A stretch of DNA of 64,000 nucleotides from the NCBI GenBank assembly GCA_930633495.1, contig CAKNFJ010000002.1:496001-560000 (forward strand). The letters run 5' to 3'. This DNA is from Hyphomicrobiales bacterium. Its GTDB lineage: Bacteria > Pseudomonadota > Alphaproteobacteria > Rhizobiales > Beijerinckiaceae. The position numbers and the translations under genes were made by a program. Below the pieces are notes generated by a model, which saw nothing but the letters and a program-made list of their open reading frames with translations, was not told where the DNA came from and made no database searches. This document shows, piece after piece, positions 1 to 64,000 of this stretch; the stretch's first letter is position 1; the number at the start of each line of letters is the position of its first letter.

Positions 1-209
1 CATGCCGTCGATCGGCCGGACGATGCGCTTCGATCACCACGAGCTCCCGGCCTCTCAATGTTGACTGCGCAGCCTTGCTCGCGACCTTTCGTCATGACGA
101 TGACGCGCTCGGTGCCCCGGATCTCTTCGACGGCCCCGCGACACCCCATCTTCGATAGGAGCCCTCGGTCCTGATCAACGACGATCTCAATGTGTGCTTG
201 ATCGCGCAA
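1..209 (-). CDS. Possible partial reading frame cut by the left edge
   Basis: A minus-strand frame stays open from a TTG near 209 to the left edge. It reads LRDQAHIEIVVDQDRG and continues with VEEIRGTERVIVMTKG, which looks like globular protein with mostly sensible codon choice. There is no ATG with a ribosome site nearby and the frame leaves the window, so neither start nor end can be fixed. A different minus-strand frame ends at 187-189 and overlaps it. This could be a broken gene or two overlapping genes. No family is recognised. Confidence 0.25.
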   Translation of the reverse strand, partial: MRDQAHIEIVVDQDRGLLSKMGCRGAVEEIRGTERVIVMTKGREQGCAVNIERPGARGDRSASSGRSTA

Positions 210-455
210 TCCCGGCCAAGGCCTCGACCGCCTGCGTGAGAATCCGCCCGTCCCTGTGCGATTGCTCAGCTGGTGCGACGAATACCGTCCGGAGGGACGG
301 CGTCAGCGATTGCCCCGAAGCCCCGTCAGGCGCTCGATACCCATCGACGGGAGCCGAAAACGAAAACGCCGGCGCGGCGCACCCGAGAGAGGGGCAGTCG
401 CGCCGGCGCTATGGTTCGGCAGGTTGGTGGCGAGGCGACAACGCGCCTGTTAGCC
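210..455. other. Unassigned stretch before the recombinase gene
   Basis: No gene can be supported here. A minus-strand frame ending at 187-189 reads TVFVAPAEQSHRDG then RILTQAVEALAGIARSSTH. It resembles the end of a protein, but no start codon or ribosome site is convincing. Plus-strand frames across this stretch are rich in Arg and Pro and look like shadows. The recombinase stop codon lies at its right end. Confidence 0.3.
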
Positions 456-2087
456 TCAATCCGGCAAGGCGCCCTTGATCGCGTCGCTTCCGACCCTCTC
501 GCCGCGAACGATACGGTCGAAGGTGATGCGATCCTGGTGGAACCTCAGCGTCCGCCTCACGCTCTGGACTTCCTCATGGATCGGGCGCGGGCGCTCCAGG
601 ATACGATCGATCGACCAGGAGCTGCGCTTCTTCCCATAGGTGTGCGCCGCCGTCTCATCGCTCACATGGCCGACCATCGCAGAAATCTCCTCAGGCAGGA
701 GATCGAGCGCCTTCATGTTCGCGATGAACTGGTGCCGGAACGTGTAGAGGGAGATCTGGAGCTTCTTCTTCCGGAAGATCTGCTTGCCAGACAGATAGAG
801 CGTCCTCGCCACATTCTCCATCTCGTCGCTGAAGCGCCCTTCGGCGTGCCAACGCCGGCCCGTTTCCGACATACGTCGGATCGCGCTGAGAGCAGCATCA
901 CTGCAGAAGGTCAGATCGAGCGTCCGGACCAGGCCGTTCCCGCGACCATTCGTGGTCTTCGCGTTCATCACGAACAGGAAGGCCTTACGTCGCTTGTCAG
1001 GCGGCACCCCGACGCCGGAAGACTCCGGCCCCGTCATCGGAAAGATGCGCAGCTCGGTCGCCTGCCACTCACCCGGCCGCAAACCGGTGCTGATGCCCGC
1101 AATCATCCAGGCGCGGAGGATCTCCGCGTTCTTCGAGCGACGACGGACCTTGAGATAAAGCAGCAGGCGCTGGAACTCGTCGAAGCTGACCTGCTTGGCC
1201 TTCTTCGCCGAAGTCAGCCGCCGGCTCTCTTCCGGCACCGTATCGCTTGTGACCGCCTCCGCGGTTCCCATCTCGATGTCGCCGCGGTCATCGTTCTCGA
1301 TAAGCGCGATCGCCTCCTCGACCTTCTCCGAGGCGAGAGGTTCCAGCACCATCAGGATCGCCTGCCGATACTGCCGCCAGGTTGACGGAGCGACAGAGTA
1401 GCGAAGCCCTCGGCACCAGTGGGCGAATTCGACAGGGTCGAAGGCCTCGACGTCGGAGCTGAGCCCGCGCTCGCGGCGGAACCGTTTGACGAGATCTTCC
1501 CCTCGCTTGTGATACATCGCGACCGTGCTCGCAGCCCGCTTAGGTGCAGTCGCGGTCCCGTCGTGGCCATCGCGGCGCCTCTTCGCCGCGCGCTCCAACT
1601 CGGCCTTGGCCGAATTCCTGATATCCCGCACGGCTTCGTCACTGGGCCGAACCGAAAACGGGGTCGGAGATCCCGGCTTCCGGGGCATGCCACCGGGAAC
1701 GCGGCGAGGCTGAGGAGCCGATTCCGGCTTTACGTCTACGCCGCCCAGCCCGGGTATTCCCGGCACCTTGCCCGGCCGACCATTCGGCTTGGGCGAAGGC
1801 GAAGGCCTGTTATCAGATGTCGCTGCACCTTCCGCATTCGTGTCAACATTGGGGAATTCCGCGCGCCCCTGGGCGACTTCCCGGCTTGCCATGGTGTCAA
1901 CATTGGAGGGATCGCGGCTGAGCTCGCCGCCGACGAGGGCGACGTCCCAGCCGATCGTGCCGGCACCGCGCAGCCGGGGCAGCAGGGCGCCTGCGACGGC
2001 CGGCCGGGCGGCGACAGCTGCCGGTCGTGGACGCGCCTGGCTGGGCGTGTTCGACGAAGGCTCTTGCTTGGGATTGCTGCTGCTCAT
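456..2087 (-). CDS. Tyrosine recombinase / integrase with long Pro/Arg-rich N-terminal extension
   Basis: The protein has 543 residues. The C-terminal half carries the tyrosine-recombinase residues: Arg337 in GISTGLRPGEW, Arg451-His452 in LYTFRHQF, His474 in MVGHVSDETA, and the nucleophile candidate Tyr484 in AHTYGKK. The first position of the usual HxxR box is Tyr, a variant also seen in other integrases. Residues 1-180 are low-complexity and rich in Pro, Arg and Ala, far longer than a normal arm-binding region. Residues 185-260 look like the helical core-binding domain. The start has GAGGA four bases upstream. It probably integrates the element or resolves dimers. No attachment site is visible next to it. 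Confidence 0.85.
   Translation of the reverse strand: MSSSNPKQEPSSNTPSQARPRPAAVAARPAVAGALLPRLRGAGTIGWDVALVGGELSRDPSNVDTMASREVAQGRAEFPNVDTNAEGAATSDNRPSPSPKPNGRPGKVPGIPGLGGVDVKPESAPQPRRVPGGMPRKPGSPTPFSVRPSDEAVRDIRNSAKAELERAAKRRRDGHDGTATAPKRAASTVAMYHKRGEDLVKRFRRERGLSSDVEAFDPVEFAHWCRGLRYSVAPSTWRQYRQAILMVLEPLASEKVEEAIALIENDDRGDIEMGTAEAVTSDTVPEESRRLTSAKKAKQVSFDEFQRLLLYLKVRRRSKNAEILRAWMIAGISTGLRPGEWQATELRIFPMTGPESSGVGVPPDKRRKAFLFVMNAKTTNGRGNGLVRTLDLTFCSDAALSAIRRMSETGRRWHAEGRFSDEMENVARTLYLSGKQIFRKKKLQISLYTFRHQFIANMKALDLLPEEISAMVGHVSDETAAHTYGKKRSSWSIDRILERPRPIHEEVQSVRRTLRFHQDRITFDRIVRGERVGSDAIKGALPD
1840..1906. repeat. 13-bp direct repeat inside the recombinase gene
   Basis: GTGTCAACATTGG occurs at 1840-1852 and again at 1894-1906, exactly 54 bp (18 codons) apart. 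On the protein side it gives NVDT twice within the disordered N-terminal extension. It may be a remnant of tandem duplication or an embedded protein-binding site. Nothing else supports a function. Confidence 0.55.
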
Positions 2088-2192
2088 GGGTCCTCGGAGA
2101 GGGGCCTAGGGGGCTGATTGATGAGGGCGATTTCGTGGGCTTCTTGGAAGCTCCATCGAAGAATCGTTTTCAGAGAGAAATTCTCGTCCCCC

Positions 2193-2251
2193 CGTTACTT
2201 CCCAAAAAAGTAACGCGTTTCCGCAATTGTGCAACAGATTACCGCATCCAA
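2193..2251 (+). repeat. Iteron cluster A: two 21-bp repeats plus an inverted half-copy
   Basis: Two direct copies start at 2210 (GTAACGCGTTTCCGCA) and 2231 (GCAACAGATTACCGCA, 11 of 16 identical), exactly 21 bp apart. Just upstream CGTTACTT (2193-2200) is inverted relative to AAGTAACG (2208-2215), separated by an A-rich spacer. Confidence 0.75.
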
Positions 2252-2305
2252 TCCTTTACCGGGTCCTTCGGCACCCGCTCTCAGTCCTTGCCCATGGGGC
2301 GCCAT

Positions 2306-2342
2306 GGCGGAAATCCGTTACAGATATGCGGAAACGCGTTAC
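2306..2342 (-). repeat. Iteron cluster B: two inverted 21-bp repeats
   Basis: TGCGGAAACGCGTTAC at 2327-2342 is the exact reverse complement of the 16-bp motif at 2210-2225. A second copy, GGCGGAAATCCGTTAC, lies at 2306-2321, again exactly 21 bp away. The cluster therefore faces clusters A and C. Confidence 0.8.
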
Positions 2343-2808
2343 CGCTCCTCGACCTCCTCGACCCGCAAAGGATATGGAGCGGCACCACCTGAACCGATGA
2401 ATCCATCGCCATGGGCGCCGAGATTGCTCCGAGATTCACGCATTGTTCTCATGGCGCCCATGGCCAAAAACACGAGGTTCTCGCGCCCCGTCAGGAGCTC
2501 ATCGGACTCAGCCCCATCACCCCATGAGCGACCGATCCACTGTCACCATCGGACTCCGCAGCCACGAATTTCGCTCCATGGCCCGAACGACCCCGACAGG
2601 ATCGCTAAATCGGCACCGAGCACCCATCGAAATCCCCATGAACTGCCATGACTAGCCCATGGAAGGACCCTAAAGCCCCATCACACGGCCGATTTAGGGT
2701 GCAAACCCCGTCGTTTCGTGAGGCGCAAATGCCGCGCCAGTTTGGCGTCGAAAAATCCGTGACGCACGGGCCTTCCAAGGGAATGAAGCCCCATGGAAGG
2801 CCCATGAG

Positions 2809-2976
2809 GTAACGCGTTTCCGCAACTTCGTAACGGGCTTCCGACAGAAGGAATCGCGTTCCCGCTAGTCTGCGCGAGATTTCCGGAACACTGCTCGGCT
2901 TTTCCGGCACATGGTAACGGCGCGCCGAGGGTTTGAATCGCGTTTCCATCAAACGGTAACGACATAGCCGAGGGTG
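2809..2976 (+). repeat. Iteron cluster C: eight tandem 21-bp units
   Basis: Units begin at 2809, 2830, 2851, 2872, 2893, 2914, 2935 and 2956 with no gaps. The first contains GTAACGCGTTTCCGCA. Others are diverged (GTAACGGGCTTCCGAC, GAATCGCGTTCCCGCT, GAATCGCGTTTCCATC), but the leading G and the TTTCCG-like core keep phase. A 21-bp period is two helical turns, so a protein could bind every copy on one face. Binding by a Rep protein or by the ParR-like protein encoded at 7735 are both possible. Confidence 0.8.
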
Positions 2977-2984
2977 CACATGTC

Positions 2985-3028
2985 GTGCAGAGCACGCGCA
3001 GTGCGCAGGCACTGCGCGTGCTCTGCAC
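2985..3028. repeat. Perfect 20-bp inverted repeat with 4-base loop
   Basis: The arm GTGCAGAGCACGCGCAGTGC (2985-3004) is exactly complementary to 3009-3028, with loop GCAG. It directly follows iteron cluster C and lies about 140 bp upstream of dotD. It has no T-run, so a simple terminator is less likely than an operator, a cruciform site or part of an oriT. Confidence 0.85.
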
Positions 3029-3102
3029 CGGCTATCCACGGGGACAAAGCAAATAAGGATTGCCAAATTGCGATCTTGCACTGACGATGAATCGTGAAAT
3101 CG

Positions 3103-3156
3103 ATCCTTCGTGATGAAGGATTGATCCTCGGATTTTCGTTCGGTCCTCGAAGGACC
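3103..3156 (+). promoter_or_regulatory. Small inverted repeats in the dotD leader
   Basis: ATCCTTC (3103-3109) pairs with GAAGGAT (3115-3121), and GGTCCT (3142-3147) pairs with AGGACC (3151-3156). They sit between the long inverted repeat and the dotD ribosome site (GGAG before 3168). They may be operators or leader hairpins for the transfer operon. No clear -35/-10 pair could be fixed. Confidence 0.4.
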
Positions 3157-3167
3157 AGGAGACTCGC

Positions 3168-3710
3168 ATGATGCTCAACCGCAGAGCGCTTGTCGGCGCC
3201 GTGCTTTCGACAGTCGCCCTGACGGCGGCAGGATGCGCCAACAAGGTCCAGGTCGAACCGATCGCGGTCGAAGGGCCCGACGCCACCCAGCTCCTCGCCG
3301 AATCCGCTTCGCGTTCCGCACGCGCCCAGGAGGAGCTCGCTCGCATCCAGACGGCCCGAACGGCTCCGGTGCCGAAGCCCGTGCAGGAGAGCCTCGCCGG
3401 CGTGCCGGCCGATCTTCGTCGCACCACTACCATGGAATGGACGGGGCCGGGTGAAGAGGCGGCGCGCCGCATGGCGGGCCTCGTCGGCTGGGACTTCCGC
3501 GTCATCGGCAACCCGCCGGCCACCCCCGTGATCGTCAACGTCTCGATGCGCGACGTCGCCGCTGTGAAGATCATGGAGAACATCGGCCTCCAGACCCAGC
3601 CCTTCGGGCAGGTCGCGGCGATCGAATCCGAGCGTCGTATCGAGTTCCGCTACCTGAATGCCGGTGTCCGGCCGCAGCGCGGCGGCTCGGCCTGGAAGAT
3701 GACCAAGTGA
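3168..3710 (+). CDS. dotD: DotD/TraH-like outer-membrane lipoprotein of type IVB secretion
   Basis: The 180-residue protein starts with a lipoprotein signal and lipobox LTAAGC, so the mature protein is probably lipidated at about Cys23. In IncI and Dot/Icm systems DotD/TraH is an outer-membrane lipoprotein of the core complex with DotC and DotH. The C-terminal part (MSMRDVAAVKIMENIGLQ region) fits its secretin-N-like fold. The position directly before dotC and dotB matches the traH-traI-traJ order of IncI plasmids. GGAG lies upstream of the ATGATG start. Assignment rests mainly on lipobox, size and synteny. Confidence 0.8.
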   Translation: MMLNRRALVGAVLSTVALTAAGCANKVQVEPIAVEGPDATQLLAESASRSARAQEELARIQTARTAPVPKPVQESLAGVPADLRRTTTMEWTGPGEEAARRMAGLVGWDFRVIGNPPATPVIVNVSMRDVAAVKIMENIGLQTQPFGQVAAIESERRIEFRYLNAGVRPQRGGSAWKMTK

Positions 3711-3717
3711 GGCATCA

Positions 3718-4818
3718 GTGAGCGTCCGCCTCATTCCCACCGTTCGCACGTTCCTGCTGACCTCCGCCGCGGCCTTCGTCCTGGCTGGCTGCGCCGCGAC
3801 TCCCATCAAGGTCGCTCCCGATCCGTCGGCGGTGAACCCGGGCTATCAGGCCGGCAAGCTCGAAATTCCGACCGAAGCGGTTCCGTCGCTGGAGGAGGTC
3901 GTCAACAAGGCACCCTCCGGCCAGAAGACCGTCAAGGAGGGCGAGGACAAGCTGCGCGGCGGCGCGATGAAGGACGCCGCCCTGTCCTATGGCGCACGCG
4001 CCGGTCTGGCGTGGGAGAGCCGGACGATCAATCGGATGCTGCAGGAGCAGTCGAACAAGATCGCGCGGACCTATGATTTCCAGCGCACGATGATCAAGGG
4101 TCCTGACAACGTCATGATCCTGCCGCCGGTCATCGCCGAGGCCAAGGAGGCGTGGGAGACCAGCGAGGCGGGGAAGACCCTGCGCGTTGCCGACACCGTC
4201 TACGAAATCGTCGAGCAGGCACGCTTCACTGCCGTTCCGCCGATCTGGCAGTCATATCTCGTTCGCGACTACCGCACGCCGGAGCCGCCGCCGGACAGCC
4301 TTCTGCCGCGCGACTCGACCGAGCGTGAGCAGTGGAAGCGCTGGGTCAGCGAAGGCTGGGCCATGGGCCAGAAGCAGGCTCGCGAGATCTTCCAGGCCGA
4401 CCTGGAGCGGCTGGAGCGCGATTTCAACGGCATGGTCCGCTACAAGTCGCTGCTGGAGCAGAACAAGGTTTCGGCCCCGGTTGTCTCCGACGCCCGCCTC
4501 GGCACCACCGGCACCGGTCAGGACATGCGCGTCAACGATCGCGCCATCCGGATCACCCGCGATCCGAGCCTGAAGGTCGACGCGCCGAAGGACTGGCAGG
4601 CTGCGCCCACGACCCCGGGCCCGAACGGCACGACCACCGGGGCGACTCCGCCGAAGCCGGCGGCGAAACCGGCGTCGGAGCGCCCCAAGGCGCCGGCACA
4701 CCGGCCTTCCGCGAACCGGAGGGTCTGGGACGGCCGTGCAGCGCCTTCCAAGCCTGCCACCGCGCCCGTGAAGGCAGCGCCCGCGAAACCCGCTCCTGCG
4801 GCCCCGGAGACGTTCTGA
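3718..4818 (+). CDS. dotC: DotC/TraI-like outer-membrane lipoprotein of type IVB secretion
   Basis: The 366-residue protein begins at GTG, seven bases after dotD. It has a signal peptide with lipobox VLAGC. The central part has the family features: ALSYGARAGLAWES, a DF motif, and MILPPVIAEAKEAWE, close to the LPPVI segment of DotC/TraI. The last 60 residues are a Pro/Ala/Lys-rich tail. DotC is a lipoprotein partner of DotD and DotH in the outer-membrane core. The start codon is GTG with weak spacing, which may mean coupling to dotD translation. Confidence 0.88.
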   Translation: MSVRLIPTVRTFLLTSAAAFVLAGCAATPIKVAPDPSAVNPGYQAGKLEIPTEAVPSLEEVVNKAPSGQKTVKEGEDKLRGGAMKDAALSYGARAGLAWESRTINRMLQEQSNKIARTYDFQRTMIKGPDNVMILPPVIAEAKEAWETSEAGKTLRVADTVYEIVEQARFTAVPPIWQSYLVRDYRTPEPPPDSLLPRDSTEREQWKRWVSEGWAMGQKQAREIFQADLERLERDFNGMVRYKSLLEQNKVSAPVVSDARLGTTGTGQDMRVNDRAIRITRDPSLKVDAPKDWQAAPTTPGPNGTTTGATPPKPAAKPASERPKAPAHRPSANRRVWDGRAAPSKPATAPVKAAPAKPAPAAPETF

Positions 4819-4823
4819 TCGCC

Positions 4824-6053
4824 ATGTCCCAGGAAGAGCTCACCGTCGAAGCCCCTGCTCCCGTTCCGCGCCGCGATGTTTTCGCGGGGCGGCACGATGG
4901 CAGCGTGCTGCCGATCACAGGGCGCTTCACCCGCGACAGCTTCGACGAGCTCCTGATTTGGGCCGGTGAGCGGAAGGCGTCTGACATCACCTTCCAGACG
5001 AACGAGTTCGTGAAGGCGGAAATCGGCTCGGAGATCGTTCGGATCACCCAGCGCCCGCTGACCAACGACGAGATGGAGGACTTGGTCCGCTACGTCTACC
5101 AGACGCACGGCCCCGGCATGGTTCAGGCCGGCTACGATCTCGACCCCTCGCACGAGGTTCGAATCCACGGGCGTCAGATGCGCTACCGTGTCAACGTCAC
5201 AGGCATCCGCATCCCGCAGTCCACCGGCTACCAGATCACGGTTCGCACGCTGCCGAGCCGGCCGATCCCGCTTGTCGATCTCAATGTCGAGCCGGAGATC
5301 ATCCAGAACATGCGCCCTGGCCAGGGCCTTGTGCTCGTCACCGGCCCGACGGGCTCGGGCAAGTCGACGCTGCTGTCCTCGCTGATTGGCGACATCGTGT
5401 CGAAGCCCAACGCGAACGAGAAGGTGCTCGAATACTCGTCGCCGATCGAATACGTCTACGACGGCATCGTCGATCCCTCGGCCTCGGTCGCGCAAACGGA
5501 AGTCGGTCGGCACCTGCGGCCGCACGACGGCGGCGGGGAGGACACGCAGGAGAGCCTCTACGCCTACGCGGTCCGCAACGCGCTGCGCCGCAAGCCCACG
5601 ATCATCCTGATCGGCGAGGCCCGCGACAAGGCCACGATCTCAGGCTGCGTCGAGGCTGCGCTCACAGGCCATCTCGTCTACTCAACGACGCACGTCATTG
5701 GCGTGCCGGAAACGCTTCGGCGCCTGGTCCAGCCGTTCCCGGCCGAGGCCAAGCGAGCGGTCGGCTACGATATCATGCAGTCGCTGCGCATGGTCGTGAC
5801 CCAGCTGCTGTTCCCGCGGGTCGGTGGCGGCCGCATCGCCTGCCGAGAATTTATGATCTTCGACAGCGCCACGCGCAACGCCTTCCTCGGCAAGGATCCG
5901 GACGACTGGCCAGCGCTTGCTCGGAAGATGATGCTCGGCAAGCGAGCCGTGTCCCGGACCCTCTCGGAATCGACCTATCTCGCCTACCGCGAGGGCTTGC
6001 TGTCGCAGGAGCACTGGCACGCCCGCGTCCGCGCCGATCGGGAGGCTGCATGA
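4824..6053 (+). CDS. dotB: DotB/TraJ-like VirB11-family secretion ATPase
   Basis: The protein has 409 residues from the ATG at 4824, five bases after the dotC stop. The same frame stays open further upstream, but that part only shadows dotC. Walker A is GPTGSGKST (174-182), and the Walker B/Asp-box region is IILIGEARDKATISGCVEAA (260-279), followed by a His motif in VYSTTHV. It is a hexameric cytoplasmic ATPase that powers the type IVB channel with DotO/DotL, which are not in the window. Length matches DotB (about 375-400 residues). The stop codon overlaps the start of the next gene. Confidence 0.93.
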   Translation: MSQEELTVEAPAPVPRRDVFAGRHDGSVLPITGRFTRDSFDELLIWAGERKASDITFQTNEFVKAEIGSEIVRITQRPLTNDEMEDLVRYVYQTHGPGMVQAGYDLDPSHEVRIHGRQMRYRVNVTGIRIPQSTGYQITVRTLPSRPIPLVDLNVEPEIIQNMRPGQGLVLVTGPTGSGKSTLLSSLIGDIVSKPNANEKVLEYSSPIEYVYDGIVDPSASVAQTEVGRHLRPHDGGGEDTQESLYAYAVRNALRRKPTIILIGEARDKATISGCVEAALTGHLVYSTTHVIGVPETLRRLVQPFPAEAKRAVGYDIMQSLRMVVTQLLFPRVGGGRIACREFMIFDSATRNAFLGKDPDDWPALARKMMLGKRAVSRTLSESTYLAYREGLLSQEHWHARVRADREAA

Positions 6054-6391
6054 TGTCCACGAGCAATCGCCACATCACTTGCGAAGCCTGCAACGACACG
6101 GGTTATCGCACCGTCCATTTTTCCTGCGGGACGCCGTGGCGAACCGACTGTGACCAGTGTGTCGCGGGCCGCCTCGCGCGGGCAAGGCGTGCGCGCCCCG
6201 TTCGTTCTGGTGCCACCGCGAAACGGAGTTCGCCTCTCATGCAAGTCGCCCCCTTCGCCGAGCACGTTCGTAACGCGCTTCGTCGCGAGCCGTCGATCGT
6301 CAGGATCCTCGAGGCTCACGACAAGGCAGTGATCGCCGGCTGCGTCGAGGCAGCCCTGACGGGACGTGTTGTCGGTCAGAGGTCGGCCTGA
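6050..6391 (+). CDS. Small zinc-ribbon protein fused to a DotB-derived segment
   Basis: The 113-residue protein starts within the dotB stop (ATGATG). The N-terminal part has paired cysteines CEAC (11-14) and CDQC (34-37), plus Cys26, suggesting zinc binding. Residues 71-107 (HVRNALRREPSIVRILEAHD then KAVIAGCVEAALTG) are plainly homologous to DotB residues 249-283, the Walker B region. The Walker A half is missing, so it cannot hydrolyse ATP alone. It probably arose by partial duplication of dotB next door. A regulator or dominant-negative partner of DotB is a possible role, as inference only. Confidence 0.75.
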   Translation: MMSTSNRHITCEACNDTGYRTVHFSCGTPWRTDCDQCVAGRLARARRARPVRSGATAKRSSPLMQVAPFAEHVRNALRREPSIVRILEAHDKAVIAGCVEAALTGRVVGQRSA

Positions 6392-6666
6392 TGGCTCACT
6401 GGCGCGAAACATCGAAGCCGGCGCGCTTCTGGAAGGTCGACGCCCGCGCGGGCGTCTTCGTTCTTTTCACCCTGATCCACTTTCGGGTCTGGACGGTCAC
6501 GCTGACGGCGGCGGTCCTGTTCCTGTTCTGGTTCCTTGAGCGACGCGGAATGTCGCTCGGATCTGCCTTCCGGGCCCTGCGGGCCTGGCTCATCGGGGAT
6601 CACCGCCCCGCTCTCGGCCGCTTCAAGGAACGCGGCCGCATCGATTTCCAACGCCGCCCGGACTGA
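6391..6666 (+). CDS. icmT: IcmT/TraK-like inner-membrane protein of type IVB secretion
   Basis: The 91-residue protein has the IcmT layout: MAHWRETSKPARFWKVDARA, then two hydrophobic segments (FVLFTLIHFRVWTVTLTAAV and LFLFWFLERRG), then a basic tail. IcmT is a small inner-membrane protein needed for Dot/Icm function, and TraK is its IncI counterpart. It follows traJ/dotB in IncI plasmids too. The ATG overlaps the previous stop by one base (TGATG), pointing to coupled translation. Confidence 0.85.
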   Translation: MAHWRETSKPARFWKVDARAGVFVLFTLIHFRVWTVTLTAAVLFLFWFLERRGMSLGSAFRALRAWLIGDHRPALGRFKERGRIDFQRRPD

Positions 6667-6683
6667 GGGCTAGAGAGGACACC

Positions 6684-7718
6684 ATGGCCAAGAATCCCTT
6701 CCTCGTCGCCATCGACGACGGCTACGCCCAGATCAAGATTTTCGGCTCGCCGCTCGATGGCAGCGAGCCCATCCGGAAGGTCTTCCGCACCTCCGTTCGC
6801 TCGGGGCGCCATCGCATCGCATCGATCGACGGCGGCGGCTTCGTCGACTGCTACCGCGCCGAAGAGGGTGACGAGTACACCGTCTCGGAGGAGGTCGAGT
6901 CCGAGAACACGCAGTTCGACAGCTTCCACACCTCGACGATGAACCGGGTGCTGGCACATCACGGCCTCGCGCTCGCTGGCTATCGCGATCGCAATGTCGA
7001 GCTGATCACCGGCCTGCCGGTTGCTGACTACTTCTCGCCGGACGGCGCGATCAACGAGGAGAAGATCCGCACGAAAACGGGCAACCTGCTGAAGGCGGTC
7101 GCCTCGATTTCTCCCGAGACGAAGCTCGCCCGCGTCGTCGGCGCCGATATCGGCTGCCAGGCGGTCGCGGCGCTTTTCGACTACGCGCTCGATGACAATC
7201 TGAAGCCGCGGCCTGGTGTCGATATCAGCGGCCCGGTCGCGATCGTCGACATCGGCGGGCGCACCACCGACATCGCCGTCATCTCCGGCGGCAGCAAGAT
7301 CGACACCAAGCGTTCTGGCACCTCGAACCTCGGTGTGCTGGACGTCTACAAGGGGCTGGAGCAGGCGCTGCACAAGAAGTTCGGCTTCCGCGACAGCCTG
7401 CCGATCAAAGATCTCGACCTGGCGATCCGCACGCACAAGATCCGCATGTGGAACAAGGTCGAGGAGATCGGGGACCTCGTGAAGGCGGCCGTGCGCGAGA
7501 TCGAGACGCAGATCGAGCGCGAGGTCGAGCGCAAGCTGTCCTCGGCCGCGACGATGAACGCTGTCGTGTTCGTCGGTGGCGGCGCCGCGCTCTTCCCGAA
7601 CGCGCCCAAGCAGCTGCGAAACGGCGTCACCGTGGAAGACCCGGAGTTCGCCAACGCGCGCGGTCTGTGGAAGTCCGCGCGCCTCCAGCAGCGCAAGCAG
7701 GGCCGCAACGCGGCCTGA
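6684..7718 (+). CDS. parM: ParM/StbA-like actin-type plasmid segregation ATPase
   Basis: The 344-residue protein has the actin-fold signatures: phosphate-1 loop FLVAIDDGYAQIKIF (6-20), phosphate-2 loop VAIVDIGGRTTDIAVI (185-200), and adenosine motif VVFVGGGAALF near 306-316. ANARGLWK near the C-terminus is typical of StbA/ParM. Such proteins polymerise and push plasmid copies apart, using a DNA-binding ParR and a parC site. A ribosome site (GAGAGGA) precedes the ATG, 17 bases after icmT. Its location within the transfer operon is unusual. The 21-bp iterons 4 kb upstream are a candidate parC. Confidence 0.88.
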   Translation: MAKNPFLVAIDDGYAQIKIFGSPLDGSEPIRKVFRTSVRSGRHRIASIDGGGFVDCYRAEEGDEYTVSEEVESENTQFDSFHTSTMNRVLAHHGLALAGYRDRNVELITGLPVADYFSPDGAINEEKIRTKTGNLLKAVASISPETKLARVVGADIGCQAVAALFDYALDDNLKPRPGVDISGPVAIVDIGGRTTDIAVISGGSKIDTKRSGTSNLGVLDVYKGLEQALHKKFGFRDSLPIKDLDLAIRTHKIRMWNKVEEIGDLVKAAVREIETQIEREVERKLSSAATMNAVVFVGGGAALFPNAPKQLRNGVTVEDPEFANARGLWKSARLQQRKQGRNAA

Positions 7719-7734
7719 TCGAGAAGGCAGTCTC

Positions 7735-8190
7735 TTGACCAAGCGGACCATCAACCGGAAGGCCCAGCGCGTCAGCGTCTACTTCTGGCCCAATGTCGAC
7801 GACGACAAGGCGGTCCTTGAGCTCGCCCAAGCCCTGTCGGCCGCCGGCAGGACTTCCGACATCATGCGCCAGGCCATCAAGCGTGGCCTGCGCGCCATGA
7901 TTGAGGCCGGCGACATGCCGCCGAGCCTGGTCGATCGTCTCAGCCTCAAGCGCCGTCTCAACGCTCGCGAGAAGACGGACGGGATCACCATCGTCCCGCT
8001 CCCGGCGAGCTACATGCCGGTTGCACAGCCCCAGCCTGCTATCACTCAGCCGGCTCCCGCGCCGTACGACGCCGTTTCGGTCGCGCCGACTGCAGAGCTC
8101 CCGCCCGAGCCTGCTTTCAACATCCTCGACAGCCTCGCGAACCTGATGCCGTCGAGCCGTGTCGAGCTTCCGCAGGACGCGGACACCTGA
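7735..8190 (+). CDS. parR: ParR/StbB-like DNA-binding partner of ParM
   Basis: The 151-residue protein starts at TTG 7735, preceded by GAGAAGG, 16 bases after parM. The N-terminal 55 residues have a ribbon-helix-helix pattern: RVSVYFWPN forms the strand and TSDIMRQAIKRGLRAMIEAG the helices. Residues 80-151 are a Pro/Ala-rich linker with a short hydrophobic end (FNILDSLANLM) that could contact ParM filaments, as ParR C-termini do. Identification rests on fold pattern and position after parM. Confidence 0.72.
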   Translation: MTKRTINRKAQRVSVYFWPNVDDDKAVLELAQALSAAGRTSDIMRQAIKRGLRAMIEAGDMPPSLVDRLSLKRRLNAREKTDGITIVPLPASYMPVAQPQPAITQPAPAPYDAVSVAPTAELPPEPAFNILDSLANLMPSSRVELPQDADT

Positions 8191-8192
8191 CC

Positions 8193-8221
8193 GGTCTCAG
8201 CGCCTCCCGGGCGTTGAGACC
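8193..8221 (+). terminator. Hairpin between parR and dotM
   Basis: GGTCTCAGCGCC (8193-8204) pairs with GGCGTTGAGACC (8210-8221) through 12 base pairs including one G-T pair, with a 5-base loop. No T-run follows. It may partly terminate transcription, stabilise the upstream message or set parMR apart from dotM. Confidence 0.5.
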
Positions 8222-8247
8222 CAGCACGAAATCCCCAGGAGAGACTG

Positions 8248-9390
8248 ATGGCAGCCCGCAACGACCAGACCGGCGGAAGTCATACCGAAGCCACCGGCAT
8301 CGTCGCGATCATCGTTATCTCGATGGTGCTGATCGGCATCTGGATGCTCGCCAAGCCAGCGATCATCTACCCGGCTTTCGCCATCAATTGGGTTCTGATC
8401 AAGCTCATCCAGCTCACGATGGGGCTCGGCCAGACCGGGCAGAACATCCTCGCCTTCATCGAGGCGACGCTGAAGGGCAATCAGGACCCCTGGCTGATCA
8501 GCTTTTCCGACTTCTACACCTTCAAGTCGCTGATCGGAGAGCGCGCGAAATACATCGTTGCGACGATCACCGGGTCTCTCGCCCTTGTGGTGATGTTCCG
8601 GATGAAAGGCGATGGGTTCAAGCGCAAGCTCAACTTGGTGACGCTGGCGCAGGACAACGCCCGCCATTGGCGCACGGCGCTCTTTAGCGCTCGCTTCGAC
8701 CCGAAGAAGCCTTGGACGGAGATGGCGCCTCAGCGCAAGCCCCACGACTGGCTCCTGGAGCGGAACATTGAGGTCGTCGACCGCAAGGTGAAGGATTACG
8801 CCAAGGCCGAGCAGGCGTTCATCGAACAGCTCGGTCTGCCGTGGCAGGGGATCGACAACCTCCCGCTCTACATGCAGTGCTTGGTCGCGATCATCGGGGC
8901 CCATTTCCATCTGCGCGGCAGCTCGGAGGCCGAGAAGCTTCGCGGCGACATCACCTACGTCTACGTCACCAAGGAAGGGGAGCAGCGGGACGAGGCGCTG
9001 AAGCTGCTGATCGACCCCTATCTGAAGAACCCGAAGATCCGCGAGCTCGTTGCCGAGCACACCGCGAACCATGCGTGGACCTCGACCGCGCTGATCCACC
9101 TGCTTTTCAAGGCCCGCGACGGCGCCGGCGTTCTGGCGACGAGCGATTTCCTTTGGCTGAAGCCGATCGATCGGAGCCTATATTACGTCCTGAACAACGT
9201 CGGACGGCGCAAATTCCACATCGAGGGCGCCGGCGCGATCTCGCACTATTGGCACGAGAATATCGCCCGCAAGCCGATCAGCGAGCCCAAAGTTGGCAAG
9301 GCCGTCGAGGGCATCACCCACTACATGGGTGAACGAGGCGTGGATGAGCTCAAGGTTCCGCCCAAAAAGGAGTTGAACGCCCGCTCGTAG
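8248..9390 (+). CDS. dotM: DotM/IcmP/TrbA-like type IVB coupling-complex protein
   Basis: The 380-residue protein has membrane segments at about 18-40, 45-70 and 105-125, then a long cytoplasmic domain. The diagnostic segment FLWLKPIDRSLYYVLNNVGR, followed by GAGAISHYWHE, matches the conserved DotM/IcmP/TrbA core. HANHAWTSTALIHLLF-type residues upstream also fit. DotM is part of the coupling complex with DotL and recruits substrates with acidic, Glu-rich C-termini. DotL itself is not in this window. GGAGA lies seven bases before the ATG. Confidence 0.93.
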   Translation: MAARNDQTGGSHTEATGIVAIIVISMVLIGIWMLAKPAIIYPAFAINWVLIKLIQLTMGLGQTGQNILAFIEATLKGNQDPWLISFSDFYTFKSLIGERAKYIVATITGSLALVVMFRMKGDGFKRKLNLVTLAQDNARHWRTALFSARFDPKKPWTEMAPQRKPHDWLLERNIEVVDRKVKDYAKAEQAFIEQLGLPWQGIDNLPLYMQCLVAIIGAHFHLRGSSEAEKLRGDITYVYVTKEGEQRDEALKLLIDPYLKNPKIRELVAEHTANHAWTSTALIHLLFKARDGAGVLATSDFLWLKPIDRSLYYVLNNVGRRKFHIEGAGAISHYWHENIARKPISEPKVGKAVEGITHYMGERGVDELKVPPKKELNARS

Positions 9391-9452
9391 GGCGTCACCA
9401 AGGATAGATAGTGCGATCCTTCAGATCGCGTCCGAATCGAACGGAGTCGCCG

Positions 9453-10442
9453 GTGTCCACCTCTCAGATCATCGAGCATGTTGCGGGCCAGCGCCTGACC
9501 ATCATCGAGGCCGACGGCCTTCCGGCAGTGTTCTCGGTCTCCGGCGCGGACGGTCAGTGGGCCGTCGTGAAGAACAAGGCCGGCGCCGAACAAAACGTCT
9601 TCAGCGGGCGTTCCGAGGCGGAGGCCGGCAAGACGCTCGACGGCATCGCCACCTTCCACGGCGGCTCGGCCGCACCGCAGAGCACCGAAAGCGCGCAGCC
9701 CACAGTCTCCATTGCCCAGCCGCTGAAAGCCTCCCGCTTCCCTCTGAAGGCGTCGACGGTGCTGCCGTGGGCCGCTGTGCTGATGCTCGGAGGCGTTCTG
9801 ATTGCTGATCGCGTCATGCCCCGACAGCCTGCCGCTATTGCGGTCGCGACGGCGCCCGAGGTCATGACCCAGGCCAGCGAGCCCCTGCAGCAGCTCCCCA
9901 CCACAATCGCCCGGGTCAAGACGCCGGCGCCGGCCATCCCCCCGCTTCCCGGTCAGCCGGCCGCTGCGACCGCTCCCGAAAAGCCCACAGAGCCTGCGAA
10001 GGCCGCGGCCGATGGAAAGGTCGATACCCAGACGATCGTCGACAGCGCCCGCAAGCTGGTCGCCGAGAAGGGTGCCGAGGGTGCGAGCGGCGAGATGCAG
10101 CAGCTCCAGGCGGTGCTCGACCTCCTGAACAGCAACGAGAAACTCACGCCGGAGCTGATCCGAAACGTGCCCCACGACCTCGCACAGAAGCTCAAGGAAG
10201 CGGGCGTCGTTGCGAGCCCTGAGGAGGCGGCTGCGGCAGCCAAGGCGCGCGGCCAGAAGGAGCTTCGCATCGTCCGACTCGACAGCCTGACCCTCGACAG
10301 GATGCGCGACAAGGACGGCGTCTCGACGGTCCCAGAGGCCGGCACCTGGGCGCTGACCAACAATTCGGTCGTGATCCCGCTTCCGGGCGGCGGCGATATC
10401 CGCCGCCCGGATGACCTGAAAACCTTCCACCTGGAGCCGTGA
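9453..10442 (+). CDS. Bitopic membrane protein in the transfer operon, unknown family
   Basis: The 329-residue protein starts at GTG 9453 with GGAG six bases upstream. Residues 1-65 are soluble and would be cytoplasmic. One membrane segment (LPWAAVLMLGGVLIADRVM, about 108-127) is followed by a Pro/Ala-rich stretch and a helical region. The end is GTWALTNNSVVIPLPGGGDI. Layout and position recall IncI TraP or DotF/IcmG, single-pass inner-membrane core proteins, but no clear motif was recognised. It probably works with the adjacent dotM. The family assignment is open. Confidence 0.75.
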   Translation: MSTSQIIEHVAGQRLTIIEADGLPAVFSVSGADGQWAVVKNKAGAEQNVFSGRSEAEAGKTLDGIATFHGGSAAPQSTESAQPTVSIAQPLKASRFPLKASTVLPWAAVLMLGGVLIADRVMPRQPAAIAVATAPEVMTQASEPLQQLPTTIARVKTPAPAIPPLPGQPAAATAPEKPTEPAKAAADGKVDTQTIVDSARKLVAEKGAEGASGEMQQLQAVLDLLNSNEKLTPELIRNVPHDLAQKLKEAGVVASPEEAAAAAKARGQKELRIVRLDSLTLDRMRDKDGVSTVPEAGTWALTNNSVVIPLPGGGDIRRPDDLKTFHLEP

Positions 10443-10449
10443 CGCTGCG

Positions 10450-10647
10450 ATGTCGCCAATCCAGTTCCTGATCTTCGTGGCGATGATCAGCATCGGCTTT
10501 GTCGCGGTCTCTTCCGCGCATGAGTTCGGTAGCCTGATCCGCCTCGGAGAGATCGCCTCGCCGGCGGCCGTAGTTCATTTCCTGACGGCCGCGGCCGGGC
10601 TTGCTTGCATCACGGGTGGCTGCAGGTGGTTCCTGAAACGCCTCTGA
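10450..10647 (+). CDS. Small two-pass membrane protein
   Basis: The 65-residue protein has two hydrophobic segments (IQFLIFVAMISIGFVAVSS and VVHFLTAAAGLACITGG) and ends in WFLKRL. It starts seven bases after the preceding gene and overlaps the next one, so it belongs to the transfer operon. It could be a minor pore subunit such as the small TraQ/TraR/DotE/DotP-type proteins, but no homology was recognised. Confidence 0.6.
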   Translation: MSPIQFLIFVAMISIGFVAVSSAHEFGSLIRLGEIASPAAVVHFLTAAAGLACITGGCRWFLKRL

Positions 10648-10886
10648 CGAGGCACCTCCACCTCGTCGTCTGGCCTCCCAGAACCAAGCCTCTGGCAACC
10701 CTCGTCCTTGAACTGGCGAAGATCGCCAGCCTTGCCATAGCGCCCGCAGCAGCCGTTCTCTACGGCTTTGCCTGGTTTGTCCGGAGCGTGCAGGATCCGC
10801 TCTGGGTCCTGATCGCGCTGTTTGTCATGACCCTTTCCGTCGGCATCGCGATTTTTCTGGTCTTGATCTGGTGTGACCGGGAGTAA
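10626..10886 (+). CDS. Small membrane protein overlapping the previous gene
   Basis: The likely start is GTG 10626, giving about 86 residues (VVPETPLTRHLHLVVWPP at the N-terminus). An ATG at 10605 in the same frame would lengthen it by seven residues. Two hydrophobic segments follow: IASLAIAPAAAVLYGFAWFV and PLWVLIALFVMTLSVGIAIF. It ends in WCDRE. The 22-base overlap with the upstream gene suggests coupled translation. Function is unknown; membership of the type IVB membrane complex is inferred from context. Confidence 0.55.
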   Translation: MVPETPLTRHLHLVVWPPRTKPLATLVLELAKIASLAIAPAAAVLYGFAWFVRSVQDPLWVLIALFVMTLSVGIAIFLVLIWCDRE

Positions 10887-11033
10887 GTTCCGACATCGCC
10901 GCCCAGAGCGGTGTCCTCGGCCTGCGCGGAAACGAATCGTCGCTCGCTCGATAAGGCAGCACCGCAGACATCTCGTCGGCGCACCTTCCAGTTTCTCACC
11001 CACGAGCCCCTGAAAGCTCCCTGGAGGCCTCCC

Positions 11034-11411
11034 ATGAACAACGCAGCCCTCCGCGGCATCAAGGCGACCGCGGGCATTCTCGCGCCAATCTCGGCCCTCG
11101 TGACGCTGATCGTCTGGGTGGAAGGCGACGTCCGCGAGCGGGCGATCTACGCTGTTATGGGGATCGCAGTTTTCGTCTTGGGCTTGGTGGCTTACTTCGT
11201 GATGGCCGCCAGCAGGCCAGATGAGGTCTATGAAATCGTCGATGATCGTCGCCGTCGCCCCTCAGGCCCTTCATCCACGCGCGGCTATTCATCTTCGTCG
11301 ACTGTCGGCTGCGATAGCGCCGCGGCCATGACCATGGTCTCGTACGGCGGCGGCTGCAGCGATGGCGGGTCGAGCGCCTCTGATGGCGGAAGCTGCGGCG
11401 ACGCCGGATAG
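11034..11411 (+). CDS. Two-pass membrane protein with Ser/Gly/Cys-rich tail
   Basis: The start is ATG 11034 with GGAGG seven bases upstream, giving 125 residues. Membrane segments are at about 13-30 (AGILAPISALVTLIVWV) and 41-60 (VMGIAVFVLGLVAYFVMAA). The last 50 residues are low complexity and rich in Ser, Gly and Cys, ending SYGGGCSDGGSSASDGGSC plus GDAG. This is the last gene before a long noncoding block, so it probably ends the transfer operon. No known family was recognised. Confidence 0.6.
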   Translation: MNNAALRGIKATAGILAPISALVTLIVWVEGDVRERAIYAVMGIAVFVLGLVAYFVMAASRPDEVYEIVDDRRRRPSGPSSTRGYSSSSTVGCDSAAAMTMVSYGGGCSDGGSSASDGGSCGDAG

Positions 11412-11458
11412 GCTCGACCTTCGTCCGCACGTATGGCCTTCGAGGTTCGATCTCACCT

Positions 11459-11489
11459 CCATGGGCCATGGACGCCATGGACACCATGG
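11459..11489. repeat. Cluster of four CCATGG palindromes
   Basis: CCATGG occurs at 11459-11464, 11466-11471, 11475-11480 and 11484-11489, spaced 7-9 bp apart. Chance occurrence at this density is very unlikely. A dimeric regulator binding site is a reasonable guess. Confidence 0.7.
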
Positions 11490-11700
11490 CTCCTCATGAG
11501 CATTGAGCCGAGGTCGAGGCGCTCCACCCGCGCGTCGCGAGAATGCGATTTCGCGTAGAAAAATCCGTGTCACTTCCAGATTTCGACGACCCTCTGGCAG
11601 CCTCGCACAACGCATCCTAGAGCTCGACCCACCCTTCACTACCTGCCACAAAAGCCCCTCCAGGACGCCTTCCCATGGGGTTTTCATGGCGTTTTCTGCT

Positions 11701-11755
11701 GTGCACACCCTATGCACCTGCAGTGCGCGTGCAGTGCAGGTGCAGTGCACCGCAC
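11701..11755. repeat. TGCA-rich direct and inverted repeats
   Basis: TGCACCTGCA (11713-11722) is inverted relative to TGCAGGTGCA (11735-11744), separated by 12 bases. GTGCAGTGC-type units repeat directly between and after the arms, ending in GTGCAC. The same GCACTGC/GCAGTGC words form the long hairpin at 2985-3028. Confidence 0.65.
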
Positions 11756-11837
11756 TTTTCCCGAAGGCGACCTCAGGGCCGTTCGATCAGAGACTCGGAT
11801 GGCCTTCATGGAGGGGGCTGAATAAAGGCGCTCCACC

Positions 11838-12143
11838 ATGGCGAAGGCTACCATGAAAAGCGGCTCACTCATGGCGATCGGCGTCATCACCGGCCGATCG
11901 CAACCGGGCGGCGACTCGATCGTTGACTTGGCCTGGGGCGAGACCTGGCGGAAGCTTTGCGATGGCTGTCGCAGCTCAGGTTTCAGCGATGATGACACGG
12001 TAGCGCGCGCCGATCATGCGAAATGGAAGTGTGGGAGCGGAAAAATGCGATTTGCAAGGAAGAGCAAGCTAAGCCCGTTTAGCTTGTTCGGTGAAATCGC
12101 CGGCATCGACACTGGCTATGGCGTCAAGATTGAAGCACGATGA
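11838..12143 (+). CDS. Doubtful small ORF, 101 residues
   Basis: The frame starts MAKATMKSGSLMAIGVITG and has CDGC and KCGSGK segments. Codon choice is mixed and no clear ribosome site precedes the ATG, which lies in a CCATGG site. No family is recognised. It may be noncoding; it is the only open frame of note in this gap. Confidence 0.25.
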   Translation: MAKATMKSGSLMAIGVITGRSQPGGDSIVDLAWGETWRKLCDGCRSSGFSDDDTVARADHAKWKCGSGKMRFARKSKLSPFSLFGEIAGIDTGYGVKIEAR

Positions 12144-12153
12144 GACCCGTCTG

Positions 12154-12784
12154 ATGCGCCCTCTGCCCGAACTGACAGACGTCGACGACCCGGCCCTGCC
12201 GGATCCTCAGACGACGCGGTGATCCTCACACCTGATGAGGGCGCGCGAGAAGGTGCTTTGCGATTGCAGGTTACGACGCGATCGGTGCTCGGCGCGGTCG
12301 CCTACGAGACCGGCGGCATCTTGGTCGATGCCGGCCGCATCCGCCTGTTCGGCGCAGGAAGCGAGCGCTCACTTCTGACGGTCAACGAGGCGATCGATGG
12401 ATTCGGAGATGTGGTGTTCGTCGCCGATGACGTGCTCGGCGGCATCTTCGCGCTGAACGGAGGGCGCTTTGGGCCAGCAGATCTCGGGCAGATCTTCCAT
12501 CTGGCAGCCGACAGTGTCGCCTGGTCCTGCCTCGATATCGGTTACGCGGATTTCGTCGCCTGGTGCCTGACTGGCGACCGCGACGCACTCTATGATCGGT
12601 TCGCCCGGCTTCCGGCTTCAGGAAGCCTGCGCCTGCCATCTCGATGGCTTGGTCGTTCTACCCGTTCCTCTGGACGAAAGAGGCGGGGGCTGCGCCGCCG
12701 GCGGCGCGGGTCGTGCCGGCGGATGAGGTTATGCGGCTCCGGATTGAGTTCTCCGGTTTCGAGATCGAGTCGGATGGCCCCTAA
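12154..12784 (+). pseudogene. DUF2625-family gene broken by two frameshifts
   Basis: Three frames must be joined. MRPLPELTDVDDPALPDP (from ATG 12154) stops at 12220. ALRLQVTTRSVLGAVAYETG through VVFVADDVLGGIFALNGG to GYADFVAWCLTGD runs in the next frame. MAWSFYPFLWTKEAGAAPP to the TAA at 12782-12784 is in the third. Together they follow the order of DUF2625 proteins: an MR.L.EL..VDDPA start, LQVTTRS.LGA..Y.TGG, a VADD.LGG.FALNGG core, and the FYPFLWTKE end. Each change fits a small deletion. It is most likely nonfunctional unless there are sequencing errors. Confidence 0.75.
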
Positions 12785-12798
12785 GCCGGCCGCGCCTG

Positions 12799-13386
12799 TC
12801 ACATCGCCATTTCAGCCTGCGGCGCCGGCTCGAAGCGGGCTTCGAGCAGCGCCTGCGCCTCGGCGCTGACGTCGACAGCCAGGGGAGTGAAGTCGACAAC
12901 AACATCCTCGCAGATTCGCGCGACGGCCTCGATACCTGTGCCCTTGCGCCGACGGAAGACAGCCAGATCGGTGCAGGAATCGGAGGGATCGAGATTGAGT
13001 TCTGTACGCAGCACCTGGCGCTCCGCCTCGCTGAAGGGCTTCATCCAGACACCGTTTTCGTCGCCCGCGACGACGGTCGCGACGCGAATCTCGCGGCGGT
13101 CTTCCGCCGGCGCCTGCACCCAGGCGCGGCGCAGGCCGTCAGTGCTGGTGAAGGCGCGGACGTGATCGACCTGGTGATGACGATTGAGGCCGGCGGCCGC
13201 ATCTTCTGACGCCTTCCTCTCCGCGTCCTGGCCGCCATAGTAGCGGGTCGCGAACGTCGCGCCGACGGGGAAGGTTTCCGATGGGCCGGTCTCACGAAGG
13301 ACGACGATGTGCTCGCGGCACACCGCGCGACGCTGGGTGGGTTCGTCAGCCTTCTGGCGCGTCTGGATCAGGAATGCGCGTTGCAT
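12799..13386 (-). CDS. Hypothetical protein with acidic/Pro C-terminal tail
   Basis: The ATG at 13386 has GGAG eight bases upstream, giving 195 residues. No family was recognised. The sequence is globular and mostly alpha/beta (EHIVVLRETGPSETFPVGAT early, DLAVFRRRKGTGIEAVARI later). It ends FEPAPQAEMAM, one of the recurring tails in this window. It faces the broken DUF2625 gene and may form an operon with the gene at 13446-13964, 59 bases upstream. Confidence 0.7.
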   Translation of the reverse strand: MQRAFLIQTRQKADEPTQRRAVCREHIVVLRETGPSETFPVGATFATRYYGGQDAERKASEDAAAGLNRHHQVDHVRAFTSTDGLRRAWVQAPAEDRREIRVATVVAGDENGVWMKPFSEAERQVLRTELNLDPSDSCTDLAVFRRRKGTGIEAVARICEDVVVDFTPLAVDVSAEAQALLEARFEPAPQAEMAM

Positions 13387-13445
13387 ATCGGGCTCCAATT
13401 CGGTCTCTGGGAGGACGATCAGATCGGAGCTCGAAAGTCACAAAC

Positions 13446-13964
13446 CTACATCCCGGGCCGGCGTTCCTGAGGCTCGAACTGCGCGAGAGCCTCTTCGGCC
13501 TCCGCTTCGATCTCGGCAAGCTTTGCGCGCTCGTCAAAGAGGGCCTGGAGCTCCTCGCGCTTCTTGGCGATGTTCTCCTCGACCCGCAGCAGGTTGTTCG
13601 ATGCAGCGATTGTCCCGGCTTCGGCAAAGGTGCGTGCGTTCTCCAGGGCAGCCGTTTCGACGGCCCCGCGCATCACTTCAAGCAGCTCACGAGATGTCCC
13701 GGCAGGGGCTTCTTCGTAGACGCGGTCGCTGCGCATTCCCTTGAAGGTGAAACGGGAGTTCGGCATCTCATTGCGGCCGGTGATCCCATCCTTCGTCATG
13801 ACGAAGTGCTCGCTGCCGGTGACGGGAATCCCGCGGATCACGACGCCATCGTCATTCTCGACCCGGACATAGGCTTCGTTGCTGGCGATCGGCGTGACCT
13901 TTACCCGGCCCTTCGCGGTCTGGATCAGTAGCGGCTCGACCGTGTTGCGGAATTCGCGGGGCAT
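13446..13964 (-). CDS. Hypothetical coiled-coil protein
   Basis: The start at 13964 has GGAGA upstream, giving 172 residues. Residues 1-85 are strand-rich (VKVTPIASNEAYVRVENDDG). Residues 95-165 form a long charged helix or coiled coil (EENIAKKREELQALFDERA and on). The end FEPQERRPGM resembles other tails in the window. No known family. It is transcribed away from the divergent gene starting at about 14075. Confidence 0.7.
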   Translation of the reverse strand: MPREFRNTVEPLLIQTAKGRVKVTPIASNEAYVRVENDDGVVIRGIPVTGSEHFVMTKDGITGRNEMPNSRFTFKGMRSDRVYEEAPAGTSRELLEVMRGAVETAALENARTFAEAGTIAASNNLLRVEENIAKKREELQALFDERAKLAEIEAEAEEALAQFEPQERRPGM

Positions 13965-14074
13965 CAGATTCTCCTTGCTTCCGGCAAGGTGGCGTGAGCC
14001 TCCGCATCCGACAATGGCCATTCTGGCTTGCAGCGCTGGATCGTAGGCTCCTTGCCGAACAGGGAGTCGAACAC

Positions 14075-15148
14075 ATGGCCAAGATCGTCGCCTGGGCGGA
14101 CCACCGCTCCGCTGTCTTCGGACGGCGCAAGCGCGCCCGTCAGGAGCGCTGGCAGTTCATGCGCTCTTCGACCCCGGTTGAGATCCCGGTTGCCGAGGGT
14201 AACCCCATAAAGGCGCTGGAGCTGCAGTACGAGCGCCACACGGGTGAATGGGGCAAATCCCCGAAGCAGACTGTCTCGATCACTCTCGAAGGGCTCGATG
14301 GCGCCCTCCGCCGCGCCATGCGGCTTCAGGATCAGCGCCCGGTCACGCCCGACCTGCTTCACGACCCCAATGCATGGAGGTTCGAGAAATTCTGGCCCTT
14401 CGAGAAGCCGGTCGACCTCAAGGGCGACATTCTGCCCGATGAGGCCGTAGCGATCGCTCAGATGGCCGACATCTCGCGAGACGGGCGGGAATGGCAGCAG
14501 GCGAGGGCGGTTCGTGTCGCATCCGACCTGATGATGCGCGAGGGCAATCTCTGGAAGAGAGATCCCGAACCAGTCTGGCGAGTTGAGATGGTCGCCGGCA
14601 GGGGCGTTGTGGACTATGGGCGCGCCAACACGACGAAGACTGGCGCTTTCATCTTCCGGATCGACCAGCAGGCCGCGGCAAACGATCTCGCAAAGCAGCT
14701 CACGCTGAAAGGACGCCCCAAACTCAACTCGATGCGCCTGGCTCATGTCGACCCGGCCTACCTCACGGTCCCGGAAGCGGGCGCGACGCTCGAAACTGCG
14801 GCAATGGCGCTGCGCTCGAACCTTCGCAGGCTCATGAGCCACAAGAAGGTCGCCGAGGAGCTCAAGCCCTTCGAGCAGTCCCTGGTGAGCGCCTGGGCCA
14901 GCGGCGACACCGCAGATGTGATCGCCGCGCTTCAGACGCTCCTGCGGGTGTATGACGGCGTCTACGACCCTCGCTACGACGAGCGGAACGCGCATTCACC
15001 GTCCGAGGCTCTGTGCAGCTGGAGTGTCCTGCTGCAGATCGGGCTGGAGGCCAATCTCATCCCGTCGGCGCTCCCCGGCGAGACAACCATCGGTCGGCTC
15101 GATGAGGTTGCAGACGACGGCTTGGCCGAGCTCGGCATGGACCTGTGA
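14075..15148 (+). CDS. Unknown protein, distant member of the cassette family
   Basis: The start at ATG 14075 has GGGAG eight bases upstream (357 residues); a GTG at 13994 in the same frame is possible. Two local patterns match the proteins at 46660-48896 and 51304-53411: LMMREGNLWKRDPEPVWRVE (equivalent to the DDRV...PPAI region) and FIFRIDQQAAANDLAKQL (equivalent to FAFDIGRYEQALDFVALI). The end ADDGLAELGMDL resembles DDPELANLGL. These similarities are weak but occur in the same order. Function is unknown. Confidence 0.7.
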   Translation: MAKIVAWADHRSAVFGRRKRARQERWQFMRSSTPVEIPVAEGNPIKALELQYERHTGEWGKSPKQTVSITLEGLDGALRRAMRLQDQRPVTPDLLHDPNAWRFEKFWPFEKPVDLKGDILPDEAVAIAQMADISRDGREWQQARAVRVASDLMMREGNLWKRDPEPVWRVEMVAGRGVVDYGRANTTKTGAFIFRIDQQAAANDLAKQLTLKGRPKLNSMRLAHVDPAYLTVPEAGATLETAAMALRSNLRRLMSHKKVAEELKPFEQSLVSAWASGDTADVIAALQTLLRVYDGVYDPRYDERNAHSPSEALCSWSVLLQIGLEANLIPSALPGETTIGRLDEVADDGLAELGMDL

Positions 15149-15252
15149 AGGCCCGTCCACGGATTCCTTCATCAGACGGCGAGTTTGGTCTTCGAGATGG
15201 GCGGCGGTGACGGTAGCGTCCATGGATCGTCTGTTGGTTCTTGGTAAACGTC

Positions 15253-18441
<3,189 letters not shown>

Positions 18442-18485
18442 CGATCCCGGCCAGCAGACCAACGCCTGTCGAGGCAGTCCAATAG

Positions 18486-19301
18486 ATGGGCGCATCATTC
18501 GGCCATGGCTTCCGACTGCTGCCCGGTGTTGAAGCCGAAGAGTTCTTCGCGCGCTTCCGGGGAGAAGGCGATCAGGTAGCTTGCAAGCTGACGGCGGCTC
18601 GGCTCGCGCAACTTGCCCAGGCCACCGCTGATGACCGTTTTCTCGGTCGCGACCCGAAAACTTCCCCATCGCCCATCGAGCTCGCGATCGCACACATGAG
18701 GTCTCGGTACGAACAGTGCCAGGCAACGAAGCAGCGCGAGCCCGAGGACGATATCCAGTGCGAAGCGTCCTATGTCGAGCGCGAAGGGCGCACATACGTT
18801 CTGCTCCACGCCGAGATGACGGACTATCACGACCTGCTGGCCGCGACCGATGGCATCGAGCGCTGGCCCTGGTACGATGCGGACAGCCCGCCCTCGGGGG
18901 TCTCCTGCGCGGAGTGGGACCGCCGGCGCGACGTTTGGTACGAGATCATGAAGGACCATGGATGGTCGATGCCGGGCGTCTTCAGGCTTCTTGACGATCT
19001 TCCTGAGGTCTCGTCTCACGACATTATCGCGGCGTTGCCGAGCCTCGACCGCCGGGCCCGCAGGGTTGCATTGCCAAACCTGGTGGCCCGGCGTTGCGAA
19101 ACACCTCCGAAGGACATGAGCGCTGCCATCGAAGCCGTTATCGAGGCGTCCAGCTGGATCAACGAAACCGAGGAGGGGCAGAAAGCCCTCAAGTCCGAAA
19201 TTGCCTCAGTTGCCACACAGCTCGCTCGATCGACCTTTGGTCTCGACGGCGCCCCAGGGGAGAGCGCAATGGAGGCCCGCGATGTCCAGCATGGACGCTG
19301 A
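18486..19301 (+). CDS. Hypothetical protein, 271 residues
   Basis: The ATG at 18486 has only a weak ribosome site. The protein has an acidic central segment (CEASYVEREGRTYVLLHAEM) and a region rich in Trp (RWPWYDADSP), followed by a helical C-terminal part. No family is recognised. It overlaps the next gene by 20 bases and is likely part of the ligA-downstream transcript. Confidence 0.65.
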   Translation: MGASFGHGFRLLPGVEAEEFFARFRGEGDQVACKLTAARLAQLAQATADDRFLGRDPKTSPSPIELAIAHMRSRYEQCQATKQREPEDDIQCEASYVEREGRTYVLLHAEMTDYHDLLAATDGIERWPWYDADSPPSGVSCAEWDRRRDVWYEIMKDHGWSMPGVFRLLDDLPEVSSHDIIAALPSLDRRARRVALPNLVARRCETPPKDMSAAIEAVIEASSWINETEEGQKALKSEIASVATQLARSTFGLDGAPGESAMEARDVQHGR

Positions 19302-19548
19302 GGTTTTCCGTGCGGCGTTCGAAGCGCACACGTCTGACCGGGTTCGCGGCGAGCCGAACTTCTTCACTCGCAGAATGGCTATCCTGCTGGCCGATATGGA
19401 CGGAACGAAACCGCGCGACGCGGTCCTGCGCTGCGAGGCTCTCGGCTTGCTCAGGGTCGGCGCCTGGTCCTGGTTCGTTCGGAACGGCGGTATTACCTCT
19501 GACCAGGTCGAGCAGGTCCGATCTGAAAGGATTCCCGATGTCGCGTGA
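19282..19548 (+). CDS. Small hypothetical protein
   Basis: The start at ATG 19282 has GGAGG six bases upstream, giving 88 residues (MSSMDAEVFRAAFEAH at the N-terminus). It contains a helical stretch and NFFTRRMAILLADMDG. It overlaps both neighbours, so the three genes are tightly packed. No function can be assigned. Confidence 0.6.
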   Translation: MSSMDAEVFRAAFEAHTSDRVRGEPNFFTRRMAILLADMDGTKPRDAVLRCEALGLLRVGAWSWFVRNGGITSDQVEQVRSERIPDVA

Positions 19549-19813
19549 GAAGCTTGTCTTCGACCACATCCCTCAGATGGCCGAGACCTTCGGTGAACCC
19601 TGCAGCAACTGCAATCTCTTCGACGGCCTCTGCCAGAAGGGGCATCGGACGAAGACCGTCGGCATCGCCACCGGGCACATCCCGGAAGCCTATGTGCGCC
19701 GCGTAGGCGGCTGCAGTGACCACGTGTTCCGAGAAGGCGACTGGTACGGCGAGGAGCCTGTCCGGCCGTTCAGTCGCGACTACGGGGGCACGAAGACCAA
19801 TCTGTTGGTCTGA
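19538..19813 (+). CDS. Small Cys-containing protein
   Basis: The ATG at 19538 has AAGGA upstream, giving 91 residues. CSNCNLFDGLC and a later GGCSDHV give four cysteines that could bind zinc or an iron-sulfur cluster. It ends in SRDYGGTKTNLLV. Function is unknown. It overlaps the previous gene by 11 bases. Confidence 0.6.
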   Translation: MSREKLVFDHIPQMAETFGEPCSNCNLFDGLCQKGHRTKTVGIATGHIPEAYVRRVGGCSDHVFREGDWYGEEPVRPFSRDYGGTKTNLLV

Positions 19814-19837
19814 GGTCCCGAGGAGAGTCGTTGGCCG

Positions 19838-20017
19838 TCAGCGCTTCTTCAGCTCTTTCTCAACGGCATCCGCGGATGGTCCTGCCTTCTTGACCGCCGC
19901 TTCGAGCTCCGCCTTCGAGACCCCGAATTTTTCGGTCCAGTAGCGGACCTCGTAGTCCTCGCTCAAGCTGATGCGCGAACGGTCCTGAGGGCCCCGATTG
20001 CTTTTGTCGTCTGCCAT
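19838..20017 (-). CDS. DUF3606 family protein
   Basis: The 59-residue protein reads MADDKSNRGPQDRSRISLSE, then YEVRYWTEKFGVSKAELEAA, and ends KAGPSADAVEKELKKR. These match DUF3606, small proteins common in Hyphomicrobiales and often found on plasmids, with unknown function. GGAGG precedes the chosen ATG; a longer start four codons upstream would swallow that ribosome site. Confidence 0.88.
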   Translation of the reverse strand: MADDKSNRGPQDRSRISLSEDYEVRYWTEKFGVSKAELEAAVKKAGPSADAVEKELKKR

Positions 20018-20231
20018 GCTGGCCTCCATCTATTTCGACGGAATAATCGCCAACGAGCGTCAGGGTTCCTATCTCGCGCTCCGCTAAAGCGGCGGCCGCC
20101 TCTTGGTGCCGAAGGCGCCCCAATCCACGGGTGCGATCGGCGCGCTATTTCGTCCCGCCTATTCCCATAGTAGCCTGATCTCAGTTCGTGGCTAAGCCAC
20201 GCTGAACCACCTACTCTTCGAGCAGGACATC

Positions 20232-21281
20232 ATGAAAATTGTCATCATTGCGGACAAGCTGTCCTCTTTTCGCGTTTGGGCTCTTGCAGCTCGGACCGTT
20301 TTCCCCGAACTCGACCTTCAGCGATCAATCGCTCTCACGATCAACCCATACTCCCAGCGCATCTTCGCGTTCCCCAAGCGGCTGAACGCGTCAGACTTCC
20401 CGTTTGCCGGCCCGCCTTCCTTCACCGAGGTCGACCTGAGCATTCCGGCCACATATCACGGAACGCACGGCGCCGTTTCGACTCCGAAAGTGCGAAATTT
20501 CGACGGAGCACCTATCTCCATGGCTCACTCGGATGTCGTGCGTCGGATGCACGAAGCTGACCTCATCCTGGACGGGGCTGATCCTTGGCCTTCCGACAAA
20601 GCGATGTTTGATTTGATCTGGACACAAACCTTCGGCGACGGGCCTGAACAAACCATCGCGGCCCCCTTCGCGCTTGACCATTCTGCCGGCGTGACAGTTG
20701 CTGCTCTAGAGCTAGCAAACAAAGAGCGGGGTAGGGCAGGGGTTGCTCACTTGATCCGTTACGGCCGATCCAAGTGGCGTTTCCAGTTCGGATTTACGGT
20801 CAACTCCAACGCGATCCTGAAGCCTCTGCAACGAGCTGCGGGTTGCGCGCCAGACGCTCCGCCCTTGTCGCCTTTTTCGCTCCAGCTTCTCTACGCCCTC
20901 AGAGATTCCGGGCCACTGTCGGGAAGCAAAATCGTCGACCTCATGTCGCGGTGGAGCGGATCCGGAAGGTATCCGAAGCGGGGCGATGGCTCTGTCCGCA
21001 TGACCAGCTTCGGCAGCCCTGCATCAAGGTTGCTGATCATCGAGAACCTCCAGAAGGCGGGACTCGTCACCAGCGGAGATTCCGAACCCCTGGAGGTTTC
21101 TCCGACCGGCAGTCGACTTCTCGAAATGCTTCATCCCGATTGCCAAGATCCCGACTTGTCGTTCAGGCTCGACGAGTGGTTCAGACTCCCGGAGCCGGAA
21201 GCGCAAATGAAGGTCGATCGCTACCTTCGAACGTTCTTCGGCAAGCAGATGCGTTTCCAGGGAGGCCTGTCGATCGGCTGA
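20232..21281 (+). CDS. TOPRIM-like protein with winged-helix C-terminus
   Basis: The 349-residue protein starts MKIVIIADKLSSFRVWALAA, like the first strand of a type IA topoisomerase TOPRIM domain. An acidic motif DLILDGADPWPSD at about 112-124 could be the DxD metal site. The C-terminal half has a winged-helix-like part (LQLLYALRDSGPLSGSKIVD) and the segment LEVSPTGSRLLEMLHPDC, similar to topoisomerase IA cleavage-domain ends. An active-site tyrosine cannot be pinned down. It may be a topoisomerase-like or primase-like protein; an unrelated nucleotide-binding protein remains possible. Confidence 0.5.
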   Translation: MKIVIIADKLSSFRVWALAARTVFPELDLQRSIALTINPYSQRIFAFPKRLNASDFPFAGPPSFTEVDLSIPATYHGTHGAVSTPKVRNFDGAPISMAHSDVVRRMHEADLILDGADPWPSDKAMFDLIWTQTFGDGPEQTIAAPFALDHSAGVTVAALELANKERGRAGVAHLIRYGRSKWRFQFGFTVNSNAILKPLQRAAGCAPDAPPLSPFSLQLLYALRDSGPLSGSKIVDLMSRWSGSGRYPKRGDGSVRMTSFGSPASRLLIIENLQKAGLVTSGDSEPLEVSPTGSRLLEMLHPDCQDPDLSFRLDEWFRLPEPEAQMKVDRYLRTFFGKQMRFQGGLSIG

Positions 21282-21376
21282 GTAACCCACTCGCCTGCAC
21301 CATCAAAATCTCCCCACTTCTGTCCGTCGCTCGCCGCGCCAGGTTCAAGCGGCGAGCCTGCCGGTGATCCACTATT

Positions 21377-21748
21377 TCACTGCAGGCGCACGCCCGGCGG
21401 AGGGATTCGAGACTGCATCTCGATCCGCTTCTCTTCCGTGCCAGGCTTTCCTTCGCGCATGCGCACCGTGCTGTCCGCGCTCATGGCATTCGCAGCGAGC
21501 ACAGGTTGGATTGCCGCGAACATGGCTTCCGCGCTCTGCCCGTAGATATAGATGCTGGCGCCAGTCAGCCCGCCGCCCGTCTCTGGTCCGAGCATCAGAC
21601 CGAGATCATGGCCGTCGACTGCTCCAAGGTCATTCAGCGCGGCGGCGAGCTCTGCCTCGAGGCTTACAATTTCGGAGACGACATCCGCATCTGGCAGAGA
21701 CGAGCGTGGGATTTCGATGATGAGGGCGTGCTCGGTCGGATCTGCCAT
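21377..21748 (-). CDS. Hypothetical protein, 123 residues
   Basis: The start ATG 21748 has GAGAG upstream. The sequence HALIIEIPRSSLPDADVVSE and DLGLMLGPETGGGLTGASIY suggest a small alpha/beta domain of the ferredoxin type. The C-terminus is RIPPPGVRLQ, similar to LPGVRL on the HNH-RNA ligase protein. No recognised family. Confidence 0.65.
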   Translation of the reverse strand: MADPTEHALIIEIPRSSLPDADVVSEIVSLEAELAAALNDLGAVDGHDLGLMLGPETGGGLTGASIYIYGQSAEAMFAAIQPVLAANAMSADSTVRMREGKPGTEEKRIEMQSRIPPPGVRLQ

Positions 21749-21895
21749 GGCTCTCGCTCGCGAGTGGGAGCCATATAATTGCCCGTCGACAGCAGTCGAT
21801 CAACGGTGAGAAATATGAGCGCGGGTCGCAGAGGATGACAGCAATACGTTGTCCGATGCACACATAGGTCGCAGATGGGCTTCGCCCTTGCAGGC

Positions 21896-22924
21896 TCAGC
21901 CCATCTCAGGGGCAGGCGCGAGGGTCGGCGCCGGCGTCGCCGCGGCGTAGAGGCGAGCCAGCATCTTGTCCTGCGTCTGGGCGATGCGCTGGAGCTTCGC
22001 GATCGCAGTCGGCGACAGGCGCATCATGTTGTCGACCCAGGCCTCGCCGAGGTGCTGCAGCTCCTCCTTCATGTTGCCAGTCCGGCGATGGAAGGCGGAG
22101 AAGAGGGCAAGGCGCGCGGCGTGGATCGGCAGCGTATCCCTGGCGTACTTCTCGATCCAGTCGACACCGGTGCCGTTTGGCACGACCTCATCGAGACCGC
22201 CGGCCTCGAAGAACGCACGCGCGGTCAATTCGTCGCCCGAATGGAGCAGCTTCAACGCCGCGCTGTTGCCCATCTTGCGGCCGAGCACCGCGATCGCCGT
22301 GATCGGGAAGTGGTTGAACTTGACCTCCGGGTAGCTGAAGGACGCCTGCTCTTCGGCGATCATCAGGTTGCAGGAGCGGGGCGCGTCGATCCCGCCTCCG
22401 ATCGCCTTGGCATGGATCGTCGAGAGCGTGATCGTCAGCCCGCCCAGGCAGCTGGCGTTGCGCGCGGCGTCCTCGCCCGAGACCCGTGCGTATTCCAGCA
22501 TTGCCGGTCGATCGTTCTTGGCCAGGCAGTCGAGATAGAAATCGAGATCGCCGCCGAGCGTGAAGATAGGGCCGCGTCCGCGGAAGGCGAGGAACCGCAC
22601 GGGGCAGTCGAGGTAGCGGGTGCCCCACAAATCCATGATCGCCTGCTGCACCTTCCCGAGGCTGTTGAGCAGCTCGAAGGTGAAGATCGGCTTCGGCTCG
22701 GGGACGATGGTCACCCAGAGGAGGCTCAGATCGGAGACGAAATCGAGCTCGACTTGCGGCAGATGTCCGGCGTGCTGACGGATCATTCCGACGACGTCCT
22801 CGGCGAGCTGCGCCGGATTGGCTGCGACGGACTTGAGCAAGGCTGACCCCCAGGCAAACATCGACCAACCGGGCGATTCCCAGCGATCCGTCCAAAGGAT
22901 CGATTCCACATTCCTATCCGTCAA
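21896..22924 (-). CDS. RpfF-like crotonase (DSF synthase family), Asp variant
   Basis: It is a crotonase of 342 residues if the TTG at 22924 is used; an ATG 21 codons in is an alternative, since the TTG lacks a ribosome site. FTLGGDLDFYLDCL matches the RpfF signature FNLGGDL. The region HAKAIGGGIDAPRSCNLMIA with SYPEVKF equals the RpfF active site, but the first catalytic Glu is Asp180. The second, Glu200, is kept with the same 20-residue spacing. The C-terminal helix EAWVDNMMRLSPTAIAKL also matches RpfF. RpfF makes cis-2-unsaturated fatty-acid signals from acyl-ACP. Activity of the Asp form is uncertain. It ends APAPEMG. Confidence 0.82.
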   Translation of the reverse strand: MTDRNVESILWTDRWESPGWSMFAWGSALLKSVAANPAQLAEDVVGMIRQHAGHLPQVELDFVSDLSLLWVTIVPEPKPIFTFELLNSLGKVQQAIMDLWGTRYLDCPVRFLAFRGRGPIFTLGGDLDFYLDCLAKNDRPAMLEYARVSGEDAARNASCLGGLTITLSTIHAKAIGGGIDAPRSCNLMIAEEQASFSYPEVKFNHFPITAIAVLGRKMGNSAALKLLHSGDELTARAFFEAGGLDEVVPNGTGVDWIEKYARDTLPIHAARLALFSAFHRRTGNMKEELQHLGEAWVDNMMRLSPTAIAKLQRIAQTQDKMLARLYAAATPAPTLAPAPEMG

Positions 22925-23152
22925 GCACGCACATGCGAAATGGTGCGTCTCCGTCCAAGGATTTCTACCGGACCACCCGCCAATCCTATCAGAGCGGGCT
23001 GCAACCGCGGATCAGACTCACTCGCCGCGCCGTCAACATCACGAAATCCGTGGGCGAGCACGAAGGATAGCTCGCGACATTCAATGATTGAGGCGAGCCT
23101 ATCATGAATTGCGGTCGCGAATCCTCGCGGCGCTTCATGACCTGGCTGAATC

Positions 23153-24112
23153 ATGCGAGCTCTTGATCTCTTTTGCGGCGGAGGCCTTTCCTCAGTAGGC
23201 GCCCACGCTGCCGGCTTCACCACCGTCGCCGGCGTCGACTTCAATCCGCACGCTCTGTCGGCCTTCGGCGTGAACAATCCTCAGGCCCGCACCTATTGCG
23301 CGCGTGTCGAGGAAATCGACATCCCGGCCCTTTCCGACGAGATCGGCCCGATCGACGCCATCATCGCGAGCCCGGCGTGCACCGATCACAGCCGCGCCAA
23401 GGGCAGCCGCCCCCGCGACCTGGTCAACATGGAGACAGCGCTTGCGGTGCTGCCCTATGCCCGTCGCATGCTTCCTCCGATCCTGGTGATCGAGAACGTT
23501 CGCGAGATGCGGAATTGGCGCGGCTATCCGGAGCTGCTGCAGGGTCTGCGCGACATCGGCTACGGGGTCTCAGAGCACGTTCTGGATGCCAGCGACTATG
23601 GCGTCCCGCAGACCCGCACGCGCCTCTTCATCGTCTGCCTGCTCGGGCGCGCGGCACCGCTAACGATACCAGCACTCCGCACCGGCCGCCCCACCGTGCT
23701 CTCGATCCTGGATCCGAAGGGAACCTGGAAGACGCGCCCTCTAGCCGAGAAGGTCAAGGCGACGCGCGATCGCGTCGAAAAGGCCTTCGAGGCTCTCGGC
23801 CACGACAAATCGTTCCTGACGGTTTTTTACGGCAGCGATGGCCTCGGCTATCTCCCCCTGGATCGCCAGCTGCGGACGATTACCACGCTCGGCAGATTCG
23901 CGCTGGTTGAGCCCGGCCCGGATGGTCACACGATCCGAATGCTCCAGATCCCGGAGTTGAAGCGCGCCATGGGAGTGCCGGAGACCTTCCACGCCGGCAG
24001 CGGATCGAAGCGCGAACAGATCCGTGTCATCGGTAACGGGGTCTGCGCGCCGGTGATGGAGGCTATCCTGACACACTGCCGGGATCTGATCCGACCGGCG
24101 CTTGCCGCGTAG
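23153..24112 (+). CDS. DNA C5-cytosine methyltransferase
   Basis: The 319-residue protein has motif I LDLFCGGGLSS (4-14), motif IV SPACTDHS with catalytic Cys76, motif VI VIENV (112-116), motif VIII QTRTR (153-157) and a late GNGVCAPVMEAI motif X. The Pro-Cys of the usual PCQ is replaced by PAC, as in a subgroup with SPECTNHS-like motifs. No restriction enzyme gene lies nearby, so it is probably solitary. It could protect the element from host restriction during transfer. The start has a weak ribosome site. Confidence 0.92.
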   Translation: MRALDLFCGGGLSSVGAHAAGFTTVAGVDFNPHALSAFGVNNPQARTYCARVEEIDIPALSDEIGPIDAIIASPACTDHSRAKGSRPRDLVNMETALAVLPYARRMLPPILVIENVREMRNWRGYPELLQGLRDIGYGVSEHVLDASDYGVPQTRTRLFIVCLLGRAAPLTIPALRTGRPTVLSILDPKGTWKTRPLAEKVKATRDRVEKAFEALGHDKSFLTVFYGSDGLGYLPLDRQLRTITTLGRFALVEPGPDGHTIRMLQIPELKRAMGVPETFHAGSGSKREQIRVIGNGVCAPVMEAILTHCRDLIRPALAA

Positions 24113-24163
24113 CTGGTGACTTTCAAGGTCATGATCCAAACCGCTCCTCAAGGAGATTGGATC

Positions 24164-24565
24164 ATGACCAGGAACGCCGGACCCTATTGGGGGGATCAAC
24201 TGCAGCTCGACACCTGCGAGGACGCGCCCTTTGCAGGATACGCGCCCTTCCAGCTGCGGCCCGATCACGCTGGACTGCGACTGCTGTTCGGCTCGCACCG
24301 TGTTCGCGCCACGCGCATTCTCGTGCAGAACGGCCTGACGCCCAGGGCCTGGATCCAGTTCGAGGCCGGCGGCTGCGTCTGCCTTTCCGCTCTCGACGAC
24401 GACTTTCTCGAAACCCTGTCCGCAACCGGCCGCTGCCACATCATCGCCCGGAGCGCTGATGACGACCGATACTGGATTCCGGTCTGTTCCGGCCGTTACG
24501 GCCCCGCGCAGCATCTCTCCGGCGGAATCTTTGCATCCCTGAATCCTTTGATGGCTGCATACTGA
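24164..24565 (+). CDS. Hypothetical protein, 133 residues
   Basis: The start ATG 24164 has AAGGAG eight bases upstream. The protein appears strand-rich (LRLLFGSHRVRATRILVQNG, then AWIQFEAGGCVCLSALDD). No signal peptide and no recognised family. It lies 51 bases after the methyltransferase and may be co-transcribed. Confidence 0.65.
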   Translation: MTRNAGPYWGDQLQLDTCEDAPFAGYAPFQLRPDHAGLRLLFGSHRVRATRILVQNGLTPRAWIQFEAGGCVCLSALDDDFLETLSATGRCHIIARSADDDRYWIPVCSGRYGPAQHLSGGIFASLNPLMAAY

Positions 24566-24696
24566 CGCCGTCATCCACGGGCGTGAAGCTATCTTGACTC
24601 ATTCCTTGTTCCGGTTGCGCCGGAAGGGTGCTTGATTGGTTCCAAGGCGACCCGCTCGCCTGCGATCCGCTGATCATCCAGATCAAGGATAAGATC

Positions 24697-24984
24697 ATGA
24701 AGACCTTCCTGATGATGCTTTGCATCCCTCTGACTACCGGCGCCGGCGCACTCGCGTACGTCGGGCTCGACAGCTGGAGCAACACTCGCCAGAACGAGAA
24801 AAATACCGAGATTTTCGCCAATCAGGAGGTCGCGACCGCGGTCGCTGCCGCCGGCTACCGGCTCAAGGCCACGTTCGGCCAGCCGATCGTGGCCTACTGC
24901 GACCGCCGCGATGACACCGGTCCTCTGCCGTGCGATCCCTTCCCCACTTTTCGCGGCATCGACATCCGCGTTGCCAGTCGCTAA
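24697..24984 (+). CDS. Small exported or membrane-anchored protein
   Basis: The start ATG 24697 has AAGGATA upstream, giving 95 residues. Residues 1-20 (MKTFLMMLCIPLTTGAGALA) form a signal peptide or anchor. The rest is small and periplasmic, with two cysteines (AYCDRRDDTGPLPCDPF) that may form a disulfide. Function unknown. Confidence 0.6.
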   Translation: MKTFLMMLCIPLTTGAGALAYVGLDSWSNTRQNEKNTEIFANQEVATAVAAAGYRLKATFGQPIVAYCDRRDDTGPLPCDPFPTFRGIDIRVASR

Positions 24985-24998
24985 GCGCGCGTGCCACG

Positions 24999-25026
24999 CA
25001 AGGTGCGTCTCAGAGGGCGCACCTTG
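24999..25026. terminator. Hairpin between convergent genes
   Basis: CAAGGTGCG (24999-25007) pairs with CGCACCTTG (25018-25026) through nine base pairs and a 10-base loop. It lies between the ends of two convergent genes and may act as a two-way terminator, though it has no T-run. Confidence 0.55.
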
Positions 25027-25045
25027 GGGCCGACGCTTTATCAGC

Positions 25046-28000
25046 TTAGGCCACGGTCGTGATCCTGGCCGCTAGCCGCCTGAAGTAGCCGGCCTCCTCC
25101 CAGACAGTCCGGTTGCCTACGACATAGAAGTTAGTTTTTGCCCTGGTAACCGCGAGGTTCAACAGGTTTACCTGCCCGCCCGCCCACGCCCTGGCACCGC
25201 CATTTGCCGGCATCGGCGCGCCGAGCACCATGATCACGCTGTCTGCCTCGCGCCCCTGGACGGTGTGAACGGTGCCGATCCGCTCCTTCACCCATTCCGC
25301 CGGCTTCTCCGTCCATCTCCGCAGCGCGCCGGAACGCAGCACCAGCTCGCGCAGCCGCTTCGACACCACGGTGAAGGGTGTCACGATGTACAGATCGAGC
25401 GTGTCCAGGCCCGCCCGATCGAGCCGATGCAGCAGCTGCACCACCGCCTCGCCCTCCGCTTCGCACCATTTGTCGACGGTATGTGAGGAGCGCACGTCAA
25501 TCCAATGCGACGGCCCGAGAATGGATCGGATGTCGGAGTGCCCCGGCTGGACCGCATGGACCATCAGGCCGGCATAGGCGATCTCATTCGCGATCGAGAA
25601 CATTGGATCCGCACACCGACGATGAACGAGGAGCGGGAAACCAACGTCCACCGAGCCCTCGTCCTTTTCGAAAGTCGTGCCCCAGCGCGATGTCGCGTCG
25701 GCCAGTGACTGCACCGATGACGCAGGCGCGCTCCATTTGTCGGAATCGATCCCGAAATCGCGACAGATCGCTTCTGTGAGCGCGGTCGGCAGCGAATTGA
25801 CGGGTTCGATCTGCTGCGGATCGCCCACGATGATCGCGTTCTTTACGCGCGCTAACGCACCCACGGCCGCTTGCGGGGCGGCCTGACCGGCCTCGTCGAC
25901 GAGCATCCACCCGAGCGCCTCGGCATCGAGGTGGCCGAGCATCCGCTCGGCCGACGCGAAGGTGGTCGACAACACCGGGACCACCAGGAACAGGCTCGAC
26001 CAGAGATCCGGCATCATCGGGTTGATCTTTTCCGACCATGCGAGACCGCTGCCGAAGGTCTGGAACAGGACTTCCAGATTATCGCGCAGAGGCTTAGCGG
26101 CCGCGCCGGCGAACGCCTTGTGGAGCGCCAGCGCGAGCTCGAAAACCTCGTCACGCTTCCGGTGGAGCTCGTCGCTGATCCAAGGCGAGTCGAGCTGGAT
26201 CTCTTCTCGGCTTCGGGCGAAGAAGGCCGTGTCGACGATCCGGTCCCCGGCGATGGCGCGCATTCCCGCAGCCTGCTCTGCCGCATGGCGCACCAACTTC
26301 TCGATGTCGATATAGCTACTCCGGGCTGCCTTCAGATCAACTTCGGCGTCCTCGGCAGCCTTCGCCGCGAGTGCCCGTACTCCAACGGCCTGAAGCACCT
26401 GGTTGTGGGCGCCGATCGCCTGCTTGCTGTATTCGAGGCTCTCATCCAGCCAGCGGCGAAATGCCTTCGTGCGGAAGAGCTTCGCGAGAGGTCCCGGGCT
26501 GGTTTGTGCGAACAGCTTCTGAGCGGCTTCAACCTGCTTCAGCCGCGCCTCGTGCAGCGCGATCTGCTCCTGCCATTTCCCAACATTGGCAACGGCACCG
26601 CTGTGCTTCACTTGTGCGGCAGCGATCCCCGCCTCCGCCTCTTTTAGAGGCTGCTTGAGCTCTTCGAATTTACCGAGCGCTCTGCGGCCCTCCTCCAGCT
26701 TCATGAGCAGGCCAGCGACCTCGCTGTACGCTTTGACGAATCGATCCCGCGCCACGCGCCAGCGCCGCAGCGCCTCTGCATGATCCGCGGGAGGATCCTC
26801 CTGCAGCACGATCTTCGGGCGCCTCTTCCGGACTTCACCCGTTTTCGGGTCAGCAGGTTCATCGATGAGCTGCCGAAATCCCGCGGCCTCGGCGAGATAG
26901 GTTCTCAGGCCATGGTCCTTGTCGATCCAAGCCCGCTGACGGAAGATCCGGCGATTTGAGGATTTCCCCATCACCGCCGCGACGAGGCCCCAGGTGCTCT
27001 CGTCGCCGGCGACATGGTCGCTCACCGTCTTGAAGTAGCGCATCTCGGGCGCATCGGCCGCGATAGACTTCAGCGAGGGAAGCTCGCGACTGACGTTCTC
27101 CACGGCAGCATTGTTGGTCGAGGCGACGAGAATCTCGAACCCGCGCAGGCTCGGCGCCAGGCGCGAAACCGTGAGGCGCGACTGGCCGGACTTATGAAAG
27201 GTGCCGGTCGTGAACGCCTTGGCCGGATCGTCGAATTCGGACATCGCCTTTGCGCGATCGACCACGAGCCCCGCAACCGCATCGCGCAGCAAGGTTGTCT
27301 TTCCAGTGCCAGGGGGCCCATTCACCGCAAGGATGCCGGACTTCGAGGCCTGGTTTACCGCGAGATTCACAGCGGCCTGCTGGAGCAGCACGAGGGGGTG
27401 ACGCCCCTTCGCCGGCCAGCGCCCCTTCGGCATCAGGATCGGCGAAAGCGTCGAGGCGAGAAGCTGGTCGTCCTTGAGCACGTCCTCGCGCGCCGGCGGG
27501 GCAATCACGCCGAGATAGTGCTTGAGCGCGTTTGGAAGCTTGCCCGCGGCCTCCAGCTGGGCGGCCTCAGCCAGATGGGTGAGATAAAAGCTCCCGAGCA
27601 ATGGCGGCTCCGGAGGCTCTTTCGAGAATTCGAAGTGATACACCCGGATGGCGAAGGACGGCCTCACGACATGGCTCGGATGGAGCCCGAGCTCGTCGAC
27701 CAGCCAATCGAACGCATCGGCGATCACCGCATAGGTCAGCGGCATGACCTGCAAATCTTCGTCTTTGATGCGCAGCTTCTCGCCGAGCTGCGAAGCGAGT
27801 TCGCCCTCGGCCTTCTGCCAGCCGCCCAGTGCCGAGAGATCGCGATCGAGAGCCTTCGGAAGCCCCCAGGCGAAGCTCGAAATCGCGATCGGGAGCTCTT
27901 CCTGCGGCACGCCGTGCGCGTCGATCGTGACGGCGGCGATCGGCGCGAAGCCCTTGGCCTCTTGCCTATCCGCATTTTTGTCTTCGAAGGCTGTCAGCAG

Positions 28001-28519
28001 GGATTTGGTCGCCGAATCCATCCGGACGGACCCGAGGATCAGTTGGTAGAACAACTTGGTCTTCGGGCGCCCGTTGAGGAGGTATCCTTCGCCTTCGCCA
28101 GCCCAAGGCTCGCGCTTGTTGAAGTTGGCGATGCGCTTCTCGTCATCATCGGCGAGCGCCTTCGGGTACAGGTACGTCGTGGGCGACAGCACTTCGAGGG
28201 CGGTCCAGGCCGACAGGATATCGGCGGGCTTGTCGTCAATCGCTCGCTTCGGGGACGGCTTCCTAGACGGATCCGGCGTCCACGCCGCGATTCCCTTGGC
28301 GATAGACGCGTTGCGTTGGTCACCGCTCGCTGGCGACGGTCTCCTGATCGGCGGCGGTCGAGGGTTGAGGAGCGTTCTCGTCACGGCCGCGGCTTTGGCC
28401 GCTGGCGGCTGCGGCCGGGGCTTTGGGAACGTGACCTTCGCCCCTCCTGCCTCACTCGTAGCATCGGGCGAGGTGTCGCCGTGGATCGGGGATGGTTTGT
28501 CGTCGGAACGGTCGGCCAT
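25046..28519 (-). CDS. Large superfamily 1 helicase (UPF1/DNA2-like)
   Basis: The 1157-residue protein has a disordered Pro-rich N-terminus (1-100). Walker A is GPPGTGKTT (401-409). A long helical insert with coiled-coil character (about 560-720) separates this from motif II DEAGQA, near residue 870. Then follow motif III GDPQQI, motif V VHTVQGREADSVIMV and motif VI LAVTRAKTNFYVVG. The order matches SF1B helicases of the UPF1/DNA2 group. It likely unwinds DNA or RNA; a role in defence or element replication is possible. Start codon choice is uncertain because the ribosome site is weak. Confidence 0.9.
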   Translation of the reverse strand: MADRSDDKPSPIHGDTSPDATSEAGGAKVTFPKPRPQPPAAKAAAVTRTLLNPRPPPIRRPSPASGDQRNASIAKGIAAWTPDPSRKPSPKRAIDDKPADILSAWTALEVLSPTTYLYPKALADDDEKRIANFNKREPWAGEGEGYLLNGRPKTKLFYQLILGSVRMDSATKSLLTAFEDKNADRQEAKGFAPIAAVTIDAHGVPQEELPIAISSFAWGLPKALDRDLSALGGWQKAEGELASQLGEKLRIKDEDLQVMPLTYAVIADAFDWLVDELGLHPSHVVRPSFAIRVYHFEFSKEPPEPPLLGSFYLTHLAEAAQLEAAGKLPNALKHYLGVIAPPAREDVLKDDQLLASTLSPILMPKGRWPAKGRHPLVLLQQAAVNLAVNQASKSGILAVNGPPGTGKTTLLRDAVAGLVVDRAKAMSEFDDPAKAFTTGTFHKSGQSRLTVSRLAPSLRGFEILVASTNNAAVENVSRELPSLKSIAADAPEMRYFKTVSDHVAGDESTWGLVAAVMGKSSNRRIFRQRAWIDKDHGLRTYLAEAAGFRQLIDEPADPKTGEVRKRRPKIVLQEDPPADHAEALRRWRVARDRFVKAYSEVAGLLMKLEEGRRALGKFEELKQPLKEAEAGIAAAQVKHSGAVANVGKWQEQIALHEARLKQVEAAQKLFAQTSPGPLAKLFRTKAFRRWLDESLEYSKQAIGAHNQVLQAVGVRALAAKAAEDAEVDLKAARSSYIDIEKLVRHAAEQAAGMRAIAGDRIVDTAFFARSREEIQLDSPWISDELHRKRDEVFELALALHKAFAGAAAKPLRDNLEVLFQTFGSGLAWSEKINPMMPDLWSSLFLVVPVLSTTFASAERMLGHLDAEALGWMLVDEAGQAAPQAAVGALARVKNAIIVGDPQQIEPVNSLPTALTEAICRDFGIDSDKWSAPASSVQSLADATSRWGTTFEKDEGSVDVGFPLLVHRRCADPMFSIANEIAYAGLMVHAVQPGHSDIRSILGPSHWIDVRSSHTVDKWCEAEGEAVVQLLHRLDRAGLDTLDLYIVTPFTVVSKRLRELVLRSGALRRWTEKPAEWVKERIGTVHTVQGREADSVIMVLGAPMPANGGARAWAGGQVNLLNLAVTRAKTNFYVVGNRTVWEEAGYFRRLAARITTVA

Positions 28520-28662
28520 CCCAGCAGGAGTAGGCGATTCCTGAGAAAGGTCGATAGCGCTCAGCGAGAAAAGGCAGCCAGATCCACTGACTGCGGTCTC
28601 ATTCCTTGCGCGTTGGTCATCGAGAAATGAACAGGACGCCGCAGGACGATTTCCCAGGTGCC

Positions 28663-29547
28663 TCAGAAGCCCGGCATCGGAGCGGCGTATTCGAGCTCCT
28701 CTTCATGCCTCTCGACCTGTGCGGGCTCGGGTGCCGGCAGCGCCTCGAGGACCGGCTTGCGCTCCAGGATCATGACCCTATTGAGCTGGGTGCGAGCCCA
28801 GCCTTTGCGCTCGTCATGCTTCTTCACGGTGCCTCGGATCAGCGCTCGTTCGCCGCGCTCCATGGAGAAGGCAGAGGTGATTGTCACGAAGCAGTTCCCG
28901 GCTTTATCGGCCAATTCCGAGATGAAAATCTGCTCCATACGGCCCCCTTTGAACGCTTTTGCCATGAAGCTCGTTCCGCCTCGGCATTCGACCTCGACCT
29001 CGATGCGATCGCCGACAGCACCAACATGTGCGGAGTTTGCGTAGAGCGTCTTCTCTTCGTCCTGGCGCTTGAACGTGTTCCTCACCGCGTCGAGCTGGGC
29101 CTCCGTCAACCCGCCCCATTGAATCGACTTCATCGAGACATCCTGGACGAACTTGTCGTCGCTGGCCTGCATGCGCGCCCAGAGCTCGGGATTGGCGTCG
29201 ATGAAAGCCTGGTGGCCGATCAAGGCATTCGTTTCGCGCTCGACACGCTTGCTCTCACGGGTCGCGGCCGCCTTGCGCTGGCGCGACTCCTTCGCTGCCA
29301 TCTCCGCCTCGGTGTATAGGCGAGCCTGGTCGAATACGACCTTCTCACCATCGCAAACCCGGCAGGGCCTGCGCTTGTTGAAGCGAAATCTGCCTGTGCC
29401 ACCGCAGCTTCGGCAATCAACTTCGACCTCGCCGAACGGCTTTCCGCTGGCTGTTTCGAAAACTTCACCGGTGTGGCGCGTTCCATCCGCGAGGAACCAG
29501 GCCTCGCCGCCAAGCGTCGGATCGTCGGGCTGTGCTTCGGTCGTCAT
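28663..29547 (-). CDS. Hypothetical protein with DnaJ-type zinc finger pair
   Basis: The 294-residue protein has CRSCGGTGRFRF and CRVCDGEK (about residues 45-70), two CxxC pairs of the DnaJ-like zinc type. A charged helix follows (YTEAEMAAKESRQRKAAATR). The C-terminal third (SFMAKAFKGGRMEQIFISEL, then VKKHDERKGWARTQLNRVMI) may be an OB-like fold that binds nucleic acid. It ends in EEELEYAAPMPGF, one of the clearest acidic/Pro tails. It lies between two helicase genes on the same strand. Confidence 0.75.
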   Translation of the reverse strand: MTTEAQPDDPTLGGEAWFLADGTRHTGEVFETASGKPFGEVEVDCRSCGGTGRFRFNKRRPCRVCDGEKVVFDQARLYTEAEMAAKESRQRKAAATRESKRVERETNALIGHQAFIDANPELWARMQASDDKFVQDVSMKSIQWGGLTEAQLDAVRNTFKRQDEEKTLYANSAHVGAVGDRIEVEVECRGGTSFMAKAFKGGRMEQIFISELADKAGNCFVTITSAFSMERGERALIRGTVKKHDERKGWARTQLNRVMILERKPVLEALPAPEPAQVERHEEELEYAAPMPGF

Positions 29548-29589
29548 GTCGCGACCATCTCATGCGAGCATGCATGAAACGAACGGCGA

Positions 29590-31353
29590 CTACGCGACCT
29601 CCAGCTCGCGCTCCTCGACGCCAGCCTCGGGCCCGGCGGGTTTCGGGATTTCAAGCCCGCGGCGCTGTAGCCACGCCTTCGCCATCGCGGTGATGCGACC
29701 CTCGTCCTGCTGGACGAATTCAACCTCGGCGTAAGGGTCGCTGATACCCTTGGCCTGCGCGGCCTTGAGCCCCATGAGCTCCATGATCGCCGGGTCGCTG
29801 CCAGAGTCGCAAAATGTGACGAACGAGTCGATGATTTCGGCCTCTTGACCGTCCCGGTCCAGACGTCCCTCAAGCTGGTGGGTCACCGCGCGGCTCCACG
29901 GAAGCTCGCCGACGACGAGCGTGTTGCAGCAGGCTTGAAGCGAGTCGAGGCCGGCGCCCGACCCGAGCGAGATGATCAGCACACGGGAGTCCCCGCTGAC
30001 GAACGCATCTTCTGACGCATTCTTCTGCTTGGCGCCCTCGCTGCCGGTGTACAGAACAGGCTTGAAACGGGCGAGTTCGCGCTTCCAGATATCGATGACG
30101 TCGCGGTGCCATCCGGCGAGAACGACGCGCTCACGGCCAGATTCGAGCAGCATCGCGACGAGATCGGCGACACCCTTTGCCTTGGCAACGCCTGTGGACT
30201 GCCTCAGCAGCATGTCCAGATCGCGAGCGGCCTTCCCTCGCTCCATGAAGGACCCCGACACCGTCTTGATCGCGAGAGTGCGTGCAAGCGCCTCGACGCG
30301 CTTCTCCTCGCCCTCGTCGTACGGCACCTCGATAGGAACGCGGTTGATGCGATCGCCCACGAGCGCATAAGCCAGCTCAGCACGAACTTCCTCGTCGGCC
30401 TTGGTTCGGCGCAGCATGAGGTGATTTTCGCGAAGGAAGGCTCCAAGCGCGTCGGGATCGCGGACCTTCTGATCGCCGCCGCTGCACCACTCGCGAACGA
30501 ACTCTTCGCGCGTCCCAAGCGGCTTGTCGTTGGGAAAGAGGAAGCTGATGATGTTGAAGATCTCGATGCCGTAGCCGAACACTGGCGTGGCACTGAGGCC
30601 CATCCGATACTCGGCCTTCTTCGAGAACTCCCAGCAGGCTTGCCCCTTGCTGGACTCCCGCCCGCGACGCAGCGACTGGATCTCGTCGTAGATGACGGTC
30701 TTGAACACACCCTCCTTCGCTACAGGGCCCCATCCGAGGATGTTGCTGTAGCGGAAGATCACGACGTCGCAGTCGGTCGGCAGCGAATAGGGCTTGGTGC
30801 TGTCTACGACGTGGACACGCAGGTGCGTGGTTTCCTCTATGCGCCGCTTCCATTGCCGCACCAGATTGGGCTCGACCACAACGGCCGCAGGCAGGGCGCC
30901 GGGGTGCGTGGCTAGGAACGCCATCGCCGGGTGGGTTTTCCCGAGGCCGACGTCGTCCCCGAGCAAGAGGCCCTTCTTGATCCCGAGCAGGCTCATCGCC
31001 TTGCTCTGGTAGCGCCTGATCTCCACGCCCTCCTTCAAACCGGTGAGCGGGCCTGGCTTCCAGTCGGGGAGCAGGATCTGTTCGCAGGCGTCCTTGAGTG
31101 CTTCGAATTCGCGATCCCGCTTTTCGAGGCGAGCCCGGTCCGCCTGAGACATCACCATCGGATAGCGCATCATAAACCAGACCAGCTCGCTGCACTGGGC
31201 CGGCTCGTCGTGGAAACGGAACGCGTCCGATCGTGCGACATCGATGCGGGAGAAGACGCGCTTGAGGCGGCCCACGACATGCGGCTCGACCTTGGTCAGC
31301 TCCCAGCGGCGAGCCTGGGGATTGAAGGCGGCCTCACCGTAGGTCCGGGTCAT
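29590..31353 (-). CDS. SNF2-family helicase
   Basis: The ATG at 31353 overlaps the upstream stop (ATGA), giving 587 residues. SNF2 motifs appear in order: Walker A GLLLGDDVGLGKT (near 130), DExx box TVIYDEIQSLRRG, motif III GLSATPVFGYG, and motif VI THQLEGRLDRDGQ. These enzymes move along double-stranded DNA using ATP. Together with the coupled nuclease it recalls the SNF2 plus VRR-type nuclease pairs of phages. An in-frame TTG two codons earlier is less likely. Confidence 0.93.
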   Translation of the reverse strand: MTRTYGEAAFNPQARRWELTKVEPHVVGRLKRVFSRIDVARSDAFRFHDEPAQCSELVWFMMRYPMVMSQADRARLEKRDREFEALKDACEQILLPDWKPGPLTGLKEGVEIRRYQSKAMSLLGIKKGLLLGDDVGLGKTHPAMAFLATHPGALPAAVVVEPNLVRQWKRRIEETTHLRVHVVDSTKPYSLPTDCDVVIFRYSNILGWGPVAKEGVFKTVIYDEIQSLRRGRESSKGQACWEFSKKAEYRMGLSATPVFGYGIEIFNIISFLFPNDKPLGTREEFVREWCSGGDQKVRDPDALGAFLRENHLMLRRTKADEEVRAELAYALVGDRINRVPIEVPYDEGEEKRVEALARTLAIKTVSGSFMERGKAARDLDMLLRQSTGVAKAKGVADLVAMLLESGRERVVLAGWHRDVIDIWKRELARFKPVLYTGSEGAKQKNASEDAFVSGDSRVLIISLGSGAGLDSLQACCNTLVVGELPWSRAVTHQLEGRLDRDGQEAEIIDSFVTFCDSGSDPAIMELMGLKAAQAKGISDPYAEVEFVQQDEGRITAMAKAWLQRRGLEIPKPAGPEAGVEERELEVA

Positions 31354-31697
31354 AGCCAACCCCTCCCGAGCGAGGCGACATAGCAGGGCTTGCCGTGGAT
31401 CTCGGGCGGAAAGCCCATCGGCACGGCCGTCGCCAGCACGAGCGCCTTGATGCCGTCATGTTGACAGTAGCGCGCGCATTGATCGTAGATCCGGCGCTTC
31501 GCCCCCTTGATCTTCACCTCGACGGCGACGCCACTGATCATGAAGTCGACGATGTCGCCCGGCGCCAGGCGCACTTCGCGCTCGTGCTCGATCTCCTCCT
31601 TCACCAGACACTCGGCGATACGCGCCTGCAGGATTTTCTCATCCGTCAGGGGAAAGCGCCGTGCGTGGAAGAAGGCGACGATAGCTTCGGGGGACAT
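31350..31697 (-). CDS. Small PD-(D/E)XK nuclease-like protein
   Basis: The ATG at 31697 gives 115 residues; the same frame is open further upstream. REVRLAPGDIVDFMISGVAV, followed by EVKIKGAKRR, fits a PD-(D/E)XK core with Asp in GDIVDF and the E-x-K in EVK. The remaining part (QCARYCQHDGIKALVLATAV) is the usual final strand-helix. Its stop overlaps the start of the SNF2 gene (ATGA), so both proteins are made together and may act as a helicase-nuclease pair. Confidence 0.78.
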   Translation of the reverse strand: MSPEAIVAFFHARRFPLTDEKILQARIAECLVKEEIEHEREVRLAPGDIVDFMISGVAVEVKIKGAKRRIYDQCARYCQHDGIKALVLATAVPMGFPPEIHGKPCYVASLGRGWL

Positions 31698-31858
31698 TCT
31701 CAAATCAGTCCTTGTGGCCGAACCAGGTTCTGGATCACACTCGAAGGAATTCAGCACTGATCCTTTGCGACTCTCAAGCTCCGATTGTCCGCTATCCACC
31801 TTCTGGGTTGCATCATCGAGGATCAGACTGGGTCAAGGCTCATATCGGGAGATCGACC

Positions 31859-32299
31859 ATGAACAGCAGCGGATCCACCAGAGGTCGCAGCAGAGCTCCG
31901 ATGTCCCATCGCCGGTTCAGCGAGTTGATTGAGGAAGTCTCGATCCAGACGGAGTCGCGACTGCCCTTCCACCTGCTCGGCTTCGATTTTGAGGCGGTCG
32001 TGGTCCCCCCGGAGGGCAACGGCGCCATGATCCCGGACGACGACGAGACGCTCATCTCCTTCCAGCAAGCCGAGGACGCCGATGAGGACGATCCGTTTGG
32101 TAATGACCTGGATGAGGACGAGACCGATCTGACGCTTCCGGTCTATCTCGCCTGCGATCCGGTCGGCGGTGTGCAGGTTGTCGGCCTGCACCGGGACGGG
32201 TCGATCACCCAGTCGAGCAGCTTCGACTGGCGCGACTATGACGGCATCACGAAGGAGATGCTGGCCCAGCTGGACTTGGTCTCAACAGACCTCCACTAG
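31859..32299 (+). CDS. Acidic hypothetical protein
   Basis: The start ATG 31859 has GGGAG seven bases upstream, giving 146 residues. The N-terminus is basic (NSSGSTRGRSRAPMSHRRF), the middle extremely acidic (EDADEDDPFGNDLDEDETD). The end is a strand-rich piece (PVYLACDPVGGVQVVGLHRD). Acidic small proteins of mobile elements can mimic DNA, but nothing specific supports this. It overlaps the convergent gene by four bases. Confidence 0.65.
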   Translation: MNSSGSTRGRSRAPMSHRRFSELIEEVSIQTESRLPFHLLGFDFEAVVVPPEGNGAMIPDDDETLISFQQAEDADEDDPFGNDLDEDETDLTLPVYLACDPVGGVQVVGLHRDGSITQSSSFDWRDYDGITKEMLAQLDLVSTDLH

Positions 32300-32823
32300 A
32301 AGCCTGGCATCATCGGAGCGGGCCGCATCTCGTCCCGCTCCTGCAGCATCGCTTCGGCGATCACCAACGAGACATGCGGCCACTCCACAGCGAGATCGAC
32401 CGTCTTCAGCCGCCCGGAGGCCCCTGCGAAGGTTTCGGTGACGATCCCGCACAGCTCCCCCTCCAGCCATGCGTCGTGGCTCTCCAGCGCTTTCCTGGCC
32501 TCATCCATCAGATTGTCGGCATCAGCGCCCGCCGGCGCACGCCACCAGGCGTCAGCGGCCTCGCCAGGGCCAGCAATCGCATAGCGCCCCTGCGACCTCA
32601 CCAGCCCAACGGAAAGCCCATCGGCAGCGTCTGCGATATGCCCCCGCTTGGACGTCGGACCGAAGAAATGCATCGGCGGCCACGGATCAAAAGCGAGATA
32701 GCGCACGACGATCCGGTCGCCGTCGTCGCTCACGCGCAGGCTGCCCGCCACGGGCTCGTAAGCCGTGTCGATCCCGAGATCCCGGTAATCTGCCTGCTCG
32801 AATGCGCCGGCGGCCGCAGCCAT
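32296..32823 (-). CDS. Hypothetical protein ending in APMMPGF
   Basis: The ATG at 32823 has GAGGA eight bases upstream, giving 175 residues. The sequence is mixed alpha/beta (VRYLAFDPWPPMHFFGPTSK, then DLAVEWPHVSLVIAEAMLQE). The last 15 residues, QERDEMRPAPMMPGF, form a strong acidic then proline-rich tail. Its leader and first ten codons are duplicated at 33688-33788. No family recognised. Confidence 0.7.
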   Translation of the reverse strand: MAAAAGAFEQADYRDLGIDTAYEPVAGSLRVSDDGDRIVVRYLAFDPWPPMHFFGPTSKRGHIADAADGLSVGLVRSQGRYAIAGPGEAADAWWRAPAGADADNLMDEARKALESHDAWLEGELCGIVTETFAGASGRLKTVDLAVEWPHVSLVIAEAMLQERDEMRPAPMMPGF

Positions 32824-32893
32824 TTCGTATCGTCCTCTGGAGTCGCTTGATACGAGGACGATCCTATGGCGGGACGAATGCGACAACCTCAGG
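32798..32893. repeat. Duplicated leader region, copy 1
   Basis: About 95 bp covering the first codons and the upstream region of the 32296-32823 gene closely match 33688-33788. Shared words include GCGCCGGCGG, GGACGATCCTA and GACGAATGCGACAACCT. It probably carries the promoter of that gene. Confidence 0.75.
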
Positions 32894-32932
32894 CGCCGGA
32901 CGAGCGCGGCGGAGAAGGTCTCGCCCCAGCCT

Positions 32933-33670
32933 TCAAATGCGAGGAGCAGGGGCAGCTGCGCGGTCGACCAGCATCTGCTCGGCGATCGCGGGGAAATCGA
33001 GATTCCGGCGGTGCGCTTCCTCGATCAGCGTGAAAGCCAGGTGGAAGAGGCCGATCTCGGGGTCATCCTCGTCGACGATGTCGGCGAACTGGGTGTGGAT
33101 CGCGACAGCAGCGGCCCCGGCTCGCGTGCTGGCTTCAGTGGGCGCAAGCAGCTCGCGGTCGAAGCCGAGATCCCCTAACGCCGGCGGGGCCCGGCCGGTG
33201 ATGGTCTCGTAGTCGCATGAGATCGCATCCAGGACGTGCTGCAGGTTCACGTTGTTAGCGCGAGCGAAGTCGAGCATCGAGCCCAGGACGTTTTGAAGCG
33301 CGAGCGAAACGTCGCCGTTCTCATGTCGAGCAATGAGGTTGTGCAGACGCAGGGTCTCACCAGCGACCACATCCGGGCCAAGGCGCGCCTTGCCGAAATG
33401 CGCCATCGGCAACGTCTCCGGCTTGCCGGCGTGGATCTCGGCGAAGTCGCCGTAGCGAGCGCGATCGGGCTCGATCGCGATGCCGGTGTAAGGATCTCGG
33501 TGTTGGCGGTGGACAAGGCCCGCGGCGAGTGGCCCGGGTTCGCGAAACATCACCAACGTCGCCGCGGCGAGGACATCCGTCGCCTCGACTTCGACCTCGA
33601 TGACTTGGTCTGCAGCGGCCACCGTCATCGGGCCAGGGATATGGCGCTCACGGATCAGAAAAAGGGGCAT
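32933..33670 (-). CDS. Hypothetical protein, 245 residues
   Basis: The ATG at 33670 has GAGGA six bases upstream. The N-terminal half is strand-rich (DQVIEVEVEATDVLAAATLV) and the C-terminal half helical with acidic turns (QFADIVDEDDPEIGLFHLAF). The tail DRAAAPAPRI resembles DEDAAPAPRL at the right end of the window. Its leader is a copy of the leader of the neighbouring gene at 32296-32823, including a stub of that gene's coding start. Confidence 0.7.
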   Translation of the reverse strand: MPLFLIRERHIPGPMTVAAADQVIEVEVEATDVLAAATLVMFREPGPLAAGLVHRQHRDPYTGIAIEPDRARYGDFAEIHAGKPETLPMAHFGKARLGPDVVAGETLRLHNLIARHENGDVSLALQNVLGSMLDFARANNVNLQHVLDAISCDYETITGRAPPALGDLGFDRELLAPTEASTRAGAAAVAIHTQFADIVDEDDPEIGLFHLAFTLIEEAHRRNLDFPAIAEQMLVDRAAAPAPRI

Positions 33671-33687
33671 GCAAATCCTCGTGGGCT

Positions 33688-33788
33688 CTAAGCTCGAAGG
33701 CGCCGGCGGACGCGGTCATTTCCTGTCGTCCGCTGGAGCCGCCTGATCCGGGGACGATCCTACGGCGCGACGAATGCGACAACCTTCA
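33688..33788. repeat. Duplicated leader region, copy 2, with gene stub
   Basis: This copy matches 32798-32893. Read on the minus strand it still holds a start-like ATG followed by codons for TASAGAFEL, matching AAAAGAFEQ at the start of the 32296-32823 gene. The stub then runs into the leader of the 32933-33670 gene. It overlaps the stop of the gene at 33786-34337. Confidence 0.75.
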
Positions 33789-34337
33789 GGCGCGGCCCGT
33801 AGCGAGTTCGGGGGAGGCGGCCTCATCCTTCTTGGGCTGGCGCGGGAAAGCGCAGAGCGAGAACTCCTCGATAACGGCTGCGGCGCAGAACCAAGCGAAG
33901 ATCCCGCCACCGAGGCCGGCGAAAGCTCCGAGCGAAATCAAGGCTGTCAGGACAAGACCCCAAATTCGCGCTCGAAAGCGATTGACGCGGAAATGAACCG
34001 CCGCCTTGAGGTAAAGTTGGTGCTTGGCGTCCGTCCATTCGCCTTGGGCATCCCGCATCTGCACGCGAATACGCCTGGCGAAGGAGAACGCGGTCACAAG
34101 GGTCGCAAGGCCGATCATCAGCGAGGCCGATGCGATCGCAGCCCAGCGCGGCAATACATCGCTGAGATGAACAGCGATGTAGATCATGAAAATCCAGTAG
34201 GTCGCCGTGCTCAGCAGAACGAATCCGATCTGCACCGTCGGCAGGGACACACCCGCGCGCTCCTGAACCACCGCGATGGCTTGATCAGCCCGGTTCACGA
34301 GCCAAGCGTCCAGGTAACCGAGCATCGAGTTAGCCAT
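33786..34337 (-). CDS. Membrane protein, paralogue of the next gene
   Basis: The 183-residue protein has four hydrophobic segments (for example VQIGFVLLSTATYWIFMIYI and AAIASASLMIGLATLVTAF). A loop GEWTDAKHQLYLKAAV and an end CAFPRQPKK are shared with the protein at 34353-34886. AAGGAATC precedes the ATG. It probably sits in the inner membrane. Its function is unknown. Confidence 0.7.
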   Translation of the reverse strand: MANSMLGYLDAWLVNRADQAIAVVQERAGVSLPTVQIGFVLLSTATYWIFMIYIAVHLSDVLPRWAAIASASLMIGLATLVTAFSFARRIRVQMRDAQGEWTDAKHQLYLKAAVHFRVNRFRARIWGLVLTALISLGAFAGLGGGIFAWFCAAAVIEEFSLCAFPRQPKKDEAASPELATGRA

Positions 34338-34352
34338 CGCGATTCCTTTCGA

Positions 34353-34886
34353 TCAGCCGGCGGCCGGCGAGGGCGAAAGCTGATGCTCCGTCCGCTTGGT
34401 CGGCGTCCGCGGAAAGGCGCAGGCGAAATACATGTTTGCCAGGAGGCTGAGCATGATCGGGACCATGAGCGAGTATTCCCCTCCGAGCAGCAGCCAGGAC
34501 ACCATCGAGGGCGGCGTCAAACAGAGGGCTACCACGCGGAGAAATGCCTGGTTTTCACGATTGTAGACAGCGATCCCCGCGTACTTTCGGGTTTTCGCCT
34601 CCGTCCATTCGCCGCGAATGTCGGCGAGATAACGGCACGCCAGCTTCTTCCAGCCGAGCACGGTGATGAAGACCCCGAATGCAAGCGGCACGATGTTCCA
34701 GACCGTCAGACCGAGCAAAACCCAAGCGACGGTCGCAAACAGGAGAAACAAGGCGATCAGCGAGGTCAGGCCGATGAGAAGCACCGTCGGCAAGCTGATG
34801 CCGTGCTTGGTCTGGAGGTCGCCAACAAAGGCATCCGCCTCGTAGATGAGGAAGGTGTCGGCGGACTTGAAGGAAATGTTTCTCAT
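34353..34886 (-). CDS. Membrane protein, paralogue of the previous gene
   Basis: The start at ATG 34886 (177 residues) is preferred over an upstream ATG at 34922. Hydrophobic segments include TVLLIGLTSLIALFLLFATV and WLLLGGEYSLMVPIMLSLL. GEWTEAKTRKYAGIAV and CAFPRTPTK align with GEWTDAKHQLYLKAAV and CAFPRQPKK of its neighbour, showing a tandem duplication. It ends SPSPAAG. Function unknown. Confidence 0.68.
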   Translation of the reverse strand: MRNISFKSADTFLIYEADAFVGDLQTKHGISLPTVLLIGLTSLIALFLLFATVAWVLLGLTVWNIVPLAFGVFITVLGWKKLACRYLADIRGEWTEAKTRKYAGIAVYNRENQAFLRVVALCLTPPSMVSWLLLGGEYSLMVPIMLSLLANMYFACAFPRTPTKRTEHQLSPSPAAG

Positions 34887-34966
34887 ACGCAAAGGATGGG
34901 CCGACTTGATCTCCGATGGCAACCCTCAACCAGCGCCCATCCACCACCTGAAAGGGCCCGCGACGC

Positions 34967-35524
34967 TTACGGCCTGGAGGTCGCGAGCAACGGATGCGCA
35001 ACCCCGGAAGCGTCGATACCTGCGGCCTTGAGGGCGTCGCGGATCTGGTCGGACGTCACCCGAATTGCCTTCATTGTTGCCTGCTCTTCGCTCACCGCCA
35101 TCTGCGTGTGGAACATCGGAATCGAGCTCAGGACGCCCACCATGAGGATCAGCAACATCAGGTGGTCGCGCAAAGGCTTGCCATACCTGCTTTCCCACGC
35201 CCAGAGAGCCATGACAGCCAAGAGAGACAGCGCGGGTATAGCAATCGCCCAGACGGTGCTCCCCATCAGTCGACCGATGAATTCCTTGTCGAGCGACTCA
35301 TACGGAGCAGCCATCATCTCGACGACCCGCTTCGCCGGCAGGGCCTCGTAGTAGACGGAATAATTCCACGGCAGAAGGCCATACTCGCCCCAGACGTACC
35401 AGAACCCATAGACCACGAGGGCCAGAACCGGGACGAAGAAACAGAGGATCCACATCAGGTCGGTGCGTTTCATGCGGCGGACCCGCTTGTCTTCCGCGGG
35501 CTGGATGTCGGTGATCGCTGTCAT
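34967..35524 (-). CDS. Three-pass membrane protein
   Basis: The 185-residue protein has segments LMWILCFFVPVLALVVYGFW, TVWAIAIPALSLLAVMALWA and LMLLILMVGVLSSIP. A periplasmic loop sits between the first two (YYEALPAKRVVEMMAAPYES). GAGGCATC precedes the ATG. The helical C-terminus (TSDQIRDALKAAGIDASG) is soluble. No family recognised. It belongs to a run of small membrane genes on this strand. Confidence 0.68.
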   Translation of the reverse strand: MTAITDIQPAEDKRVRRMKRTDLMWILCFFVPVLALVVYGFWYVWGEYGLLPWNYSVYYEALPAKRVVEMMAAPYESLDKEFIGRLMGSTVWAIAIPALSLLAVMALWAWESRYGKPLRDHLMLLILMVGVLSSIPMFHTQMAVSEEQATMKAIRVTSDQIRDALKAAGIDASGVAHPLLATSRP

Positions 35525-35616
35525 GATGCCTCACAAGATCAAAATGGTCGGAGATCGATCTCCGATCGCACGATTCTTTGGCGACAGCATCGCCTGAATG
35601 GAACGATGGTGCAATT

Positions 35617-36132
35617 CTATCGAGGAATGTCGTTCTCGCCGCTGACGCTCGCAACACGCGCCCTTAGCCGCGCGGTCATCGCCACAAGCGTTTTGAGGCG
35701 ATGCGGTGTTCCATCCCCGACAACACCATAGCTTCGGATGACGTACCAGCCGGCCTTCGAGGGCTGCACCAGCGGCGGCATGCTGTGCGGGTTAGCCTCG
35801 GCGAAGGCTGCAAGATAGTCCTTGATAACCTGGGACGGGTCGAGCCTCTTCGGCGGCGCTGGGGCTGCATCAACCAATTTCATGATCTGCCCCCTTGGCG
35901 GAACCTCACTGGCTGGCCCGCGGAGATCTTGCTCACGCCGCTCAATTTGCCTTGCGATTGCGTTCGTGACCGCGGCCTGGATGGCCAACTCGATCGTGTC
36001 ACCGAATTCGGTACGCCCGAGACCAGCGCTAGCGCCCCAGCGGCCGTCCACGGTCCTCCAGAATGTGACCGAATAGCAGGGGCGCTGCGTCTCCTCGGCG
36101 AGGCGCTCATAGCTTTCAACGATCGTGGCCAT
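35617..36132 (-). CDS. Hypothetical protein, 171 residues
   Basis: The N-terminal part (RPCYSVTFWRTVDGRWGASA) looks like a small beta domain, then a helix with TIELAIQAAVTNAIARQIER. The C-terminal part (GWYVIRSYGVVGDGTPHRLK) is again strand-rich. No signal peptide. It follows the pilin terminator, so it is probably transcribed from its own promoter. Family unknown. Confidence 0.65.
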   Translation of the reverse strand: MATIVESYERLAEETQRPCYSVTFWRTVDGRWGASAGLGRTEFGDTIELAIQAAVTNAIARQIERREQDLRGPASEVPPRGQIMKLVDAAPAPPKRLDPSQVIKDYLAAFAEANPHSMPPLVQPSKAGWYVIRSYGVVGDGTPHRLKTLVAMTARLRARVASVSGENDIPR

Positions 36133-36151
36133 CGTGCCCCTACCTCCCCAT

Positions 36152-36186
36152 AAAAAAAAGGCGGAGAGCAGCGCCCTCCGCCTTTT
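36152..36186 (-). terminator. Rho-independent terminator after the pilin gene
   Basis: AAAAGGCGGAG (36156-36166) pairs with CTCCGCCTTTT (36176-36186). Read on the minus strand, the 11-bp GC-rich stem is followed by a run of eight T. It lies 20 bases after the pilS-like stop. Confidence 0.9.
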
Positions 36187-36205
36187 GCACTTCTGGAGAA
36201 GCCGA

Positions 36206-36781
36206 TCAGCCGGCGACGGTCCAGGCCATCGTGGTGGTGCCGCTGGTGCCGCAGCCGTTCTGGGCGTTGGCCGGGGTGAAGGGCGGCGGGGTGGTGGTCG
36301 AAGCGGTGGCGCCGCCGATCACGAGGCCGACGATCGCGCGGCCCATGTCCATGGTCGCGAGCTTCTGGCAGGCCTCGGCCGGAACACCGGTGAACGAGAC
36401 ATAGAAGCCGGAGTCGGTGCCGCCGCCGGTGTTGGTCGGCAGGACGGTCACGGTGCCGTTGAAGGCGTGACGCAGCGCGCCGCCGCCGGCGTTCATCTTG
36501 GCCGGCAGGGTGTTGGCGATGGTCGAGTTCTGCAGCCCGGTGAAGCCGGCGGCGCCGGCGTAGGTCGAGCGGATGTTCTGCTGGATGGTCGCGAGCTGGC
36601 TTGCGGATTCAGCGACACGGCTGTTGGTGCTGGCATTCTGGTAGAGCAGCATCGCGCCGGCGACGACCAGCATCAGCAGGCCGAGCACGGCGGCGGCTTC
36701 GATGAGGGAAAGGCCGCGACGAACGCGGCGAGCGGTGGCTCGTGCGCGGACCTTGAACGAGTTGGCAGTGATCGACGTCAT
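36206..36781 (-). CDS. pilS: PilS-like type IVb prepilin
   Basis: The 191-residue protein starts at ATG 36781 with GGAG upstream. After a basic leader (ATARRVRRG) comes the cleavage site RRG|LSLIEAA and a hydrophobic helix (AAAVLGLLMLVVAGAMLLYQ). Glu28 is the conserved Glu at position 5 of the mature pilin. Two late cysteines (EACQKL and NGCGTSG) can form the D-loop disulfide. It resembles IncI thin-pilus PilS and TcpA-type pilins. No other pil genes are in the window, so the assembly machinery must lie elsewhere. Confidence 0.85.
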   Translation of the reverse strand: MTSITANSFKVRARATARRVRRGLSLIEAAAVLGLLMLVVAGAMLLYQNASTNSRVAESASQLATIQQNIRSTYAGAAGFTGLQNSTIANTLPAKMNAGGGALRHAFNGTVTVLPTNTGGGTDSGFYVSFTGVPAEACQKLATMDMGRAIVGLVIGGATASTTTPPPFTPANAQNGCGTSGTTTMAWTVAG

Positions 36782-36921
36782 CTGCTGGGTCTCCTGGTTG
36801 AACAAGCGGCGTCCGCGTGGAGCCGATCCTTACGAATCCATGCCAATCCAGCGCGGCCATGAAGGACGCATTGAATAAGCAGGCCACATTCAAGGAGTGT
36901 CAACCAGATTCTAACGATATT

Positions 36922-36957
36922 TGAAGGACTGAGCTTCCGTTGCGGCTCAGTCCTTCA
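36922..36957 (-). terminator. 13-bp perfect hairpin overlapping the AAA ATPase stop
   Basis: TGAAGGACTGAGC (36922-36934) pairs with GCTCAGTCCTTCA (36945-36957), loop 10 bases. The stop codon of the ATPase gene (36955-36957) is inside the stem. There is no T-run, so termination is plausible but not certain. Confidence 0.65.
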
Positions 36958-38355
36958 GTGCGGGAGCATTCCCGGCTCCGGCGCCGCGTTCTCGAACTCG
37001 GCGATCGCGGCCGAGACCAAGGTCTCGTAGGCATCAGCAAAGGACCGCGCAGAACGATTCGAAGCGAACCATGCGCGAAGGGCGTGAAGATCCTTGGACG
37101 TGAGATGCGGCATCCGCGTCGGCCGGATGCCACGCGTAATCATGAAATCCTCGCGCGCGTTGTCGAGCAGGATCTCGAAGTCCTGATCGCGCGGCGCCGG
37201 AACCTGAACCACCGAGAACCGATCGCGAAGAGCCGGCTGCACCGTCCTCAGATCGTTCGCCGTGGCGACGTAGGTCACATGCGAGATGTCGACCGGCGCC
37301 ATTAGGCAGAGGTCGTGATAGGTCCCCGAGCCGATCAACTGCAGCAGAGCGTCGGCAGCGCTGCCATTCGCACTGGTCGAGCGCGAGGTCTTGTCGATCT
37401 CTTCGAGCACGAAGGCGGGATTGGCACAGTTGTGCTCATGCATCCCGAGCACGATCGCGCTGGGGCGCGTCGTGGCCCAGCTGCGCGTCACCGCGGATAT
37501 GCCGGCACCGTCAGCCACACCACCAAGCGGGAGCACCGTGGTCGGCAGTCCGGTCGCCTCACAGACAAAGCGCGCCAGCGTGGATTTGCCGGACCCTGGA
37601 GGCCCTACGAAGAGCATCGGCGATAGCGTGATCGGACGATCACCCTCGGCCGCCCGCAGCACGGCAAACCGGTTCTCGATGCGCTCGGCAGCGATCTCGG
37701 CCCAGGGCCAGCGCTGACGAATAGCGTCGCCGATGCGACGGGGCTCGGGAAGCTCGCCGAGGAACGGCAGCTTGCGCCCAATCAGAGCTCGGTACCGCTT
37801 GGAGATCTCCCCGCCTTCGCGGGATTCCTGATCTCCGATCTTGGTGATGACGGTCGTCCCGAACCCGATTTCTTCGAGCTCTTCGACGTCTTCGACGGCC
37901 GGTGCGAGGGTCGAGCTTTGCTTGTCCGCCATGCTTTTCGTACCTTGACCGGAATCCGTCAGGCGCCCGAGGGTTTCAAGCCACTCGGAAGACAAATTGT
38001 CCAGCGTCAGCCGTTGTTCCGCGAACTCCTTCGATAGCGCGCAGGCCTGGGTGATGACAACCATCTGCTGGATGGCTTCAACATGACCTTTCTGAGCCGC
38101 GAGCCACATCCAGGTGCGGATCTCGTCGCAGGCGAGGACGCTCAACCCGATCTTGGTAGGCTCCGATGCAGCCCTATAGGCCACTTCCTTGGGCGGCTTG
38201 CCTGGAATGAAGAAGGTGCGGGCGAGCCCCGGCACGCGCTCGATGGCTCGCGTCCTCATCCAATCGAAGACGTTGTCGATCTGGCGTGTCGTGAACGCGT
38301 CCGGCAAACGCCACGACGCGAGAAATCCGAGCTCACCACCAACCACCAGCACCAC
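36955..38355 (-). CDS. Lon-like AAA+ ATPase
   Basis: The 466-residue protein begins at GTG 38355 near an AAGG. Residues 1-150 are a helical N-domain, then an acidic linker. The AAA module has Walker A GPPGSGKST (251-259), Walker B VLEEIDKTS (near 308), sensor 1 VATANDL, and arginine-finger region QPALRDRF. It resembles the Lon ATPase core but lacks a Lon protease domain. It ends FENAAPEPGMLPH. It may remodel protein or DNA complexes of the element. Confidence 0.88.
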   Translation of the reverse strand: MVLVVGGELGFLASWRLPDAFTTRQIDNVFDWMRTRAIERVPGLARTFFIPGKPPKEVAYRAASEPTKIGLSVLACDEIRTWMWLAAQKGHVEAIQQMVVITQACALSKEFAEQRLTLDNLSSEWLETLGRLTDSGQGTKSMADKQSSTLAPAVEDVEELEEIGFGTTVITKIGDQESREGGEISKRYRALIGRKLPFLGELPEPRRIGDAIRQRWPWAEIAAERIENRFAVLRAAEGDRPITLSPMLFVGPPGSGKSTLARFVCEATGLPTTVLPLGGVADGAGISAVTRSWATTRPSAIVLGMHEHNCANPAFVLEEIDKTSRSTSANGSAADALLQLIGSGTYHDLCLMAPVDISHVTYVATANDLRTVQPALRDRFSVVQVPAPRDQDFEILLDNAREDFMITRGIRPTRMPHLTSKDLHALRAWFASNRSARSFADAYETLVSAAIAEFENAAPEPGMLPH

Positions 38356-38595
38356 CTTGCACCACGAAATGCTATCGCGACGGTATAGGCCGTCCGCTTA
38401 AATCCGAATGAATTGAATTCGCTCGATCTTTAGCGACCGCAGGATTCTCTCACGAGGAAATCCCTGTTCAGGGTGCGACGCTGGCCTTTGGTGGATAGCG
38501 AACCCGATCACCCGATCTCGAATGGTCGCTCCATGACCACTCGGTTTAAAGTCAATCGGCTGCGCGACCGGCTCCGTCTTCTCGTCTGGTTTGGG
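38356..38595. other. Gap without a supported gene
   Basis: No gene is supported between the ATPase start and the small membrane gene. The stretch is AT-richer than its surroundings and contains GGATAGCG (38493-38500), a recurring intergenic word. It probably holds the ATPase promoter. Confidence 0.5.
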
Positions 38596-38913
38596 TCACT
38601 TCGCGCTACCGATCACGAAGGACTGACCGCTCGAACCATTCATGGCTGTGGTCTGCGTCCGACCAGGGATAAAGTACACTCCCAAAATGGTCACGTAGAC
38701 GATCGCAGCAATAGCTCCTGACTTGAGGGGGCCAAATGACTTCCCGCCCAACCTGGCGGTCCGCGCATCGGATGCCACGACGGTCCACGCCGCGGACAGC
38801 GCGAATGTCAGTACCAGCGCGACAAGGAGAACTTTGGGATCCGGGTTCCCCGCCAGCAAAAACAGCACGACGACGGCGTGCGCCATATAAAGCATCCCAA
38901 GAATCGTAGTCAT
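38596..38913 (-). CDS. Small three-pass membrane protein
   Basis: The 105-residue protein has three hydrophobic segments: GMLYMAHAVVVLFLLAG, VLLVALVLTFALSAAWTVVA and SGAIAAIVYVTILGVYFIPG. GGAAGGA precedes the ATG. The C-terminus is Ser/Gly-rich. Function unknown. Confidence 0.6.
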   Translation of the reverse strand: MTTILGMLYMAHAVVVLFLLAGNPDPKVLLVALVLTFALSAAWTVVASDARTARLGGKSFGPLKSGAIAAIVYVTILGVYFIPGRTQTTAMNGSSGQSFVIGSAK

Positions 38914-39021
38914 ATCAAAGTCCTTCCAAAGCTCAACCTACCTGCAACCCCGGGGGCGGCATCAAAATGTGATGCCCTGTTCGATTTTTCGGGTTGGATG
39001 TCCACGGGCGAGTTCCTTCAT

Positions 39022-39372
39022 TCAAGGCGCGATGCCCGCCTCCGGCAGGAAGCGAACGTGGTCATTCTCGATCTCGAAAGGCCGACCAAGCAACACCGCT
39101 TCCTGGATTTCACCGGCGAGCTCGGGGCGACGCGCAATCGCCCGCCCCGCCGCGTTGATGGTGTAGCGTTCGGTGGCGCCGCCGGAGGTGTCGACGCTGA
39201 CGGCCATGCAGCGGAGCAGTCCGAGCACCGTCTTTTTGGAGATGAGCTCGACGTCGAGCCAGCACTCCCGGCCGGCGGTGACGATCTCCGCCTCCTCGAA
39301 GCGGCCTTCAGCCTCGGCCGCGGCCATGATCCTCAGCACTTCGAGTTCGCGCCTGCTGATCATGGTGCTCAT
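39022..39372 (-). CDS. Small winged-helix-like protein
   Basis: The 116-residue protein starts at an ATG overlapping the previous stop (ATGA). SRRELEVLRIMAAAEAEG, a helix-rich middle, and ERYTINAAGRAIARRPELA look like a winged-helix repressor layout. It ends RFLPEAGIAP. It may regulate the local transcript; the assignment is tentative. Confidence 0.55.
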   Translation of the reverse strand: MSTMISRRELEVLRIMAAAEAEGRFEEAEIVTAGRECWLDVELISKKTVLGLLRCMAVSVDTSGGATERYTINAAGRAIARRPELAGEIQEAVLLGRPFEIENDHVRFLPEAGIAP

Positions 39373-39794
39373 AACGCTGGGCTGGCCGGCGCTGCGATAG
39401 GGGAGATTTCCGTGATAAAGTCGCGGATTTCACCCAGCGCAGCGCACTCCGGGATGTGATCCGAGTTCGCAGACCGGTACTTCCGCTCGCCGGCCGTCAC
39501 CGTGATGAAGCCCTCACTCCCCCAAGTGCGCCACGACGGTCGCTCGATTTCGATCGTCGGTTCGGGGGTCTCGTAGACCGCGACGACGAGCTCGCAGAAG
39601 ACGGCATCGTCGAAATGCCGAGAAACCTTCGGCGCTGCGGCGGCGAGCTGCTTGGCGATCGCGTCAGCCCGCTCGCGCGCGATATAGTTGCGCGTGCCGA
39701 GCTGACAGTTGCGCTGGATCATCATGGCATGCGCAAGCATTGCCAGATCCGCGATGTCGAACTCGATCGAGATGGTGCGGGGGTGATTGCTCAT
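39369..39794 (-). CDS. Hypothetical protein, 141 residues
   Basis: The start ATG 39794 has GGAAGGA upstream. The protein begins MSNHPRTISIEFDIADLAML and has a helix ARERADAIAKQLAAAAPKVS. Strands follow (FCELVVAVYETPEPTIEIER). Translation is coupled to the downstream gene by an ATGA overlap. No family recognised. Confidence 0.65.
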   Translation of the reverse strand: MSNHPRTISIEFDIADLAMLAHAMMIQRNCQLGTRNYIARERADAIAKQLAAAAPKVSRHFDDAVFCELVVAVYETPEPTIEIERPSWRTWGSEGFITVTAGERKYRSANSDHIPECAALGEIRDFITEISPIAAPASPAL

Positions 39795-39841
39795 CGCATT
39801 CCTTCCTGCGCGCCGAATGCGCTGCGCCTGGATTGGATAGC

Positions 39842-40834
39842 ATGACTGATCCTTCAGCGTGTACGGTGGCTTGCGCTCATCCACCGCCTAGTGTCCTGTC
39901 GCGAATGCCTCCGATTCCTGACTTCATGCCAACTCTGGCTTCTCCCTGGTCCGATCAGGATCTCCGGAGCCTATTGCCGACGCACGAGATTCCGAATTTG
40001 GCGCCGACGCGCGCGCTGATGCGGGAGATCGGTTTCGACGACGAGGATCTCGCGGCGCTCTTCGTCAATCCGAAGACCGAGTCGATCCTCGTCGATCCGA
40101 AGGAATGGTTCTGGACCGACCGAAAATGGTGGAAACACACTCGGCCAGAGACCGTCGACAAGATGTACCAGATCACCGGCGGCTGCTTCGCGGAGCTCAG
40201 CCTGACCGATCAGGCCGCGATGCTGGGGCTGGAGATCGAGGAGATCGCAGGAAGACCGTCGAAGGCCGGCCGCGGCATGTGGGTGCTTCCGGACGGCTCG
40301 ACCGGGGCAGTGGAGGACCTCGCCCTGTCTCACTACCGAGAGCGCGGCTACTCAGGGACGGCCACCGAGGGCAAAGCGCTCAACGGCATAAACCTGATGA
40401 ACGGCCAAGTCTTCCAAAAGCACTTCGGCCATTGGCTCGGGTTCGATGAGACCAACCAACGGCAGCATCAGCCAGGACCCGAATATGCGGCCAAAGTGCT
40501 GGTCTCGGCCCGAGAGGTGCTCGCGAACTTGCGCGCCGTCTACGAGGCACGGAAGTCGTATTACCTCGGCCTTCTGAAGGCGCCGATCGAGGAGATCGAG
40601 ACCTATATCGCCACCGTCGGCTCCGAACATATCCTGCGCTGCCTGGAACACCGATACGTGCATCGCGCGATGGTGTTCAGCGGGCACTTCGACCTGACGC
40701 TGCGCGGCGACGGCCTGCGCTTCGTCGAGGTCAAAGCCAAGGACCGACTTCACGGCAACCAGGCCGATTGGGTGCGGAGCGTTGCTCGTCCGCTGGGTCT
40801 CGATGTCTCGATCGCGCGTGTCGTGGCGTCCTAG
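39842..40834 (+). CDS. VRR-NUC-type nuclease
   Basis: The protein has about 330 residues if it starts at ATG 39842; ATG 39905 and 39926 are alternatives. The C-terminal segment GDGLRFVEVKAKDRLHGNQA, followed by DWVRSVARPLGLDVSIARV, is a typical VRR-NUC core with E-V-K catalytic residues and the Q..W helix. Upstream, ALNGINLMNGQVFQKHFGHW is the family's helical lead-in. Such nucleases process branched or flap DNA and are common in phages and in FAN1. N-terminal residues 1-180 are of unknown role. Confidence 0.8.
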   Translation: MTDPSACTVACAHPPPSVLSRMPPIPDFMPTLASPWSDQDLRSLLPTHEIPNLAPTRALMREIGFDDEDLAALFVNPKTESILVDPKEWFWTDRKWWKHTRPETVDKMYQITGGCFAELSLTDQAAMLGLEIEEIAGRPSKAGRGMWVLPDGSTGAVEDLALSHYRERGYSGTATEGKALNGINLMNGQVFQKHFGHWLGFDETNQRQHQPGPEYAAKVLVSAREVLANLRAVYEARKSYYLGLLKAPIEEIETYIATVGSEHILRCLEHRYVHRAMVFSGHFDLTLRGDGLRFVEVKAKDRLHGNQADWVRSVARPLGLDVSIARVVAS

Positions 40835-41655
40835 GCCTTTCCGAGCGCAATCCTAACAGTCTTCAAGAGCACTGCGGTTCGAGTGTCGGCCGGCCCGTGG
40901 AGCTCGCGTTCCAGGCCAGCCAAGTTCTCCAAGCAGGTCGCTCGGACGGTGGTGTCAGCCCCCTTGCACTCGACTGCCCCGAGGCGCGCCTTCTCGAACG
41001 AGTCGAAATCCATGTGCCGGCGGAGCACCGAGGCCTGGTCGTTGAACGGCGAGGTCACAATCGCCTGTGCAAAACGGTTCAATGCCGCAAATTGAGCGCG
41101 CGGCTCGGGAGCGCCGTGCTTCGAAAGCTCGCGATAGTCATCGAACAGGCGGCCAGCTGCAGCCGTTATGGCAACGGTCTCCTCCTGAAACCGGCTCGCG
41201 ATGTTCCACATGGGCGCGAGCGCGAAGCTCGCGGCCACGGCTCCTCCCAGGATGCCAACCGCGAAGCCTGGCAGTGACCGCGCGTGCATGGCCGTGGCGT
41301 AAAGCCGGCCGGACAGCGCTCCCATGAGGACCGCGGCGGCGAAGGCGTATGAGATCATCGCACCCAGGCCACTCGTATTGACGGCGATCAAGAGGTGGAG
41401 CACCGCGACCCCGACGGCCCATGACCAGAAAGCCATCGGCGTCCGGCTTGTGCTCCCGCCTGAGAAGGCCGCCGCAGCGAGGATCGTCGACCAGATGACC
41501 TGCTCGAAGATCGAACCGCCCGCATCGAGAAGCCCGAACTCGGAGCCCAGCTGCGCAATGCTCCTGTAAAGGCCCGGCAGGAGCGCTGCGATGACCAGGG
41601 TATTGGACCCGGTGTCGGAGAACAGAACCTTCAGAGTGCTGGTGACGCGGGACAT
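40831..41655 (-). CDS. Four-pass membrane protein with soluble C-terminal half
   Basis: The 274-residue protein has membrane segments near 20, 55, 80 and 105-150 (for example SWAVGVAVLHLLIAVNTSG and MISYAFAAAVLMGALSG). The C-terminal 120 residues are soluble and helical (ASRFQEETVAITAAAGRLFD). GAGGAATC precedes the ATG. It converges with the VRR-NUC gene, overlapping by four bases. Family unknown. Confidence 0.68.
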   Translation of the reverse strand: MSRVTSTLKVLFSDTGSNTLVIAALLPGLYRSIAQLGSEFGLLDAGGSIFEQVIWSTILAAAAFSGGSTSRTPMAFWSWAVGVAVLHLLIAVNTSGLGAMISYAFAAAVLMGALSGRLYATAMHARSLPGFAVGILGGAVAASFALAPMWNIASRFQEETVAITAAAGRLFDDYRELSKHGAPEPRAQFAALNRFAQAIVTSPFNDQASVLRRHMDFDSFEKARLGAVECKGADTTVRATCLENLAGLERELHGPADTRTAVLLKTVRIALGKA

Positions 41656-41792
41656 ATCGATTCCTCAAACATCGGACCTATCGAACATCTACACACCCGA
41701 TGCCGGCGCCGTCACCGCTCTTCCGGCCTCCGCCCACCAGAATTTCAAGAGCATTCCTTGTTCCTGCAGCTCAGACCCCATAGCTTGTCGTC

Positions 41793-42923
41793 ATGAAACC
41801 GCCTGTCCTGCTCTCGCGCGACGAATTCAGCGCTGCCGTCCTTGCAAGGACCGGTGGCTGCTGCTGCGCGCCTGGGTGCCGGGAAGCAGCCACGGCCGCG
41901 CACCACATCATCGAGCGCCGGCTCTTCACTGATGGCGGCTACTATCTCGAAAACGGCGCACCCCTGTGCGACGAGCACCATCTCGCCGCCGAGTACACGA
42001 CTATCTCGCCCAGCGAGCTCCGCGCGTGGCTCGGCATCAAGCGCCTGGTGCAGCCGCCGCAGTTCGAAGACGACGAAATCGTCGATAAATGGGGCAACCC
42101 GATCCTGGCGAATGGATCCCGCCTTCGGGGCGAGCTCTTCGACGAGGAGCCGGTTCAGAAAGCGCTGGCCGCTGGCGGTGTACTCAGCCTGTTTCGGACG
42201 CATGTGAAGCATCCGAAGACCTGGCACATGCCTGGGTCGCCCGGGCTTGGCCGCGGCGACCGCATGCTCAAGGACCTCGGCACCTTCGAGGGCGAACGGA
42301 TCATCATGACCGAAAAGCGGGACGGCGAGTGCAGCTCGCTCTATCGGGACCATACGCATGCCCGATCCCTAGACAGCCGGCACCATCCGTCCCGCGACTG
42401 GCTCCGGGCATATTGGAGCGCCATCCGCTGGGATATCCCAGAGCTGTGGCGTGTGGTGGGCGAGGGGACCTATGCGAGGCACTCGATCGCCTACGCGGAT
42501 CTGCCGTCCTTCTTCGAGGGCTTTGGGCTCTGGAACGAGCGCAATTTCTGCCTGAGTTGGGACGAGACGCTCGAATGGTTCGACCTGATCGGCAGCAGCG
42601 CCGGGCTTTCGATCAAGCCTGTCCCGGTGATCTATGATGGCCCGTACAACCCAGAAGCCATCGAGGAAGCCTGGCAGGCCTATCTCGACCGCGACGTCGC
42701 CCAGGCTGAAGCCACCGGCCGGCCGCTACAGCTTCGCGAGGGCTACGTGATCCGGACCGCCGCTGGCTTCGCCTACCGGGACTTCCGAAAGCATGTCGCC
42801 AAGTGGGTGCGACCGAACCATGTGAACACCAGCGAGCACTGGATGCATGCGGAGATCACGCCGAACGAGCTGGCTGACGATCGCGAGGAAGGGCCGGCGC
42901 GCCTGCCAGGAGTGAGACTTTGA
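41793..42923 (+). CDS. HNH endonuclease-RNA ligase fusion
   Basis: The 376-residue protein has an N-terminal HNH-like zinc part (CCCAPGC at 23-29, HHIIER at 37-42, CDEHH at 59-63). An RNA ligase domain then starts at about 133. Ligase motif I is TEKRDGE, giving nucleophile Lys175; motif III is GEGTYARHSIAY, motif IV REGYVIR, motif V AKWVR. HARSLDSRHHPSRDW is typical of the DRB0094-type RNA ligases. It could cut and rejoin RNA or repair host RNA damage. The next gene starts within its stop codon. It ends DDREEGPARLPGVRL. Confidence 0.85.
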   Translation: MKPPVLLSRDEFSAAVLARTGGCCCAPGCREAATAAHHIIERRLFTDGGYYLENGAPLCDEHHLAAEYTTISPSELRAWLGIKRLVQPPQFEDDEIVDKWGNPILANGSRLRGELFDEEPVQKALAAGGVLSLFRTHVKHPKTWHMPGSPGLGRGDRMLKDLGTFEGERIIMTEKRDGECSSLYRDHTHARSLDSRHHPSRDWLRAYWSAIRWDIPELWRVVGEGTYARHSIAYADLPSFFEGFGLWNERNFCLSWDETLEWFDLIGSSAGLSIKPVPVIYDGPYNPEAIEEAWQAYLDRDVAQAEATGRPLQLREGYVIRTAAGFAYRDFRKHVAKWVRPNHVNTSEHWMHAEITPNELADDREEGPARLPGVRL

Positions 42924-44347
42924 GTAAATCGGGCGACCCGTCTTCGGACATTTTCCGCGCCTCCACCGCCGATCTGGAATATTTATTCACCGGATCGGGA
43001 GAGCGTGTCGACGTCGAGCACAAGGCCTGGATGAATGTCGCGGAAAAGGCAGTGAGGGCGGATTTGGCTCAGCATATCGCCGCGCTAGCCAATCACGGAG
43101 GAGGATACCTTGTTTTCGGAATCGAGAACGGAACCTGCCGGCTCTTAGGGCCACCACCCGCTGACCACGCCACAGTAACCCAGGATCGCATCGCAGAAAT
43201 AGTCAGGACCTATCTCGACCCTCCCGTCCAAGTACACGTTCGGTCGGTCGAAAAGGATGGCGTTCGATACCCGGTGGTCCAAATTGAGTCTCATAAGGCA
43301 CGACCTGTCATCGGCAAGAAGGGCGGAGAGACTCCTAAGGGTGAGAAGCCAAAGGGAATTGTGCCTGGTCGCATCTATATCCGTGCCGTGGGCCCAAGCA
43401 GCACCGAGATTCAGACCTCCGAACAGTGGTCGGAACTCCTCGATCGGTGCTTGCTCCACCGAGGCGACTACCTCGCCACTATCATGAGGCAAAGCCTCTC
43501 AAAGCCTGCCGAAACCCACCACCAAGTGATGGATCGCCTCAAGCGATCGGTAGACGCGACCTCCGAGTGCTACGCAGAGCAGTTCCTCAACCTAGCCCCA
43601 CGCGCCGACCTCGTTGGGGAGGTTTCTGATGAGGGCGAGGGAGGCTTTGCGCTGGGGTACGCGCTCATCGATGGGGACGGCCGCTCACTTGAGCTGGCCG
43701 GCCTTCATGGCCTCATTAATCGCGCCGCGCTCGGGATGGAGAGGTACGCGTCGAATGGCTGGTATGCTTTCTTCCCAAGGGCTGTTCAAGCCGGCACTGA
43801 AGGGCCGGGCACGCAAGAATCTACCTACCTTGAAAGCCGTCGCCTGAACCGCGAAATGCTCGCTTTCAGCCACGACTATTGGCGCCTTTACCATTCCGGC
43901 GTCGGCGTGTGGACTGACATTTATCGGGAGGATTTAGATCGCTCCAACACGCAATCCCCCTACCTTGTTCTCGCTTTCATCGTCCTTCGCCTCCACTCCA
44001 TCCTCGCGCACGCTCGGTTCATTGGGCAGCAGACGCCGGGTGTAATGCGGGTTCTCGTTCGTCAGGACTGGCAGGGGCTTCGCGGCCGGATACTCAGCCT
44101 TGAGAAAGGGCACATGCTTGCGAAGCAACCATGCGTCGAGGATCGCTTCACGAAAACGATGAGCTTCCTATGGTCGGAGCTGAGGGACGATTATTTTTCT
44201 GTGCTGCTAAAGTCATGCCTCTCGTTCCTTGATGTGTTCTCATTCGATGGCTGGAGCGACACTCCGGAGGGTTGGCTGACGCGAGAATACATCGAACGTG
44301 AGTTGGCCAAGTTCGAGACAGGCCGGGTACAGATCTTCGAGAACTGA
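42920..44347 (+). CDS. Schlafen/AlbA_2-domain protein
   Basis: The protein starts at TTG 42920 overlapping the previous stop (TTGA), with AGGAG seven bases upstream; 475 residues. The N-terminal domain has DVEHKAWM, then ADLAQHIAALANHGGGYLVF, the AlbA_2/Schlafen signature (E-x-K and ALAN..GG.L.FGI). The C-terminal 300 residues are helical and unrecognised. Third-position GC is lower than in neighbours, suggesting recent transfer. AlbA_2 proteins bind nucleic acid and occur in defence loci. Coupling to an RNA ligase is suggestive. Confidence 0.82.
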   Translation: MSKSGDPSSDIFRASTADLEYLFTGSGERVDVEHKAWMNVAEKAVRADLAQHIAALANHGGGYLVFGIENGTCRLLGPPPADHATVTQDRIAEIVRTYLDPPVQVHVRSVEKDGVRYPVVQIESHKARPVIGKKGGETPKGEKPKGIVPGRIYIRAVGPSSTEIQTSEQWSELLDRCLLHRGDYLATIMRQSLSKPAETHHQVMDRLKRSVDATSECYAEQFLNLAPRADLVGEVSDEGEGGFALGYALIDGDGRSLELAGLHGLINRAALGMERYASNGWYAFFPRAVQAGTEGPGTQESTYLESRRLNREMLAFSHDYWRLYHSGVGVWTDIYREDLDRSNTQSPYLVLAFIVLRLHSILAHARFIGQQTPGVMRVLVRQDWQGLRGRILSLEKGHMLAKQPCVEDRFTKTMSFLWSELRDDYFSVLLKSCLSFLDVFSFDGWSDTPEGWLTREYIERELAKFETGRVQIFEN

Positions 44348-44381
44348 TCCAGCCGGCTTTGCGACGGCTCTCCGCAGCTTT

Positions 44382-45812
44382 CTAGAACCGGGGCAAGGGA
44401 ACGGCCACCTCGCTCGGCATGGGGTTGCACGGCATTTCCAAGCCCAACAGTCTCATCGCCGCGTCCGGTCCGACACTCTCGTCCTCTGCGAGCGCGACGA
44501 TGGCGCTGAGAAAGCGCCGCCATCTGGCCGGCTCAAAATGCGTCTCGTGCAGCGGCACGGCTCCAAGATGGTCGTTATGCTGCTTGATCCACTCCTTGAA
44601 TCGGAACGAGGCTCGCGCCGCCTCAGGCAATTTCGCCAGGATAGGTTCGATCATCGAACCTAGATCCGCCTGCCGCTGCAGTCCGCGTTCCCGGGTTCGG
44701 TGAGCTGCTGCGCGGCGGCGTACAAAATCCGCGGTCGCGACCCAGTCGCCCATGCAGCGAGCCATTCCCATCTCGGTCAGCAGCAGGAGATATCGCAAGA
44801 CCGCGTAGGGCGGTGACCCGAAATCCGGATTCTGCCTCGCAATTTCCTCCGTGATGTCACGAGGAACCCATGCTAATTGGGGCTTGATCAGATCCGCCTC
44901 GGCGAGAGCCCTCACCAGGCGACCGATGCTGACCTCACGCTGCGGCGAAAGCTCAGCGAGGATTTTTCCCTGCCACTCCGCGACCGGCACAGAGAAACAT
45001 CCTGCCCCGGGCACATCGTGATTGAGCAGGGAGCCGAAGCCGTTTCGGCGAGCGGCGCGCTCGTGCTCACCGCCGCCCGGCTCACGAACCGGGCGAATGT
45101 GGACGTACTGCGAGCGGAAATACTCGATCTTCTCCTTCCGCTTTCGATGGCGCTCGGAAACGCGTGCGACCAATCGTTCGCCAGCTTCGGCCGCGAGAGG
45201 ATTGTGGAGCCACTCTCGCGGCGCACCGAACAGGATGATCCGCTCCAGCTCCGCTACCGTCGCCTCGCGGTGGCGCTCCAGGGCGATCTCGATGGTTCCG
45301 ACGTTCATCTCGCGGATGCGGTGGATCTTTTCCGGACCGCAGCCGTGCGTCACCTTGAACTCGACGAATAGCCGCCGACCGCCGCGGTAGAGAACGACGT
45401 CCGGCACAATCTCTCCGGAGCGAAGCTCCAAGTCGGCGCGATCGAAGTCCTGGCTTCGTTCCTTGACGACCTCCTCGCTGTCCCCATCGAGCTCCAGGAT
45501 CATCTGAGGCAGACCGAGCACAAGTCTGCGGGCGAGGATTTCCTTGGCGACTAGGTGCAGAGCGGTTTCGCCGGCGATCGTACACGGCTTGTCATCGATC
45601 AGCGTGTGGTGCGCGAAGTGGTGCTCGCGAATGCTCCCCTTACGAGCGATCAGAGGGCGCCGACAGCCAGGGCAGACGCAGTCGCACGCCAACCCGGTCT
45701 GCGCATGACGGATCGGGATCAATCGTCCGTCCGCGGTCTCGCCAATGAAGATGCCTCCGGATTTGGTGCGTCCGAAGATCTCGCCCAACGTCACGCTCTC
45801 GTCGACCTGCAT
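44382..45812 (-). CDS. CoiA-like protein (zinc finger plus nuclease fold)
   Basis: The 476-residue protein has CVCPGCRRPLIARKGSIREH then HFAHH near residues 45-70, a CoiA-like zinc part. A PD-(D/E)XK-type core follows: EIVPDVVLYRGGRRLFVEFK. The C-terminal 250 residues are helical and unrecognised. CoiA helps process incoming DNA in competent bacteria. On a plasmid it might act on transferred DNA. GAGG precedes the ATG. It ends VAVPLPRF. Confidence 0.8.
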   Translation of the reverse strand: MQVDESVTLGEIFGRTKSGGIFIGETADGRLIPIRHAQTGLACDCVCPGCRRPLIARKGSIREHHFAHHTLIDDKPCTIAGETALHLVAKEILARRLVLGLPQMILELDGDSEEVVKERSQDFDRADLELRSGEIVPDVVLYRGGRRLFVEFKVTHGCGPEKIHRIREMNVGTIEIALERHREATVAELERIILFGAPREWLHNPLAAEAGERLVARVSERHRKRKEKIEYFRSQYVHIRPVREPGGGEHERAARRNGFGSLLNHDVPGAGCFSVPVAEWQGKILAELSPQREVSIGRLVRALAEADLIKPQLAWVPRDITEEIARQNPDFGSPPYAVLRYLLLLTEMGMARCMGDWVATADFVRRRAAAHRTRERGLQRQADLGSMIEPILAKLPEAARASFRFKEWIKQHNDHLGAVPLHETHFEPARWRRFLSAIVALAEDESVGPDAAMRLLGLEMPCNPMPSEVAVPLPRF

Positions 45813-46040
45813 GTGACCTCGTGGGAAGATCTCCCAATCAATCGCATCGTGACCTCGATCAAGAAATGGATCAAGGATTTCTCAATGTTTTCCGATACTT
45901 CTTGGACGCTACCGCGACAACGACTGACTCCCTCGCATCCCACAGCATCGTACCGCAACCTCCCGGGAAGCACCGCGCAGACACCGAATGCCTTGTCGCT
46001 ATCGCCGCCTCGGAGCATGCTCTGGCGAGGAGATAAAAGA
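45813..46040. other. 228-bp divergent promoter region
   Basis: No gene is supported between the divergent CoiA-like gene and the gene at 46041. The stretch is AT-richer and should hold both promoters. No clear repeat was seen. Confidence 0.5.
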
Positions 46041-46553
46041 ATGCAGCCGCCATCCGTCACCGATAAGGAACGCCACGACATCTGGGATCGATGGCTCAAC
46101 GGGGACACGATAAGTCGCATCCATGAGTATCAGGCTGGCGAACTCTCCAAACGGGTCATCAAAGCCGTTCTCGACGACGAGCCACCGACCTCGATAAGGA
46201 ACGACGCTCGCTGGATCCACGGCGGGCGATTCTTCTGGATTTCAGTGAGCCATGGTTCACCGAAGGCTGCCGATGGCCAGGACATGGCTTTCGTCATCGC
46301 CAAAATGCCGTATCGGATGACCCAGCGAGCCTTCGTCCGAGGCGTGAGGGCTATCAGGCAGGACTTCAGGGCGCTCCACCCTCAGGCGGATCTCGCTCTC
46401 GGAGTTGTCGAGGGGATCGAGGCCGAAGTTGCCGTGAAGTTCGTTGCCAATCGCGGGTTCCATGGATGGTCGATGGATGAGGAGGGTGCGATCGCGCCGC
46501 TCTCTCTGGCTGAGCCGGACGATGCACCGAGAGGGCCTGGGATCGGTCTATAG
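46041..46553 (+). CDS. Hypothetical protein, 170 residues
   Basis: The ATG at 46041 follows GAGGAGATAAAAGA, a strong ribosome site. The sequence has DIWDRWLNGDTISRIHEYQA at the start and QADLALGVVEGIEAEVAVKF later. The end is SLAEPDDAPRGPGIGL, another acidic/Pro tail. It is followed after about 100 bases by the first cassette. No family recognised. Confidence 0.68.
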   Translation: MQPPSVTDKERHDIWDRWLNGDTISRIHEYQAGELSKRVIKAVLDDEPPTSIRNDARWIHGGRFFWISVSHGSPKAADGQDMAFVIAKMPYRMTQRAFVRGVRAIRQDFRALHPQADLALGVVEGIEAEVAVKFVANRGFHGWSMDEEGAIAPLSLAEPDDAPRGPGIGL

Positions 46554-46659
46554 ACGTAGCCGGCCAGCGCGGGCCGTCCCTCCAATTTGAAGCGCCCGCG
46601 GTCGCCCGCTTGTCCCATGCAAACGGCCAGGCGACCTTCGAGGCTGGAAGGAATCCGCC

Positions 46660-47844
46660 ATGCGCTTCGACGTCCCATTTGCCTATGAGCTCGCCTATCT
46701 GAAGCCTCGGGGCCGAGTGCCGAAGACGGTCCTCATGAAGGACAGCGTCACCGTCGAGATCGCAGCGTATGGCGAGGCTGATGCGCCCGTCGTCATCGCA
46801 GGGTGTTTCAAGGCCGCCGAGCGGCTCCCCGGCCCGACTATGAGGCAACATCAGCCTTTCGAACGCCGCCTGGTGGGCGATCGCCTCTTCGAGGTCATGC
46901 ACGTCCACGCCACGCCGGCGATGTCCGCCTATGAGCACCAAGAGCAGGACCGTCGCGAAGGCTGGGATTGGACCCAAGGCTACACCGGGGATGCCCTGCG
47001 CAGGCGGCTCTACAATCCCGAGAACACGGCGAAGCTCCTCGCTGGCCTGACCGGCAGCGATGATTTGTACAAGCCGAAGATCCTCGACGAGCGGCCCGCG
47101 GGTATCGAACGGATCGTCCATGACGGCCGCGATGCGATGGCCCAGATGGTCCGCGACGCTTTCACCCGCCTCGTTCTGGTCGACGACCGGGTCCACTTCC
47201 AGACGCTCCCGCCGGCGATCGGGATCTCGACGACGGCGGCGCTGCAATGCCCGCTCGGCGAACGCGACTCCAAGATCAAGCTGGAGGCCTTCCATCGCTC
47301 CAGCCTCCCGGTTGCGACGAACCTGGATTTCGCCTTCGACATTGGCCGCTACGAGCAGGCCCTCGACTTCGTCGCCCTTATCGACCGCAAGGCGAAGTCG
47401 GCGATGCCTGGGATCGATGTCGAGATCCTCAATCGGCTGTCACCACAGATCGACCTCTATGATGTCACCCCGAGCTTTCCCGAGGCACGGGTCGCGGCAC
47501 TTGCCGCCATCAATCGCACCATGGACATGCTTCTCGGCCGGCTCGGTGGACCGTTCGTTGGCTCCGCGAACCTCTCGCCGGAAGCGCTGAGGCTCGGCGC
47601 CGAGCTGGCCCAGGCCCGCAACGACATCATCTCCGGCAACAGCTACGCGCCCGACCGCGCTGCTCGCCTGCTGGAGAAGGCCGCGGAGCAGCACTGGAAC
47701 GGCTACAGCGCCCATCACCGGCTGTTTTCCAGCTTCGCCCACCTGCGCGCGGATCTGACGACCGCCGCCGTCGATCAAGCCTGCCTTGAGGCCGCGCTCG
47801 TCGAGGGCGAAGAGCCTGACCTCGCTCACCTGGTGCCGATGTGA
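46660..47844 (+). CDS. Cassette family protein A (copy 1)
   Basis: The 394-residue protein has no recognised domain. GGAAGGAATC precedes the ATG. Its first 60 residues are strand-rich (MRFDVPFAYELAYLKPRG). The central segment VLVDDRVHFQTLPPAIGIST aligns with FSDDRVWGAAPPPAIIVK of the protein encoded at 52362-53411. The next motif FAFDIGRYEQALDFVALI is shared across all family members. The end is GEEPDLAHLVPM. Its stop overlaps the start of the B gene (ATGA), so both are made together. The role is unknown. Confidence 0.72.
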   Translation: MRFDVPFAYELAYLKPRGRVPKTVLMKDSVTVEIAAYGEADAPVVIAGCFKAAERLPGPTMRQHQPFERRLVGDRLFEVMHVHATPAMSAYEHQEQDRREGWDWTQGYTGDALRRRLYNPENTAKLLAGLTGSDDLYKPKILDERPAGIERIVHDGRDAMAQMVRDAFTRLVLVDDRVHFQTLPPAIGISTTAALQCPLGERDSKIKLEAFHRSSLPVATNLDFAFDIGRYEQALDFVALIDRKAKSAMPGIDVEILNRLSPQIDLYDVTPSFPEARVAALAAINRTMDMLLGRLGGPFVGSANLSPEALRLGAELAQARNDIISGNSYAPDRAARLLEKAAEQHWNGYSAHHRLFSSFAHLRADLTTAAVDQACLEAALVEGEEPDLAHLVPM

Positions 47845-48896
47845 AGATCTCGATCCCTGCCATTTATCACGTCGAATGCGACATCCGGAACGGCCGCTAT
47901 CCGCGTACCTATGCAATCCGGGAGGTGTTCGACGTCGAGATCGATGAAGCTGCTTCCGACGAGGCGCCTGAAGTCATCCGCGGCGCCTATCTTCCGAGTC
48001 ATCGGGACGGACGGGTCGAATTCTCTCGCCGGCTTCACGGTCTTCACCTCTTTCAATGCCTGGACTGGACCCGATCTGGTTCCGGAGCGGCGACCTCGTA
48101 CCTGAGTAACGTCATCGAGCGAGACTTCCCCGGTCAGCTCCCCGACGATGACGACGAGGTGCTCGGTGTCCTTCCTGCGAAGGCACGCCAGATCCACAGC
48201 AACACACGCGACGGCGTGGAAGCGCTGCTCCTCAAGACGGCGAGCGAGCTGCTGCTCGTCGATGGTGTCCTGCATACCCGCGCGCCCGCGCCCTCAGTCA
48301 GCGTCGAGCTGCGAGGCGGGGCATTCCTGGCCTCCGGCGGTCTGGATCCCCGTGGCGAGATCACTCTCGGCCTGCCAAAGGGTGACACGACCGAGCGCGT
48401 GACCTTCCTCTTCGATGTCGCCCACCAAGAACAGGCCAAGGATCTCGCGCTGCTTGCGGAGAACCTCGTTCCGAAGGCCACGTTGACGGAAAACGCTCGG
48501 ATCGAAATCGACCGGTATGACGTGCCGGCATCCATCCACCAGGCGCGGCACGCAATCGGGGCAGCGCTTGCCGAATTTGAGGTTCGTCTGAAGTCAGCTC
48601 CCATGAAGCCGCCGAGGTTTCCAGGTGAAGTGAGGGGGCCTGCGGATCCTGAAGCAAGCAAGGAAGTCGTTCGCCTTCGTCGATTGTTGGCGATGGAGAA
48701 CCGGGAACCGGATTCCCTGTTGCAGCAAGCCAAGGACCTGCTCGACAGTGTCACAGCCTCTGGCAACTTCAGCCGTGACCAGCTGACGGTGGTATCTCGG
48801 ATTTTCACGCTCGCCGAATTCGCGTCCGAGAACAGCCCGGACGACCTTTCCCTGGTTTCCGCGAACGACCCCGAGCTCGCCAGCTTTAATTTCTGA
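47841..48896 (+). CDS. Cassette family protein B (copy 1)
   Basis: The 351-residue protein has a strand-rich start (MKISIPAIYHVECDIRNGRY). The segment LLVDGVLHTRAPAPSVSVEL aligns with IGIEGHLYIQAQAPSLDI of the copy-2 B protein, then FLFDVAHQEQAKDLALLA follows. The C-terminus NDPELASFNF matches DDPELANLGL of copy 2. A helical region lies at 260-330. Start ATG overlaps the A stop. It is a new family to me; a structural or translocated role is only a guess. Confidence 0.75.
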   Translation: MKISIPAIYHVECDIRNGRYPRTYAIREVFDVEIDEAASDEAPEVIRGAYLPSHRDGRVEFSRRLHGLHLFQCLDWTRSGSGAATSYLSNVIERDFPGQLPDDDDEVLGVLPAKARQIHSNTRDGVEALLLKTASELLLVDGVLHTRAPAPSVSVELRGGAFLASGGLDPRGEITLGLPKGDTTERVTFLFDVAHQEQAKDLALLAENLVPKATLTENARIEIDRYDVPASIHQARHAIGAALAEFEVRLKSAPMKPPRFPGEVRGPADPEASKEVVRLRRLLAMENREPDSLLQQAKDLLDSVTASGNFSRDQLTVVSRIFTLAEFASENSPDDLSLVSANDPELASFNF

Positions 48897-48904
48897 AGGC
48901 GGCC

Positions 48905-49357
48905 ATGATCGACAAGCTCCTCGTGACCGGAGTCTCCGAAGAGTGGCGGCATGGCCGCTGCTACCCGATGGCCTCCGCGCTCGGCGATCTGCTGGCCTGG
49001 CCCGTCGTCACGCTGACGGTTTCGACCCGCTCCGATCGCTCACCCTCGGGCTGGCGTGAGCACGTTGTCCACGCCTGGGTTCGCAGCCCTGACGGCGAGG
49101 GCTTCGACGCGGCCGGCTTCTTCGACGAGAGCGGTGTGCAGTCAGCCTTTCTCGCCAACGCGGGAGCTGCGTGGCGTGACGCCCGTCTCATCGAGCACGC
49201 GGATTCGACAGTGTTCCTCTCTCACTTGGCTGAATGCTTCCCCGAGGCGGCGGATCCGATCCACCGGAGCCAATTCGAAGCGCTTTGCGACCAAGCTCGC
49301 GAACTCGCGCAGGAGCATCTCCTCCATCTCGCGATGCCAGCCCTCACGCCAGCGTGA
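48905..49357 (+). CDS. Putative Cys-His-Asp protein following the cassette
   Basis: The 150-residue protein starts nine bases after the B gene. RHGRCYPMASALGDLLAWPV, EHVVHAWVRSPDGEGFDAAG show Cys, His and Asp in the order of papain-like folds (C19, H in HAWV, D in FDAAG). Similar small proteins of phages and plasmids have G.C...A.AL..... followed by H..V..PDG...D..G. Peptidase or transferase activity is inference. The C-terminal 50 residues are helical. Probably the third gene of the copy-1 operon. Confidence 0.62.
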   Translation: MIDKLLVTGVSEEWRHGRCYPMASALGDLLAWPVVTLTVSTRSDRSPSGWREHVVHAWVRSPDGEGFDAAGFFDESGVQSAFLANAGAAWRDARLIEHADSTVFLSHLAECFPEAADPIHRSQFEALCDQARELAQEHLLHLAMPALTPA

Positions 49358-49473
49358 CCGGGCCATCCTCCGAAATCTTCATGCCCGCAATGGATAGCGG
49401 CCAGGAGCATGAGTGATCCATTCTTCGACACGGATCCGAATGGATTCGATGCGCTATCCTTGAAGGACCGCCC

Positions 49474-50112
49474 ATGACCATTTCAGTTCTCACCCGCCGC
49501 GGCGCGATCGCCGGCATCACCGCTGCGCTCACCGCGTCCGCGACCCTCGTCCGCGCCGACGACCCGCCGGCGGTCACGCTCGACAAGCTCCTGGAGCCGA
49601 CCGACGTGCCTGATCTCTGGATCGGCGATCCGTCGGCCAAGGTCACGATCGTCGAATACGCCTCGCTCACCTGCACGCACTGCGCGCGCTTCCACGAGGA
49701 CGTCTGGCCGGAGCTCCGGAAGCGCTATGTCGACACCGGCAAGGTCCGCTTCGTGCTGCGGGAATTCCCGCTCGACCCGCTTAGCCTCGCGGCGTTCATG
49801 TTGGCGCGCGCAGCAGGGGCTGACCGTGAGAAGTTCGTCGACGCTTTCTTCCGCAAGCAGGCCCAGTGGGCGTTCAATGGCCGTCCGCTCGACACGATGC
49901 CGGTCCTGACCGCCGAGCTCGGCATGAAGCGCGAGGAATTCGACGCCGTCCTGAAGAACGAGGCGCTCCTTACCAGCATCAGCCAGGTCCGCGTTCGCGC
50001 CCAGTCCCAGTTCGCCGTCAACTCAACGCCGACCTTCTTCGTCGGCACCGAGCGGCTCATCGGCGCCCGCCCGATCGCGAATTTCGAAACGGCGATCGCT
50101 GCGCAGGGCTGA
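49474..50112 (+). CDS. DsbA-family thiol oxidoreductase, exported
   Basis: The 212-residue protein has a signal peptide with twin Arg (TRRGAIAGITAALTASATLV). The thioredoxin fold has active site CTHC (67-70) in VEYASLTCTHCARFHEDVWP and cis-Pro motif NSTPTFFVG. DsbA-like proteins form disulfides in the periplasm; on conjugative elements they often serve pilus or channel proteins. GAAGGA precedes the ATG. PilS and other exported proteins here have cysteine pairs that could be its clients. Confidence 0.9.
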   Translation: MTISVLTRRGAIAGITAALTASATLVRADDPPAVTLDKLLEPTDVPDLWIGDPSAKVTIVEYASLTCTHCARFHEDVWPELRKRYVDTGKVRFVLREFPLDPLSLAAFMLARAAGADREKFVDAFFRKQAQWAFNGRPLDTMPVLTAELGMKREEFDAVLKNEALLTSISQVRVRAQSQFAVNSTPTFFVGTERLIGARPIANFETAIAAQG

Positions 50113-50116
50113 GCCC

Positions 50117-51043
50117 TCACCGGCCGCTGGCGACGGCGGCCGGCTTGCACGCGCTCTCGTCCTGCGCGAATGGCAGCTTTGCCTCGCGCAGGAACTTCAT
50201 GGCGACCGGGGTCGATAGCGCATAGGACTGGGAGCCGCGGATAAAGGTGTTCACGCCGACAACGCGGCCGCAGCTGTCAATCAGCGGCCCACCGGAATTC
50301 CCCTTCGCCAGCACCGCTGCGTGACGGATCAGCTCGACGCCAGTCTGGGACATCTCGATGGCGCCCGTCATACCCTGGCTGAGTGTCAGGGTCGGGATCG
50401 TGAAATCTCCAACCTGCGCGCGCCTCCAGAAGCCTTCAGGCCCGATTGCCTTGCCGGGGAAGCCGGCCGCGATCACCGAGTCACTGCCTGGCCGGGCGAA
50501 TTTCAGGATTTCGACCCCATCAACCGGGCTCACCCAGAGCGCCGCCAGGTCTGGATTCCCGACGACGTGATCAGGGGTCATGGCTGCGACCTGGGCAACC
50601 AGCGGCAACCGCGACTCGCTCGACAGCACCATGATCGTCTGCGGAGAGCCCTCGATGACGTGCCGGTTGGTGACGACCAAGTTAGGAGCCACGAAAAATC
50701 CGGATCCCTCTGCGACGTTTCGGTCGTGGCGCGCGAGGATCATTACCGTCGCCTTGCGCAGCCGGCTCGGCAGCTCCTTGTCCTCCGACGGGATCGGGCC
50801 GTAGCGGAACTGGGTCATGCGCGCCTCAGCGACGGCCGCAACGTCCGCGGCCGACAGCTTCGTGCGCCCAAGCTCATAGCGCAGGTAATCCCGATCCGAT
50901 GCGGTCAGCTTCGCCAGGTCGCAGGTCTTCGCCTGGCGCAGGCACGGCAGCAGAGCCTGTCGATAGGCTTCGATCGGAGCGAGCTGCGCCTGCGCCGCTG
51001 TGATGCCAGCAAAAGCAAGGACGGAAGCGAGGAATCTTCTCAT
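50117..51043 (-). CDS. Exported trypsin-like serine protease
   Basis: The 308-residue protein has a signal peptide (MRRFLASVLAFAGITAAQAQ). The catalytic triad is His128 in VVTNRHVIEG, Asp165 in NPDLAALW and Ser250 in LAKGNSGGPL. Residues 20-90 are a pro-like helical region with two cysteines. There is no PDZ domain. It converges with the DsbA-like gene, four bases apart. It could process periplasmic transfer proteins, as inference. Confidence 0.9.
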   Translation of the reverse strand: MRRFLASVLAFAGITAAQAQLAPIEAYRQALLPCLRQAKTCDLAKLTASDRDYLRYELGRTKLSAADVAAVAEARMTQFRYGPIPSEDKELPSRLRKATVMILARHDRNVAEGSGFFVAPNLVVTNRHVIEGSPQTIMVLSSESRLPLVAQVAAMTPDHVVGNPDLAALWVSPVDGVEILKFARPGSDSVIAAGFPGKAIGPEGFWRRAQVGDFTIPTLTLSQGMTGAIEMSQTGVELIRHAAVLAKGNSGGPLIDSCGRVVGVNTFIRGSQSYALSTPVAMKFLREAKLPFAQDESACKPAAVASGR

Positions 51044-51111
51044 CCCGATATGATCGCCGGGCTTCAGCGCGGGCGCAATCGTCCAGCAGGTTTGCGTGCT
51101 ACCTTGGCCGC

Positions 51112-51300
51112 ATGAAACTGCCGATGAAGCAACTCCCTCCCTCGCGACGAAAGCTCTTCAAATGGGCTGTCATAGGCCTGGTCGCCGTGGGCGCGGCCTA
51201 TCTCGCTCTTGTCGCACTTGCGGTGCTCACCGACTTCGCCGACATCCCTTGCCAGGACGGGCGCTGGGACGCCGCGAAGAAGTCCTGTGTCCCGACCTGA
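51112..51300 (+). CDS. Small single-pass membrane protein
   Basis: The 62-residue protein has a basic start (KQLPPSRRKLFKWAVIG), one membrane helix (VIGLVAVGAAYLALVALAVL) and a short outer tail with two cysteines (IPCQDGRWDAAKKSC). The tail might form a disulfide. It ends three bases before the convergent B gene. Function unknown. Confidence 0.55.
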   Translation: MKLPMKQLPPSRRKLFKWAVIGLVAVGAAYLALVALAVLTDFADIPCQDGRWDAAKKSCVPT

Positions 51301-51303
51301 GGG

Positions 51304-52365
51304 CTAGAGCCCAAGGTTCGCCAGCTCTGGATCGTCGCCGAACTCAACCACTGGACGGGCCGGCAGATCGCGAGACATCGAAAGCGCGTCCTTCGTCATG
51401 TCCGCAGCCTTCGCGACCCGGTCGAAGATGCGGGGCGCCAGCGAGGGCGTGTAGAACCGGTTCGCGATGGCGTCATCGATCTCGTCGATGATCGCCCAAA
51501 CCGCATCGCCACCGCCCGCTTCGACCATGTTGTCGCGGTAGGTGAGCAATCGCCCCAACTGCTCAATTCCAGCCGCCGAGAGATCCGCTAGCGTCTCCTG
51601 GAGATCGATCTCAATGGTCCGCACGCCCATGTAGGCGTTGGGAACAGACTCATCACGCGCGAGCAGGTCGGGCCTGTCGACGCGATAGCTGCTGAACTCC
51701 ACCGGCGGCGGGTGGAAGCCGTGCCGGGCGGCGAACGCCATCGCCTCATCAATGCGATCCAGCGCGAACGCGTAGCCATGGCTGAAATAGCCGGGAGCGA
51801 GATCAGCTTGCTCGCTCACCTTGATCCTGCCCGGGCTGGTTCCTGTCTTCGTGGGTGGGCAGATGTCGAGGGACGGCGCCTGCGCCTGGATATAGAGATG
51901 CCCCTCGATGCCAATGATGCGATCGATGGCATTCTGCGCGCGGGCGAAGGCCTGCTCCGTGTGGTCCGCGACAACAGCCCGGGTATCGAGCGGCAGGACG
52001 TCGTAGACCCGGCAATTCCAATCCCAGAACGGGTCGGCCACTTTCAGGCAATGCGACATGCCATCCGAAAGGAGCCTCCGTGCGTCCGCGACAGGCGAAG
52101 TGATCCCCTCCCAAGCTCTTTCCTGCACCGGGCGAACCAGGACCTCCTTCCCGCCGGACTGCACGACCCTTCGCTCGAACAGGTCGCCGCGAGGCTTGTC
52201 GATGGTGCGCATCCGGAGCGCGATCGGTGCTTCATCGAAGCTCTCGATCAGCTTGATCTCGCCGGCGAGTGGGGAGCTCACAAAAATCCTTTCGGGCTTC
52301 TTCGCCCGGCCGCGCAGGATTTTGTACGGCACCTTGACCGTGATGTTGATCGGGATCGTTTTCAT
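51304..52365 (-). CDS. Cassette family protein B (copy 2)
   Basis: The 353-residue protein starts within the A stop (ATGA at 52362-52365). MKTIPINITVKVPYKILRG starts a strand-rich domain. IIGIEGHLYIQAQAPSLDI aligns with the copy-1 B segment LVDGVLHTRAPAPSVSVEL. The family motif YAFALDRIDEAMAFAARH follows, and the tail is FGDDPELANLGL. Gene order and coupling are the same as at 46660-48896. Function unknown. Confidence 0.75.
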   Translation of the reverse strand: MKTIPINITVKVPYKILRGRAKKPERIFVSSPLAGEIKLIESFDEAPIALRMRTIDKPRGDLFERRVVQSGGKEVLVRPVQERAWEGITSPVADARRLLSDGMSHCLKVADPFWDWNCRVYDVLPLDTRAVVADHTEQAFARAQNAIDRIIGIEGHLYIQAQAPSLDICPPTKTGTSPGRIKVSEQADLAPGYFSHGYAFALDRIDEAMAFAARHGFHPPPVEFSSYRVDRPDLLARDESVPNAYMGVRTIEIDLQETLADLSAAGIEQLGRLLTYRDNMVEAGGGDAVWAIIDEIDDAIANRFYTPSLAPRIFDRVAKAADMTKDALSMSRDLPARPVVEFGDDPELANLGL

Positions 52366-53411
52366 GGGCGCGCCACCATGGTCGAGGCTGGGGCCGGCGC
52401 CGGCAGCGAAACCTGAAACGCTCCTTCCGCAAGCACGAGCGACTTCTCCAGAAAGCGCCTGCGCTTGTCCGTAAACTCTTCGTAGGCGCTGAATCGGTTG
52501 CGCCCCAGGTCATTGAAAGCGCGCAAGAGCCGCTTTGCTCCCTCCGGCTCTCCCGCGAGGGCCGCCTCGCGAAGCTTGGCGAGCTCAATCAGCGGCGCTC
52601 GCCCTTCCTCGCCGATGACGGCGAAGCGCTCTTTCAAGCTGTTGAGCAGCATGCGCACGCCGGCCGCAACATTGGCGGATTGCTCATCGAAGAGGATCAC
52701 GCTCTCGTTGATGGTGTCGATATCGAGCTTGCGCACATAGTTGTCCGAGAGTCGCCGGTCGTTCTTGTCGATGTTGGCGTATTCGGTGAGGAACTTGTCC
52801 GCGACATCCAGGCGCGTCAGGCCGAACGAAAACTCGCTCCGGTCGGGCCCGAGCTCGCTGACGCTGAGCTCGCTCCACCCCATCCGCTCTCCACCCTGGT
52901 TATAGGCGGGGTAGACCGGGTGCTTCACGATGATCGCGGGCGGTGGTGCTGCACCCCAAACCCGATCATCGCTGAACAGCGTTTCGGCTTCGACGACGTT
53001 CTCGATCTGGGCGACATATCCATCGGCTAGAGCTTTTTGCTCGGGCGAGGCATCCTTGTACCGCACCGCCGATTTCTTGGCCGCAGCGGTGATGTCGTGG
53101 ACCCCACGCGCCGCGAGCGCGGCGATGACGTAATCACTGGCTGCCTTGGACATCGAGGCAGCAGCGTTGCGACCGGCGGCTTCCTCAATACGCAGGGGCC
53201 GAAACAGCGTCTCGTCGACGAGAAGGCGCTCGTAATTCTCAATCAGCTCGAACTGGCCCATGCGAACCAGCGCTTTTGCGCGCAAAGCGACGTCGCCGGT
53301 CTTCTCCGGCAGATTGATCTCCAGCGGGACGACGACACCGGGCTGATCGGTCCGAGCTGATTGAGCGACCGTGAAGGTGATTTTGAGCTTCGGCGCCACC
53401 GCTGATTCCAT
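52362..53411 (-). CDS. Cassette family protein A (copy 2)
   Basis: ATG 53411 gives 349 residues; the same frame is open about 20 codons further upstream. It starts MESAVAPKLKITFTVAQSAR. LFSDDRVWGAAPPPAIIVKH aligns with the DDRV...PPAI segment of the copy-1 A protein, and FSFGLTRLDVADKFLTEY is the shared motif. The tail is VSLPAPAPASTMVARP. No clear ribosome site was seen, so the start is uncertain. It is divergent from the RpfF-like gene 168 bases away. Confidence 0.7.
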   Translation of the reverse strand: MESAVAPKLKITFTVAQSARTDQPGVVVPLEINLPEKTGDVALRAKALVRMGQFELIENYERLLVDETLFRPLRIEEAAGRNAAASMSKAASDYVIAALAARGVHDITAAAKKSAVRYKDASPEQKALADGYVAQIENVVEAETLFSDDRVWGAAPPPAIIVKHPVYPAYNQGGERMGWSELSVSELGPDRSEFSFGLTRLDVADKFLTEYANIDKNDRRLSDNYVRKLDIDTINESVILFDEQSANVAAGVRMLLNSLKERFAVIGEEGRAPLIELAKLREAALAGEPEGAKRLLRAFNDLGRNRFSAYEEFTDKRRRFLEKSLVLAEGAFQVSLPAPAPASTMVARP

Positions 53412-53578
53412 CGCGAATTCGATAGGACCGAACCTAGTGGAGTGACCTGCAAACAACAAACCACGCGCCATCGCCGGCGCCCACCGGAAATCGCGCTCCT
53501 ATCCTTGGAAAGCGGCCATCATCAAGGAATGATGGTCAGAATCATGACCCCGGCTTTTTCGGGAGAAGCAGGCTGAGT

Positions 53579-54505
53579 ATGGAACTGGTCGAAAACATCC
53601 CGGCGCGCACTTTCGGGCTGCCGCATATCGCGACCGGCGGTCCGGCTTCACTCGCGCGGCGTCTCGACGAGATTTGCCGGGAGTTCACGGCTTTTCGGAT
53701 GCGTTTCGACGAGACTACCGGCGTTCTCTGGGCAACCATGCTGGACAATCCTTTTCCGAGCTTCGCTCCGGCTATGCTGCAGGAGATGAGGCTGGCGACG
53801 ACGGCCGTCCGGGTCGCGGCGGAGGAGGGTCAGGCACAGGGTCTGGAGTTCTGCGTCCTGCATAGCGAGACGCCCGGCGTGTTCAGCCTCGGGGGCGATC
53901 TCTCGACCTTTGCACGCGCTATCCGCGAGGGCGACGCGCCGGCGCTTCGCCGGTACGCACGCCACTCCTGCGACCTGGTCTACGACATGTGGTCGAGTTT
54001 CGACCTACCGGTGACCACTGTTGCGTTCGTAGCCGGCACCGCGCTCGGCGGCGGCTTCGAGGCTGCCCGGGCGTGCAACGTTGTCGTCGCAGAGCGCGGT
54101 ACGCGCCTTGGCCTTCCCGAGGTGAAGTTCGGCCTCTTCGCAGCGATCGGGGCGATCTCTCTGCTCACCAGGCATGTCCCATGGACAGTTGTGCAGCGCC
54201 TCATGATCGGCGGCGAGATCATGCCGGCCGAGGAGCTCCACGCGCTGGGCGTCGTCGACGTGCTCCTGGAGCCGGGTGCCGGTATCGATGGCTTCCTTCG
54301 CTACCTCAACACCGATCTGCGGCGCGAAAGGGCGACGCGCAGCCTGGTCCAGTCCGCCCGACGGCGGGTGGCGCCGCTGCCGATCGGCGAGCTCTACGAC
54401 GTCGCTGATCAGTGGATCGAGGCGGCCATGGCGCTCACCCCCGAAGACGTTCGCCGCATGGAGCGGATCAACGCCGCACAGCGCCGCCATCTCAAGCGTG
54501 CCTGA
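53579..54505 (+). CDS. rpfF: RpfF-like DSF synthase (crotonase)
   Basis: The 308-residue protein has FSLGGDLSTFARAIREGD, VAGTALGGGFEAARACNVVV and GLPEVKFGLFAAIG. These match RpfF of Xanthomonas, with both catalytic Glu kept (Glu161 and Glu181, spaced 20 as in Glu141/Glu161). The C-terminal helix DQWIEAAMALTPEDVRRMER also matches. RpfF makes diffusible cis-2 fatty-acid signals by dehydrating and then releasing acyl-ACP. No RpfC/RpfG partners are in the window. Located by the cassette copy 2, it may link cell density to element functions. Confidence 0.85.
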   Translation: MELVENIPARTFGLPHIATGGPASLARRLDEICREFTAFRMRFDETTGVLWATMLDNPFPSFAPAMLQEMRLATTAVRVAAEEGQAQGLEFCVLHSETPGVFSLGGDLSTFARAIREGDAPALRRYARHSCDLVYDMWSSFDLPVTTVAFVAGTALGGGFEAARACNVVVAERGTRLGLPEVKFGLFAAIGAISLLTRHVPWTVVQRLMIGGEIMPAEELHALGVVDVLLEPGAGIDGFLRYLNTDLRRERATRSLVQSARRRVAPLPIGELYDVADQWIEAAMALTPEDVRRMERINAAQRRHLKRA

Positions 54506-54570
54506 GGTCTCAGTTCTTACTTGCGTGGTCTCGTGAGAGTCCTCGGAGGACAGAGGCTTCTCAGGCTGCC

Positions 54571-56130
54571 ATGACCGATTCCGAGACCAACGCTACGCCC
54601 CGCCGCAAACCGAGAAAGGTGTCCCTGCGCCGCGCACCGATGAAGCACGTCTTCATTGGCCGGTGGCTCGGCGACGGCCAGGCGAAGCTCAAGCGTCGAA
54701 CCAACAACGAAGTCTCGGCATATCTGATGGAGCAGGCGCTGCGGGATCTCGGCGGCCGCCCGCTGACTGGACCGGATCCGGTGACGGACGAGCGCCTGTC
54801 GCGGCAGTTCGCCTATGAGACGCTCCACGCTATGCAGCACGGCGATCTAAGCCGCGGCGTGAACTGGTACAAGGAAGCGATCGCCCGGACCATCGAGATC
54901 GCCGGCCTGATGTATCCGGAGCTCGTCGACGACGGCGCGGCGGAGGCGCTTGGCCATGCCAACATTCGATCGGCCCAGGAGGCGAAGACCGTCCTGTGCT
55001 GCGCGTTGGCGATCACCTCGCAAAACAACACGGTGCACGAGAACTGCGCATACGCGCTTGAGCAATATGCCGCCTTCCGCACGACCGGCGCCTTCTTTCC
55101 GAAAACCTACGGTGCCAAGGGAGCGTCGGTCGCGAACAACCTCGTCCGCTTCAACGAGCTGCTGGAAGTTCACGAGGGCGATCTTTCATCGTTGCGCGAT
55201 TTCCTGGAGGCGCCCTACACGATGAGCGAGCTCCGATCGGCCGCGGCGAAGTTCGGGATCAACATCACCGCACGCGAACTTGCGGATGAGACCGTCTATG
55301 GGTCGATCGTGTTCGGGCCAAAAATCGGGAATGCGTTCCTATCAAATCTTCTGGGCAATCTGAAGCCGCTCACAGTAGATTTGTGGTTTACGAGGAGCTG
55401 GGGTAGGCTTACCGGGCGCCTTGTTAAAGGAACAGTAACCGACGACCAAAAAGATCGCCTTCGTGATACTCTCACCTCCGCTGGCTTTTTGCAAGAGATG
55501 GCTGAGTCCGGTCTTCATGCGGATCCAAAGACCGTTCACGAATTGGCTGACGAGGATCTCGTCGATCTTTGTGGAAATCTGACGCTTCTTTGGGAACGGT
55601 TTAGGAAGTCGTTAGTCGCCAAGGGCTATGACGACAACAAGCAGCTGTCCGAGTTCAAGGCAAAACTGGGATGGCCCGGCGCTGCGCAATCGATCTCAAA
55701 ATCGCTTGGCGCTAGCGTCGATGCTCCCGCCACTGCAAGCGAACGCCGGTGGATACGCCAGGTGATGGAGCGTGCGGTAGAGATTTTGGCTGGCAATGGT
55801 GTCATCATCGAGCCAGCCACAATGCAAGCGGTCCTGTGGTATGCCGAGAAGGCAGGCTGGGACCATCTCTCCGGCCGCAAGGTCGGTACGTTCAACGTTT
55901 CGTTCGATGAGGCCATGGCCCGTCTGGCGACACGAGCAGGGATCGATCATGACGCAATCGCGCGCGTTTTCAGCGGAAGTGAACACGACCGACCGGCAGG
56001 ACCGGGACTTCGAGAAGAGCCTCGAGGCGACGACGCCGGAACAGCGCAAGGGCTTCCTGAAGGAGCTGAAGTCGATCGCGGAGACGCGCTCGAAGAAGCC
56101 CGACCCGAAGTCGGAATGATGCTGGCGTAA
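54571..56130 (+). CDS. Large hypothetical protein of mosaic composition
   Basis: The ATG at 54571 opens a 519-residue frame. Residues 1-240 have the high-GC codon style of neighbours. From about 55330 third-position GC drops sharply (GPKIGNAFLSNLLGNLKPLT, VDLWFTRSWGRLTGRL), and this core recalls phage DUF7178-like proteins. The last 60 residues (from about 55949) look like an out-of-frame reading of a real small gene. The gene is probably a recombinant. Function is unknown. Confidence 0.65.
   Translation: MTDSETNATPRRKPRKVSLRRAPMKHVFIGRWLGDGQAKLKRRTNNEVSAYLMEQALRDLGGRPLTGPDPVTDERLSRQFAYETLHAMQHGDLSRGVNWYKEAIARTIEIAGLMYPELVDDGAAEALGHANIRSAQEAKTVLCCALAITSQNNTVHENCAYALEQYAAFRTTGAFFPKTYGAKGASVANNLVRFNELLEVHEGDLSSLRDFLEAPYTMSELRSAAAKFGINITARELADETVYGSIVFGPKIGNAFLSNLLGNLKPLTVDLWFTRSWGRLTGRLVKGTVTDDQKDRLRDTLTSAGFLQEMAESGLHADPKTVHELADEDLVDLCGNLTLLWERFRKSLVAKGYDDNKQLSEFKAKLGWPGAAQSISKSLGASVDAPATASERRWIRQVMERAVEILAGNGVIIEPATMQAVLWYAEKAGWDHLSGRKVGTFNVSFDEAMARLATRAGIDHDAIARVFSGSEHDRPAGPGLREEPRGDDAGTAQGLPEGAEVDRGDALEEARPEVGMMLA
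55949..56119 (+). CDS. Small overlapping ORF, 56 residues
   Basis: This frame reads MTQSRAFSAEVNTTDRQDRD, then KSLEATTPEQRKGFLKELKS and ends KKPDPKSE. Codon choice is strongly GC-ending, as in real genes here, unlike the overlapping frame of the large gene. It may be the true gene at this place, or the displaced end of the larger gene after a frameshift. Function unknown. Confidence 0.5.
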   Translation: MTQSRAFSAEVNTTDRQDRDFEKSLEATTPEQRKGFLKELKSIAETRSKKPDPKSE

Positions 56131-56151
56131 AGCCGTCCGCGCCGCGCGAGC

Positions 56152-57072
56152 CTATTCGGGCTGGCGGGCGGCAAACTGCTGCCATGTTGGTCGCAGAGGG
56201 TTGTCGCTCCGCACCGGCGCTGGCGGCGTGGGCATTGCCTCAGGCTCGCTCTCCTTTTCCTGTGGCGACATCAATGCAACAGGCACCGGTGCGGGCGCTG
56301 CTGCGGACTGAGTGGCAGCGGCTATGATCTTCTCGGAGAGAGAGGGCTTATCGACGCGCAGCCAACCGCCAATCGACTCCAACTCTTTCGGGCTGAATTG
56401 TCTGCCAGCGAACACGATACGGAAGTGGTCGCAGATTGCCTCGGCCTCCGCCTCGCTGCGGCACACGAACTCCATCGTCTCCCGCGTTGGAAGGTGCACC
56501 ACCGCGATCCAATCGCGAACGATCGGAATTTGGTAGTTGTTCTTGAACCGATAATCCCGGTCGCCGTTCTTCGTCGCGTGATGCCAGGTCTGACCAACGA
56601 TCTCGGACTTCCAGCGAGGTTTCTCCCGACCGACATCGCGGAACACAGTCTCCATCTCGATCTTTGCGGTGTCCCCACGGGTGACGCTGAAGCCATTCTG
56701 GATCCAGTACGTCTTCGGCGTGACCAGCCAAATGAACCCGAGCTTCTCGATTTCCAGGAACTCACGGGAGCATTTGATCTGCCAGCTCGACTTCACCAGC
56801 TTAACGCTGAGCTTCGAACCTTCGTCTGACCGCTTGGACGCCTTCTTGAATGCCTTGATGTCGCCCGAGGGCACCATGCTCGTTTCGCCGTAATCCTCGG
56901 CGCGGATCTTCGTCGGCAGAAAGACGTCGATGGCCAGGAAGGTGAAGGCAATCAGTGCAGGCACGGGGTAGTTGGCAAAATAGGCCAGGGCACCCGTCAC
57001 AGCGATCGAGATCACCTGGATGGGAGAAAGCACATAGTGGAGCCACATCCGGCGCCCGACGGGATCACTCAC
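56152..57072 (-). CDS. Membrane-anchored hypothetical protein
   Basis: The preferred start is GTG 57072, overlapping the upstream stop (GTGA); 306 residues. Two membrane segments come early (LSPIQVISIAVTGALAYFAN and VPALIAFTFLAIDVFLPT). A soluble domain follows (FGFIWLVTPKTYWIQNGFSV-like, VVHLPTRETMEFVCRSEAEA), then a Pro-rich tail. The frame stays open further upstream, but that part reads as a shadow of the next gene. Family unknown. Confidence 0.65.
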   Translation of the reverse strand: MSDPVGRRMWLHYVLSPIQVISIAVTGALAYFANYPVPALIAFTFLAIDVFLPTKIRAEDYGETSMVPSGDIKAFKKASKRSDEGSKLSVKLVKSSWQIKCSREFLEIEKLGFIWLVTPKTYWIQNGFSVTRGDTAKIEMETVFRDVGREKPRWKSEIVGQTWHHATKNGDRDYRFKNNYQIPIVRDWIAVVHLPTRETMEFVCRSEAEAEAICDHFRIVFAGRQFSPKELESIGGWLRVDKPSLSEKIIAAATQSAAAPAPVPVALMSPQEKESEPEAMPTPPAPVRSDNPLRPTWQQFAARQPE

Positions 57073-57296
57073 GGCGAGACCCACCAGGACTTGATCAGCA
57101 GGCCGATATAGAGCCAGGCGCCGAATGAGAAGACATAGGTCATGAAGGGTGAGCGCGCGAGGCGGGTGGAGGCTGCCACTCCTTGCACGCCGCGCCTGGG
57201 CATCAGGTAGATGAACCACTGGATGATCAGGCCAGGCCATAACAGCAGCAGGCGCCCCGGCGTGAGGCGTATCCCCGGCACATTGTCTCGACCCAT
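57069..57296 (-). CDS. Small two-pass membrane protein coupled to the next gene
   Basis: The ATG at 57296 gives 75 residues with segments LLLLWPGLIIQWFIYLMP and MTYVFSFGAWLYIGLLIKSW. An upstream ATG at 57359 is possible. Its stop overlaps the GTG of the following gene, so both form an operon. Function unknown. Confidence 0.55.
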   Translation of the reverse strand: MGRDNVPGIRLTPGRLLLLWPGLIIQWFIYLMPRRGVQGVAASTRLARSPFMTYVFSFGAWLYIGLLIKSWWVSP

Positions 57297-57546
57297 CTGC
57301 CCCCGTTCGGCCACGCGACCAGCGCCCTTGCACAAATGACCCACCGTCACATTACGCATATGGGTAGCTCAGAGCCACGAAATCCGTTGTCAGGAGGCCT
57401 GAACTCACCGATTTCGTTAATCACGGATCTTGACCGACCGATTCACGACGTGAATCCGCCGCTCGTTTTCGATTCCTAACTTCAATTGGACCCCTGGTAC
57501 CGCGACGCGCGAGGTTGCCGGCCCGTAACGAGCCGGAGCCAAACCC

Positions 57547-57891
57547 ATGGAAATCGTCGCCCTGGAGAGCATCAGTCCTGCGGATAACCGCTTCCGCTTC
57601 TATGTGCTCTCGCTCGATGAGACCCTGTTCGGGGATGTCGCGCTCGTCCGGGAATGGGGGCGCATCGGAACGAATGGCCGCAGGCGCCTCGACCTTTTCG
57701 ACGATCGGGTGAGGGCCATCTCGTCGCTTGAAGACTGGCTCGAACGGAAGCGCCGTCGAGGCTATGAGGTTGTCGAAAGCAGCTTGCCGATCCCGCCTCG
57801 CCAGATCAGTCCTCGACAGCCGGCGCAAAAAGGCGCCAGTGCTTCGATCGCACCATCCCGGTCATATCGACCGCGAAATGCCGCGGGGTGA
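57547..57891 (+). CDS. WGR-domain protein
   Basis: The 114-residue protein has a WGR domain: FRFYVLSLDETLFGDVALVR, EWGRIGTNGRRRLDLF, then ISSLEDWLERKRRRGYEVVE. WGR domains bind DNA ends or nucleic acid in PARPs and in bacterial proteins. The last 30 residues are basic and disordered and overlap the end of the convergent gene by 86 bases. It is a short single-domain type common on plasmids of this group. Confidence 0.88.
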   Translation: MEIVALESISPADNRFRFYVLSLDETLFGDVALVREWGRIGTNGRRRLDLFDDRVRAISSLEDWLERKRRRGYEVVESSLPIPPRQISPRQPAQKGASASIAPSRSYRPRNAAG

Positions 57892-58675
57892 CGCGTATTC
57901 CCGCGGTGTCGATATCGAGGATCGCGTAGCCACCGGCATTGATATTCCGAAGCTCCCAGTCGACGGCCTTGGGATCGACTGGCTCGACCGTCACGCGGTT
58001 GTCGAGGGCGCTAACGTTCACGAAGCGGGAGCCCCGGTGGAACTTGTCTTCGAAACCGTGGCGGTGTCCGTAGAGGAAAAGCGGGACACCGCCCAGGTCG
58101 ACCTGGGTCTTCGTCATGCGCTCGTGGGTCATCACAATCGTTCGTTCAGGGCCGCTCTCCGCGACCAGGTTCGCGAGTTCGGACCGGTTTGCCCTGATGA
58201 TCTCGGCGTCGGCGGCGGCGTCATCTCGCTTGAATGCCTTGAAGCCCGCACTGCGTTCGAACTTCGCCTTGTCGGCCGCCGGCGCGCCCTTGAGACTATC
58301 GAGCTCCTCCAGCACGCCTTGGTGGCGTGCGTCAACATCAGCCCTCAGACGCAACGCATGCGGGTTCAAACCCCATTTCACAGGTAGACCGCTGAAACCC
58401 ACGAAGGCAAAACCATCGTGATCGAACGGCTTCATATGAAGATGGTGACAGCTCGGCCCGAATGACCTCTCATATTCGAGCCGACCATCCCAGTTCCCGA
58501 GGACGTAGAGCACCGGGCAATCGAACGAGGTGAGGATCTCGAAGACGTCACCGGCGGCATCGTTTCCAATGTCCCCGGCGACGACGAGCAGGTCGAACTC
58601 GTTGCGCTCTAGACCGCGCAGCTTCTCAACGGCGCGGACATTGCCGTGGATGTCTGAAAGCCCGAGAACCCGCAT
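57806..58675 (-). CDS. Calcineurin-like metallophosphoesterase
   Basis: The 289-residue protein has all metal-binding motifs: DIHG (8-11), GDIGND (near 34-39), GNWDGR (near 60), MTHER (near 183) and GHRHGFED (near 204). Similar enzymes cut phosphodiesters in nucleotides, RNA ends or DNA. A long helical insert (LNPHALRLRADVDARHQGVL) is unusual. The exact substrate cannot be told. It converges with the WGR gene and overlaps it at the 3' end. Confidence 0.88.
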   Translation of the reverse strand: MRVLGLSDIHGNVRAVEKLRGLERNEFDLLVVAGDIGNDAAGDVFEILTSFDCPVLYVLGNWDGRLEYERSFGPSCHHLHMKPFDHDGFAFVGFSGLPVKWGLNPHALRLRADVDARHQGVLEELDSLKGAPAADKAKFERSAGFKAFKRDDAAADAEIIRANRSELANLVAESGPERTIVMTHERMTKTQVDLGGVPLFLYGHRHGFEDKFHRGSRFVNVSALDNRVTVEPVDPKAVDWELRNINAGGYAILDIDTAGIRVTPRHFAVDMTGMVRSKHWRLFAPAVED

Positions 58676-58717
58676 TCGCCAATCACCACGCCTGCCGGTC
58701 TCAAATGCCTCTTAATT

Positions 58718-58752
58718 GGCTTGCTAGTCATCTGCCAGATGACTAGCAAGCC
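58718..58752. repeat. 35-bp near-perfect palindrome
   Basis: GGCTTGCTAGTCATCTG (58718-58734) pairs exactly with 58736-58752 around a single C. It lies 20 bases after the stop of the 58773-60317 gene and upstream of the phosphoesterase gene. Half-site CTTGCTA recurs at 60508. It may be a strong operator or a terminator-like hairpin. Confidence 0.8.
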
Positions 58753-58772
58753 TCGTCCGCCCGAGCAGGCAA

Positions 58773-60317
58773 TCAGGACCTAAGCGCTGGCGATGGAAGC
58801 GCGGCCTCGACGGAAGCTTCGAATGCCTCGTCGAAGCCAGGGTGCTCCATGGCGCCGACAAACACCCTCCGTTTCTCGCGATCGACATGATAGGCCGCGA
58901 ACGCCTTGCGCAGACCCGTGTCGCTCGCAACGCGCTTCAGCCAATCCATCGCTTCGGGATGGCGTTTCCAGAAGTCGGCCGTCCTGAAGAAGAACTCCTG
59001 CATTGCGCCAAGGGACTCGACGTTCGAGGGCACGCGGACGCCAACCGCTAAACGGTAATTCTCATCGATCGCCGTGAGAGACGTAGGCACGCTCTTCAGC
59101 CAGTCTGACAGGTGAGTAGCAGCCGCGTCGTACTCTCCGTCGCGCAGTTCCTTCGCCATCTTGCAGAGCGATCCCCATAGGGAGACCCGGTCCTTGGCGA
59201 AAAGCTGCGCCACGGGACCAGAACCGGCATTGAGGTTCACGACCGCGAGGAGATCCTCGCAGAAATAGGTGCCGCCGGGATCTGCCTTCAGCGCCTTTGC
59301 GAGAAGCGCCTGCGCAAGAGACCACTGACGCGCGTTCGCAGCAATCCATCCGCCGCTCGCGAGGATTGTGGGGTAGTGGTAGGAATCACAGCCATGCTTG
59401 CTCCACGACATGAGCTTCTTCGGCGCGAGCCGATCGGCCTTGTCCCCGTAGAGCTGCTCGAACAGCGTGACAGCCTTCGTGACGTGCGGAAGGAGTTCCC
59501 TCGCAAAATGATGAGCTGACGTCTTGTAGTTCGGATCGGCGGGCTTCCAATTGTCGCGCCCGCCGTCACCTGCCCAGCTGAACTGCAGGTAGGGCTCGGC
59601 TAGCGCCGCGACATACGATGAGTGGACCCAGGGATTTAGCGGGTGCTGCTTCAGGAGCTTCTCAAGCTCTGCCTTGTGATCATCGACCGGGCCTTCCTCA
59701 TATTCCTCGGCCAGCGCTTCAAGCGCCTTCCAGACCGCCCCACCGGCTCGCGTGAATTCGAGTTGGAACTCGTCGTCATCGGTGCGCGTGGCCGCGACTT
59801 TGGCGTAATCGCCAGCCGCCATCGATCCAGCCGCCTTCGTTCCGCCGCGCAGCACTTCATGCTTTCCCTTGATCTCCCGGAATGCGAAACCGTGAGCGTC
59901 CGGCGTCCTGAAAAGACCGATTTCCCGGATGTCCCAATCTCGGGGCGAGAGACCCTTGAGGTCGGTCCCCTTTAAATCGGCCAGGGCTTGCAAAAGGTGG
60001 TTGTCCCGGCGAACACTGATCGGGATCTTGCCTTCGTAGGCTAGTGCGCTCTCGTCCGCCGACGGCGAGAAGAATAGCGCCGAAAGCTGTTCCTCATACG
60101 GGCCGGCCGGATGTGCCTCCGGCTGAGATCCGGCCTTCTCGACATCCTTCTGCAGTTCGTGGAGATCTGCGTAGCCGTAGATTTGAGCGAGGAAGGTTTG
60201 CGTGCTCTGCAGGGGCTGCTCGATGAGCCAGGCAAGGTGCTTTGCGCGAGCGCTGAAGTCGGTCGTCGAGCTCGGGCGGAACTTGGTCTTCGGGCGTTCG
60301 TGGCGTTCAATCGACAT
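58773..60317 (-). CDS. Large hypothetical protein with YGY-type N-terminal motif and helical repeats
   Basis: ATG 60317 has GGAG six bases upstream, giving 514 residues. The N-terminal part ARAKHLAWLIEQPLQSTQ then FLAQIYGYADLHELQKDV resembles the plasmid-borne motif found at the start of several glyoxalase-superfamily-type proteins. The C-terminal half looks like TPR-type helical repeats (ANARQWSLAQALLAKALKAD). Function unknown. Inverted repeats with CTTGCTA half-sites flank the gene, suggesting own regulation. Confidence 0.7.
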   Translation of the reverse strand: MSIERHERPKTKFRPSSTTDFSARAKHLAWLIEQPLQSTQTFLAQIYGYADLHELQKDVEKAGSQPEAHPAGPYEEQLSALFFSPSADESALAYEGKIPISVRRDNHLLQALADLKGTDLKGLSPRDWDIREIGLFRTPDAHGFAFREIKGKHEVLRGGTKAAGSMAAGDYAKVAATRTDDDEFQLEFTRAGGAVWKALEALAEEYEEGPVDDHKAELEKLLKQHPLNPWVHSSYVAALAEPYLQFSWAGDGGRDNWKPADPNYKTSAHHFARELLPHVTKAVTLFEQLYGDKADRLAPKKLMSWSKHGCDSYHYPTILASGGWIAANARQWSLAQALLAKALKADPGGTYFCEDLLAVVNLNAGSGPVAQLFAKDRVSLWGSLCKMAKELRDGEYDAAATHLSDWLKSVPTSLTAIDENYRLAVGVRVPSNVESLGAMQEFFFRTADFWKRHPEAMDWLKRVASDTGLRKAFAAYHVDREKRRVFVGAMEHPGFDEAFEASVEAALPSPALRS

Positions 60318-60507
60318 GGTCATCTCCGAATGGCTATTCGGTTCGGAACGAACTGGCGGCGAGGGCCGGATTCCCCGCAACGTCCATTCCGAACCTCATT
60401 CCAATTCGAAGAGGATCAGATTTTGCCAAATCTGGGCTGATCTGGCCCCACCTGGGGTTCTGCGCTTGCGGTTGCCCGCTCCGGCGTCAACGGCTGCCAG
60501 TGCCGTT

Positions 60508-60540
60508 CTTGCTAACATGATAGCAAGATTCGCTAGCGAA
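60508..60540 (-). promoter_or_regulatory. Inverted repeats upstream of the 58773-60317 gene
   Basis: CTTGCTA (60508-60514) pairs with TAGCAAG (60521-60527), followed by the palindrome TTCGCTAGCGAA (60529-60540). On the minus strand they lie about 190 bases before the ATG and contain a possible -10 TATCAT. The half-site is shared with the palindrome at 58718, so one regulator may bind both. Confidence 0.5.
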
Positions 60541-60572
60541 AAGCCATAAAAATCGCTCATCCACGGTCTGCA

Positions 60573-60800
60573 TCAGGGTCGCCCGAGCGATTCCCAGAGC
60601 AGACAGGCTTCGACCGATCTCGGCGGTAGAGATGGATAGGACCGGTGGATCTCGGCCTCCGACGTGCCCGCCTGCACTTCCGCCAGCACCGTATCAGCGG
60701 GCACGCGCGTTCCCTGGAGGACCCACATCCCGCCCATGACGCCCGGGTTCGAGACGATCTGCGGGAGTGCCGCGGGGCGACCTGGCTTCTTCAATCGCAT
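60573..60800 (-). CDS. DUF433 family protein
   Basis: The 75-residue protein reads PQIVSNPGVMGGMWVLQGTR, then VPADTVLAEVQAGTSEAEIH and SYPSLPPRSVEACL. It matches DUF433: I..P...GG..V..GTR.....VL.....G.....I...YP.L. DUF433 proteins are helix-turn-helix-like and often act as antitoxin components. No obvious toxin is adjacent. It starts three bases after the upstream stop. Confidence 0.85.
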   Translation of the reverse strand: MRLKKPGRPAALPQIVSNPGVMGGMWVLQGTRVPADTVLAEVQAGTSEAEIHRSYPSLPPRSVEACLLWESLGRP

Positions 60801-60802
60801 CT

Positions 60803-61069
60803 TCAGCTGGCCTTCGCCGGCTGACGTGCGTCCATCATCTCGCGGGTCTCGAACATCGGGTGCCCGACGCGTGGCTTCCAATTGAGATCCCAGTCGCGCT
60901 TGTTGAACGCGTCGAACTCGATGTCGCGCCGGCAGTCGTCGCAGTACCATTTCAGGCTACCATGGTTGTACCAGCGCGCGGGCGAGCACTGGCAGCTGCT
61001 GCGGTTGCAGCTGCCGTTCTCCTTGCCCTTATCCGGCTTGTCTGGACCAGAGTAATCGCCGAATGCCAT
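60803..61069 (-). CDS. Small zinc-binding protein
   Basis: ATG 61069 has AGGAG seven bases upstream, giving 88 residues. CNRSSCQC and WYCDDCRRDIEFDAF provide cysteine pairs for zinc. FNKRDWDLNWKPRVGHPMFE follows. It is immediately upstream of the DUF433 gene and likely cotranscribed. Function unknown. Confidence 0.65.
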   Translation of the reverse strand: MAFGDYSGPDKPDKGKENGSCNRSSCQCSPARWYNHGSLKWYCDDCRRDIEFDAFNKRDWDLNWKPRVGHPMFETREMMDARQPAKAS

Positions 61070-61121
61070 GCGCAGTCTCCTGGGATCGACAAGTCGATGG
61101 ATGGCAACCGATGCGATCGCC

Positions 61122-61307
61122 TCAGTGGCGAGTGGCCTTGGCCGCCGAGCGCGCGACTTCGTGGATGTTGCCAGGAGCAACCCCGATGTCGTTCAGACCA
61201 TGCTGGCTGAGAGCCGAGAGAGCACGAAGAGTGCGCTCTTCCTTACGCTTGGCACGATAGCGGCGGGCGGCAGCGCGGCCGCCTTCAACGATGAGAGCGA
61301 GAAACAT
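61122..61307 (-). CDS. DUF1127 family protein
   Basis: ATG 61307 follows AAGG, giving 61 residues. TLRALSALSQHGLNDIGVAP is the DUF1127 signature (R.L..L..H.L.DIG), with a basic RRYRAKRKEER lead. DUF1127 small proteins occur widely in alphaproteobacteria; some bind RNA and affect phosphate and nitrogen metabolism. Plasmid copies are not rare. Confidence 0.88.
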   Translation of the reverse strand: MFLALIVEGGRAAARRYRAKRKEERTLRALSALSQHGLNDIGVAPGNIHEVARSAAKATRH

Positions 61308-61426
61308 CGATAGCCTTCTTGAAATGAGCGAAGGCGCCATGCCTTCGGATTGCGCGGAACCTACGCGCGAACTCCGAAAGCAAGAACCGTATAAACGATT
61401 CCTTGGTCAGCTTTCGGTGGATGGGC

Positions 61427-61738
61427 TCAGTAGTCGATGCCCTTGATGGCACCGAGGTGAGGGGCGTTGGTGAGGACCATCGTGAGGTAGGCGCTGAAGC
61501 TGCTCAGCACGGTGAAACTGATGATCCCAACCTGGATATTCGCGCGCATGAAGCCCGAGATCACAGGAAGAAGGTCCGGACGCGCTGCCACGAGCACGAG
61601 CGCGGCGACTATCCCGAGGGCGAACAAGCCCATCACGGCCCAGCCGATGAGGTAGACGATCAGGTAGCCCAGGAACTCACCCATCTTCAGCGCAGCAAGC
61701 TCGACCGGCGAGCGCCTGCGCACAATCTGCAATTCCAT
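61427..61738 (-). CDS. Small membrane protein
   Basis: ATG 61738 gives 103 residues with membrane segments YLIVYLIGWAVMGLFALGI, VAALVLVAARPDLLPVISG and VGIISFTVLSSFSAYLTMVL. The start is preferred because upstream reading frame sequence is low quality. Function unknown. A 187-bp gap separates it from the divergent LPD1 gene and should hold both promoters. Confidence 0.6.
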   Translation of the reverse strand: MELQIVRRRSPVELAALKMGEFLGYLIVYLIGWAVMGLFALGIVAALVLVAARPDLLPVISGFMRANIQVGIISFTVLSSFSAYLTMVLTNAPHLGAIKGIDY

Positions 61739-61925
61739 GAGCGCGATCCTTCCGACTCCACACCACATCGATGCTACCTCGAAGGATTGAATCAAAGAAT
61801 TGAGTCGAAATCTTTTCGGTGGATCGGGCCGCGCGTGTGGCTTTCGACCGCACCCGATATTCTCGGAGAAAGGCGCTTGAGCCGGCCTGCCTGACTTTCT
61901 ATTTTCCGCGCAGAACGAGAGACAA

Positions 61926-63722
61926 ATGAGCCAGATCCGCAAGGTCGACGATGCCGGCGAGAAGATCGGCGGCGCCCGCAAGGACATGTGGCGTAGCCGC
62001 GTCATGACGCCCGAGGACCTCGACGCTCTGAGCATCGAGGAAGCCGTGGCATTCGTCTCGAAAGACCTGGTGTGGCCGAAGCCGGATTACGCAGCGCTCG
62101 CCGAGGCGGGGTTTGAACCCGAGGCGCTTGCCTTGCAGAAGATCGTGCGCGACCGCCTCCCGGCGGCGGCAGTCATTCCGGACAACGACAAGCCGGACCA
62201 GGAGCAGCGCCGTATCCATCGACAGTATGTGGAGATGGTCAGCTTGCTCCGTGACGTCGCCGCGCGGTTGAAAACCGCCGCCGAGATGCGCGTCTTCCAT
62301 AACGAGATCTACACGGAGCTCGACTGGCACCAGACCGGTTGGCGGAGCAACGAGGTCCGCTCGAAGATCGCTAGCGTCACCTCCGGACGTAAGCGTCCGT
62401 ACGAGCTGAAGACCGCTGACCTCGACAAGGCATCGGCGATGGTCCGGGAGGGCTTCCCCAGCTCCAAGGTCGATCCCTGGCTCAAGGGCGTGCTGATCAA
62501 GCAGCGCGCCGGCGAGTTCTATGCTGTCCGCGGCCGCACCATCACGACCAAGGGGCACGCGACCCATGAAGCGGCGGTGGCCGCGCTCAAGGCCGCTTAT
62601 CAGGAAAAGCGCACGAAGAAGGCCGACACGCCGAAGATGCCGCCAATGTACCGCGAGCGTCTCGACGAAATCGTGCGCGAAGGTCTGCCTGCTCGGCGTG
62701 ATGGATCCGTCTCGCCGGAGGCCTTCATCGAGGAATTCGGATTCCGGGGCGTCGAGTTCGGCGAATGGCTGCCCGACGGCGAGCGGCAGATGGTGCTCGA
62801 CCACGCCTGGGACGCGTTCTGCGACCTGGCAGAGGTGCTCGACATCCCGCGCACCTCTCTCAGCCTCGGCGGCAACCTCGCCTTGGCGTTCGGCGCGCGA
62901 GGCAATGGGCAGGCGGCTCATTACGAGCCCCTGAGGGCCGTCTTCAATGTGTCGCGGCTGTCAGGCGCCGGCTCGGTTGCCCATGAGTACGGGCATTTTC
63001 TCGATCATTATGCCGGGCAGAAGGAGTACATTCCGACCCAAAACGGCTCGATTGCTTCGGGCTCGGGCTGGTACGAGTGGTCTCTGCCGAGGGCCGGCCG
63101 GCTGAGCGGTCTCGGCTCGGAGCTCGCGGGCATGTGGGATCGCATGATGGAGACCATCCGCATGCGCCGCCTCAGCCGAGAGGAGCACGTGGCGGCCCTG
63201 GACAGCAAGATCGCCTACCATGCGGAGCGTATCGCAAGCGAGACGAAGCGGCTGGAGACCTTCATCGCATCGGGCGGGGAGCAGCGCGATGGCAAGTTCG
63301 TCGGCAAGATGCAGACTTGGCTCCGCCGCGAGGCTGCGACCGAGCAGTCCGTCAGGGCTCGTCGCGAGGCGTTTCTCAACAACCCTTCTCTGCCTGGTGC
63401 AGCGGCGGTTTCTCACTTCTTCACCGAGGCGCTGAAGCTCGGCGGAGCGAATGGCTACTGGCAGCGTCCGACCGAGACGTTCGCGCGGGCCTTCGAGTGC
63501 GCCGTGTTCGATGCGCTGAAGAAGGCCGGCGCGCGCAGTGACTACCTGGTGCACGGGGTCGAGCCCGAGCTCTACGCCGACGCGATCTGGAAGGGTAACC
63601 CCTATCCGGTTGGCGACGAGCGCGAGGCCATCACCTCGATCGCTCTCGACCTGTCGCGCGCGATCATCCCAGCCATCGTCTCGAAGTTCGAGCAGGAGCC
63701 AGAGCCGGCTCCCGTTCCGTGA
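61926..63722 (+). CDS. LPD1-domain protein with HEYGH motif
   Basis: The 598-residue protein has an LPD1-like core: LSLGGNLALAFGARGNGQAA, then GAGSVAHEYGHFLDHYAG (348-365). HEYGH (353-357) has the HExxH form of a zinc metalloprotease. Upstream is a helical region with repeats of MAKKA-like type absent, but with DNA-binding-like basic parts (RKRPYELKTADLDKASAM). LPD1 domains occur in large polyvalent proteins of phages and conjugative elements, which may be injected with DNA. It ends FEQEPEPAPVP. Confidence 0.82.
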   Translation: MSQIRKVDDAGEKIGGARKDMWRSRVMTPEDLDALSIEEAVAFVSKDLVWPKPDYAALAEAGFEPEALALQKIVRDRLPAAAVIPDNDKPDQEQRRIHRQYVEMVSLLRDVAARLKTAAEMRVFHNEIYTELDWHQTGWRSNEVRSKIASVTSGRKRPYELKTADLDKASAMVREGFPSSKVDPWLKGVLIKQRAGEFYAVRGRTITTKGHATHEAAVAALKAAYQEKRTKKADTPKMPPMYRERLDEIVREGLPARRDGSVSPEAFIEEFGFRGVEFGEWLPDGERQMVLDHAWDAFCDLAEVLDIPRTSLSLGGNLALAFGARGNGQAAHYEPLRAVFNVSRLSGAGSVAHEYGHFLDHYAGQKEYIPTQNGSIASGSGWYEWSLPRAGRLSGLGSELAGMWDRMMETIRMRRLSREEHVAALDSKIAYHAERIASETKRLETFIASGGEQRDGKFVGKMQTWLRREAATEQSVRARREAFLNNPSLPGAAAVSHFFTEALKLGGANGYWQRPTETFARAFECAVFDALKKAGARSDYLVHGVEPELYADAIWKGNPYPVGDEREAITSIALDLSRAIIPAIVSKFEQEPEPAPVP

Positions 63723-63726
63723 CGCT

Positions 63727-64000
63727 TTAAAGGCGGGGCGCCGGCGCGGCGTCCTCGTCCGGAGCCCGGTAGCGCTCCAGGATCTCCTTCATCATGTCGT
63801 CATGCATGGCGGCCTGCTGCTCGATCCTGGAGGCGAGCTCCTGCAGGGCAGGGAGCATGGCATCGAACGCACGGCCGACGGTCTCGCGGTACTGGGCGAT
63901 GCGCTCGTTGTCGGCATCGATGATCGCCTGCACGGCCGCCGGCGAGGCGTGATCCAGCAGGACATCCGCGCGATCGACATAGAGCTGAGGAGCTCGTCCC
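63727..64000 (-). CDS. Hypothetical protein cut by the right edge
   Basis: The frame is open from the right edge to a stop at 63727, giving at least 90 residues. It reads PQLYVDRADVLLDHASPAAV, then a long helix (NERIAQYRETVGRAFDAMLP, ELASRIEQQAAMHDDMMKEI), ending DEDAAPAPRL. A GTG at 63933 could be an internal start, but coding continues upstream of it. The tail resembles DRAAAPAPRI at 32933. It converges with the LPD1 gene, five bases apart. Confidence 0.65.
   Translation of the reverse strand, partial: GRAPQLYVDRADVLLDHASPAAVQAIIDADNERIAQYRETVGRAFDAMLPALQELASRIEQQAAMHDDMMKEILERYRAPDEDAAPAPRL

What the first reader, a model, noticed from the sequence alone, without database searches (positions are those of the whole stretch)
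46660..53411. Undescribed two-gene cassette present twice, with coupled translation
Genes A-B at 46660-48896 and at 53411-51304 show the same order and the same ATGA overlap. A proteins share DDRV...PPAI; B proteins share G.L(H/Y).(R/Q)A.APS and end in NDPELASFNF or DDPELANLGL. All four contain (F/Y).F......(A)..(F/L). A further gene at 14075-15148 has the same motifs in the same order. I recognise no known domain. Coupling suggests an A-B complex, and retention of two diverged copies suggests different partners or targets.
Basis: partly seen in the sequence, partly recalled or inferred. Interest (0 to 1): 0.85.

Follow-up and report, generated by a model that had tools for sequence, protein, structure and literature searches.

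The report
Giant paralogous family on Bosea megaplasmids
The two gene pairs are visible members of an undescribed, fast-changing protein family that fills about five percent of a giant Bosea plasmid with some thirty distinct copies, most of them with counterparts in related plasmids, and whose job is unknown.

Summary
The window lies on a 758,792-bp replicon of a Bosea species. Profile searches from each of the five proteins converge on one family: 31 copies here and 34 each on pANAM02 and the Bosea sp. RAC05 plasmid (99 in all). They form 42 lineages, 24 kept one-to-one in all three plasmids. Adjacent copies are translationally coupled far more often than other neighbours (28 of 40 against 197 of 972). 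Most end in an acidic-hydrophobic tail (like DDPELANLGL) that is rare in other plasmid proteins (57 of 95 against 20 of 2,016). They diverge fast (31% median identity to RAC05 orthologues, others 51%) but under purifying selection. No convincing Pfam, NCBIfam, PHROG, PADLOC or PDB match was found; relatives of B1 carry a Pfam tag, PF27633, whose name I could not see. Orphan relatives occur in Bosea genomes in which no type IVB system was found. A-A and B-B kinship is not shown: each A resembles its own B. I favour hetero-oligomers with a shared docking tail; the target is unknown.

The parts
46660..47844 (+). A1, family member, 394 aa, tail EEPDLAHLVPM
   Evidence: ORF; leave-out hhalign 99.6; orthologues in pANAM02 (76%) and RAC05 (27%)
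47841..47844 (+). four-base GTGA stop/start overlap of A1 and B1
   Evidence: sequence
47841..48896 (+). B1, family member, 351 aa (GTG start)
   Evidence: ORF; leave-out hhalign 99.5; close relatives P0002-P0004 tagged PF27633
48864..48893 (+). C-terminal tail of B1, NDPELASFNF
   Evidence: translation; strict motif match
51304..52365 (-). B2, family member, 353 aa
   Evidence: ORF; leave-out hhalign 99.8; relatives P0005-P0008
51307..51336 (-). C-terminal tail of B2, DDPELANLGL
   Evidence: translation; strict motif match
52362..52365 (-). four-base ATGA stop/start overlap of A2 and B2
   Evidence: sequence
52362..53411 (-). A2, family member, 349 aa (longest frame to 53471); no acidic tail, ends STMVARP
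   Evidence: ORF; leave-out hhalign 98.5; tail motif absent
14075..15148 (+). C, stand-alone family member, 357 aa (longest frame from 13994), ends ADDGLAELGMDL (loose motif only)
   Evidence: translation; leave-out hhalign 99.3; orthologues in pANAM02 and RAC05

Best explanation
The genes belong to one large paralogous family that is part of the backbone of 0.7-0.76 Mb Bosea megaplasmids (shown). Runs of two to four paralogues are translated as coupled units, so that unlike but homologous subunits co-fold into hetero-oligomers (inferred). The body, modelled with low confidence as an N-terminal beta-rich part and a C-terminal helical bundle, diverges fast and gives each complex its own partner or target (inferred). 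The acidic-hydrophobic tail on most subunits is a docking peptide for a site common to all the complexes, on a partner subunit or on one plasmid-encoded hub (inferred). The set acts inside the cell for the megaplasmid itself rather than as secreted cargo (inferred).
For: Family and extent: jackhmmer from five seeds converges on 95 ORFs; four more by orthology and profile make 31, 34 and 34; an independent genome scan finds 28, 31 and 31, all on those replicons (at most 31 candidates scored per genome). Backbone: 24 of 42 lineages are in all three plasmids; 6 of 6 adjacent pairs with both RAC05 orthologues are adjacent there too. Coupling: 28 of 40 against 197 of 972, Fisher p 5.5e-11. Tail: medium motif 57 of 95 against 20 of 2,016; own-tail shuffles give 4.5 on average; over 22 own-RAC05 orthologue pairs the loose motif is in both for 14, in neither for 4, in one for 4. 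Constraint: median dN/dS 0.137 over 28 pairs. Intracellular: 3 of 95 have a 19-residue hydropathy window above 1.6.
Against: No complex, hub or target was seen. Residue by residue the tail is not better conserved than the body (26% against 33% over 22 pairs), so only its pattern is kept. About a quarter of members lack even the loose tail (70 of 95 have it). Many members stand alone: 11 of 18 runs here were single genes. Both structure models are poor (pLDDT 55 and 60) and say nothing about oligomers. No shared upstream motif was found.
Confidence: 0.38

Rival explanations
1. Defence or anti-defence repertoire: each run is a module against a different phage or host system, and diversity is the point.
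For: Faster divergence than other plasmid genes (median 31% against 51% identity to RAC05; dN/dS 0.137 against 0.089, p 0.00085). Orphan relatives lie beside large serine recombinases in 3 of 8 loci, next to a TIR-domain gene (L126) and near an AAA_21 ATPase (L128), and within 10 kb of an AAA-M41 protease in 4 of 8.
Against: No PADLOC match beyond noise in 63 members. Defence genes usually turn over, whereas 24 of 42 lineages are kept one-to-one. No recurrent partner family was seen beside the plasmid runs.
Confidence: 0.22
2. Substrates of the plasmid's type IVB (Dot/Icm-like, IncI-type) machine, with the acidic-hydrophobic tail as C-terminal transfer signal.
For: The 3 of 67 Bosea genomes with DotH are those with 28 or more copies. 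DotM_C and T4SS_TraI domains are in the window. Known Dot/Icm signals are C-terminal and acidic (recalled).
Against: The tail is rare in other plasmid proteins (3 strict matches in 2,016), so it is not a general signal of this machine. Five Bosea genomes with an orphan copy show no DotH. Of 30 genomes with DotH among 397 of the family, only G000 and G015 showed the family (at most five candidates scored per genome). Coupled homologous subunits would be unusual for effectors.
Confidence: 0.14
3. Parts of one large multi-subunit assembly (a shell, filament or replication/partition scaffold) built from about thirty unlike homologous subunits.
For: Stable one-to-one retention of many paralogues and conserved gene order.
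Against: Genes are scattered in 19 runs rather than one operon, divergence is fast, and copy number differs (31, 34, 34). No structural match to a shell or scaffold protein stood out.
Confidence: 0.13
4. Mere gene-family drift: tandem duplicates on a roomy replicon with no special function.
For: Fast divergence; some lineages are confined to one plasmid (7 RAC05 only, 1 own, 1 pANAM02).
Against: dN/dS 0.137 over 28 pairs, 24 lineages kept in all three plasmids, conserved synteny, and a retained tail pattern.
Confidence: 0.08

Closest known systems
Pfam PF27633
   Same: Precomputed tag on P0002 (99% to B1), P0003 and P0004, so at least the B1 lineage is catalogued as a family
   Different: The model is not in the Pfam copy here, no paper in the library names it, and the B2 relatives and P0009 carry no tag, so it seems to cover one lineage, not the superfamily
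Dot/Icm-type (type IVB) substrates
   Same: C-terminal acidic-hydrophobic tail; a type IVB system is on the same replicon
   Different: Tail nearly confined to this family; homologous, translationally coupled subunits; orphans in genomes without a DotH hit
Lineage-specific paralogue expansions of mobile elements, as reviewed for toxin-antitoxin systems (PMC2701414, seen in the search listing only)
   Same: Many divergent copies of two-gene modules on large replicons
   Different: Both partners are homologous to each other, about 350 aa, and the lineages are largely kept one-to-one

Membership tests
Pfam PF27633 | score over the curated cut-off of the model | not testable with these tools
   model absent from the local library; B1 itself matched nothing in the local Pfam at E 1; the tag was seen only on database relatives of B1
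Type IVB (Dot/Icm-like) secreted substrates | transfer signal shared with other substrates of the same machine | tested here: inconclusive
   tail rare in other plasmid proteins, 3 strict and 20 medium of 2,016; which plasmid proteins are transferred is unknown
Type IVB (Dot/Icm-like) secreted substrates | present only with a type IVB system | tested here: not met
   5 of 67 Bosea genomes have one family match and no DotH match
Known anti-phage defence families (PADLOC 2.0.0) | profile match | tested here: not met
   63 members scanned; two families, one member each, best E 0.033
Known phage protein families (PHROGs) | profile match | tested here: not met
   63 members scanned; six families, one member each, best E 0.013
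Four-helix-bundle proteins (Avd/S23, invertase-inhibitor or YicC helical domains) | same fold in the C-terminal part | tested here: inconclusive
Toxin-antitoxin modules | small unrelated toxin and antitoxin | tested here: not met
   the two products are homologous to each other (A1-B1 97.3, A2-B2 95.6) and about 350 aa

The most novel reading that the evidence does not exclude
A previously undescribed plasmid system: some thirty homologous, translationally coupled subunits, nearly all assembled into unlike hetero-oligomers that share one docking tail and one cellular hub, so that a conjugative megaplasmid runs many parallel specificities from a single scaffold family.
Probability: 0.3. Interest if true: 0.85.

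Novelty: categorically new. Interest (0 to 1): 0.66.

Why it matters
About five percent of each of three megaplasmids (4.7, 5.6 and 5.5 percent of bases) encodes one family that annotation calls hypothetical. In the pANAM02 stretches that I read, its members are listed as hypothetical protein. In a mechanical BLAST clustering it is by far the largest paralogous group of these replicons (67 linked proteins, next 16). That so many paralogues are retained one-to-one, yet diverge faster than the rest of the backbone, means that something strong and specific keeps them. The runs are compact and can be deleted and tagged, so what a megaplasmid needs thirty versions of one protein for is directly testable. 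If the tail is a docking peptide, it offers a handle to fish out the hub.

Tried and rejected
Known domains: hmmscan of the five proteins against PHROGs, Pfam and NCBIfam and of 63 members against Pfam, PHROGs and PADLOC gave only scattered single-member matches, best E 0.013 or weaker. A PDB profile search gave four chains, best E 0.53.

Structure: two AlphaFold2 jobs on 11-row alignments gave low confidence (B2: pLDDT 55.2, pTM 0.51; B1: 59.9, pTM 0.43; only about the first 150 residues of B1 are mostly above 70). Foldseek gave nothing at E 0.001 in PDB or BFVD; VIA-align rows fall mainly on the helical C-terminal part. The beta-rich N-terminal part is barely tested.

Reach: B1 in 50,697 phage records, no match. 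IMG/VR, three scans, none confirmed. Genome contigs, two scans, none confirmed; the tool warns that near relatives may be left out. Three searches of 5.8 billion proteins gave 3, 4 and 4 hits; the first and third scored a capped candidate list. Class and order scans each gave the own genome and one marginal match (6.7e-5 and 5.3e-4) that I did not count. Of nine matching genomes in the family scan two are marginal: G212 was not confirmed by my profile (E 0.22), G306 was not followed.

AAA-M41 protease as hub: it lies within 10 kb of 4 of 8 orphans and 21 kb from a fifth. The plasmid copy at C2:400524-402386 was the only non-family ORF with the strict tail. I rejected it as a conclusion: the other plasmid AAA-M41 genes lack the tail, and shared mobile islands explain the neighbourhood. 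Co-regulation: upstream k-mers of 38 runs (of 57) against 1,365 other genes gave nothing that stands out after the number of tests, except one 8-mer seen three times. Printed work: PF27633, Bosea megaplasmid, strain names and related terms found no account of this family (listings only, no paper opened).

Full report
Where it is. The window is G000:C2:496001-560000, and C2 is 758,792 bp long. The best matching plasmid is pANAM02 of Bosea sp. ANAM02 (81% over 68% of a 12-kb query), with a short match to the Bosea sp. RAC05 plasmid NZ_CP016463.1. Two same-genus genomes, G028 and G015, carry contigs of exactly those lengths, 692,187 and 708,738 bp, and hit positions agree, so I treat them as those plasmids.

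The observation. All five frames exist as described, the quoted motifs are there, and both pairs overlap by four bases; the first overlap is GTGA and not ATGA. A1 and B1 are visibly homologous by BLAST (E 3e-10).

One family, not a cassette present twice. Jackhmmer on all ORFs of at least 120 aa from the three replicons (5,122 ORFs), run from each of the five proteins, converges on the same set: 95 ORFs at E below 1e-3 from at least one seed. Testing 536 orthologue groups against a profile of 94 members gave probability above 90 for 42 of 42 family groups and at most 7.4 for 494 others. The 42 are partly inside the profile, so the leave-out tests matter more: 99.6, 99.5, 98.5, 99.8 and 99.3 for A1, B1, A2, B2 and C. 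One group with no member in the profile scored 98.5. Adding its partner group's new members gives 99 proteins: 31 here, 34 on pANAM02, 34 on the RAC05 plasmid. An interim note of mine gives slightly other counts; one search replaces them. Direct pairwise comparison is weak between most of the five: they are tied together through the rest of the family.

Architecture and evolution. There are 42 lineages: 24 in all three plasmids, 6 in own and pANAM02, 3 in pANAM02 and RAC05, and 9 in one plasmid only. Six of six adjacent pairs testable against RAC05 are adjacent there too, and for 18 of 22 own-RAC05 orthologue pairs at least one non-family neighbour is conserved as well. Median identity of own-RAC05 orthologues is 30.8% for 22 family pairs against 50.9% for 310 others. 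Median dN/dS between own and pANAM02 is 0.137 for 28 family pairs against 0.089 for 368 others. So the family is constrained but faster than the backbone around it. A quick tree of 94 members recovers many of the own-pANAM02-RAC05 triplets but leaves deep branching open: 26 of 91 inner branches are open and long branches meet. It cannot say whether A1-B1 and A2-B2 arose by one block duplication; neither clade is rejected.

Coupling. Of 40 same-strand neighbours within the family, 28 have a four-base ATGA, GTGA or TTGA overlap in frame with the next gene, against 197 of 972 other neighbours. Gene starts in the background were picked mechanically, but the test uses only the upstream stop and the frame of the next gene.

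The tail. A strict pattern fits 32 of 95 members against 3 of 2,016 other genes, a medium one 57 against 20, a loose one 70 against 97. Shuffling each tail gives means of 0.2, 4.5 and 17. Two of the 20 medium matches outside are members found later. Among eight orphan relatives the medium pattern fits three. The exact letters are not conserved more than the body (26% against 33% over 22 pairs). A2 lacks the tail, as does its RAC05 orthologue by eye. This looks like a short linear motif carried by most but not all subunits, which is inference.

Distribution. In 67 genomes of the genus, eight match: three with 28, 31 and 31 matches, all on the megaplasmid contigs, and five with one (G013, G032, G049, G058, G066; at most 31 candidates scored per genome). 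In the wider family 9 of 397 matched, two of them marginal. In 72,556 plasmids two other members found only the two Bosea records. One lineage was also found on a contig of 775,331 bp, so further megaplasmids of this sort probably exist. Orphans are in genomes without a DotH hit, 3 of 8 beside large serine recombinases and 4 of 8 within 10 kb of an AAA-M41 protease. One own-only member at C2:375681-376583 is the best plasmid match of four orphans, so it may have come from such an island.

What it is likely to do. Nothing here shows a function. Coupled, homologous, unlike subunits point to hetero-oligomers. A tail pattern kept while the letters change points to docking. Fast bodies point to many partners or targets. 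The type IVB system shares the replicon, but the family is neither tied to it in the orphans nor found, as far as could see, in 28 other genomes of the family that have DotH. I therefore put secretion below an internal role, with defence or anti-defence as the strongest rival.

Novelty. No library searched holds a convincing match. One lineage bears a Pfam number that I could not read. I found no paper on the family. I call it categorically new as a system, with the caution that a better fold model could tie it to something known.

Noticed in passing
window 3718-10442: Type IVB transfer and partition genes: T4SS_TraI domain (3718-4818), ParM-like actin (6684-7718), DotM C-terminal domain (8248-9390). 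DotH lies far away at C2:721716-722426.
   Followed up: partly
window 41793-44347: RNA ligase gene followed with a four-base overlap by a Schlafen AlbA_2 gene. pANAM02 has its RNA ligase here too, followed by a type II Cas9 gene on the other strand, next to the A1 orthologue.
   Followed up: no
window 48905-49357: 150-aa gene 8 bases downstream of B1, kept in pANAM02; Cys, His and Asp in a GRCYPMA...HAWV...DAAG arrangement recall a transglutaminase-like fold (recalled; no Pfam match).
   Followed up: no
window 49474-51043: DsbA-like thioredoxin and trypsin-like protease between the two pairs; both have orthologues near the A1 orthologue in RAC05.
   Followed up: no
C2:493502-495611 of the own genome (just left of the window): AAA ATPase gene directly upstream of a family member, kept in pANAM02 and nearby in RAC05.
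   Followed up: partly
L126, L148, L129, L130: Divergent AAA-M41 (FtsH-like) proteases recur near orphan family genes; the close subgroup (E below 1e-150) is in 9 of 67 Bosea genomes, once on the window's own plasmid at C2:400524-402386.
   Followed up: partly
P0003 and pANAM02 B1 orthologue (L072:1623-2768): P0003 repeats a stretch around FSRRLHGLHLFE as DLSRRDHGLHLFE, which may explain the longer 381-aa B1 of pANAM02.
   Followed up: no
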